Assembly (NCBI GenBank): GCA_902590125.1
Contig: CACIVL010000004.1
Coordinates: forward strand, 1-35,929
Length of the DNA stretch: 35,929 bases
DNA from: an uncultured Pelagibacteraceae bacterium
GTDB lineage: Bacteria > Pseudomonadota > Alphaproteobacteria > Pelagibacterales > Pelagibacteraceae
Reading direction: 5' to 3'
In this document: positions 1-35,929 of the stretch, one piece after another
Layout of the letters: every line of letters starts with the position of its first letter
Numbering within the stretch: position 1 is the first letter of the stretch
Made by a program: the position numbers and the translations under genes
The notes under the pieces: generated by a model
What the model saw: the letters and a program-made list of their open reading frames with translations, nothing else
Told to the model about the DNA's origin: nothing
The model's database searches: none

Positions 1-900
1 ATCAGGATGACAATCTAATGCATCCATAGTAGCAACGCTAAATCTTATATCATTGTAGTCCCCATCTTTGGTTAAAGTGATTGCAGGAGCATGAAAGCCT
101 CTATGTGAATCTTGTGTGTAATCTTTGTCTCTAAATTTAAGCGGTACATTAACTAAAGTTTCAAAAATTTCTTTTTCATTCTTTCTTAAATAATCTGCTA
201 CTGCAAATGCATCAACTGCTGATGAATCTCCTCCTTCTGCAGAATTAATTAAACAATGAAGAAATTGATAGCCTGGAGGGTTTTCAAACCAAGGTAAATC
301 CATATGATTTCTTAAAGCATGCGCTGTGTAAGCGGAATTATTTGGTTTTGGAATATTTATAACCTCAAAAGGTGTTTTAAAAAAAGTTTCCCTAGTATGG
401 CTTATTCTATTTAAAACTGGAAATGCTGACTTTTTTTCAATTGGTGTATTTTTTACAATTGCTATTCCTTTGCAATGTAAATGTTCTAACCATTTTATTA
501 AACCTTCATCTGAATTAATTATTTCATCATGATCTACGCAAATAGATTTTAAATTTTTTTGTAAAGAGTTATTCCATAGTTGATAAGGAGATTTGTATTT
601 TTTTTTGTTATTTATAGTGTAGCAATTTTTTCTTAACCATTCTTTGTCATAATAGCTTGTATGATTGCCTTCGCTCCACTCTATTTCTAACTTTCCTTCT
701 TTATTAATTTTACATTTTTTTGGTTCTATGCTTGTTGAAACTTCTAGTATGTTAAACATTCTATGTCTTGAATCTTTATCGTGAGCTGTTGGACAATTGT
801 CTCTTAACCACATAAAGTTAAAATTACTCTTTTCACCGTCGCTCCATTCAACATTTAATGATGAACCATTTTTTGAAACTTTAAAAATTTCTACTGACAT
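1..900 (-). CDS. Gamma-butyrobetaine dioxygenase-like Fe(II)/2-oxoglutarate oxygenase (partial, 3' end outside window)
   Basis: Open frame on minus strand from ATG at 900-898 to the window edge; my translation starts MSVEIFKVSKNGSSLNVEWSDGEKSNFNFMWLRDNCPTAHDKDSRHRMFNILEVS and later ALRNHMDLPWFENPPGYQFLHCL, typical of the GBBH N-terminal domain plus TauD/GBBH H-x-D...PPGxQxLHC signature. Not in the ORF track because no stop is present in the window. Confidence 0.85.
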   Translation of the reverse strand, partial: MSVEIFKVSKNGSSLNVEWSDGEKSNFNFMWLRDNCPTAHDKDSRHRMFNILEVSTSIEPKKCKINKEGKLEIEWSEGNHTSYYDKEWLRKNCYTINNKKKYKSPYQLWNNSLQKNLKSICVDHDEIINSDEGLIKWLEHLHCKGIAIVKNTPIEKKSAFPVLNRISHTRETFFKTPFEVINIPKPNNSAYTAHALRNHMDLPWFENPPGYQFLHCLINSAEGGDSSAVDAFAVADYLRKNEKEIFETLVNVPLKFRDKDYTQDSHRGFHAPAITLTKDGDYNDIRFSVATMDALDCHPD

Positions 901-934
901 AAAACAATTGTTATTTTATTTAGTTTTGTTTTCA

Positions 935-953
935 ATTCAATTTATAATTGAAT
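935..953. promoter_or_regulatory. Inverted repeat ATTCAATT-tat-AATTGAAT in the divergent intergenic region (possible operator)
   Basis: Perfect 8-bp arms, 3-nt spacer, between the divergent GBBH-like gene and proX. Confidence 0.35.
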
Positions 954-1077
954 CTAAGTACTGTATATTACTTTTTCCTTTGTTTTATTGACCCATATCA
1001 ATCTTATTAAAGGTTGTCTTTTCTCTCGTATCAAGTTTTAATGCGGTCAGTTTAAACTTAATAATGGAGGGAATTTC

Positions 1078-2106
1078 ATGAAATTTCTAAGAAACTTAAT
1101 TCTTTCATTTGTATTGGCTGGAACAATGTCTCTAGCGACTACTAGCGCTAACGCGGGATGTGGTAAAGTACATTTGGGAGACTTTGACTGGGATAGTGCC
1201 AACATTCATACTGCTATTGCGGGTTATATTCTTGAAAAAGGATACGGCTGCGAAGTAGAATCAACAAAAGGAAGTACTACTCCAATAATGGCCGCTCTTT
1301 TCGATCAACAAATAGATATTGTTACTGAAGTTTGGAGAGACAACCTTGTTCAGTTGATTGAAGAAAACTTAGCTAAAGGAACTATAATTGAGCTTGGTGT
1401 TAACACTCCTTCATCTACTCAAGGATTCTATGTAGATAAACCAACTGCTGACAAGTATGGTTTAAAATCAGTTGAAGACATGAAGAGTGCTGAGATTGCA
1501 AAATTATTTGCAGATCCAGAAGCTCCTGGAAAAGGTAGAATGACTAGCTGTATTTCGGGCTGGACTTGTTACACTATTAACTTAGTGAAACATAAAGTTT
1601 ATGGTCTAGATGAATTCTATACTAACTTTGATCCAGGTTCAGGTGGAGCTTTAGATGCAGCAATCGCGGGTGGATTTAAAAAAGGAAAACCAGTATTTTC
1701 ATACTACTGGACACCAACAGGTTTGATGGGAAAAGTAGACTTGGTTAAATTGGAAGAACCTAAATACGACCAAGCTTGCTGGGATGAAATGACTAAAGTC
1801 GTTGAAGATATAAAAGCAAACGGACCAGATGTATACAAAGATACTTGTGCATGTGAATACGTTAACATGTCTTTAACAAAAGCTGCTTCAACCAAATTTG
1901 CAAGCAATAAAAAAAATAAGCCAGTTTTAGATTTTATTAGAGCTTATTCGATACCTACTGCTGCAGTTAATAAAGCACTTGCATTCTACATGGATGAATC
2001 AGGAGGAGATATGGAAGCAACAGCTAAATATTTCTTAGCAAACAATGCTATGTGGAAAAGCTGGGTTCCAGCTGATGTCGCAGCAAAAGTTGTAGACTCG
2101 CTGTAA
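1078..2106 (+). CDS. proX: Glycine betaine/proline/carnitine-type ABC transporter substrate-binding protein (OpuAC/ProX-like)
   Basis: Signal peptide, GCGKVHLGDFDWDSANIHTAIAGYIL, EVWRDNL; followed by ProW- and ProV-like genes; GGAGGG upstream of ATG. Confidence 0.88.
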   Translation: MKFLRNLILSFVLAGTMSLATTSANAGCGKVHLGDFDWDSANIHTAIAGYILEKGYGCEVESTKGSTTPIMAALFDQQIDIVTEVWRDNLVQLIEENLAKGTIIELGVNTPSSTQGFYVDKPTADKYGLKSVEDMKSAEIAKLFADPEAPGKGRMTSCISGWTCYTINLVKHKVYGLDEFYTNFDPGSGGALDAAIAGGFKKGKPVFSYYWTPTGLMGKVDLVKLEEPKYDQACWDEMTKVVEDIKANGPDVYKDTCACEYVNMSLTKAASTKFASNKKNKPVLDFIRAYSIPTAAVNKALAFYMDESGGDMEATAKYFLANNAMWKSWVPADVAAKVVDSL

Positions 2107-2130
2107 TTTTTATTAATAAATTATAAACTT

Positions 2131-2152
2131 AAGAGCCCTTATTAGGGCTCTT
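2131..2152 (+). promoter_or_regulatory. Intercistronic stem-loop between proX and proW
   Basis: AAGAGCCCT-TATT-AGGGCTCTT, perfect 9-bp stem, 4-nt loop; no following T-tract. Confidence 0.65.
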
Positions 2153-2183
2153 AGTATTTCATAAGGAAAGTAAAGTTAAAATA

Positions 2184-3203
2184 ATGGAAAAATATAAAAA
2201 ATTTATCAAGCCAGTTATATATTCAATAATTTTTATATTTTTGATCATTATTAGTTATCGTTCAGCCAAACCTAGATACAAACCTGAACATTTTACAGAT
2301 ATATTTGACGATTTTTCTTGGCTAGGAAATTGGCCTAAGTGGCTTGATTTTCCTTTAATGCAGCCTTTGAATGCTGGTTTTGACTGGTTAATTATAAAAT
2401 ACGGATTGTTTTTTGAAGGGATAAATAATTTTTTATTGGGAATGTACACTGCAATGAAAGATGCTTTGGTTGGTTTACCTTGGCCAATTGTTATAGCAAT
2501 AGTTATTTTAATTACTTATTTTGCAAGTGGAAGAAGAACAAATACTACAGTCATGGTAGCTTTTTGCACTTTTTTTCTAGGTTTTCTAAGTCCAAGATAT
2601 TGGGATAAATGCATTATGACAACTTGTATCGTGATTATTGGTATGTTGCTTTGTATAGTTGTGGGAATTCCAATCGGAATTGCAATGGCTAGAAATAGGA
2701 AAGTAAGAAATGCATTATTACCGATACTTGACTTGATGCAAACAATTCCTAGTTTTTGTTATTTAATCCCAGGCATTTTATTATTTGGTTTGGGTGCTGT
2801 ACCAGCTATTATTGCAATTTTTGTGTACGCTGTACCTCCGCTTATTAGATTAACTGATCTTGGTATAAGATTAGTAGACAAAGAAGTAGTTGAAGCTGCT
2901 GAAGCCTTTGGTGCAAGCAAAAAACAAAAACTTTGGGGAGTTCAAATTCCTTTGGCTTTACCGAACATAATGCAAGGAATTAACCAGTGCACCATGATGT
3001 CATTAGCCATGGTTGTTATTGCTTCGATGATTGGAACAAGAGGTATAGGAGACGAAGTATTGCTTGGTTTACAACAATTAAATGTAGGTATGGCAACTGA
3101 AGCGGGTATTGCAATTGTTTTGCTGGCCATTATATTTGATCGAATTACACAGTCCTATGGAGAAAAAATTCAGGAAAGAACTCAAAAAAAGAAAAAAATA
3201 TAA
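2184..3203 (+). CDS. proW: Glycine betaine-type ABC transporter permease (ProW-like)
   Basis: Multi-TM protein with EAAEAFGASKKQKLWGVQIPLALPNIMQGINQ (permease EAA loop); operon position. Confidence 0.88.
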   Translation: MEKYKKFIKPVIYSIIFIFLIIISYRSAKPRYKPEHFTDIFDDFSWLGNWPKWLDFPLMQPLNAGFDWLIIKYGLFFEGINNFLLGMYTAMKDALVGLPWPIVIAIVILITYFASGRRTNTTVMVAFCTFFLGFLSPRYWDKCIMTTCIVIIGMLLCIVVGIPIGIAMARNRKVRNALLPILDLMQTIPSFCYLIPGILLFGLGAVPAIIAIFVYAVPPLIRLTDLGIRLVDKEVVEAAEAFGASKKQKLWGVQIPLALPNIMQGINQCTMMSLAMVVIASMIGTRGIGDEVLLGLQQLNVGMATEAGIAIVLLAIIFDRITQSYGEKIQERTQKKKKI

Positions 3204-3206
3204 CTT

Positions 3207-4262
3207 ATGTCTAAAATAGAAATAAAAAACGTTTACAAAATTTTTGGTGACCAACCTTCAAAAGTTCTCCCAATGGTTCAAGATGGAGCAACAAAAGAAG
3301 AAATATTAGAAAAAACTGGACATACAGTTGGTCTTGATAATGTGTCAATATCAATTGAAGAAGGAGAAACTTTCGTTTGTATGGGTTTGTCCGGTTCTGG
3401 AAAATCTACGCTTATACGTCATATAAACAGGTTAATAGATCCAACTTCAGGAGTCGTTTCAGTTGAAGGTACAAATGTTATGGATTTAAATCAAAAAAAA
3501 TTAATTGAATTTAGAAGACATAAAATGAGTATGGTTTTCCAAAGATTTGGTTTATTCCCACATAAAACAGTTCTTGAAAATGTTGGATATGGCCTTGAAG
3601 TCCAGGGACAAAAACCAGAAGAAAGAAACAAAAGAGCAATGGAAAAAATTGAAGCTGTTGGATTAACTGGTTTTGAACATCAATACCCAAATCAATTATC
3701 TGGAGGAATGCAACAACGTGTTGGTCTTGCAAGAGCACTTGCTACAAATACAGATATAATGTTAATGGATGAAGCTTTTTCAGCTTTGGACCCTTTAATT
3801 AGAAGTGACATGCAAAAACAATTAATAGATTTACAAAGTGAATTAAAAAAAACAATAGTATTCATTACTCACGATTTAGATGAATCTTTAAGATTGGGAG
3901 ATCATATAGGAATATTAAATGGTGGAAGGTTAGTACAAGTGGGAACGCCTATAGATATTATCATGAAACCAGCTGATGATTATGTTGAAGCCTTTGTTAA
4001 AGATGTAAATCGTGCAAAAGTAATTAAAGCAAAAATTATTATGAATCCAGCTAGCTCTTCTAATGGAGTTGACAAAAGTAATTTAGTTAGGGTTGGAGAA
4101 GATCAATTTATCGATGAATTTTTGCCTCAAGTAGTTTGTTCAAATGCAAACTGTGAGGTTGTCGATAAAGAAGGAAATGTCAAAGGATATATTACACAAA
4201 AAGAACTTTCAAAAGCTTTAACAAAAGAACACATGGTTGATGCTGCTAAGTCTAAAAAATAA
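3207..4262 (+). CDS. proV: Glycine betaine-type ABC transporter ATP-binding protein (ProV-like)
   Basis: Walker A GLSGSGKST, signature LSGGMQQR, Walker B IMLMDEAFSALD; ProV-type N-terminal insertion. Confidence 0.9.
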   Translation: MSKIEIKNVYKIFGDQPSKVLPMVQDGATKEEILEKTGHTVGLDNVSISIEEGETFVCMGLSGSGKSTLIRHINRLIDPTSGVVSVEGTNVMDLNQKKLIEFRRHKMSMVFQRFGLFPHKTVLENVGYGLEVQGQKPEERNKRAMEKIEAVGLTGFEHQYPNQLSGGMQQRVGLARALATNTDIMLMDEAFSALDPLIRSDMQKQLIDLQSELKKTIVFITHDLDESLRLGDHIGILNGGRLVQVGTPIDIIMKPADDYVEAFVKDVNRAKVIKAKIIMNPASSSNGVDKSNLVRVGEDQFIDEFLPQVVCSNANCEVVDKEGNVKGYITQKELSKALTKEHMVDAAKSKK

Positions 4263-5025
4263 AAAAATTATTATTTCTGCTGGAGCATCGGGAATCGGCT
4301 GGTCAACTGCAAGAGTTTGCCTTTCTAAAGGAGCTACTGTTTATCTATGCGATATTAATAATAAATCTTTAAATAAAATTAAAAAACATCATTTAACTAA
4401 CAAAAGATTATTCTCTTATGAATGTGACGCTTCTGATGAAAATGAGGTTTCTGATTTTTTTAATCTAGTAAATAAAAAAACAAAAAAAATTGATGCTTTA
4501 ATTAATAATGTTGGAATTGCAGGACCTACAGGAACTATTGATAAATTAAGCTCTGATGATTTGGAAAAAACTTTAAAAGTTAACGTTATAAGTCATTTTT
4601 ATTTTTCTAAGCTCGCAATACCTATGCTCAAAAAAAATAAAGGTGGATCAATAATAAATATTTCTTCAGGTGCAGGAATTATGGGTTTTCCATTAAGATC
4701 TCCTTACGCTGCCAGCAAATGGGCAGTTATAGGATTAACAAAAACTTTAGCTATGGAATTAGGTAAATTTAAAATTCGAGTTAATGCTATTTGTCCAGGA
4801 ACTATAAAAGGTGATAGAATGGTAAGAGTAATAAGAGACAAATCAAAGTATTTAAAAGTTTCTAAAAAAAAAATAGAAAAAGAATTTGTGTCAATGGCTT
4901 CCATGAATTGCTGGATTTATGAGGAAGATATAGGAAAGATGTGTTCTTTTTTAATTTCAAGTGATGGTGAAAGAATATCCGGCCAAGCAATTTCTGTAGA
5001 CGGAAATGCTACAAGAATGGATTAA
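4237..5025 (+). CDS. SDR family NAD(P)-dependent oxidoreductase
   Basis: SAGASGIGWSTA cofactor motif, NNVG, YAASKWA catalytic YxxxK, C-terminal SGQAISVDGN. Overlaps proV 3' end by 26 nt in another frame. Confidence 0.88.
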   Translation: MMLLSLKNKKIIISAGASGIGWSTARVCLSKGATVYLCDINNKSLNKIKKHHLTNKRLFSYECDASDENEVSDFFNLVNKKTKKIDALINNVGIAGPTGTIDKLSSDDLEKTLKVNVISHFYFSKLAIPMLKKNKGGSIINISSGAGIMGFPLRSPYAASKWAVIGLTKTLAMELGKFKIRVNAICPGTIKGDRMVRVIRDKSKYLKVSKKKIEKEFVSMASMNCWIYEEDIGKMCSFLISSDGERISGQAISVDGNATRMD

Positions 5026-5045
5026 ATAAATTTTTTAATTAATAA

Positions 5046-5930
5046 TTACTTATAATTTTTTAATTTTAGTTTTTCTCTAGTTTCTGCAGGAGTCATTATC
5101 GATACCCCGAGATCATTGACAATTCTTATTGCTTTCTCAACCAATTGAGCATTTGTAGCCAATTTTCCTTTTTCTAAATACAAGTTATCTTCAAGCCCTA
5201 CTCTTGGATTCCCTCCCATAATTACAGTTTGTGCAACAAATGGCATTTCATTTTTTGATATTGCAAAACCAGACCACACACCCTCTTTAGGCATAATATC
5301 TTTCATTGCTTGCATAGCTAAAGGTGTAGCTGGTGCCCCCCAAGGTATACCGAGACACATTTGAAACATTGGTGGATCATCTAACAATCCTTCTTTGTAT
5401 AATTGAGCTCCAAACCACATGTTCCCTAAATCAAAAGCTTCTATTTCAGGTTTAACGTTTATTTCTTGTAATCTTTTAGCTGCTTTTCTTAAATCATTAG
5501 GAGTGTTGACAGTGATTACTGAACTATCACCAAAGTTTAATGTTCCACAATCCAATGTACATATTTCAGGTAAAAATTGTTCTGCATTTGCAATTCTTTC
5601 CATTACATTTGCCATGTCAGTCATAGGTCCAAAATCAAGAGGGTTTTTTCCTTGTCCTATATCTAAATCTCCACCCATTCCGGTAGTAAGATTCAAAACA
5701 ACATCAGTATCACTTGAACGAATACGGTCTACTACTTCTTTATATAATTCCAATCTTCTACTGGGTTTTCCATCATTCTCTCTAACATGAATATGTGCAA
5801 TTGCAGCGCCTGCTTTTGCAGCATCAATTGCTGCTTTTGCAATTTGTTCGGGTGTTTTAGGCAAATCTGGATGTTTGCTAGCTGTATCACCAGACCCAGT
5901 TACCGCGCAGGATATAAAAACTTTGCTCAT
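5046..5930 (-). CDS. BKACE / DUF849 beta-keto acid cleavage enzyme (possibly 3-dehydrocarnitine cleavage)
   Basis: AVTGSGDT, AAIAHIHVRENDGKPSRR, LNLTTGMGGD, EAFDLGNMWF: typical BKACE motifs. Substrate is inferred from neighbours. Confidence 0.85.
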   Translation of the reverse strand: MSKVFISCAVTGSGDTASKHPDLPKTPEQIAKAAIDAAKAGAAIAHIHVRENDGKPSRRLELYKEVVDRIRSSDTDVVLNLTTGMGGDLDIGQGKNPLDFGPMTDMANVMERIANAEQFLPEICTLDCGTLNFGDSSVITVNTPNDLRKAAKRLQEINVKPEIEAFDLGNMWFGAQLYKEGLLDDPPMFQMCLGIPWGAPATPLAMQAMKDIMPKEGVWSGFAISKNEMPFVAQTVIMGGNPRVGLEDNLYLEKGKLATNAQLVEKAIRIVNDLGVSIMTPAETREKLKLKNYK

Positions 5931-5965
5931 TTTTATTTTTACGAAAATATACTATCATAGATCAT

Positions 5966-6691
5966 ATGGAAAGATCAGAAATATTGAATGATTTAGCTGC
6001 TGCTTTTAGATGGACAGCAAAATTGAATATGCACGAAGGAATAGCTAATCATTTTAGTGTATGTATGCCAGACTCAAATGATTTTTATGTTAATGGAACT
6101 GGTATGCATTTTAGCAATATCAAGGCTAGTGATTTAGTTTTGATTAAAGATGAAGAATTTGAAGAAATGAAAAAAAAACCTGAAATTGTTGATCCTACAG
6201 CAATTAACATTCATGGTGCTATTCATAAAAAAGTTCCAAATGCAAAATGTATACTTCACGTTCATTCAAAATATGCATTAGCTTTATCTTGTCTAAAAGA
6301 TCCAGTTCTACCTCCTATAGACCAGAACAGTATGCGTTTTTATAATCGTGTTGCGCTTTACAATGAATTTGGAGGTTTAGGATTTGAAGAAGAATCTAAA
6401 AAAATGGCTAACAGTATTGGCAACCATAATATATTGTTGTTGGCTAATCATGGAATTTTAACTGCTGGCCCAACAGTTGCCCAAGCTTTTGATGATTTAT
6501 ATTATTTTGAAAAAGCATGCGAAACATATATCACCGCCTTATCAACTGGAAAAAAATTAAATTTAGCAAGTCCCGAAATTGCAGAAAAAACTGCTCAAGA
6601 TTGGGAAAATTATAGTACTGATATGGGAGAACTGCATTTAAAAGCTATAAGATTAGTTCTAGACAAAGAAGATCCTAGTTATAAAGAATAG
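5966..6691 (+). CDS. Class II aldolase/adducin family protein
   Basis: MHEGIANHFSVCMP, YVNGTGMHFSNIKASDL, LHVHSKYALALSCL, LANHGILTAG: Zn-binding class II aldolase motifs. Confidence 0.88.
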   Translation: MERSEILNDLAAAFRWTAKLNMHEGIANHFSVCMPDSNDFYVNGTGMHFSNIKASDLVLIKDEEFEEMKKKPEIVDPTAINIHGAIHKKVPNAKCILHVHSKYALALSCLKDPVLPPIDQNSMRFYNRVALYNEFGGLGFEEESKKMANSIGNHNILLLANHGILTAGPTVAQAFDDLYYFEKACETYITALSTGKKLNLASPEIAEKTAQDWENYSTDMGELHLKAIRLVLDKEDPSYKE

Positions 6692-6708
6692 TAATTAAAA
6701 AATAATTT

Positions 6709-7170
6709 ATGAAGAAAATATTAATTATTTTATTATTTATTTGCACCCCGCTAAAAGCTGAAAAAATTGAACAACTAAGCTGGTTTAATTTACAGGAAAT
6801 TCTTGAAGATGATAAATTAACATATAAAATAATAAAAAGTTGTGTATCTTTAAATTCTGCAGTAACTGAATTGATTAAAGAAGAACATCCAAAGCTTGCA
6901 AAAGAGTTTTTTCAAACAGCAAATTATCTTTATCCTTTTGGTATCCTTGTTTTAAAAAAAATAAAAAAAATAGAAAATAAAGAAGCTGAAAAAGAATTTT
7001 TTTCTGACGTTGATAGTCTTACGATTGATTATATGAATTTTATGATAAAAAATGGTCAGGCCACAAAAAGTTTTTTTGAAGGAACTTTTTTAGGAGAGGA
7101 TATAAATTACTGTAATGAAATTAGAGCAGCTATAGAAACAACTCTATCGGAATCAAAAAAACAAGAATAA
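6709..7170 (+). CDS. Hypothetical secreted/periplasmic protein
   Basis: 153-aa ORF with N-terminal hydrophobic signal (MKKILIILLFICTPLKA). Confidence 0.6.
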   Translation: MKKILIILLFICTPLKAEKIEQLSWFNLQEILEDDKLTYKIIKSCVSLNSAVTELIKEEHPKLAKEFFQTANYLYPFGILVLKKIKKIENKEAEKEFFSDVDSLTIDYMNFMIKNGQATKSFFEGTFLGEDINYCNEIRAAIETTLSESKKQE

Positions 7171-7171
7171 G

Positions 7172-7489
7172 TTATTCTGATTTTTTCTTTTTAAACTTAG
7201 GTATTTTTGATTTTTTCTTTTTCTTTATTTTAGGTTTTTTAGGAATTTTTGATTTTTTTGTACCCTTGACTTCTTCCTCTGCTACACCTGTTTCTTCTAG
7301 TGCTTCCATTATTTCGGTACATTTTTTTGAATCGCAAAAGTATGTTGCTCCGGTGCTACTGTTGTAAAGATATGCACCACAGTTATCTTTTTTTTTCATA
7401 GTGCAATTAACAGGTTCTAATTTATATTCTGCAAACACACTTGTTGAAGAAAATAAAAAAAATATTAAAACTAAAAAAAATTTTTTCAT
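7172..7489 (-). CDS. Hypothetical secreted protein with cysteine-containing core and lysine-rich repetitive tail
   Basis: Signal peptide MKKFFLVLIFFLFSSTSVFA, four Cys, C-terminus KKSKIPKKPKIKKKKKSKIPKFKKKK. Confidence 0.6.
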   Translation of the reverse strand: MKKFFLVLIFFLFSSTSVFAEYKLEPVNCTMKKKDNCGAYLYNSSTGATYFCDSKKCTEIMEALEETGVAEEEVKGTKKSKIPKKPKIKKKKKSKIPKFKKKKSE

Positions 7490-7685
7490 AAAATATCAGC
7501 TGATTCAACTCCCATTAGAATAAATTATCAACTTTTTTATTTCTAAACTTAGTACAGTTTTTTCATTATTAACAAACAATAATTTAACCTATAAAAATTA
7601 TATATAAAAAACATTAATTCATAATTGCTGGAAAAAAACCTTTATACATGGGACAATCATAAAAATAATTAAGGAGGAGACTACT

Positions 7686-8888
7686 ATGAGAATAAGTAAA
7701 CTTATCTATGTTGCACTTTTCTCTTGGTTTTTGGGTATTTTTAGTATCGCATCTGCACAAGAATTGTGCACGGAATGCTTGAGCAAGGTGCCTAAGGACA
7801 TGAGGGACTATGTTTACAACATGGACTTTATGGATAAAGATCAGCCTCTAGGACCAACTGTTATGAAAGGTTGGAAAAGCCCTAGAAAACCACCTTGGAC
7901 GATCGGTTATGCTAGTACATACGCAGGTAATACTTGGCGTAAAGGTGCTATGGAACGTCTAATGGAGGTTGTTTACCCTAAATGGAAAGCCCTTGGAATG
8001 GTTGATGAAATTGTAATTACTCAATCTAATTTAGATGACACATTACAAATTCAACAAATGAGACAAATGATAGATGGTGGAAAAGTTGACGCGATTATTA
8101 TTTGTTGTTCAAACTTAACCGCTCTTAACCAAACAATTAAGTATGGTTGGGAAAAAGGCGTTCCAACACTTTCATTTACTGGATTTACAACGTCACCATA
8201 TTCAATCAATACATCAGTTAACTACCGACTAGTTGGTTATTATATTGGTGCTTGGATGGCTGAATTAATTGGTGAAAAAGGAAATGTTATCGTTATGGAC
8301 GGAATTCCTGGCTACTCAGCATCTGACCAACAAAGTGATGGAATGTTAGAAGGTTTAGGACAATACCCTAACATAAAAGTTGTTGCACAGTTAGCGCACA
8401 ACTGGACATCTCAAGTTGCACAGAAAGAATTATCTCAATGGTTATCAAGTAACCCAATAGAGATACATGGAATCGCTGTTCAATCTTCAGGAGAAACTGG
8501 AACTTTACAAGCATTGCTTCAGTCTGGTCGTGATCCAATTCCACCAATTGCATTAGGTGGAGAGCTAGGTGCTCTATGTTATTGGAGACAAAATCCAGGT
8601 TATATCGACGAAGCGATATATGCTTGGCCTCCAGGAGATGAAATCGAACTAGGTATGGAAGTAATGATCAGAACTTTACAGGGTCAAGGTCCAAGAATTC
8701 AATCTATATTGGTTGGACCAGCAACGAAAAGTTTTGACGATATCGCAAAAGTGTTAGGCGAAGATTGCGATAGAAACTCTACTGGTTGGGATAATCCAGG
8801 AATAGAAAACTGGGCTCCTAGAGCTTATGTTGAAACATTCTTTGATAATCCATCAGATCCAGAGAAATACGATCCAAAATCTCACTAA
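7686..8888 (+). CDS. Sugar-type ABC transporter periplasmic substrate-binding protein
   Basis: Signal peptide, AGGAGGAG ribosome-binding site, periplasmic-binding fold (IGYASTYAGNTWRKGAMERL...VDAIIICCSN...), followed by RbsA-like ATPase and two RbsC-like permeases. Confidence 0.82.
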   Translation: MRISKLIYVALFSWFLGIFSIASAQELCTECLSKVPKDMRDYVYNMDFMDKDQPLGPTVMKGWKSPRKPPWTIGYASTYAGNTWRKGAMERLMEVVYPKWKALGMVDEIVITQSNLDDTLQIQQMRQMIDGGKVDAIIICCSNLTALNQTIKYGWEKGVPTLSFTGFTTSPYSINTSVNYRLVGYYIGAWMAELIGEKGNVIVMDGIPGYSASDQQSDGMLEGLGQYPNIKVVAQLAHNWTSQVAQKELSQWLSSNPIEIHGIAVQSSGETGTLQALLQSGRDPIPPIALGGELGALCYWRQNPGYIDEAIYAWPPGDEIELGMEVMIRTLQGQGPRIQSILVGPATKSFDDIAKVLGEDCDRNSTGWDNPGIENWAPRAYVETFFDNPSDPEKYDPKSH

Positions 8889-8909
8889 TACTTTAAAATT
8901 TTAAAGTAT
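8888..8909. repeat. 22-bp perfect palindrome ATACTTTAAAATTTTAAAGTAT at SBP/ATPase junction
   Basis: Direct reading; touches the stop codon of the upstream gene and overlaps the ATG of the next. Confidence 0.7.
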
Positions 8910-10677
8910 GAGTGCAGAACCAAATACAAAAGACAACACCTCTAACAAAGAGGTGTTGTCTAACAAATCAAATACTGTTACTGGCGATATTTATGTTCAA
9001 GATGTTCATAAATATTTTGGTGTAACTAGAGCTCTTAACGGAGTTAATTTTAGTGCAAACTTTGGTGAGATCCATGCCATAGTTGGTGGTAATGGTTGTG
9101 GAAAAAGTACACTTGCAAAAGTAATGTCAGGCGTCTTACCAATTGATAAAGGTAAAGTTTCTGTCTTGGGTCATGTCCCTACCTCACCCGTTATGGCGAG
9201 AGAGCTCGGTATAGCTACTGTTTTTCAAGAAGTAATGATAGCTGAAGAAGCTTCTGTTGTAGACAACTTGTTTGTTGGCTCAGATAGTTTTTGGTACAAA
9301 AATTTAACACAAAGAGAAAAAGTTTTAAAAGCGCAAGAACTTATGGAAGATCTTGCTGGAGAATATATAGATCCTTATACTCAAGCATTTAATTTATCTT
9401 TACCCATTAAAGCTTGGATTACTATAGGAAGAGCATTTTTACGTGAAAACACAAAAGTACTAATTCTAGATGAATCTTCAGCAGCACTTGATTTTGATTC
9501 AACTGAAAGACTATTTAAAAAAATGAGAGAATTAAGAGATAATGGAGTTGCAGTTTTTATTGTCACTCATCGAATAGCAGAATTAATACGTATAAGTGAT
9601 AAAGCAACAGTTATGAGAGATGGTAAAGATGTTGGTGTTCTTGAAAAAAAAGATCTTAACGAAAAAAATTTATTGAGTTTAATGACAGGAAGAACTGAAT
9701 CAGGTGAAAAATCTACATCAGTTGCAGTAAAAACAAAAACAGACAAAGTGGTAATGAAAGCAGAAAATCTAGTTGTTTGGCCGGAAAGTAAACCGGTTAA
9801 TTTTGAAGCACGTAGAGGTGAAATAGTAGGTGTTACAGGATTAGATGGTAACGGTCAGGATGACTTTGTAAAAATTTTAGCAGGTGTGCAAGAATCTCAA
9901 GGCGGTACTACCGAAGTCTTAGATGTTAATAACAAATTCATAAAATATAATTCTTTAATGGAGGCAAAAAACAATGGAATTTCCTTTGTTTCAGGAGATA
10001 GAAAAAAAGAAGGAATACTTCCTAACTTAAGTATTTACGAAAATTTAGTAGTTCCACTTTATCGAACAACAAGTAAGGCAGGATGGTTGGGTTTTGTTAA
10101 CTGGCTTGAGTTAAACGGCATATATGAATACGAAGTTGATAGACTAAGCATTAAAACTGGTCCAAGAGATAACCTTATAGGTTCGTTAAGTGGAGGCAAC
10201 CAACAAAAAGTTATGATAGCTAGATCTTTGGCAACGCATCCAAAAATTCTTGTCTTGAATGATCCTGCTAGAGGCATTGATGTAAGCACAAAAAGAGATT
10301 TATACACTCATCTCAGAAATTTTGTAGAAGAAGGAAATACAGTTATTTTCCTATCAAGTGAACTTGAAGAGTTTATCGGACTTTGTCCAAAAGTAATTGT
10401 ATTTAGACATGGAACAATATTCGATATTTTTGAAAATGAAAAAGTTAATGCAGATACCTTGCTCGAAGGAATGTTTGGTCAAACTGCAGGTATAGGATCA
10501 ACTAGTATTAGCAAATCTAATAGTGGTAATTTTTCAGAAAAAACAAATGAGATGAACACTTATAAAAAAAATCCAGCTAGTATAGATAAAAAAATTATAA
10601 AAGTTGTAGACTTTGATAAAGAAAAAAAATCTAAAGAAAATAATTCAAATAAAAAAATAAAAATAAAAACATTTTAA
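8908..10677 (+). CDS. Sugar-type ABC transporter ATP-binding protein, two nucleotide-binding domains (RbsA/MglA-like), with K/N-rich C-terminal extension
   Basis: GGNGCGKST Walker A, VLILDESSAALD; second domain SLSGGNQQKVMIARSL; C-terminal tail KKIIKVVDFDKEKK...KKIKIKTF. Start codon may be further downstream (see hairpin). Confidence 0.88.
   Translation: MSAEPNTKDNTSNKEVLSNKSNTVTGDIYVQDVHKYFGVTRALNGVNFSANFGEIHAIVGGNGCGKSTLAKVMSGVLPIDKGKVSVLGHVPTSPVMARELGIATVFQEVMIAEEASVVDNLFVGSDSFWYKNLTQREKVLKAQELMEDLAGEYIDPYTQAFNLSLPIKAWITIGRAFLRENTKVLILDESSAALDFDSTERLFKKMRELRDNGVAVFIVTHRIAELIRISDKATVMRDGKDVGVLEKKDLNEKNLLSLMTGRTESGEKSTSVAVKTKTDKVVMKAENLVVWPESKPVNFEARRGEIVGVTGLDGNGQDDFVKILAGVQESQGGTTEVLDVNNKFIKYNSLMEAKNNGISFVSGDRKKEGILPNLSIYENLVVPLYRTTSKAGWLGFVNWLELNGIYEYEVDRLSIKTGPRDNLIGSLSGGNQQKVMIARSLATHPKILVLNDPARGIDVSTKRDLYTHLRNFVEEGNTVIFLSSELEEFIGLCPKVIVFRHGTIFDIFENEKVNADTLLEGMFGQTAGIGSTSISKSNSGNFSEKTNEMNTYKKNPASIDKKIIKVVDFDKEKKSKENNSNKKIKIKTF
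8931..8961 (+). promoter_or_regulatory. Perfect 13-bp stem-loop AGACAACACCTCT-aacaa-AGAGGTGTTGTCT near the 5' end of the ATPase ORF
   Basis: Direct reading of inverted repeat, 5-nt loop. Confidence 0.75.
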
Positions 10678-11198
10678 TGAAAAAAGAAACTATAAATAAT
10701 TACTACACAGATGAAGATTTAATTAATTTTAAAAAATTAAATAATTTTAAAGAATTTAAAGCTAATAAATTAGACAACACTCAAACAACAAAACATCAAG
10801 TGAAATATTCAATGTCTGACAATAGTAATTTTAATAAAATTATGAACGTTGAAAATAGTGAAACATCTTTATTTAAAGAGATAAACAAATTAAAAGAAAA
10901 TATATACTACAACTCATCAGATTTTCAAAAATTTAACAAACTTCAGCAATTCGCAAGTTTTGATATCAACAAAGACACAAAGAATGAAAAAGAATATTCA
11001 AAAACTATCACAAGTTATACTTCTGATGACGTAAATAAATTTGATAAAATCATCAAAACCAAAAATGAAGATACAAACAGCAAAGAAACTAATAACAAAA
11101 AAATTAAAATAATTGATTTTAAAAAGTTAAAAGAAAAGGAAAAAAATTTTAAAAACAAATTGGGTATTGAAAAAATTAAAGTTGTTTATTTCGATTAA
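10677..11198 (+). CDS. Hypothetical 173-aa protein built from ~34-aa-spaced short motifs plus a tail shared with neighbouring proteins (putative scaffold/docking protein)
   Basis: Translationally coupled (TAATG) to the upstream ATPase; Y-[ST]-x-x-D-x-x-x-F-x-K-[IL]-like motifs at residues 10, 44, 78, 114; tail KKIKIIDFKK...IEKIKVVYFD. Confidence 0.75.
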   Translation: MKKETINNYYTDEDLINFKKLNNFKEFKANKLDNTQTTKHQVKYSMSDNSNFNKIMNVENSETSLFKEINKLKENIYYNSSDFQKFNKLQQFASFDINKDTKNEKEYSKTITSYTSDDVNKFDKIIKTKNEDTNSKETNNKKIKIIDFKKLKEKEKNFKNKLGIEKIKVVYFD

Positions 11199-11201
11199 TT
11201 T

Positions 11202-13523
11202 ATGGAAATTGTAGATAAAATTGCAAAAACTTATAGATCTAGTGTAGATACTTCTTCGAACAAGTATCTTATGGTGCCAATTTTTATTTTCTTTTCTCTA
11301 TTAATTTTTGCAATGATAAGAAGTCCAATTATAATTTCCCAATCAGGTATTGGTAGTGCAATAATTCTTAGTGCACCACTTATATTAACAACTTATGCTT
11401 TAACATTTATTGTTATGGCTGGCAGAGGTGGTGTCGATTTATCTATTGGTCCTTTTATGGGTTTTATAAATGTCAGCAGTATTCAGTTATATGCTCACGG
11501 ATATTTGCAAACTCCAATTGGTTGGTTCATCTATGCAATTGTCATAGGTTTAATTTGGCAATTTTTTTATGCTTTGATTGTAGTATTCGTGAGAGTTTCA
11601 CCAATTATAGTCGCATTGGCAGGCTATCTAGCATTCACTGGAATCAATCTCGTTATTCTATCTCGTCCAGGAGGTATTGCTCCAGATTGGTTAATACCTT
11701 GGGGAGAAGGATTTACAATATTTAATGAAGTATTGCTTCTAATGGTTTTAGCAACAATTTTATTTTACATCATCACTCACACAGCTTTTTGGGGTCATTT
11801 AAAATTAATGGGTTCTGATGAGCGTGCCGCATTTACAAGTGGTGTTAAAATTAACTGGGTAAGAATAGTTGCGCATTTAATAGCAGGAGTTTTTGCAGCC
11901 TTATCTGCAATATGTTTTACAGCTCTGGTAGGTTCTGGAGATCCTATACAAGGAACAAAATATACTCTTTTAGGCGTGACCGCATTAGTTCTTGGTGGGG
12001 CAAGTCTTGTTGGTGGTAGAGGTGGTGCATTTGGTGCTATTTTGGGAGCTGGAAACCTTTATTTAATAAATTATATTTTAGTTACCTTTAGATTTGAAAG
12101 ATTACAAAGCTTTGTTTCTGACTTATCCTATGGTGCTGTCTTGGTTATTGCTTTGCTTGTAAGTCTTATTCTTCCTTACGTACAAAGAGTAACTAAAGGA
12201 TTGTCCGTTATGGTTTTTTTCATTCTTATGTCTTTTGCTGGCACATTCGTTATAATGCATCAAGTTTATGATCAACCAATCGTAGTTGAATCTGAAGTAA
12301 AAGAAGATATTGACGAAGCTTCTAAAGCTTATCAAAGAGGAACCAAAGTTCGTAAGTTAGATGCTACGGGAAATATTATTGTTGAAGAAGGCGAAGCAGG
12401 AACTACTACTGGAACAGGAACAAAACAAGGCGGATCATTAGCTGGTCACTCAGTCGTTAGATTAACTGAAACTCCTGGAACAATAATGTTTTATGTAATT
12501 ATTGGAATAGCAGGTCTCGCGCTTCTTCTTTATTTGCTTACTGTTCACAGAAGTCCTTCAACAGTAACCTTTACTGTCATTGTTGCCATCATTGTAGCAG
12601 GTTTAATTTTCGATCCTGAAGATAAAGAAAAAAATTTATTAAAAGATACTGAAAAGATAAGTTTACAATCGGGACAAACAAGTAGTATCGAAACTTCATC
12701 ACCAAAATATTTTAGTCTTGAGAAGATTGATTATTTCTCAAATTTATCTATTTCAGGAACAACTTATAGTATAATTTATATTGCTGGAGTTGTTCTACTA
12801 GCTTCATTAATTGTAATAGCAATGTTACCACAATTTAGTAATCGTATAAAATCTACCGCCATGCTCTTCTTTCTGGCTGCCTTGACAATAATTGTTTTAA
12901 AAGGTGTCTCTTATAATAATTTAATTGAAAGTACTGATAAAAGCTTTTTTGGCATCCAAGGATACGGTGTCATATTGGTAATTTTATTGCTTTTTGTTAT
13001 TACAGCTCCATTCGTTCATTCAAGAATAAAAAATCTCACAAATGTTTATATTTTTGGATTAGGTGTTTTAGCAATAATAACTACTTATTTTGTTGGAGGA
13101 AATACATTTATACCTGATGATCCTTCGCTTTATCAGTCTAAAATAATAAGTGAATTAAATATTGGAGATATTTCCCAAGTAAAATATGGAGAACCAAAAA
13201 GATTTTTTTATGATATTTTAAGAAGTGGTTATTCACAAGTAGCTTTTAGTATCCTTGCTGTTTTTTTACTGCAATACTTTTTATTTTTAAATATGGGTCA
13301 TAAAGCAAGTTATAAAAGGTTTGCTCCGTATATGTATATTGTAATATTTGCAAGTTTTCTATGGGCTGCAGTATTTTATTCTGTAGGATATTCTTTTTAT
13401 AAAATTATCGCCGTATTTATTATTGGAATACCGCTTACTCCTCTAGTATGGCAATTTATGAGCGTCTACAGAGAAAAAGTAGGACGTGATAGACAATTAA
13501 GTCAATGGGAAGAGGTAAAATAA
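11202..13523 (+). CDS. Sugar-type ABC transporter permease (BPD_transp_2/RbsC-like) with long additional C-terminal membrane region
   Basis: N-terminal RbsC-like part (MAGRGGVDLSIGPFMGFINV, TALVLGGASLVGGRGGAFGAILGA); ~430 additional aa with several hydrophobic segments. Confidence 0.82.
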   Translation: MEIVDKIAKTYRSSVDTSSNKYLMVPIFIFFSLLIFAMIRSPIIISQSGIGSAIILSAPLILTTYALTFIVMAGRGGVDLSIGPFMGFINVSSIQLYAHGYLQTPIGWFIYAIVIGLIWQFFYALIVVFVRVSPIIVALAGYLAFTGINLVILSRPGGIAPDWLIPWGEGFTIFNEVLLLMVLATILFYIITHTAFWGHLKLMGSDERAAFTSGVKINWVRIVAHLIAGVFAALSAICFTALVGSGDPIQGTKYTLLGVTALVLGGASLVGGRGGAFGAILGAGNLYLINYILVTFRFERLQSFVSDLSYGAVLVIALLVSLILPYVQRVTKGLSVMVFFILMSFAGTFVIMHQVYDQPIVVESEVKEDIDEASKAYQRGTKVRKLDATGNIIVEEGEAGTTTGTGTKQGGSLAGHSVVRLTETPGTIMFYVIIGIAGLALLLYLLTVHRSPSTVTFTVIVAIIVAGLIFDPEDKEKNLLKDTEKISLQSGQTSSIETSSPKYFSLEKIDYFSNLSISGTTYSIIYIAGVVLLASLIVIAMLPQFSNRIKSTAMLFFLAALTIIVLKGVSYNNLIESTDKSFFGIQGYGVILVILLLFVITAPFVHSRIKNLTNVYIFGLGVLAIITTYFVGGNTFIPDDPSLYQSKIISELNIGDISQVKYGEPKRFFYDILRSGYSQVAFSILAVFLLQYFLFLNMGHKASYKRFAPYMYIVIFASFLWAAVFYSVGYSFYKIIAVFIIGIPLTPLVWQFMSVYREKVGRDRQLSQWEEVK

Positions 13524-13524
13524 A

Positions 13525-14940
13525 ATGAAAAGATCAGCTTTTCTTTTCTTCAAAGGGTTGGGATTATTATTTGCAATATTGTGCGGTATAGGTACTGCAG
13601 TATTAGGTTGGTTTGATGGTGCCGACTGGATGAATATTGTAACTTACTCTATAGCAGTAACTGGATTAATATTATGGGGTTGGTATCATTTTTCTATTAG
13701 ATGGATTAATAGTGACTTAAAGCAAAATATATTTACTAAATTTCCTAAAGAAGAAAAAGTTGAAAGTAAAGAAATTTCTGAAGAAGAAAATGAAGAAAAC
13801 TTCTTCTTTAAAATTATTCGTGATAACAAATGGAAAGTATTAGCTTTTATTTTATTAATACTTATTTTTATTTTTGTTTCTTTTATTGCTGAAGGTTTCT
13901 TTTCAGGTCGTACCTTAGTATCTTTTTTAATATTCCTAGGATTTATCATATTAATGGGAGTTGTTGGTCAATATGTAACTGCCCAAAAAAGTGTCTTTAT
14001 TGGTATTTGTGTCTTAATTGGATTATTTATATTAGGATCACTTACAATAAGTGGCTTTCTCTCAATGCTGAATATGAAATCAATGTTGGTGTTTGCGGCA
14101 TTTTTAGGTTTAGCTACAGTGGGTCAAACTTTTGTTGCATTATTGGGAGGTCTTGATTTATCAATTCCATTTTTAATAGGAGCATCTAACGTTGCTCTAA
14201 TGTCCTTAATTTCTAAGGGTGTTCCCCCGTGGTTAGGTTTGGTTGCTGTGTTATTATTAGGTCTAATAATAGGATTAATAAATGGTATTCTAAGCTTTAG
14301 ACTTCAAGGTCAGGCATTAATACTAACTTTAGGTGTTGGTTTTTTTGTTAAAGGTGGTGTTCAAATTCTTGTAGCGATGGGTACTTTCTCTGCTGGTACA
14401 GTATTTGGTGTTGTACCAGATTGGATGAGAAATATTGCTTCCATGAATGGTAAAACCATTGGACTTCCTATTCCCCCTATAATTTTAATTTGGATTGTCG
14501 CTTCTATAATTATAATCGTTGCTCTTCGCTTAACTAAATGGGGAAGAAATCTTTATGCACTTGGGGGAAGTCGATTATCATCTTCAAGATTATCTATTTC
14601 TGAAAGAGGATATTGGATTGGTGCTTATGTAATTAGTGGTTTTTTTGCAGCACTAACTGGTGCATTGCTTCTTGGATGGAGCGGCGGTGGTTTTATAGGA
14701 GTTGGTGATACTTATTTATTTTTAACAATTGCTGCAGTTGTTGTTGGAGGAACTTCGTTGCTGGGAGGTTACGGTGGATACGGATTAAGTGTAATTGGAG
14801 TCTTAATTTTACAAGTAATTACAACGGTGCTAATTGGCTGGGGTTTAAAATGGGAAGCGCAACAATTTATATTAGGTTTATTAATTATACCAATGGTTGC
14901 TCTATATGCAAGATCGCCACATATTAGATCTCAGATTTAA
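13525..14940 (+). CDS. Sugar-type ABC transporter permease (BPD_transp_2/RbsC-like)
   Basis: LLGGLDLSIPFLIGASNV, AAVVVGGTSLLGGYGGYGLSVIGV motifs; multi-TM. Confidence 0.87.
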   Translation: MKRSAFLFFKGLGLLFAILCGIGTAVLGWFDGADWMNIVTYSIAVTGLILWGWYHFSIRWINSDLKQNIFTKFPKEEKVESKEISEEENEENFFFKIIRDNKWKVLAFILLILIFIFVSFIAEGFFSGRTLVSFLIFLGFIILMGVVGQYVTAQKSVFIGICVLIGLFILGSLTISGFLSMLNMKSMLVFAAFLGLATVGQTFVALLGGLDLSIPFLIGASNVALMSLISKGVPPWLGLVAVLLLGLIIGLINGILSFRLQGQALILTLGVGFFVKGGVQILVAMGTFSAGTVFGVVPDWMRNIASMNGKTIGLPIPPIILIWIVASIIIIVALRLTKWGRNLYALGGSRLSSSRLSISERGYWIGAYVISGFFAALTGALLLGWSGGGFIGVGDTYLFLTIAAVVVGGTSLLGGYGGYGLSVIGVLILQVITTVLIGWGLKWEAQQFILGLLIIPMVALYARSPHIRSQI

Positions 14941-14958
14941 AATGAGAAGGATAATAGA

Positions 14959-15678
14959 ATGATGAAAATAAATTGTGATATGGGTGAAAGTTTTGGAATT
15001 TATAATGCAGGCAATGATGAAGAAATAATGCCTTTAATAGATGTTGCCAATGTTGCATGTGGTTTTCATGCCTCAGATCCTAATCATATGAGAAAGACAG
15101 TAGAGCTAGCAAAAAAATATAAAGTAAAAGTAGGAGCACATCCATCTTTTCCAGATTTACAAGGTTTTGGAAGAAGAGAAATGAAAATGCCAAAATTGGA
15201 TTTAAAAAATATGATAATGTATCAAGTTGGTGCTCTTAAAGCCTTTTTGGATGAATTAAAGATGCCTTTAAATCACATAAAGCCTCATGGATCTCTTTAT
15301 GTTATGGCGTCAAGAGATGAAGAAATAGCAAGAGCAATCGCAGATGCAGTAGAAGCTTTTGATGTAAGTATTTATGGAATGGCAAATACTGCGCATGAAA
15401 AAGTTTATAAAAAAGAAAGAAAGTTAGATTTTGTCGCTGAGTTTTACGCTGATTTAGATTATGATAAAGAAGGAAAACTTGTAATAGCAAAAGGAAAAAA
15501 TTCAAAATATAGTAGTAAATTAGCAGTAAACCGTTGCTTAAGAGCCATTAAAGAAAAAAAAGTTAAGAATACTAGTGGCACAGATACTGATGTTGGGTGT
15601 GATATAATTTGTGTTCATTCAGATACGCCTAATGCTGTTGAAATAATAAAAAGTTTAAAAAAAGCTCTTAAAAAATAA
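14959..15678 (+). CDS. pxpA: LamB/YcsF family protein, 5-oxoprolinase subunit A-like
   Basis: INCDMGESFGIYNAGNDEEIMPLIDVANVACGFHASDP, VGAHPSFPDLQGFGRREM: LamB/YcsF hallmark. Confidence 0.92.
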   Translation: MMKINCDMGESFGIYNAGNDEEIMPLIDVANVACGFHASDPNHMRKTVELAKKYKVKVGAHPSFPDLQGFGRREMKMPKLDLKNMIMYQVGALKAFLDELKMPLNHIKPHGSLYVMASRDEEIARAIADAVEAFDVSIYGMANTAHEKVYKKERKLDFVAEFYADLDYDKEGKLVIAKGKNSKYSSKLAVNRCLRAIKEKKVKNTSGTDTDVGCDIICVHSDTPNAVEIIKSLKKALKK

Positions 15679-15683
15679 ATTAG

Positions 15684-18140
15684 ATGAAGAAAATTCTAAT
15701 AGCAAATCGTGGAGAAATTGCCTGTAGAATCATTAATAGTTGCAAAAAATTAAAGTTTCATTCAGTTGCTGTTTATTCCGATATAGACAAGAGCAGCAAA
15801 CATGTTAGAGAAGCAGATGAATCAATTCATATAGGCGGTTCAAAAGCACAGGATAGTTATTTGTCTTCAGACAAAATAATTAAAGCAGCTCAAAAAGTAA
15901 AAGCTGATGCTATTCATCCAGGCTATGGTTTTCTCGCCGAAAATGATCAATTTGCACAGAAAGTAATTGATGCTGGGATAATTTGGATAGGACCTAAACC
16001 TAATACTATTGTTTCTATGGGCAACAAAGATATAGCAAGAGATTTGGCTTTAAAAAGTGATCTTCCAATTTGTCCAGGTTTAACCAATCAAGATTTAGAA
16101 AAAAATGATTTAGAAAAAAAATGCAATGAGATTGGATTTCCTATTTTAGTAAAAGCAAGTGCTGGTGGTGGCGGAATAGGAATGCAAATTGTAAATAATT
16201 TTAGTGAATTAGTTAAATCTGTGGAAAAAACTAAAAATTTAGCGAAGAAAGCATTTGGTAATAGTGATGTTTTTTTAGAAAAATTTATAAAAAATGCAAG
16301 ACACATAGAAATACAAATATTTGGTTTTGGCGGAAAAAAAGCTGTCCATTTCTATGAAAGAGATTGTTCAATACAAAGAAGATTTCAAAAAATTATAGAA
16401 GAGAGTCCAGCTCCAAAAGTAAATTCAGAAATTATAAATAGAATGGCAGAAAGTGCTGTAAATTTTGCCGCCAATCAAAAATACGAAGGTGCTGGAACAA
16501 TAGAATTTATTTATGATGTAGACGAAAAAAAATTCTACTTTTTAGAAATGAATACAAGAATTCAAGTAGAACATCCAGTAACAGAATCTATAACAAATTC
16601 TGACTTAGTTGGAATGCAAATCAAGTTTGCATTAGGAATTGACTTTGATCTAACAGAACAAAATAAAATTAATAAAACTGGTCATGCTATTGAGTGTAGA
16701 CTGTATGCTGAAGACCCATCAAAAAATTTTCTTCCTTCACCTGGAAAAATTTCAAAACTTAAAATTCCAAACACTAATTTAACAAATATTAGATTAGATA
16801 TTGGCGTGGATGAAGGAGATGAAATATCTTTTTATTATGATCCAATGATAGCAAAAATTATTGCTAAAGGATCTACCAGAAATGAAAGTATTAAAAATAT
16901 GATACAATATTTAAAAGAATTTGAAATTGAAGGAATTAGTACTAATAAATCTTTTTTAATATCTGTACTTCAAAATAAAAATTTTGAAGAGGCAAATTTT
17001 AATACAAAATTTATTGAAAATAACTTGGCCTCATTTATTAAGAAAAAAGAAAATATTTTACCAACCAAAGAACAAGATAAAAATAAAATTAAACAAGAAT
17101 ATAGCGATAAAGATGTAAAAGCTTTTGAAAAAATTATTTCTAAAACACCCAAAAGTAAAAATGGCCAAGGCTATTCAGAAAAGGATTTAAAAGCCTTTGA
17201 TAATATTGTTTCTTCAAAAAAGAAAAAAACTCAAACAGAATTAAAAGAAGAAGTTAAAAATATTCAAGGTAAAATTTACGATACTCCTAAATTTTTACCT
17301 GCTGGTGATAAATATATGCTTATTGAATTTGGTAATGTAATGAATTTAGAATTAAATTTTACTGCTCAAAATTTAGCTAAAGCAATTAAAGAACATAAAG
17401 TTAGAGGTATTTATGAAACTTCTCCTTGTTTTGCATCTATGCTAGTACACTATGAACCAGAAGAAATAAAATTTGATGATTTAAAAAAAGAATTAAAATC
17501 TCTTGTAGACTCTTTAGGTCCTTCTGATGATATAGAAATTAATAGTAGAATTTTTTCTTTTCCTACAGTTTATCTTGATAAATGGACAAAGGAATGCATT
17601 GAAGATTACTCAAACAAAATAGCTAAAAAGAAACCTGATCCTGAGCTTATTACAGAATTAAATAATTTGGAAAGCACAGAACAATTTGTAAGAGTACATT
17701 CTGGAACTGAATATTGGGTCTCTGCTATAGGTTTTTGGCCTGGCCTTCCGTTTATGATGGCTCTTGACCCAAGGTGTAAGCTTACAGTTCCAAAATATAA
17801 CCCTCCACGAACATGGACACCAAAAGGAACAGTTGGAATGGGCGGTGCTTCTACATCAATATATCCTGATCGGTTACCGGGTGGATATCAAATTTTTGGA
17901 ATTATTCCTGTTCCAATTTGGGATACAAAAAAAAGTTTTCCAGTATTTGAAAATAACATTTGTCTTTTTCAACCGGGAGATAGAGTAAAATTTATTCCTA
18001 CAACGTATGAAGAGTTTGATCATGTTTCAAAAAAAGTAGAAGATGGTACTTATGATTACAATATTATTGAGTATCAAAAATTTTCTGTAAAAAATTATAA
18101 AAAATGGCTAACTACAATTGATCAAACGAAAAGGTTTTAA
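15684..18140 (+). CDS. Fusion of biotin carboxylase and KipI/AHS1 (PxpB-like) domains joined by a motif-containing linker
   Basis: BC domain: KILIANRGEIACRII, FLEMNTRIQVEHPVTE; KipI/AHS1: GLPFMMALDPRCKLTVPKYNPPRTWTPKGTVGMGGASTSIYP; linker with EYSDKDVKAFEKIIS and GYSEKDLKAFDNIVS. Confidence 0.9.
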   Translation: MKKILIANRGEIACRIINSCKKLKFHSVAVYSDIDKSSKHVREADESIHIGGSKAQDSYLSSDKIIKAAQKVKADAIHPGYGFLAENDQFAQKVIDAGIIWIGPKPNTIVSMGNKDIARDLALKSDLPICPGLTNQDLEKNDLEKKCNEIGFPILVKASAGGGGIGMQIVNNFSELVKSVEKTKNLAKKAFGNSDVFLEKFIKNARHIEIQIFGFGGKKAVHFYERDCSIQRRFQKIIEESPAPKVNSEIINRMAESAVNFAANQKYEGAGTIEFIYDVDEKKFYFLEMNTRIQVEHPVTESITNSDLVGMQIKFALGIDFDLTEQNKINKTGHAIECRLYAEDPSKNFLPSPGKISKLKIPNTNLTNIRLDIGVDEGDEISFYYDPMIAKIIAKGSTRNESIKNMIQYLKEFEIEGISTNKSFLISVLQNKNFEEANFNTKFIENNLASFIKKKENILPTKEQDKNKIKQEYSDKDVKAFEKIISKTPKSKNGQGYSEKDLKAFDNIVSSKKKKTQTELKEEVKNIQGKIYDTPKFLPAGDKYMLIEFGNVMNLELNFTAQNLAKAIKEHKVRGIYETSPCFASMLVHYEPEEIKFDDLKKELKSLVDSLGPSDDIEINSRIFSFPTVYLDKWTKECIEDYSNKIAKKKPDPELITELNNLESTEQFVRVHSGTEYWVSAIGFWPGLPFMMALDPRCKLTVPKYNPPRTWTPKGTVGMGGASTSIYPDRLPGGYQIFGIIPVPIWDTKKSFPVFENNICLFQPGDRVKFIPTTYEEFDHVSKKVEDGTYDYNIIEYQKFSVKNYKKWLTTIDQTKRF

Positions 18141-18145
18141 TATTT

Positions 18146-19273
18146 ATGGTAAAAGTAATTAAAAAAGGCTTAGAAACATCTGTTCAAGATTATCCTGGGA
18201 GAATTGGAACTCTTAATCTAGGTTTTCCGCCATCGGGTCCTATGGATAGTTGGTCTTTCAGGCTTGCTAATGTTTTGGTTGAAAATGAACCTGGTGCTGC
18301 AGCCCTAGAATGTCAATTTATGGGTCCTACTCTTAAGTTTAATAGTGATAGAATTATTGCTATCACTGGTGCTGATATGTCTCCAAAAATAGATGGCAAA
18401 TTGGTTCCTTTATGGGAAAGCTTGGAAGTTAAAAAAAATCAAACTTTAGAACTGGCTTATGCAACAATGGGCGCTAGGACATATATTGCTTTTTCAGGAG
18501 GAATAAATACCACTCCATGGCTAGGCTCAAGATCAACCTTTCATAAAGCAGGAGTTGGTGGTATCGAAGGAAAAGCAATTCAAGATGGTCAAATTATTCC
18601 TTTAAACAAATCTAAATCTGTCGCAGGAAGAAAAATTAAAAAAAACTCTATACCAGTTATGTCTACAAATAAAAAATGGTCTGTAGAAGTTGTTAAAGGT
18701 CCTAATGATGATTGGGTTGATGAAAAAGGACATAAAATGTTTTTAAATTCCGATTGGAAGCTTCAGTCTAAAAGTGACAGAACTGGTTATAGATTAGAAG
18801 GACCAAAGTGGTCTTTTACAAAAAAAGCAACTCACAAAGGTTTAGAACATGGAACATTTCCTTCAAATATTATTGATCAAGGATATCCAGTAGGCGCCAT
18901 AAACTTAGCTGGCCAAACTCCAATTATATTAGTTAATGATGGTCCTAGCATGGGTGGATTTATCGTTCCCTATACTGTTCCTTCAGCTTCTTTTTGGAAA
19001 CTTGGACAAGCAAAACCAGGTGATAGTTTTAATTTTGTGGAAATATCAGTTGAAAAAGCTCAAACATTAAGAGCTGAACAAAGTATTATTTGTAGTGAAT
19101 TAAGTTTAGCGTCTTCTAAAGAAGAAAATGTTGTTATTCCTAAAATACCAACTAAAAAAATTGATCATATTAAAATAGTAGATTTTGATAAAGAAAAAAT
19201 AGATGAAAAAATCAGAAATAAAATAATGGAAAAAAGAGGAATGAAAAATATTAAAGTTCGTTTTTTTAATTAA
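18146..19273 (+). CDS. KipA/AHS2 (PxpC-like) biotin-dependent carboxyltransferase family protein with C-terminal motif tail
   Basis: SVQDYPGRIGTLNLGFPPSGPMDSWSFRLAN, GGFIVPYTVPSASFWKLGQAKPGD; tail DHIKIVDFDKEK...KNIKVRFFN. Confidence 0.9.
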   Translation: MVKVIKKGLETSVQDYPGRIGTLNLGFPPSGPMDSWSFRLANVLVENEPGAAALECQFMGPTLKFNSDRIIAITGADMSPKIDGKLVPLWESLEVKKNQTLELAYATMGARTYIAFSGGINTTPWLGSRSTFHKAGVGGIEGKAIQDGQIIPLNKSKSVAGRKIKKNSIPVMSTNKKWSVEVVKGPNDDWVDEKGHKMFLNSDWKLQSKSDRTGYRLEGPKWSFTKKATHKGLEHGTFPSNIIDQGYPVGAINLAGQTPIILVNDGPSMGGFIVPYTVPSASFWKLGQAKPGDSFNFVEISVEKAQTLRAEQSIICSELSLASSKEENVVIPKIPTKKIDHIKIVDFDKEKIDEKIRNKIMEKRGMKNIKVRFFN

Positions 19274-19295
19274 AAAAATAACATGAAAAAAATTT

Positions 19296-19514
19296 ATGGC
19301 AACTGAAGTTAAAACAACTGTACCAGGCAATATGTGGAAGGTTTTAGTCAAAGAAGGAGACACAGTAAAAAAAGGTGATCCTTTATTTATTATGGAAGTT
19401 ATGAAAACAGAAGTCCATCACGATTCTCCGGTTGACGGAAAAGTGATTAAAGTTAATGTTGTAAACGATCAAGAAGGCATAGATCCAGGTACAGTAGCAG
19501 TTATAATTGAATGA
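19296..19514 (+). CDS. Biotinyl carrier domain protein (BCCP-like)
   Basis: 72-aa lipoyl/biotinyl fold with MEVMKTE (biotinylation lysine context). Confidence 0.9.
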   Translation: MATEVKTTVPGNMWKVLVKEGDTVKKGDPLFIMEVMKTEVHHDSPVDGKVIKVNVVNDQEGIDPGTVAVIIE

Positions 19515-19720
19515 TACAAAAAAAAACAAAAGAATCTTTATATTTAACAATAATAAATGACCTGTCAGACGATATAGGAATATCAAAAGAAGAAACGAAA
19601 AGTTTGGTTGATGTTGCCCTGTACTCTACTGATCCCAGAGATGTAGATTACGAACAGTTAAAAAATGAAATTACAACATTTCTAGTTATCAACATTTTTT
19701 TTCTTATCTGTAAATTGTAA
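19511..19720 (+). CDS. Small hypothetical protein overlapping BCCP stop (ATGA)
   Basis: 69-aa ORF with ATGA overlap, same operon; no family recognised. Confidence 0.5.
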   Translation: MIQKKTKESLYLTIINDLSDDIGISKEETKSLVDVALYSTDPRDVDYEQLKNEITTFLVINIFFLICKL

Positions 19721-19725
19721 TTTTT

Positions 19726-20325
19726 ATGCAAGACCAAATAATCTTATACAATGGTCCAAATTCTCCTTTTGGAAGAAAAACTAAAGTAACCTCTTTAGTG
19801 CAAGAAATTAAATTAGAAGAAAAAATTATTAATGTATATGAAGCTTATTTTTTAGATAAACACAATCCTATAAGAAAAATTCCAACATTAATGGTTAATG
19901 AGTTGGCAATTATGGATAGTGATAACATTTGTTTGTATCTTGATTCAATTTCAAAAAAAAATACTTTATTTCCTAAAAAAAAATATTGGGAAATAATGTC
20001 TATGACTTCAATCGCTAATGGATTAATGGAGTCTGTGCTAGAAAGACGTATGGAATCAATTAGACCTGATAATGAAAAAAGCAATAGTTTCATAAACAAA
20101 CAGGAAATAAGAATTACAAGAACTATCAAATGGTTGGAAAATAATTGGAATAATTACGATGAGAATTATCTAACAATGGATCAAATTGCCATTGGATGTG
20201 CTTTGGATTACACTATGTATAGATTTGACGATAGATGGAGATCAGAAAATTCAAAACTCAATAAGTGGTTTACCATTTTTGTTGAAAATGATTTTATGAA
20301 ATCTACTTTGCCACGAGAAAAATAA
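19726..20325 (+). CDS. Glutathione S-transferase-like protein
   Basis: Thioredoxin-like N-terminus IILYNGPNSPFGRKTKV, NPIRKIPTLMVNELAIMDSDNICLYLD. Confidence 0.8.
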   Translation: MQDQIILYNGPNSPFGRKTKVTSLVQEIKLEEKIINVYEAYFLDKHNPIRKIPTLMVNELAIMDSDNICLYLDSISKKNTLFPKKKYWEIMSMTSIANGLMESVLERRMESIRPDNEKSNSFINKQEIRITRTIKWLENNWNNYDENYLTMDQIAIGCALDYTMYRFDDRWRSENSKLNKWFTIFVENDFMKSTLPREK

Positions 20326-20327
20326 AT

Positions 20328-21299
20328 ATGATTAAAGCTGCTTCGATAGGATTAGGATGGTGGTCAGATGAGCTTGCAAAATCAATTCAGGGAAAAAGCA
20401 AAAAAATTAAAATTGTAAGTTGCTATTCTAAAAATAAAGAAAAAAGAATTAATTTTTCAAAAAAATATAAAACTAAATACCATGATTCATACATGGCTAT
20501 ACTTAAAGATCCTAAAATCGACGCTGTAATTTTAACAACTCCACACTCACAACATTCAAAACATGCCATTCAAGCTATAAGAAATGGAAAGCATGTTTTT
20601 GTAGAAAAACCAATGGCAACAAAATTTTTAGATGCTAAAAAAATGTATTTGTTTGCAAAAAAATATAAAAAAATCTTGTCAGTTGGGCATAACAGAAGAT
20701 ACTCCAGTGTTTTTAATTTTATAAATAAGTTAAAACTTCAAAAAAAAATTGGAAAAATATTACATATTGATTCAAATTTTTCTGCATCAGGTGCATTAAA
20801 TTATAAAAAGAAATTTTGGCGTGCGAACAGAAAGGAAAGTCCTGGAGGAGCAATAGCTGGGCTAGGCATACATATGATAGACTTAATGTGTTATTTTGGT
20901 GGAAGTGTCAAATCAGTACAATCATTAGTAAAAAAATATGCTGTTAAAGTAAACATAGATGACACTACTTCTGCTCTCTTTGAACTAAAAAATTGCACAG
21001 GAAATTTAACCACTATTTTTGCTTGTCCTTACACTTCAACATTTAACATTTTTGCTACAAATATGAATATTTTTTCAGAAGTTGATAAAAATAAAATTGA
21101 AATTGTTAATAAAGATGGAAAAATACAAAAAATAAATTTGAAAAATAAAAATACTCTTTTTTTAGAACTCCAAGAATTTGCCGATAGCTGCAATAAACAA
21201 AAAAAATATAGAATAAAAAACTCAGAGGCTGCTCACAATGTTAAAGTTATGGAAGCAATTGTTAAATCTTCAAAAAAAAATAAAAAAATATATTTATAA
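20328..21299 (+). CDS. Gfo/Idh/MocA family oxidoreductase
   Basis: IDAVILTTPHSQHSKHAIQAIRNGKHVFVEKPMAT, GAIAGLGIHMIDLMCYFGG. Confidence 0.9.
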   Translation: MIKAASIGLGWWSDELAKSIQGKSKKIKIVSCYSKNKEKRINFSKKYKTKYHDSYMAILKDPKIDAVILTTPHSQHSKHAIQAIRNGKHVFVEKPMATKFLDAKKMYLFAKKYKKILSVGHNRRYSSVFNFINKLKLQKKIGKILHIDSNFSASGALNYKKKFWRANRKESPGGAIAGLGIHMIDLMCYFGGSVKSVQSLVKKYAVKVNIDDTTSALFELKNCTGNLTTIFACPYTSTFNIFATNMNIFSEVDKNKIEIVNKDGKIQKINLKNKNTLFLELQEFADSCNKQKKYRIKNSEAAHNVKVMEAIVKSSKKNKKIYL

Positions 21300-21300
21300 T

Positions 21301-22137
21301 TTAATCGTAGTAAAACATTGGTGCTTTTTTCCAATCTTGCCAAGAAACTGGGTCATGGCCCCAAATAACTTTTGCATCATGTTCTCTCGCAACTCTTCTT
21401 AATTTTTTAACAGATTCTGCTGCATCAGAAGATGAAGCAACAAGTCCTGGCAAACATTTATCACACCAATGATCACCCGTATAACAAGCATCTCCAGTAA
21501 ATAACATATGACCAGTTTTTGGAAGATTGACCAATACCGATTGATGACCAGGAGTATGCCCAGGTGTAAATATTACTTTTATAACTCCATCACCATAAAC
21601 ATCGTAAAAATCAGTTTTTCTACCTTGTAAAAATTTCCAACGAATATTTGGTTTATCAAAGTCCGCTCTAATGTAAGCTGGTTGTGAAAACCAATCAGGA
21701 TTAAATGCATAATCATATTCTAATCTTTGTGTAATATGTGTAGCATTTGGAAAATGTCCTATTGCACCTGAGTGATCTAAGTGAAGATGAGTTTGTATAA
21801 CATATTTAACATCTTCAGGTTTTGTATTAACAGTTTTTACCATATCCTTACACCATTCTGATGTTTTCATTACCGGGTCATAAGCTTCAACCACAGAACC
21901 CCAATGTTTATGTTTATCTATAGCTGCCTCTATTGGCATTCCACCATCTATAATTACATCGCCCTCAGGATGTTTAATTAAAAACCATGGTACTGGAATT
22001 TCATAAGGTTCTTCACCTTGGTTCATTTTTATAAATTTTAATTTTGTTTTAATTGAACCTGTTTGAAACATGTATAATTTAATACCTGTATTAAATTTTG
22101 TTGTTTGTTCAAAAATATCTTTGTCTTTTTCTTTCAT
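21301..22137 (-). CDS. Metallo-beta-lactamase fold hydrolase, N-acyl homoserine lactonase/AttM-BlcC-like
   Basis: QTHLHLDHSGAIGHF (HxHxDH), FTPGHTPGHQSVLV, LFTGDACY, IWGHD. Confidence 0.87.
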   Translation of the reverse strand: MKEKDKDIFEQTTKFNTGIKLYMFQTGSIKTKLKFIKMNQGEEPYEIPVPWFLIKHPEGDVIIDGGMPIEAAIDKHKHWGSVVEAYDPVMKTSEWCKDMVKTVNTKPEDVKYVIQTHLHLDHSGAIGHFPNATHITQRLEYDYAFNPDWFSQPAYIRADFDKPNIRWKFLQGRKTDFYDVYGDGVIKVIFTPGHTPGHQSVLVNLPKTGHMLFTGDACYTGDHWCDKCLPGLVASSSDAAESVKKLRRVAREHDAKVIWGHDPVSWQDWKKAPMFYYD

Positions 22138-22148
22138 AAATAATTATT

Positions 22149-23318
22149 CTACCAAGCTGAGTGATAGATGTTAAGTGCATCTGATTCAGTTACCTCTCTT
22201 GGATTGTTAACTAATAATCGTGTTTGTTTCATAGCATCACTTGCCATTTTTTCACAAGCATCTTTTGGTATATCAACTTCTCGTAACTTTTGAGGTAGTC
22301 CTATTTTTTTTGATAGATCTTCTAACTTATCAATAAATTCAGCACAAATTGCTTGAGTACCTTTATTAATATCTAATTTTGGAAAAACATATGGAGCAAG
22401 TTCAGCATAATATTTTGCTGCTTTTGCTTCAACGCTATTAAACCTCAATACATAAGGTAAAACTAATGAATTCGAAAGACCATGTGAAATATGGAAAGTT
22501 CCTCCAATAGGATAAGCAAGAGCATGGACAGCTGCAACCGGAGAATTAGCAAAAGCTTTACCGGCCAACATTGCTCCAATAAGCATATTTCCTCTAGCTT
22601 CAACATTTGAACCATCAAAAACGGCTTTTTCTATGGAGCTCCCTAGTAATTTTAGCGCCTCAACTGCCAACATTTTTGAAATAATATTATTGTTTTTACT
22701 TGAAGATGCATATGCTTCAATTGCATGAACCATTGCATCAATTCCTGTTGCAGCAGTAGTTCCAGCTGGAAGGCCTAATGTAAGATCTGGATCTAAAATT
22801 GCTAAATCTGGTAAAATTATTGCTGAAGAAACTCCTTTTTTTTCTTCTTCTCCAACTGTTATAATTGATACAGGTGTAACTTCAGATCCTGTACCAGCTG
22901 TGGTTGGTACCAAAACTAAAGGTAAACGTGGTCCTTTTGCATTTGAAACTCCCCATGCTTGTTCTAAATCTTCATTTGAACCAAGAATTAATGCCGATAG
23001 TTTAGCTACATCCATTGAAGATCCTCCACCAAATCCAATAACTCCTGTTGCTTTAATTGTTTTTCCAATCTTTATTGCTTTTAAAAGTGTTTTTTTAGAT
23101 GGATCAGCTTCAACATCATCAAATATTTCAACAGAACACATTTTTTTTAATTCTTCTATAGTTGGTTTAGTTAACCCCAAAGACATTAAACCCTTGTCAG
23201 TAATAAAAAGAATACGAGAACCAAGTTTGTTAAATATTTCTTTACAAGAATTTACAGCTTGACCACTTCCAAAACGAAGACCTGGAGTAGTATTAAATTG
23301 AAAGTTATTTAAAGTCAT
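22149..23318 (-). CDS. Iron-containing alcohol dehydrogenase
   Basis: GFGGGSSMDVAKL, PTTAGTGSEVTP, GIDAMVHAIEAY, HALAYPIGGTFHISHGLSN. Confidence 0.92.
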   Translation of the reverse strand: MTLNNFQFNTTPGLRFGSGQAVNSCKEIFNKLGSRILFITDKGLMSLGLTKPTIEELKKMCSVEIFDDVEADPSKKTLLKAIKIGKTIKATGVIGFGGGSSMDVAKLSALILGSNEDLEQAWGVSNAKGPRLPLVLVPTTAGTGSEVTPVSIITVGEEEKKGVSSAIILPDLAILDPDLTLGLPAGTTAATGIDAMVHAIEAYASSSKNNNIISKMLAVEALKLLGSSIEKAVFDGSNVEARGNMLIGAMLAGKAFANSPVAAVHALAYPIGGTFHISHGLSNSLVLPYVLRFNSVEAKAAKYYAELAPYVFPKLDINKGTQAICAEFIDKLEDLSKKIGLPQKLREVDIPKDACEKMASDAMKQTRLLVNNPREVTESDALNIYHSAW

Positions 23319-23324
23319 AATTTT

Positions 23325-25391
23325 TTATACAAAATAAACATAAAATATTATTGAAAATATTGCCATTCCTATAAGAATTAATATCCACCCATAACCTGTT
23401 CCAACTTTATCTATATAATTAACTTCTCCTTGAACCTCATCTGGTTTTTTATATAAATCATTTGCTTGAATTGGTTTGTTTGGTAAAGTTGATAAATCCA
23501 TTTTGCTTGCTAAAAACCAAATTAAGCCTACACCAAAGAACCACCAAATCAATTGATATCCCCAGATAGATGGTATTTTAAGTATCCAAGACTCATAACC
23601 AGTTCCAGGTTCTCCAAAAAAATTATTTCCAAGTATTTGTCCTGGACCAACCCCAAAAAAAAGCCAGATTAAAGCTATTACATAAGCAAATGATCTCAAC
23701 TTTGTTCTACTTGGATGTAGGCCCATATGTTCATTTAAAAAATCATGAAACTTTTGTCTATGCGATCTGTAAATGTCAATTTTTGTAATATTAGAAAAAG
23801 CAGAAATAGAAAAACAAATAAACACATTAAATAACATTCCCCATACTCCAGAATGGATTGTTAACGGCCATCTTCCCCAAGGTAGTCTGTTTCCAGTAAT
23901 TTGTTGTCCTATAGTTTCTGTTAAAATTACAATAATTATTCCAATGATTAGTCCAAAAATTGCTGCTCCTTTTGTTATCCAAGGAAACCAAACTAGCCCC
24001 AACAAAACCATTAAAAACTGAAAAGCTATAGAAATTGATATTCCACTAAAAATTACCATTGCTGGCTTAGCAAATGTTGCTAGGTAAAGTGAAGCCAAAA
24101 ATATTAGCATCATTATTATACGAGCAGCAGCACGTTCCTTTTCCCAATTTATGTTTTGATTAACATATGCTTTATATAAATCTCTTGTAACAATACTTCC
24201 TGATGTCATTAAAAGAGTTGCAGCGGTTGACTGAACTGCTGCAATCAATCCAACTGCTAATAAACCTGTTAACCAAAGAGCATGCTTATCCATTAAACTT
24301 ATAATGTGATAAATAATTAATGAATGATCTTTGTTAGAGATTTCTGGCAACAAAGTACTTATCGAAAGACCGCTCTTATTAATTTCTGCATTTGCCCCTA
24401 ATAAACTTGCGCCAATTCCTTGATAAGTTGTAAACACAAATAATAATAAACCTACAATAACTGCAGATCCCCAAATCTGATAATAAGAAAAAGCTTTTGG
24501 GTGTTTTGCAGAATAGCTCCACATAGAAAATGAAGGTGAAAGAACTATTCCCATAAATGAAATTGTAAAAGTGAAGATCATTATTGCTGTCCAGGGACCT
24601 CCAACTGCTTCATTCTTCCCTAATCCTGCTACCCACTGAATAACACCGGGTAAAGCAAAGTACCCGTTATAATCACCTCCGCCATAACCATTAGTATTTC
24701 CCCATGTGCTAATGTTTGTGCTTGCAATTTTTGCTAATGCTTTTCCAAAAGATTCAAAATTTCCAATTAAAGTATAAATAATAATTCCTAAAAGAATTAC
24801 TGTTAAAAAGTAAAGCCAAGATTGGACCACCCCCACACTGGTAATAGATTTAAAGCCACCTCTTGTCGTATAAAACAAAACAATTGTAGAAATTACCCAC
24901 ATACTTAATTCCCTAGAAACATATCCTTCTGTTAAGGTGTTAACTAAATAGCCTGTGGCTCCAAAAAAAACTGCAAGCAATGGTATTGCAATAAAAAAAG
25001 TTGCTATGACTGAAATAATACGGATTGTATCACTCTTATAGTAATCATAATACATTTCACCTGGAGTGATATATCCAAATTTTCTGCTTAGCATCCATTG
25101 TCTTTTAAAAAAAAATATACTTCCAAGAGGAACCGTTATTGCAATAAATGCTGTCCCAACATATTGAAAACCATCATGAAAGATAAGACTTGTTTGAGAT
25201 ATAGCTGTCAATCCAGCAAATGTAGCTGCTGTTGCGGCAAAGAAAAAAACCCATGATGAAGTATTTCTGTTTGCTAAATAATATTTTTCTGGATTGTCAG
25301 AATTATATTGTGAACCTCTTACGCCCCAAAAAAAACAATATGCGGCATACAACAATATAAAAATAAATAACCAAAGAGATTTTTCGGACAT
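23325..25391 (-). CDS. Sodium:solute symporter (SSS) family protein
   Basis: Multi-TM protein with YYLANRNTSSWVFFFAATAATFAGLTAISQ, GYITPGEMYYDYY, GLIAAVQSTAATLLMTSGSIVTRDLYK. Confidence 0.87.
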   Translation of the reverse strand: MSEKSLWLFIFILLYAAYCFFWGVRGSQYNSDNPEKYYLANRNTSSWVFFFAATAATFAGLTAISQTSLIFHDGFQYVGTAFIAITVPLGSIFFFKRQWMLSRKFGYITPGEMYYDYYKSDTIRIISVIATFFIAIPLLAVFFGATGYLVNTLTEGYVSRELSMWVISTIVLFYTTRGGFKSITSVGVVQSWLYFLTVILLGIIIYTLIGNFESFGKALAKIASTNISTWGNTNGYGGGDYNGYFALPGVIQWVAGLGKNEAVGGPWTAIMIFTFTISFMGIVLSPSFSMWSYSAKHPKAFSYYQIWGSAVIVGLLLFVFTTYQGIGASLLGANAEINKSGLSISTLLPEISNKDHSLIIYHIISLMDKHALWLTGLLAVGLIAAVQSTAATLLMTSGSIVTRDLYKAYVNQNINWEKERAAARIIMMLIFLASLYLATFAKPAMVIFSGISISIAFQFLMVLLGLVWFPWITKGAAIFGLIIGIIIVILTETIGQQITGNRLPWGRWPLTIHSGVWGMLFNVFICFSISAFSNITKIDIYRSHRQKFHDFLNEHMGLHPSRTKLRSFAYVIALIWLFFGVGPGQILGNNFFGEPGTGYESWILKIPSIWGYQLIWWFFGVGLIWFLASKMDLSTLPNKPIQANDLYKKPDEVQGEVNYIDKVGTGYGWILILIGMAIFSIIFYVYFV

Positions 25392-25407
25392 TTAATCCTT
25401 CTCAAAT

Positions 25408-25776
25408 TTATGTGCAACGCCTTGGTGCTGATTCACCTCGTTCTTTTTTGATTCTTTCAGCTTCTTTCTGTGCTGCTTCAATTGAAGTAAAAACTTTATC
25501 TTCATACAAAATAAATGGCTTAGCTCTATCAGCATTAAGCTGGGCTACACACCATTCTTTACCAGGCTTAGTGCACATTACCATGTAAGCTCCTGGTATA
25601 GGTCCGTATTTTCTATTATTTAAAGTAAAAAGACTTTTAGCTAGTTCATTTAGTTTATCTTCATCTAAATTTCCCAAAGCATTTTTTTCTAATTCATTAA
25701 AAGGTGTAACATTATCAGATCCTAGTATGCTTTTACCGCCTGTTCCTTCTGGTCTTGTAAATTGAGGTTTGTTCAT
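25408..25776 (-). CDS. Small protein, possible second DMFase small-subunit-like protein
   Basis: 122 aa; AYMVMCTKPGKEWCVAQLNADRAKPFILYEDKVFTSIEAAQKEAERI resembles by eye the C-terminal part of the 28156-28575 protein; 1-nt overlap with the large-subunit gene. Confidence 0.5.
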   Translation of the reverse strand: MNKPQFTRPEGTGGKSILGSDNVTPFNELEKNALGNLDEDKLNELAKSLFTLNNRKYGPIPGAYMVMCTKPGKEWCVAQLNADRAKPFILYEDKVFTSIEAAQKEAERIKKERGESAPRRCT

Positions 25777-28133
25777 TAAGGTAATGGACCTTCCTTTAAA
25801 AATCCTCTTATTGCATTCTCAAGAATTTTAGAGACATTATTATTATAATTGTTGTAAGACAAACTTCCACACCAAGAGAGAGACCCTGGAGCAAACAATG
25901 CTCCATCATTTGGGGTTTTATAATAAATCATATCAGCTCTAACCATGGGATTTTCTGTACCTCCGCCATAAAAACCTCTCACAGTAAAATGGATTTCTTC
26001 ATTAACTTGCATCATCAAATTTGTGTGGTTTTCTGACCTTGCTAGTAAATAGGCATTATGAGGTGTGCCAAAATCTAGATCATATCTATCAAGTTCAAGT
26101 CCAGCAGCACCTCCTCCAACTAAACCAAAGTCTCCAATAACTTCATTCTCTCCTACCCCTTCAAAAATCCATGAACATTCTGGTCTTTTGCTATCAGGTT
26201 CTCGTTTATAATATGAGGAAACATCAAACCCGTAAGCTGTAAATGTTAGGCCGCAAACTTTAGATGGAATTCTTCCTCTTGCTCTCCACATTCCGCCATA
26301 TTTTCCATCAAATGCATTATTATACTCTCCTGGGTTTGCTGTCCAAGCTCTAGTCCCTGCTTCTCCTTTTCTAACTTCTATAATATTTGGGTTATCTGGA
26401 TGATATTCGCTAATCCAATAAAAACCATCAGAACCTAAATATATCCATCTTCCACCATTTAATTGATACGACTCATATGCAGCAAGCATTTTTTCTGAGC
26501 TATATTCAGGGTGCGATCCAGTTAAAACGCATCTATAACGATTTAACATATCAACTCCTTCAATATGTAAATCTTCATCTGTAACAACATCAAAATCTAA
26601 ATTCTTTTCTTCTAACCAATCTGTTAAATGAAGGTCTGCATTTAATTGCCACAAAGAAGGTGATAACCAGTGTCTATATTTTGGTCTCATATTAAGTATT
26701 GGCCTTAATCTTGATGAAATAGCAACTCCGCTCCCATCTGAATGTTTAGAATAAGTTGATAATCCATATTCTCTATGTTCGTTTAAATATAAATCTGATG
26801 CAGACAAAACTGGAACTTTGCCAGCTAATAATTGAGCAACTACTGAATTTGTTCCTAAATTATCATTTGAATAAGCCATATAGCTATTTGAAGGTAATAC
26901 AAATAAAAGTTTTGAAGTAGTTTTTCCTTTTGGAGGCTTTATAACAAATGGAATAAAATCTTCTGTTTCAGGAGAGTCTTCTCCGTTAATTCTTAACCTA
27001 GCAGCATAAACTCCACTTTTTATTAAGTCAGGAACTTCATAAGTAAAATCAACTTCCCATCTCGCATCATCAATATCATCATCATGAAAATGTATTGCCC
27101 CATACTCTTCAGGTTTGTGATGAAAAACCATCTCGTCTGCTGTCCAATTATATCCTGTCATTCCCCTACATGGTAAATTGATTATAAAACCATTTAGATG
27201 GTTTGAAGTGGTATCTATTATATAAGTTGAAGCAATATTTGTAGTTATGTTTGCATGAAAATCCCAAGCTCCTATCACCTCTGATCTTAAGTCTGATGGA
27301 CAGCCGCTATAGCCTCTTGCTAAAGATTCAATTTCTGATTTGGATAAAGCTTTTTTGCTTAATCTTGGTCTATCGATTTTACCATTATAAGTTAAAGTTT
27401 GCTCTGGCAATTCAACTGGTTCTATTGCTTCTTTATAGTGAGCTCCTTGAATATGTCTACCTGAACGATCATTTAGTGTACATGCTGCCATTAAAAAAGG
27501 TGCATCGTTTGCTCTTGGTTTTAAATTATTTGTTGCTTCAACAACAGAAGTTGTTTCATCAGCAGGATGAAGTAACGACATACCCAGTCCACCATTTGTT
27601 GGTGTTACACAAGGTTCTTGGTAAAGTTTTACCTTTCCTGTTTCAGCATCGTAACTAGCCGCAACAAGATACCAAATTTTATTCATTAATTTTTTTTCAC
27701 TAGAAAGATTCATAACTTGACCAGCGCCATCTCCTATCATCACTGAAAGACATGAATTTTCATCAATAAAAAGGCCATAGCCACTTTTAGCTTTATCATT
27801 CCACTTTGTTAAAATACCTTGTTTTCCTTTTTCTGAAGTTGTTGGAAATATATATGCCTGCAAAGTAAAACTGGATGTATTCAACCTTTGATCCTGAGGA
27901 ATAACAACGTAAGAACCACCATGTATTCTTTGGTTTCTTCCTTGATACGTTTTATTACATTGTGCGCCTATTTCTTCTTCTTTATACCCAGGACCTTCTG
28001 GGTTTGTATCTCCATGAATTAGCCTGACAATTTGAACATCATAATTTTCTTTCTTTTCTGCATTCACATAAAACTTAACTTTTTCGCCAGGAAAAGCAGA
28101 ATATTTATTACTATAACCCGTAATTCTTAACAT
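25776..28133 (-). CDS. N,N-dimethylformamidase-like large subunit
   Basis: N-terminus ITGYSNKYSAFPGEKVKFYVNAE...VQIVRLIHGDTNPEGPGYKEE and internal LLFVLPSNSYMAYSND recognised as DMFase beta-like from memory; LamG-like region between; small-subunit-like gene upstream. Confidence 0.82.
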   Translation of the reverse strand: MLRITGYSNKYSAFPGEKVKFYVNAEKKENYDVQIVRLIHGDTNPEGPGYKEEEIGAQCNKTYQGRNQRIHGGSYVVIPQDQRLNTSSFTLQAYIFPTTSEKGKQGILTKWNDKAKSGYGLFIDENSCLSVMIGDGAGQVMNLSSEKKLMNKIWYLVAASYDAETGKVKLYQEPCVTPTNGGLGMSLLHPADETTSVVEATNNLKPRANDAPFLMAACTLNDRSGRHIQGAHYKEAIEPVELPEQTLTYNGKIDRPRLSKKALSKSEIESLARGYSGCPSDLRSEVIGAWDFHANITTNIASTYIIDTTSNHLNGFIINLPCRGMTGYNWTADEMVFHHKPEEYGAIHFHDDDIDDARWEVDFTYEVPDLIKSGVYAARLRINGEDSPETEDFIPFVIKPPKGKTTSKLLFVLPSNSYMAYSNDNLGTNSVVAQLLAGKVPVLSASDLYLNEHREYGLSTYSKHSDGSGVAISSRLRPILNMRPKYRHWLSPSLWQLNADLHLTDWLEEKNLDFDVVTDEDLHIEGVDMLNRYRCVLTGSHPEYSSEKMLAAYESYQLNGGRWIYLGSDGFYWISEYHPDNPNIIEVRKGEAGTRAWTANPGEYNNAFDGKYGGMWRARGRIPSKVCGLTFTAYGFDVSSYYKREPDSKRPECSWIFEGVGENEVIGDFGLVGGGAAGLELDRYDLDFGTPHNAYLLARSENHTNLMMQVNEEIHFTVRGFYGGGTENPMVRADMIYYKTPNDGALFAPGSLSWCGSLSYNNYNNNVSKILENAIRGFLKEGPLP

Positions 28134-28155
28134 TTTAACCTTTCAAAATGAGTAA

Positions 28156-28575
28156 TCATTCTGCATATCTTTCTAATAAGTCTACAACTCTCTTTAAAAA
28201 AATAGCATGCTCACAGGCTTCTTCTGAAGAAAATGACTCTTCTAATATTTTAACCGGCTGACCTCTTACTCCTGTTACAATCCCTATTCTATAATCTTCA
28301 AAATCTTTCTTACAAACTGTTACATATTTTTTTATATGCATTGGTTGTCTTCTAAGTTTATCTAAAACAATTTGAAGTTCCTTGCTATGTTCGACCATTG
28401 GTTGGCCTTTGTGGGGTTGAGCAGCTTTGCCAACTGGACATGCTCTATGCTCTTCGATTAATTTATTTCTCATTTTTTCATCTTTTAATAAAGGAAGAAC
28501 GTAGGTACGAGTTATATAATCATCTGTACTTGTGTGACCTTGGTTTAACTGAACTCCAGTTTTGTCTTTGTTCAT
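28156..28575 (-). CDS. N,N-dimethylformamidase-like small subunit
   Basis: LRRQPMHIKKYVTVCKKDFEDYRIGIVTGVRGQPVKILEESFSSEEACEHAIFLKRVVDL resembles the DMFase alpha-subunit C-terminal half (from memory); adjacent to large subunit. Confidence 0.65.
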   Translation of the reverse strand: MNKDKTGVQLNQGHTSTDDYITRTYVLPLLKDEKMRNKLIEEHRACPVGKAAQPHKGQPMVEHSKELQIVLDKLRRQPMHIKKYVTVCKKDFEDYRIGIVTGVRGQPVKILEESFSSEEACEHAIFLKRVVDLLERYAE

Positions 28576-28578
28576 AAA

Positions 28579-29433
28579 TTACTTGTTTGTCCTTTCTTTT
28601 ATAATTTTTAAAGCTTCCATTAGATAAACTCTAAATACTTCATGATTTTCACTCATTGGAAAATGTCCAATATCAGTCATTTCTATATAAACTCCTCCTT
28701 TTATTTGTCTTGCAGTATTCTCTGTTGCTTCTGGAGGTGTCAAATAATCATAAGTTCCTGTTAACATTACAACAGGACATTTGTGTCCATCAATATTTTT
28801 TAATTCTTTTCTTAAATCATGATCAACAGAATAAAAATATAAGTCTCCTTTAAAAGCTTCTGAGCCTTGAGTATAATAATGCCAAGTTAACCATCTATCT
28901 TTTTCAGGAGATTGTGGTGCCATTAAATCCCATGTTCCACTAGCACAAACTTGAGCAGCATTCGCATGAGGATGTCTCCACCAATCTAAATAAAATCCTG
29001 GAGCATAATCTGCAGCTTCAACAGGTATTACAGCTCTAAATTTGTTTGGATGACGTAACGCTAATTGTAAAGCAACATTTCCACCAAAAGACGATCCCAT
29101 AAAAATAGGTTTTTGCAAACCTAAGGCATCACACAACTTCACAATAAAGTTACAATAGTGTTCAGCTTTTAACTTGTATTCTTCTTTCCACCATTCTTTA
29201 TTGTGTGGGGGATCTGATTTTCCATGTCTTGGAAGGTCATAAGCAATAACATTATAATCTTTAGTAATTTCTGGATCTTCAAGCAAACCTCTCCATTGAT
29301 GGTTATGACATCCAGCAGTATGTTGACAAATTAAAGGTATTCCTTTTCCATTTTGAAGGTAAAAAACTTTATATTCACAATCGTCAACCTCAATTGTAAC
29401 ATAACGTCCTACAACATCATGATGCTTTACCAT
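28579..29433 (-). CDS. Alpha/beta hydrolase
   Basis: YNVIAYDLPRHGKSD, FMGSSFGGNVALQLALRHP (GxSxGG nucleophile elbow), DIGHFPMSENHE. Confidence 0.9.
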   Translation of the reverse strand: MVKHHDVVGRYVTIEVDDCEYKVFYLQNGKGIPLICQHTAGCHNHQWRGLLEDPEITKDYNVIAYDLPRHGKSDPPHNKEWWKEEYKLKAEHYCNFIVKLCDALGLQKPIFMGSSFGGNVALQLALRHPNKFRAVIPVEAADYAPGFYLDWWRHPHANAAQVCASGTWDLMAPQSPEKDRWLTWHYYTQGSEAFKGDLYFYSVDHDLRKELKNIDGHKCPVVMLTGTYDYLTPPEATENTARQIKGGVYIEMTDIGHFPMSENHEVFRVYLMEALKIIKERTNK

Positions 29434-29464
29434 TGTAATACTCCTTCTAATTTAAAATTTTTCA

Positions 29465-29854
29465 TTAAACTGGTACTCCTGTTTTTCTTAATAATTCAAA
29501 CTGAACTGTAAAATTTCTAAGATTTTTCATTAATATCAAATGATTGCCTTCAATTTTTAAATCTTTTAAAAAACTAGCAGACCATATACCGTGATACATT
29601 GGTTTAGGCATTGGTTGTCCAAATTCTCTCCAAGTTTTTGCTGATGCTCTTAAAGCAAAGTCATATGGGTCTAAAGGTGATGGGCTGGTATTTATTTTTT
29701 TAACTTTACCATCGTGCATTTCTATAATTACCTTTACACTTTCCATATCAAACATAAAAGAGCATGTGTAATATTTTGCCATAGCTTTAATAGTTTCGTC
29801 ACTATTAGTAGCTTCTTCGTATTTCTTTGCCCAGTTATCTAAACCACTACTCAT
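29465..29854 (-). CDS. Small protein, possibly SCP2 sterol-binding-like
   Basis: 129 aa; overall pattern (MFDMESVKVIIEMHDGKV...LRASAKTWREF...KDLKIEGNHLILMKNLRNF) is SCP2-like by eye only. Confidence 0.4.
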   Translation of the reverse strand: MSSGLDNWAKKYEEATNSDETIKAMAKYYTCSFMFDMESVKVIIEMHDGKVKKINTSPSPLDPYDFALRASAKTWREFGQPMPKPMYHGIWSASFLKDLKIEGNHLILMKNLRNFTVQFELLRKTGVPV

Positions 29855-29869
29855 AATATTTTACTTTCG

Positions 29870-31843
29870 TTACTTAGAACTCTTGGTTCCTTTAGTTGGA
29901 TCATTGTCGAAGTTCATATGATAATCTTTTTTTGGATTCTCATAATCGCCAAGAATATTTCTGATGTTGCTTATTTCTCCAGGATTCATTCCAATTTCTT
30001 TAAGCAAACTATCTAAAAATGGTTGATGTGCTCTATAACGTAGTGCTGAACTAACGACGTTATCTGCTAAATTACCACTTCTTCCAGATCCTCCTGCAGT
30101 TACTCCTTCTCCGCTGCTTCCTCCTGAACCAGAGGTTCCACTAAAACCAGGTAAACCATTAACATCAACAATTTTGATATCACCTATGTTAGCCATTGGT
30201 TTAACGCTTTCTCTAATGATTGCTTCAATTTTCTCAGCAAGTTTTAATCTCAGTGCACTTCTTCTACTTGCGTCACTTCTTAAGTTTTCAGCAGCGTTTA
30301 ATGCTTCCTTACCAGCTGCATCTATCTCATATCTTAACTTCGCTGCCATAGTAGCAAACCTATCTTGTTCGGCTTTTGAAGCAGCAGAAATAACATCAAC
30401 TTTTTTAATACCTTGTGCTTTTTCTATGTATCTAGCTGAATTTGCTTTTTCTTCAGCTTCTACTGCTCTTGCTCTTGTTGCTTCTTCTTCTGCTTTAGAT
30501 TTTAATACTTGTTTTGATTTATTAATTACTTCAAGATTTTTTTGATGTTCTTCTATACTTAATCTCTTAGCTTTTTCTATATCAAGAAGCCGTACTTCTC
30601 TTTCCGTCTCAATTCTATGAGAATCTATATTTCTTTGTTGAGCTATTTTAGCATTTTTAATTTCTTGTTCAGAAATTATTTGTGCTTCTTCGGCATCTTT
30701 TTGTCTTTCTGATTGTTCTTTAATTATAGCGGTTTTTTCCTGAGCACGCTTTATATCAACTTGCCTTTGTTTTTCTAAACGTGCATATTCACTTTCTTTA
30801 TCTAGATTCAAAATTTTTACTTCTGTCTCCAGGTCTTTTTGTCTTATTTCATAAGCTGCATTTTTTTCTAACTCATTTTGCTCTTTTCTTCGTTTTTCAA
30901 TTTCTTCAATCAATCTTGTTTCGGTTAATTTTCTTTCAACTTCAATAACTTGATTTTGAGAAATTTTTGCTACTTCAATTTGCTCTTGGCTTCTTATTTC
31001 AGCTTCTTCAGCTTCACGTTCTTTTTCAGCTCTTTGTTTTACAGTTTCCGTTCTTTCTTTGGCTTTTTGAATAGCAACTTCTCTTTCTTGTTGATATCTA
31101 GAAAACTCCTCGTTCTTCTTAATCTCTAATTCTTTTTGAACAGTTTCTAAGTTTTTATTTTCAATTGAAATTTTTGTATCTTGCGTGATATCATTTCTCT
31201 TTTTCTTTCTAGATTCAATTTGTTCAGTTAATTGCGTTAAACCTTGAGAGTCAAAAGTGTTTGCAGGATTAAACTGTTCAATTGGAGTTTGATCTAATGA
31301 TATAATAGAAACAGTTTCTAATGCTAAACCTGTGTGGCCTATTGATTCATTAGCAATCTTTGTAACTTCTTTTACAAATTGTCCTCTGTTTTCTTGAATT
31401 TCATCTAATGTCATTTTTGCAGCAACTTCTCCCAGTGCATCTGCAAAACGACCTGCAACTACTTCTCTTAAATGTTCTGGATCAAGAGTTCTATTACCCA
31501 AAGTCTGTGCAGCAGTTGCTACAGCTCTTTGATCTGGTGGAACTTTTGTAAAAAATTCAGTTACCAACTCTGCTCTCATCCTATCTTTTGTAATAAGTGA
31601 TTTTTCTCCAGATCTTTTTATATTAATGCTTAATGTACGCATTCCAACTTGCGTTATGTTATGAATAATAGGTAAGACAAAAGCTCCACCTGATATAACA
31701 ACTTTTTCTCCAAGCATTCCTGTACGTACAAATGAAACTTCTTTTGATGATCTTCTGTATAGCCAATGCAATAAATAAACCACAATTGCTATTGCAAGCG
31801 CTAATAAAATTATTGCTGCTATTATATCTGCTCCTCTAGTCAT
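29870..31843 (-). CDS. Flotillin / SPFH (Band 7) family protein
   Basis: N-terminal TM, GGAFVLPIIHNITQVGMRTLSINI, long Glu/Lys/Arg-rich coiled coil, Gly/Ser-rich C-terminus. Confidence 0.88.
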   Translation of the reverse strand: MTRGADIIAAIILLALAIAIVVYLLHWLYRRSSKEVSFVRTGMLGEKVVISGGAFVLPIIHNITQVGMRTLSINIKRSGEKSLITKDRMRAELVTEFFTKVPPDQRAVATAAQTLGNRTLDPEHLREVVAGRFADALGEVAAKMTLDEIQENRGQFVKEVTKIANESIGHTGLALETVSIISLDQTPIEQFNPANTFDSQGLTQLTEQIESRKKKRNDITQDTKISIENKNLETVQKELEIKKNEEFSRYQQEREVAIQKAKERTETVKQRAEKEREAEEAEIRSQEQIEVAKISQNQVIEVERKLTETRLIEEIEKRRKEQNELEKNAAYEIRQKDLETEVKILNLDKESEYARLEKQRQVDIKRAQEKTAIIKEQSERQKDAEEAQIISEQEIKNAKIAQQRNIDSHRIETEREVRLLDIEKAKRLSIEEHQKNLEVINKSKQVLKSKAEEEATRARAVEAEEKANSARYIEKAQGIKKVDVISAASKAEQDRFATMAAKLRYEIDAAGKEALNAAENLRSDASRRSALRLKLAEKIEAIIRESVKPMANIGDIKIVDVNGLPGFSGTSGSGGSSGEGVTAGGSGRSGNLADNVVSSALRYRAHQPFLDSLLKEIGMNPGEISNIRNILGDYENPKKDYHMNFDNDPTKGTKSSK

Positions 31844-31864
31844 AAATTATCCCTCCTTAAGTAT

Positions 31865-32563
31865 TCAAGCTCCTTTCCTTGTGTCGTCTAAAGCCGCACT
31901 GTAAATTATCATTCCAAAAATAATTTTGTTCAGTATATCGGCTAGATTATAAATTATGTTTAAACTGTTGATATTTGCTCCACCAGCCAAGTGTTCAATA
32001 AAGTATCCAATGTGATAAATTGAAAAACCTATCGTTATAATCAATCTATTGGCAAAAAACGCCATCTGAACGCTCTCATTATTGCATGATGCGTTATTTC
32101 TTCCTGCATCACCCATATAAAGCTCGCCAATAATATAAAGCCAACCAACAATACCCACCAGGAACCCAAGTGTAACACTCATATATCCATAAGCTCCTAG
32201 AAGCTGCGCTATGACCCAAACTAGTGTACCAACAAGCAATCGCCAGAACATTCCCCTCTTAACATCGGTAACTGACTTAAGCATCACATAAAAAGTTAAA
32301 ATTGTAAGTGGAAAAGTCAATATCCAGTCAATATACCTTAAAGCTGTAGGTGCTTGACCGTTCAATACCCATAAATTTTTTGCGTAGAAGTAATGTATAG
32401 AAGACATTAGCGCTATAACGCCAACAAGATTCATTGCCGTACCCCATCTGTTCGATAGACGACCTCTTTCTAAGAAGAAAAATATAGCCGCTCCTATCAT
32501 TGCGACTGAAATTAACCAGAATGATCCTCCAACAACATCTTGTGGAAGCAATAACTTGTTCAT
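31865..32563 (-). CDS. Proteorhodopsin-like microbial rhodopsin (divergent)
   Basis: RYIDWILTFPLTILTFY (helix C), IYNLADILNKIIFG with retinal-binding Lys (codon 31925-31927), His75 equivalent in SSIHYFYAK; 7-TM-sized (232 aa). Confidence 0.92.
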   Translation of the reverse strand: MNKLLLPQDVVGGSFWLISVAMIGAAIFFFLERGRLSNRWGTAMNLVGVIALMSSIHYFYAKNLWVLNGQAPTALRYIDWILTFPLTILTFYVMLKSVTDVKRGMFWRLLVGTLVWVIAQLLGAYGYMSVTLGFLVGIVGWLYIIGELYMGDAGRNNASCNNESVQMAFFANRLIITIGFSIYHIGYFIEHLAGGANINSLNIIYNLADILNKIIFGMIIYSAALDDTRKGA

Positions 32564-32845
32564 TTGCCCCTCAATTAATAAATTTACCTATTTAATTTCT
32601 TATTTTCACATAAATCAAAGGAAAAAACTTTTCTTTTTTATATATATATATTTTAGAAGTAGATTTTTCTTTAAAAAATTTTTTATTTTCTTGAATTTAA
32701 AGAAAATTCAATCTGAGGTATATAAATTAAAATTCAATTCAAAGTAGAAATATTTTAAATAATTTTTTTGTTAAGTTGATGAATGAACTGTTCATAATTT
32801 AAAAATTCTATTTTGTAGAATGCTTATAATCTATATTATGTTTTA

Positions 32846-33487
32846 ATGCTTTCCAAGGTCATAACTATTTCACAACAAAAAGGCGGTAGCGGAAAAACAA
32901 CACTAGCTGTGCATTTGGCTCTTGCTTTTATAAAATATCATAATTTAAAAGTTGCTGTTATCGATACTGATCCACAAGGAAGTTTAGGAAAATGGTTTAT
33001 GATAAGAACAGAAAAAAAAATACCAAACGATAATTTAACTTTTAAAACCGCTAGTTTATGGGGGGCTCAGTACGAGTCAAAAACATTAAAAAAAGACCAT
33101 GATATCGTAATTATAGATACTCCTCCAAAAATAGAATCTGATGCTAGACCTTCAATTGAATCTGCTGATTTGGTTTTAATTCCTATAGCCGCATCTCATG
33201 TTGATTTTTGGGCAACCGGTGCGATTGTCGAGATTGCAAAAAAAGCAAACAAAAAAATTTTAATACAGATTAACAGATCTAGCCAGAGATCAAAACTTAT
33301 AACTAAAACAAATGAATTTATTAAAAGTTTAGATCTTTCAGCAACTAAAACAATTATTGGAAATCGTCAAATTTTTGCTGCATCTATGGGTGAAGGCAAA
33401 ACAGCTGTTGAAAAACAAAAAAAAAGTAATGCTGTTGAAGAAATAAAAAATCTATCAGAACAAATTCTATCAGAAATAAAACAATAA
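32846..33487 (+). CDS. ParA/MinD-family ATPase
   Basis: ISQQKGGSGKTTLAVHLA (deviant Walker A), AVIDTDPQGS, IVIIDTPP. Confidence 0.9.
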   Translation: MLSKVITISQQKGGSGKTTLAVHLALAFIKYHNLKVAVIDTDPQGSLGKWFMIRTEKKIPNDNLTFKTASLWGAQYESKTLKKDHDIVIIDTPPKIESDARPSIESADLVLIPIAASHVDFWATGAIVEIAKKANKKILIQINRSSQRSKLITKTNEFIKSLDLSATKTIIGNRQIFAASMGEGKTAVEKQKKSNAVEEIKNLSEQILSEIKQ

Positions 33488-33489
33488 AA

Positions 33490-33951
33490 GTGCTTCTTAC
33501 AACTAAAAAAATAATTAAAGAATGGACTGATTATAATGGTCATATGAATTTATCTTACTACATTTTGCTTTTTGATATGGGTGCAGAAGTTATTTTATCA
33601 CAATTTAAGATGGGAGAACATTCAGCAAAAACTACAAAAAAAAGCACAATGGTAGTTGAAACCCACACAAACTATAAACAAGAAGTTAAAGAAAACGATG
33701 AAGTAGACATTTTTATATCTTATTTTGACCATGACAAAAAAAGATTACATTATAAATTAGAAATGTATGACAAAGCCAAAAACAAACTTTCGGCCACAAC
33801 TGAAGTTTTATCACTTTATATTGATTTAAATATTAGAAAAGTAGCTGAATTTGAATCTGAAAAAATAAAAATTATGTATGATTTTATTTCACAAAATAAA
33901 AAAAATTTTAATACGGACGATTTAAAGTTTTTAAGTAAGATTAAAAAATAA
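33490..33951 (+). CDS. 4HBT/hotdog-fold acyl-CoA thioesterase (GTG start)
   Basis: EWTDYNGHMNLSYYILLFD: hotdog thioesterase D-x-N-x-H-M motif. Confidence 0.78.
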   Translation: MLLTTKKIIKEWTDYNGHMNLSYYILLFDMGAEVILSQFKMGEHSAKTTKKSTMVVETHTNYKQEVKENDEVDIFISYFDHDKKRLHYKLEMYDKAKNKLSATTEVLSLYIDLNIRKVAEFESEKIKIMYDFISQNKKNFNTDDLKFLSKIKK

Positions 33952-33963
33952 ATTTAATACATT

Positions 33964-35067
33964 TTACAATACGTAAGGTTCGGGCCTTGCATTGCTTTTT
34001 AAAACTCTTTCAACAGCAAAATCACTAATATCAATTGTTTGATAAACTCCTGTAGTTATCAATTCCATTAAGGCCCTACCAATTCCAGGTGCTTGCATTA
34101 AACCTCTGCCAGTAAAGCCTGAAGCTAAATAAACATTTTCATATTTAGGATGTTTTCCAACTACTGCATTATTATCTAATTTATTGCAGTCGTAATAACC
34201 AGCCCATCCACCAGTTAACTTTAATTCTTCAAATGCAGGTATTCTTTTTGCTAGTGCAGGCCAAACTAATTCTTCGAAATCATCCCATCCAGGTTCTAGA
34301 TCGGCAGCATCAAAAACTGAATTGGGTGATCCAGCCAAATATTCTTTTCCTTCTGGTCTCCAATAAACACCTGTCGTTAAATCACCAGTTAAAGGCATTT
34401 CAGGAATATGCTTAGGGCACTTAACCCTAAAAACTGTATGTTTTTGAGGAACAACTGGAATATCGTCTAATAATTTTTTAGTCCAACAGCCTGCAGCAGA
34501 AATAATAATTTTTGCTTTAATTTCAGAAATACTCTTTACTTCACCTTTTATAAATTCAGCTCCCAATTCGGTTGCTTTACTTTTGAGCGCGCTATGAAAC
34601 ATGAATGGATCAATCCAACCTTCGCTTTTATTATCTGTATAAGTTGCGGTTTCAATACCTTCATTATTTATATATGGAAATATTTTTGTTAGCTCAGAAC
34701 CTTTAATATTTTTTGTTCCTGCATCGCATGCCTTATGATTTTCTAAAGCACGGTACTGTTCCTCTGCATCTTCCGGTCCAAACATAAGCAAATAACCATT
34801 TGGAACCATACTGGCTGTAGGATTAGGGTTTTTTGCAGTTTTCAATAATTCTGGTATTTGAAAAATAAATTCTCTTGCAAATTTTCCTAACAAAATATTT
34901 TCTTTTTGAAAAAACTGTCTTCTAAAACCACCTAACGATAAAGGAAAAGAAGCATTTTTGTAAGTAGGGTCTCTTTCAATAACTTTAACTTTTCTTCCTT
35001 CTTTAGATAAAAAATACGCAGTAGAAGCACCGATTATTCCGCCACCTATTATAACAACATCATCCAT
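33964..35067 (-). CDS. FAD-dependent oxidoreductase (DAO/sarcosine oxidase-like)
   Basis: MDDVVIIGGGIIGASTAYFLSKEGRKVKVIER dinucleotide-binding motif; GWAGYYDCNKLDNNAVVGKHP; LASGFTGRGLMQAPGIGRALMELI. I place the start at the internal Met (35067), not the track's 35121, which would overlap the tspO-like gene. Confidence 0.87.
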   Translation of the reverse strand: MDDVVIIGGGIIGASTAYFLSKEGRKVKVIERDPTYKNASFPLSLGGFRRQFFQKENILLGKFAREFIFQIPELLKTAKNPNPTASMVPNGYLLMFGPEDAEEQYRALENHKACDAGTKNIKGSELTKIFPYINNEGIETATYTDNKSEGWIDPFMFHSALKSKATELGAEFIKGEVKSISEIKAKIIISAAGCWTKKLLDDIPVVPQKHTVFRVKCPKHIPEMPLTGDLTTGVYWRPEGKEYLAGSPNSVFDAADLEPGWDDFEELVWPALAKRIPAFEELKLTGGWAGYYDCNKLDNNAVVGKHPKYENVYLASGFTGRGLMQAPGIGRALMELITTGVYQTIDISDFAVERVLKSNARPEPYVL

Positions 35068-35069
35068 AA

Positions 35070-35555
35070 TTAATTTAAAATAAACAAGCTTAAATTCAGA
35101 ATTAGGGCATAACAGCACCAAAGTAAATAAGGAATCATTAAATAAAAACTTAACTGGCTTACTTTTTTATATTTAAATATCAAAAAAATAATAAATAAAA
35201 TCAATACAATTAAATTTATTAGAGAGAGAAAAATATTATGAAAAACAAAAAAAACTATACTCCAAGTTGTATTGAACAATAAATGAATTAAATAATAATA
35301 AACTAAATTTATATCTTTTCTATTTTTATGCCATGCAGACCAAATAGCTATAGTCATAAATAAATATAAAGTTGTCCAAACTGGAGCAAATACCCAATCG
35401 GGTGGGTTCAAACCTGATTTAACTAATGAAGAATACCATGGTTCTTTTGACGAGTAAGTTGCAATACCACCAATAAAAGATGCTGAATAGGTTACTATTG
35501 CTAAAATAAGAAAAGATATTAATTTATTATTAAGCATATTAACAATATACAACAA
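35070..35555 (-). CDS. TspO/MBR family membrane protein
   Basis: PWYSSLVKSGLNPPDWVFAPVWTTLYLFMTIAIW...LLFNTTWSIVFF: TspO signature. Confidence 0.88.
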   Translation of the reverse strand: MLYIVNMLNNKLISFLILAIVTYSASFIGGIATYSSKEPWYSSLVKSGLNPPDWVFAPVWTTLYLFMTIAIWSAWHKNRKDINLVYYYLIHLLFNTTWSIVFFVFHNIFLSLINLIVLILFIIFLIFKYKKVSQLSFYLMIPYLLWCCYALILNLSLFILN

Positions 35556-35602
35556 TTAATTAAAGAAAAATAAAGAAATCAATCTCTTTAAAATAATAAA
35601 TA

Positions 35603-35929
35603 TTAATTTTCTTTACTTAAAAGTGATTGAAATAAAATTGAAAAAATAATGATAGATCCACCAACAAGTACACTTGTTGGAGGTACTTCATTTATAAATA
35701 GCCAAGCCCATAAAGGGCCAAATACTGCTTCACTTAACATTAAAACACCAACTACAGCAGAAGGTGTAGTTTGCGATCCAATGGTAATTAAAATAAATCC
35801 AAATCCAATTTGGAAAAAACCAGCCATTGAAGCTAAGAAAAGATCATAGAAAGAAATTGATAATTTGCCTGCAACAATAAGGCCAATAATTGCTGCAAAA
35901 ACACCAGCTACAAATTGAGCAGGAATCAT
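35603..35929 (-). CDS. EamA/DMT-type transporter (partial, 5' end outside window)
   Basis: Hydrophobic; MLSEAVFGPLWAWLFINEVPPTSVLVGGSIIIFSILFQSL is typical of the EamA repeat. Confidence 0.75.
   Translation of the reverse strand: MIPAQFVAGVFAAIIGLIVAGKLSISFYDLFLASMAGFFQIGFGFILITIGSQTTPSAVVGVLMLSEAVFGPLWAWLFINEVPPTSVLVGGSIIIFSILFQSLLSKEN

Follow-up and report, generated by a model that had tools for sequence, protein, structure and literature searches.

The flotillin-associated rhodopsin cluster of the window

The stretch of Pelagibacteraceae DNA analyzed here (35,929 nt, hereafter the window) is a copy of the known flotillin-associated rhodopsin (FAR) cluster. The FArhodopsin (31865-32563) and flotillin (29870-31843) genes lie together on the minus strand with a 21-nt spacer between them, and match the Pfam families Bac_rhodopsin and Flot plus Band_7, respectively. 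Alignment to the RYxDW motif gives D85, T89 and T96 as the key residues of the rhodopsin, which is the D-T-T type of SAR11. The gene content also agrees with the published cluster, comprising the rhodopsin-flotillin pair, a sterol-carrier-like gene, a sodium symporter, DMFase, PxpA and biotin carboxylase genes (PMC10308929). Haro-Moreno et al. 2023 found this cluster in SAR11, HIMB59 and Pseudothioglobus, and proposed that it has a role in membrane microdomains (PMC10308929). Shared motifs or a repeat protein are not mentioned in the portions of that description covered by a term search.

The enzyme part of the window is centered on an 818-aa fusion of biotin carboxylase and KipI (BC-KipI; 15684-18140, plus strand), with Pfam matches to Biotin_carb_N, CPSase_L_D2 and Biotin_carb_C in its first part and to CT_C_D in its second. 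It is accompanied by a KipA/AHS2 gene (375 aa; 18146-19273, plus strand), a biotin carrier (BCCP) and PxpA. Together, the BC, KipI, KipA and BCCP parts cover urea carboxylase (TIGR02712); however, urea carboxylase is a single BC-CT-BCCP polypeptide, whereas in the window BC is fused to KipI, and KipA and BCCP are separate. With the domains thus split over three genes, BC-KipI scores 732 bits and KipA 324 bits against the curated cut-off of 1304. PxpA, KipI and KipA are also the parts of the 5-oxoprolinase PxpABC, to which the window adds BC and BCCP; at curated cut-offs the PxpA models (NF003814 and NF003816) are passed, and those for PxpB (TIGR00370) and PxpC (NF045499) are not. The linker motifs described below are absent from both the urea carboxylase and the PxpABC families.

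The transporter genes include an ABC transporter ATPase (8908-10677, plus strand), followed by a gene for a 173-aa repeat protein (REP; 10677-11198, plus strand), for which searches of Pfam and NCBIfam returned no match, and by PERM1 (773 aa; 11202-13523). The latter has a single permease domain (aa 54-317) and an additional long C-terminal membrane region, which is also kept in HIMB59-type genomes. Adjoining the transporter operon is a gene for a small exported cysteine-containing protein (7172-7489, minus strand), a homologue of which lies inside the operon in HIMB59-type genomes. In both SAR11 and HIMB59-type clusters, the DMFase-like gene is flanked by genes for a 139-aa (28156-28575, minus strand) and a 122-aa protein (25408-25776, minus strand), neither of which has a Pfam match.

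A repeated motif in the BC-KipI linker and in REP

The initial annotation had pointed out two similar peptides in BC-KipI, and both are indeed present in frame, EYSDKDVKAFEKIISK at 17097-17144 and GYSEKDLKAFDNIVSS at 17169-17216, with 24 aa from tyrosine to tyrosine. They lie, as it had stated, between the end of Biotin_carb_C (aa 445) and the start of CT_C_D/KipI (aa 536), in a linker (aa 447-535; 17022-17288, plus strand) that is predicted to be disordered, falling below the charge-hydropathy boundary and dropping in identity relative to the BC domain. The core of each peptide, which we call tag A, is YSDKDVKAFEKI in copy 1 (aa 473-484; 17100-17135, plus strand) and YSEKDLKAFDNI in copy 2 (aa 497-508; 17172-17207, plus strand).

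The matching peptide SYTSDDVNKFDKIIKT reported from the 173-aa frame about 6 kb upstream was found as well, but REP holds three further copies that had gone unlisted. All four are on the plus strand: YTDEDLINFKKL (aa 10-21; 10704-10739), YSMSDNSNFNKI (aa 44-55; 10806-10841), YNSSDFQKFNKL (aa 78-89; 10908-10943) and YTSDDVNKFDKI (aa 114-125; 11016-11051), the last being the copy noticed at first. The shared consensus is Y-x3-D-x3-F-x2-[IL]. Thus, from the consensus originally given, Y at position 0, D at +4, F at +8 and I or L at +11 stand as fixed, whereas S/T at +1, V/L at +5 and D/E at +9 turned out to be tolerant.

Tag A is real and far beyond chance expectation. The strict pattern matches six times in REP and the linker and nowhere else in the 35 window genes examined, which together encode approximately 11,500 aa. 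Composition-preserving shuffles predict 0.006 copies in REP (four observed) and 0.0014 in the linker (two observed), about 0.007 when summed, and the observed copy number was reached in 0 of 20,000 shuffles.

We collected orthologues from SAR11 genomes and from a REP-alignment scan of GTDB contigs, which retrieved 37 loci, nearly all of them Pelagibacteraceae/Pelagibacter (one Flavobacteriales locus is presumably mislabelled). Many of the genomes compared are incomplete single-cell assemblies, on which the gene absences described below partly depend, and their relatedness lowers the effective number of observations. The alignment of BC-KipI orthologues bore out the expected contrast between an invariant motif and a drifting linker background. 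In 34 distinct sequences, residues 450-526 of the linker contain nine invariant columns, which are the eight motif positions (Y473, D477, F481 and I484 in copy 1; Y497, D501, F505 and I508 in copy 2) and N526 (hypergeometric P = 4×10−10, treating columns as independent and ignoring relatedness). Identity at the motif positions is 100% in all pairs, compared with a mean pairwise identity of 51% (minimum 22%) in the rest of the linker and 83% in the BC domain.

REP behaves similarly: over 38 sequences, mean identity is 97.5% in the motif and 42.5% in the rest of residues 1-135, and the association of motif columns with invariance has P = 3×10−13, again with columns treated as independent and relatedness ignored. 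Y, D and F are invariant in copy 1; Y, D, F and I in copy 2; Y and D in copy 3 (F in 37/38); and Y, F and I in copy 4 (D in 37/38). The codons of the motif residues differ synonymously among the sequences, which indicates that the constraint acts on the protein.

Could such a pattern have converged by low complexity or coincidence in A/T-rich genomes whose linkers are rich in N, K, D, Y and F? REP and the linker are indeed K- and N-rich, but the shuffles, the invariance against a drifting background and the recurrence of the motif on a third enzyme (see below) exclude this explanation for practical purposes.

Pooled over all orthologues, the six sites have Y at 0, D at +4 and F at +8 nearly without exception, and I or L at +11; tyrosine was never replaced by phenylalanine, and aspartate was replaced by glutamate once. 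Such strictness fits specific recognition better than a generic amphipathic helix. The fixed positions (i, i+4, i+8 and i+11) would share one face of a helix, and an AF2 model of BC-KipI has helices at aa 475-485 (copy 1) and 500-507 (copy 2); the model is of low confidence overall (18-sequence alignment, mean pLDDT 39), and these local helices are all that we cite from it.

Lipid-binding helices tolerate exchange among hydrophobic residues. The single hydrophobic face of tag A, and the presence of transporter and flotillin genes in the same cluster, would suit lipid-binding amphipathic helices that anchor REP and the enzymes to the membrane with no protein receptor; we nevertheless consider this quite improbable given the acidic residue on the conserved face, the strict Y/D/F and the lack of any requirement for basic residues.

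Tag A and a second motif across FAR clusters

A second short motif, IK[IV]xxF (tag B), occurs twice at each of three C-termini, all on the plus strand. In the ATPase tail it reads IKVVDF (10597-10614) and, at the very end, IKIKTF (10657-10674), where K, I, K, T and F are invariant in 35 sequences. REP, which therefore bears both types of tag, has IKIIDF (aa 143-148; 11103-11120) and a terminal IKVVYFD (aa 167-173; 11175-11195) that is nearly invariant in 38 sequences. The KipA tail has IKIVDF (19169-19186) and IKVRFFN (19250-19270). By the charge-hydropathy test, REP, the BC-KipI linker and the tails that bear tag B all fall on the disordered side. Genome-wide, the DNA pattern of this short motif is not enriched, and it carries no information at that scale because a reversed control pattern matches as often or more.

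We compared the window with other clusters. In one family (f32), the rhodopsin is D-N-I, which is the published HIMB59 type (PMC10308929); we call this family HIMB59-type, a clade name derived from the rhodopsin residues and the gene content. Flotillin is encoded in these clusters as well. Here BC and KipI are separate genes, KipI is extended at its N-terminus by about 130 aa in which there are two to three A tags, and tag B is found on the BC tail and on the ATPase, with none on KipA. The linker tags of SAR11 thus look like a KipI N-terminal extension that was retained on the fusion. Since FAR clusters move between lineages, the KipI tags of the two groups are probably one inheritance and not independent gains.

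The HIMB59-type MBL-fold hydrolase, an enzyme unrelated to KipI, also has an N-terminal tag A (YKKSDL-type) in every copy whose N-terminus is available. Its SAR11 orthologue (21301-22137, minus strand, in the window) has no tag-bearing N-terminal extension and no tag. REP was sought in nine HIMB59-type genomes with no match, in a search that had no positive control in that clade.

A complementary case comes from four SAR11 clusters (L086, L093, L100 and L115) that lack the whole PxpA-to-GFO block (PxpA, carboxylase, GST and GFO), so that PERM2 is directly followed by the MBL gene. Their REP proteins keep all four A tags and both B tags. KipA was not found elsewhere in these four incomplete assemblies, in which the positive control was found.

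These two cases bear on the proposal that REP exists specifically to partner BC-KipI, interacting with it directly or competing for a site on the carboxylase, and thereby couples import to carboxylation. REP and BC-KipI are encoded in one operon, and REP is present in 10/10 SAR11 loci in which KipA was found and the contig covers the ATPase-permease junction. Such a partnership nonetheless appears unlikely when REP keeps all four A tags beside no carboxylase, HIMB59-type KipI keeps its tags where REP was not found, and the MBL-fold hydrolase is tagged too.

The initial annotation had offered mutual interaction of REP and BC-KipI as one of two readings, and this is the one that our comparison disfavors; HIMB59-type clusters, with tags on KipI and no REP found, come close to one of the outcomes that the annotation itself had named as refuting. 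For the same reasons, the coupling of import with carboxylation that it had suggested is not the general purpose of the motif, although tag B is common to the ATPase and a carboxylase subunit. Its other reading, in which a shared receptor recognizes one and the same ligand on both proteins, gains support from the conservation at the protein level, the location in segments predicted to be disordered, and the tag on the third, unrelated enzyme.

In a further family (f69, genomes of about 4 Mb), the cluster comprises the symporter, binding protein, ATPase, a small protein, PERM1, PERM2, rhodopsin, flotillin, sterol-carrier-like protein, hydrolase and MBL protein; no carboxylase was found in the stretch seen. 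The ATPase ends in B-type motifs. Between ATPase and PERM1, the position of REP, lies a gene with five tandem IKI[VMR][DE]F repeats, no tag A and no Pfam match (L216:13190-13530, L217:6690-7020 and, on the minus strand, L218:9470-9790). The FAR rhodopsin of this family is D-T-I or D-T-V, which is outside the combinations that the abstract of the FAR paper lists (PMC10308929).

The transporter also occurs with an untagged ATPase in family f17, where FAR genes are absent within the 15 kb seen, and the enzymes occur without this transporter, and without tags, in family f85. We left out the KipA matches of G581 and G822, whose tails are of the SAR11 type, as probable contamination or misbinning.

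Tag B is on the ATPase in every A-bearing cluster examined, raising the idea that the A helix binds the B strand of another protein, for instance A tags of REP or KipI binding the ATPase tail, so that no extra receptor is needed. This idea is hard to reconcile with the f69 repeat gene, which has many copies of B and no A, and with the shortness of B for a specific pocket; we regard it as unlikely, if the least unlikely among the alternatives.

A degenerate DNA pattern for tag A, which demands K or N at +10 and I at +11 and hence detects part of the A sites, gave 26 matches in eight genomes. Fifteen were in long reading frames, all of them FAR proteins, and the frames of the other 11 closed within 74 aa; both genome-wide tests were searches with DNA patterns.

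The absence of matches to this pattern from long frames outside the FAR cluster in these eight genomes is not what would be expected if the motif marked proteins for processing or degradation by a housekeeping protease or chaperone. Such a reader would explain why the motif occurs independently of any single partner gene, and the motif does sit in regions predicted to be disordered. Its position, however, varies between an internal linker, an N-terminal extension and a repeat array, and four copies on REP suit multivalent binding better; we therefore give this explanation very little weight.

A putative docking code and its parallels

REP and the carboxylase each keep tag A without the other, and an unrelated enzyme is tagged; a common receptor is therefore the economical reading. 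On these comparative grounds we somewhat favor the view that tag A docks its carriers on a third protein, a receptor common to them all, and that REP is a multivalent linker. We infer that binding is through the helix, to one common receptor, and leads to co-assembly of the carriers.

Several window proteins were considered as the receptor. BC, KipI, KipA, BCCP and PxpA are disfavored, being absent where the REP tags persist. The 69-aa protein (19511-19720, plus strand), predicted to form three helices (AF2 pLDDT 84, no PDB match), is likewise absent from the carboxylase-less clusters that keep the A tags of REP and so would not be an obligate receptor, unless encoded elsewhere. This leaves the FAR core (flotillin, rhodopsin, transporter, symporter, sterol-carrier-like protein, hydrolase and DMFase parts) or a housekeeping protein. 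Our guess would be flotillin, as receptor or organizer, or the transporter; flotillins are membrane scaffolds, which makes flotillin attractive. The 69-aa protein has no family match and is possibly an assembly factor; its gene is conserved downstream of the biotin carrier gene in both SAR11 and HIMB59-type clusters, and its presence goes with that of the carboxylase.

In the mechanism that we propose, tag A would be a short docking helix whose Y, D, F and I/L, on one face, are recognized by a pocket of a third protein that these FAR clusters have in common. REP would act as a disordered multivalent linker through its four A and two B tags. Enzymes would become clients by carrying between one and three A tags, located in a disordered linker or N-terminal extension, as suggested for BC-KipI in SAR11 and for KipI and the MBL-fold hydrolase in HIMB59-type genomes. 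Tag B, usually a C-terminal pair and probably strand-like, would provide a second tether, borne by the transporter ATPase and by a single carboxylase subunit, which is KipA in SAR11 and BC in HIMB59-type genomes. Between them, the two tags would bring the transporter and the enzymes together in a single assembly, probably located at the inner membrane close to flotillin. In the clusters that have a carboxylase, import may be coupled to carboxylation, since tag B occurs both on the ATPase and on KipA (or BC). The receptors of tags A and B may be different, as family f69 has B and no A.

Recruitment by short motifs is already known from pyrenoids and alpha-carboxysomes. In the Chlamydomonas pyrenoid (EPYC1, RBMP1/2, SAGA1/2), one short Rubisco-binding motif occurs several times on a disordered repeat protein, is found on further proteins too, and recruits its carriers to a common hub (PMC10473226). 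That system differs from the FAR tags in belonging to a eukaryotic plastid, in motif sequence and in its hub, the Rubisco small subunit; the FAR tags are bacterial and their hub is putative.

In the alpha-carboxysome, CsoS2 is a bacterial disordered scaffold with four repeated short motifs and CsoSCA an enzyme with a disordered N-terminal peptide, and the two meet at the same site on the Rubisco hub (PMC10614612). Their motifs, however, are mostly different, and the Rubisco hub lies inside a shell, whereas the FAR scaffold and clients share one motif. Shell genes were not seen in the window, nor was a Rubisco gene among the window genes identified. REP thus resembles EPYC1 and CsoS2 in its predicted mechanism, as a disordered protein with a repeated short motif that recurs on client enzymes, with no claim of homology; it has no Pfam or NCBIfam family that would place it with either, and no Rubisco gene was identified beside it.

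What would be new here is an instance of motif-coded recruitment in streamlined marine heterotrophs, SAR11 and HIMB59-type, and it would give a molecular handle on what the flotillin-rhodopsin cluster assembles. Because the motif is defined by four residues, a search for the receptor and the design of point mutants should be straightforward. More tentatively, FAR clusters may be tag-addressed membrane metabolons or condensates, built with an A helix code, a B strand code and a multivalent linker and organized on flotillin and possibly rhodopsin, in which enzymes and transporter gain or lose tags as the cluster content changes. We hold this wider idea as a possibility that is on the whole doubtful; if true, it would assign a concrete biochemical function to the orphan pair of FArhodopsin and flotillin.

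Follow-up and report, generated by a model that had tools for sequence, protein, structure and literature searches.

A C-terminal tail and a short motif as candidate halves of a docking system in an importer-carboxylase operon of Pelagibacteraceae

The locus and its genes

The window, which is the whole stretch of DNA analysed here (35,929 nucleotides), comes from an uncultured Pelagibacteraceae bacterium represented by a 698-kb assembly that is 56% complete. At 7686-20325 it carries an operon that encodes an importer, a protein named REP, YcsF, an AccC-KipI fusion, KipA and a biotin carrier, followed by small genes. The genes of the locus are the following:

7686-8888, plus strand: periplasmic substrate-binding protein of the importer (Peripla_BP_4)
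8908-10677, plus strand: ABC ATPase gene of the importer
10677-11198, plus strand: REP, 173 amino acids, predicted to be mostly disordered, with four Y-D-F motifs and a C-terminal tail; proposed hub
11202-14940, plus strand: two importer permeases (BPD_transp_2)
14959-15678, plus strand: LamB/YcsF (PxpA-like) subunit (PF03746), without tail or motif
15684-18140, plus strand: AccC-KipI fusion of a biotin carboxylase and a carboxyltransferase subunit (Pfam Biotin_carb_N, CPSase_L_D2 and Biotin_carb_C, plus CT_C_D)
18146-19273, plus strand: KipA gene
19296-19514, plus strand: biotin/lipoyl carrier protein (PF00364), without tail or motif
21301-22137, minus strand: MBL-fold hydrolase of the cluster, without Y-D-F motif
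25776-28133: dimethylformamidase-like gene, from sequence inspection and context
29870-31843, minus strand: flotillin gene, from size, spacing, sequence inspection and context
31865-32563, minus strand: FArhodopsin gene, from size, spacing, sequence inspection and context

The window covers the FArhodopsin-flotillin cluster published in 2023, for which the Pelagibacterales SAG AG-390-L03 (locus L073 in the set described below) serves as the reference (PMC10308929); the rhodopsin, the flotillin and the dimethylformamidase are identified by inspection and context. The features by which the cluster is recognised are present, since the rhodopsin gene adjoins the flotillin gene and YcsF, carboxylases and the dimethylformamidase-like gene lie nearby. 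According to the paper, HIMB59 has the cluster as well, including a PxpA-like gene, biotin-dependent carboxylases, a dimethylformamidase and flotillin; transporter and carboxylase genes are described there, and flotillin-organised membrane domains are proposed (PMC10308929).

A search of a genome collection with KipA returned 80 loci. Nearly all loci of clade A (L045-L088) are named as Pelagibacteraceae or SAR11-like bacteria, while clade B (L089-L115 and L117-L120) is HIMB59-like and belongs to another order; the FArhodopsin paper assigns SAGs of the AG-337 series of clade B to HIMB59 (PMC10308929). The outgroups, L116 and L121-L124, are more distantly related. The permease encoded at 11202-13523 (773 amino acids) has a single recognised domain (residues 54-317) and about 450 further residues, which are unusual in this transporter type and are kept in both lineages. 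A 69-residue ORF at 19511-19720, located 3' of the biotin carrier, recurs in the majority of clade A loci, with weak counterparts in clade B (at most 43% identity).

A C-terminal tail restricted to one operon

The same bipartite element terminates the ABC ATPase, REP and KipA, and it is kept in about 40 Pelagibacteraceae genomes. In the window, the tail profile matches three protein ends:

10588-10674, plus strand: ATPase C-terminal tail, bipartite IK[IV][IV]DF ... KIKIKTF (E 2.7e-8, the sequence itself being part of the profile)
11094-11195, plus strand: REP C-terminal tail (E 5.9e-13)
19160-19270, plus strand: KipA C-terminal tail (E 1.4e-13)

An earlier note on this DNA had claimed one C-terminal tag for these three proteins, and the claim holds at 10588-10674, 11097-11195 and 19163-19270, with one-codon offsets in two coordinates. 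The tails are about 22-37 amino acids long and have no predicted fold, and no significant match to REP or the tail was found among solved structures.

The relationship between the tails was examined by leaving classes out: a profile built from a single tail class was searched against 3456 ORFs, with shuffled databases as the control. The REP-tail profile recovers KipA tails (best E 1.2e-4), the KipA-tail profile recovers REP (E 1.6e-3), the profile of the clade B AccC tail recovers REP (E 3.7e-5) and that of the clade B ATPase tail recovers the clade A ATPase (E 1.6e-4). The weakest single link is that from the clade A ATPase to KipA (best E 0.036), and the best matches in shuffled databases lie at E 0.12-0.6. 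A similarity beyond chance is therefore supported by the single-class profiles, by the exact C-terminal position of every tail and by conservation across genomes, and the comparison with shuffles rules out chance or low-complexity similarity.

At E<0.001, the 34-column tail profile matches operon proteins only in samples of the family, the order and the class, with the exception of one KipA-like match in another family, which is probably mis-binned. Genomes with a complete operon have two to three significant matches, all of them inside the operon, two outgroup genomes have none, and the weak extra matches in family genomes all lie at E above 0.003. Tail-positive genomes of the clade B type (family f32) came up in the class search and are related to the genome of the window at class level only. 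The earlier note would have abandoned its reading if the tail were widespread on unrelated proteins or missing from syntenic orthologues; profile searches of the family, order and class samples found no tail on proteins outside the cluster, and Pelagibacteraceae operons carry it. Two records with clade A type genes, L067 (a Flavobacteriales record) and G542 (another alphaproteobacterial family), are probably mis-binned contigs. More than half of the sampled family genomes contain a PxpC-like paralogue, which has no tail.

REP and a second shared element

The second shared element is the motif Y-x3-D-x3-F-x2-[IL], of which there are four copies in REP and two in the linker of the AccC-KipI fusion:

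10704-10739, plus strand: REP motif 1, invariant Y10, D14, F18 and L21 (profile match)
10806-10841, plus strand: REP motif 2, invariant Y44, D48 and F52, near-invariant I55 (profile match)
10908-10943, plus strand: REP motif 3, invariant Y78 and D82, near-invariant F86 and L89 (profile match)
11016-11051, plus strand: REP motif 4, invariant Y114, F122 and I125, near-invariant D118 (profile match)
17100-17135, plus strand: AccC-KipI linker motif 1, YSDKDVKAFEKI (profile E 4.3e-7)
17172-17207, plus strand: AccC-KipI linker motif 2, YSEKDLKAFDNI (profile E 1.4e-6)

In an alignment of 24 REP proteins, the invariant residues fall mostly in these four copies and in the tail. The REP of the window has no significant Pfam or NCBIfam family. 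MerR_1, which one other REP matches at E 1.8e-5, was rejected, the match probably reflecting a similar helix start. Among 297 genomes of the family, REP is found in seven, every match lying at the tail end. At L066, the importer and REP are on the opposite strand, and REP is longer (207 amino acids).

The motif is far more frequent than expected from composition. There are 128 copies in 33 REP proteins (shuffles: mean 0.2, maximum 4), 78 in 40 fusion linkers (shuffle maximum 1) and 32 in 27 KipI extensions of the HIMB59-like type (shuffle maximum 1). Clade A fusion linkers carry two motifs each, except for that of L066, which has none. The remaining operon genes of the fetched loci contain no motif, and the 16 further matches in these loci all fall within spurious-looking ORFs. 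A blind whole-genome scan with the motif profile adds one more real-looking protein, the MBL-fold hydrolase of the cluster in clade B (E 0.009-0.010), which bears a single motif on an N-terminal extension (N-terminus MEKKLSVSYKKSDLDQFDKIITNK; L194, 6526-7479, minus strand, with orthologues in L197-L211). This motif is kept in 13 of the 13 clade B orthologues with a readable N-terminus and is missing from the Pelagibacteraceae orthologue in the window. The earlier note had listed the repeat as a separate element; it turns out to be part of the same system as the tail.

Selection and predicted structure

Both elements are under protein-level purifying constraint within nearly unconstrained linkers. 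In REP, the 16 key positions of the motifs have a pN/pS of 0.01 and the stretches between motifs one of 0.76, and in the AccC-KipI linker it is 0.18 for the motif 12-mers and 0.76 for the remainder. The tails have values of 0.31 (REP), 0.33 (KipA) and 0.42 (ATPase), and the linkers that precede them 0.82 (KipA) and 0.94 (ATPase), with pS between 0.40 and 0.53.

AlphaFold2 models REP as a single chain with a mean pLDDT of 58 and a pTM of 0.16; the only four helices of at least four residues are located at the four motifs, and there is little confidence elsewhere. The KipA model has a folded core, residues from about 321 onwards that are mostly below pLDDT 65, and a tail below about 55 with a possible low-confidence helix in its spacer. 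The earlier note had seen two beta-strand-like segments in the tail and had proposed beta-augmentation, which these single-chain models, representing the unbound state only, do not support: the KipA tail is predicted to be disordered, and neither it nor the REP tail has strands. The mean net charge of the tails is +3 to +6, and most motifs are slightly negative. Helical amphipathicity exceeds that of shuffles in some motif copies only, and was therefore rejected as a general property of the motif, several copies not being above shuffle.

Redistribution between lineages

In clade A, every complete gene for the ATPase, REP or KipA encodes the tail (the end of KipA is truncated in L052), and AccC and KipI are fused through the linker with its two motifs. 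In clade B, REP is missing and AccC and KipI are separate genes; the ATPase keeps its C-terminal tail, AccC terminates in a tail (e.g. KRIKIVETDKLKVGHRRSQSDRGGIKVVYFD), and KipI begins with an extension of about 120 amino acids that bears the motifs. The clade B KipA (65-69% identity) has no tail. The expectation that orthologous operons would carry the tail is thus correct for the KipA of Pelagibacteraceae and fails for that of HIMB59-like bacteria, where the tail sits on AccC instead. The KipA tree requires one or two changes for the tail.

Tailed AccC and motif-bearing KipI in clade B stand against a covalent chain of AccC, two motifs and KipI in clade A, so that the tail/motif pair corresponds to the fusion. 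Tail and motif co-occur in every complete operon where either was found, and three outgroup operons with the same enzyme (L121, L123 and L124) have neither the KipI extension nor the tail nor the motif. At L009 (genome G038) and L010 (genome G020) there is an importer with a tailed ATPase and an intact REP, and both loci lack the carboxylase block; no carboxylase was found elsewhere in these assemblies, which are 63-65% complete.

A proposed docking system and its alternatives

The co-assembly tag suggested by the earlier note is the best-supported reading of the tail, the binding itself being read from sequence patterns. Tail and motif would be the two halves of a docking system at the inner membrane, in which the motif would act as a short linear motif, helical and carried by flexible segments, and the tail as an adaptor that terminates a flexible tether, most likely the partner that the motif binds. 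Docking would join a sugar-type ABC importer, via its ATPase, to a split urea-carboxylase-like biotin enzyme composed of AccC, KipI, KipA and BCCP, with YcsF. In Pelagibacteraceae, the disordered REP, with its four motifs and single tail, would serve as a multivalent hub; the docking pair of clade B would also bring in the hydrolase. If the importer is docked to the carboxylase, substrate could pass across with little loss.

The docking reading is supported by the charge complementarity of the elements, their co-occurrence in every complete system and the fusion correspondence, as well as by the operon-only tails, the motif counts against shuffles, selection, the blind match to the hydrolase and the AlphaFold2 models, with helices at the REP motifs and a KipA tail that extends as a flexible appendage. 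The motif-free linker of L066, the small number of independent lineages and a helical amphipathicity above that of shuffles in some motif copies only count against it, and REP may have another role, since G020 and G038 keep the ATPase tail and REP where the carboxylase was not found. On balance, it is somewhat probable that a two-part tail/motif system assembles an importer-carboxylase complex around REP as a multivalent disordered hub, a reading in which we infer the binding, the complex and the channeling. The wider proposal, that an undescribed tail/motif pair couples the importer ATPase to the downstream enzyme in a metabolon with a disordered hub, its modules re-dealt and gene fusion replaced, is evenly poised.

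Much of the pattern would be explained equally well by tail-tail or motif-motif contacts, or by a third partner such as flotillin. The tail, the motif or both could be address labels that send the importer and the enzymes to the flotillin microdomain of the cluster, each binding flotillin. The locus is the FArhodopsin-flotillin cluster, whose authors suggest that flotillin organises its membrane proteins (PMC10308929), and flotillin and rhodopsin themselves have neither element at profile significance. Address labels leave unexplained, however, why two different elements co-occur and why the tail/motif pair corresponds to a covalent AccC-KipI fusion, and it is not obvious why a soluble enzyme such as the split carboxylase should need a raft label on two of its subunits; this explanation is considered unlikely. 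Homotypic association, in which each element pairs with its own kind to form a condensate or multimer and tail and motif do not recognise each other, is equally doubtful. The presence of one element on several proteins would fit it, the IK[IV] segments are beta-prone, and a protein that is disordered, multivalent and lined with spaced aromatic residues is well suited to condensates; yet the single-chain models have no strands in the tails, the strongly positive tails disfavour packing against each other, and the split enzyme of HIMB59-like bacteria has different elements on its two parts, AccC bearing the tail and KipI the motifs.

The earlier note had also named a localisation or degradation signal, and the restriction to one operon makes a general localisation signal unlikely. 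A C-terminal degradation or processing signal common to co-regulated proteins would suit the position of the tail at the extreme C-terminus, but it is very improbable for an element that is restricted to one cluster rather than genome-wide, relocates between subunits of one enzyme and is accompanied by a motif for which such a signal does not account. Remnants of a mobile in-frame element or convergence through K/I/N-rich bias, despite an AT-rich genome and, in the window, ATPase and KipA tails whose first segments agree at 26 of 30 nucleotides, are already contradicted and can be given hardly any weight, given the lack of a palindromic fold (z -1.1 to 0.8) and of tail copies at other sites in the genomes, purifying selection with pS of 0.40-0.53, and leave-one-class-out profiles significant against shuffles. 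A selfish in-frame palindromic element was rejected likewise, with neither palindromic DNA nor copies at unrelated loci.

Comparison with known systems

Where the FArhodopsin paper describes the transporter and carboxylase genes and proposes flotillin-organised membrane domains, REP, both shared elements and the redistribution of these elements go unmentioned (PMC10308929). A functional analogue is CsoS2, the disordered and repetitive scaffold of the alpha-carboxysome, whose N-terminal domain binds the enzyme multivalently through four helical repeats (PMC11365436). REP resembles it in its disorder, its four predicted helices at four motifs and the near-neutral sequence between them. Unlike the case of CsoS2, the motifs are also found on the enzymes themselves and the proposed partners include the ATPase of a membrane transporter; searches of Pfam and NCBIfam gave REP no sequence relation to CsoS2, there was no significant PDB match, and no homology is claimed. 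No shell gene of a microcompartment was recognised among the operon genes scanned.

In NRPS/PKS docking, a beta-hairpin domain and a C-terminal SLiM join split subunits (PMC9113145). The present elements are likewise short and terminal and show a split/fusion correspondence, and they may join subunits in a comparable way, but the enzymes are different and the AlphaFold2 models have no N-terminal alpha-beta-beta-alpha-alpha domain in the tail or motif regions of REP and KipA. The NRPS/PKS docking domains are regarded as a functional analogue, with no claim of homology.

With respect to the enzyme, AccC, KipA, KipI and BCCP match successive parts of the single chain of urea carboxylase (TIGR02712). 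Here the genes are split and all score below the cut-off of 1303.85, with 732.2 (AccC-KipI) and 324.2 bits (KipA); docking elements would rejoin the parts that urea carboxylase holds in one chain. A likeness to the 5-oxoprolinase PxpABC is seen in YcsF, which is above two NCBIfam PxpA subfamily cut-offs, while the matches of KipI to PxpB and of KipA to PxpC fall short of the cut-offs (KipA 185.6 bits versus 500 for PxpC), and the operon differs from PxpABC in its extra biotin carboxylase and biotin carrier. No literature on SAR11 with 5-oxoprolinase was found.

Significance

The ocean holds very large numbers of SAR11 and HIMB59-like bacteria, whose streamlined genomes rarely keep spare protein. 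A dedicated scaffold and tails on the motor of the importer suggest that these organisms physically couple the capture of a scarce nutrient to its first conversion. If this is true, the operon would offer a testable case of transporter-enzyme coupling, engineers would gain a docking pair that is compact and orthogonal, and there would be a handle on the unexplained FArhodopsin-flotillin cluster.
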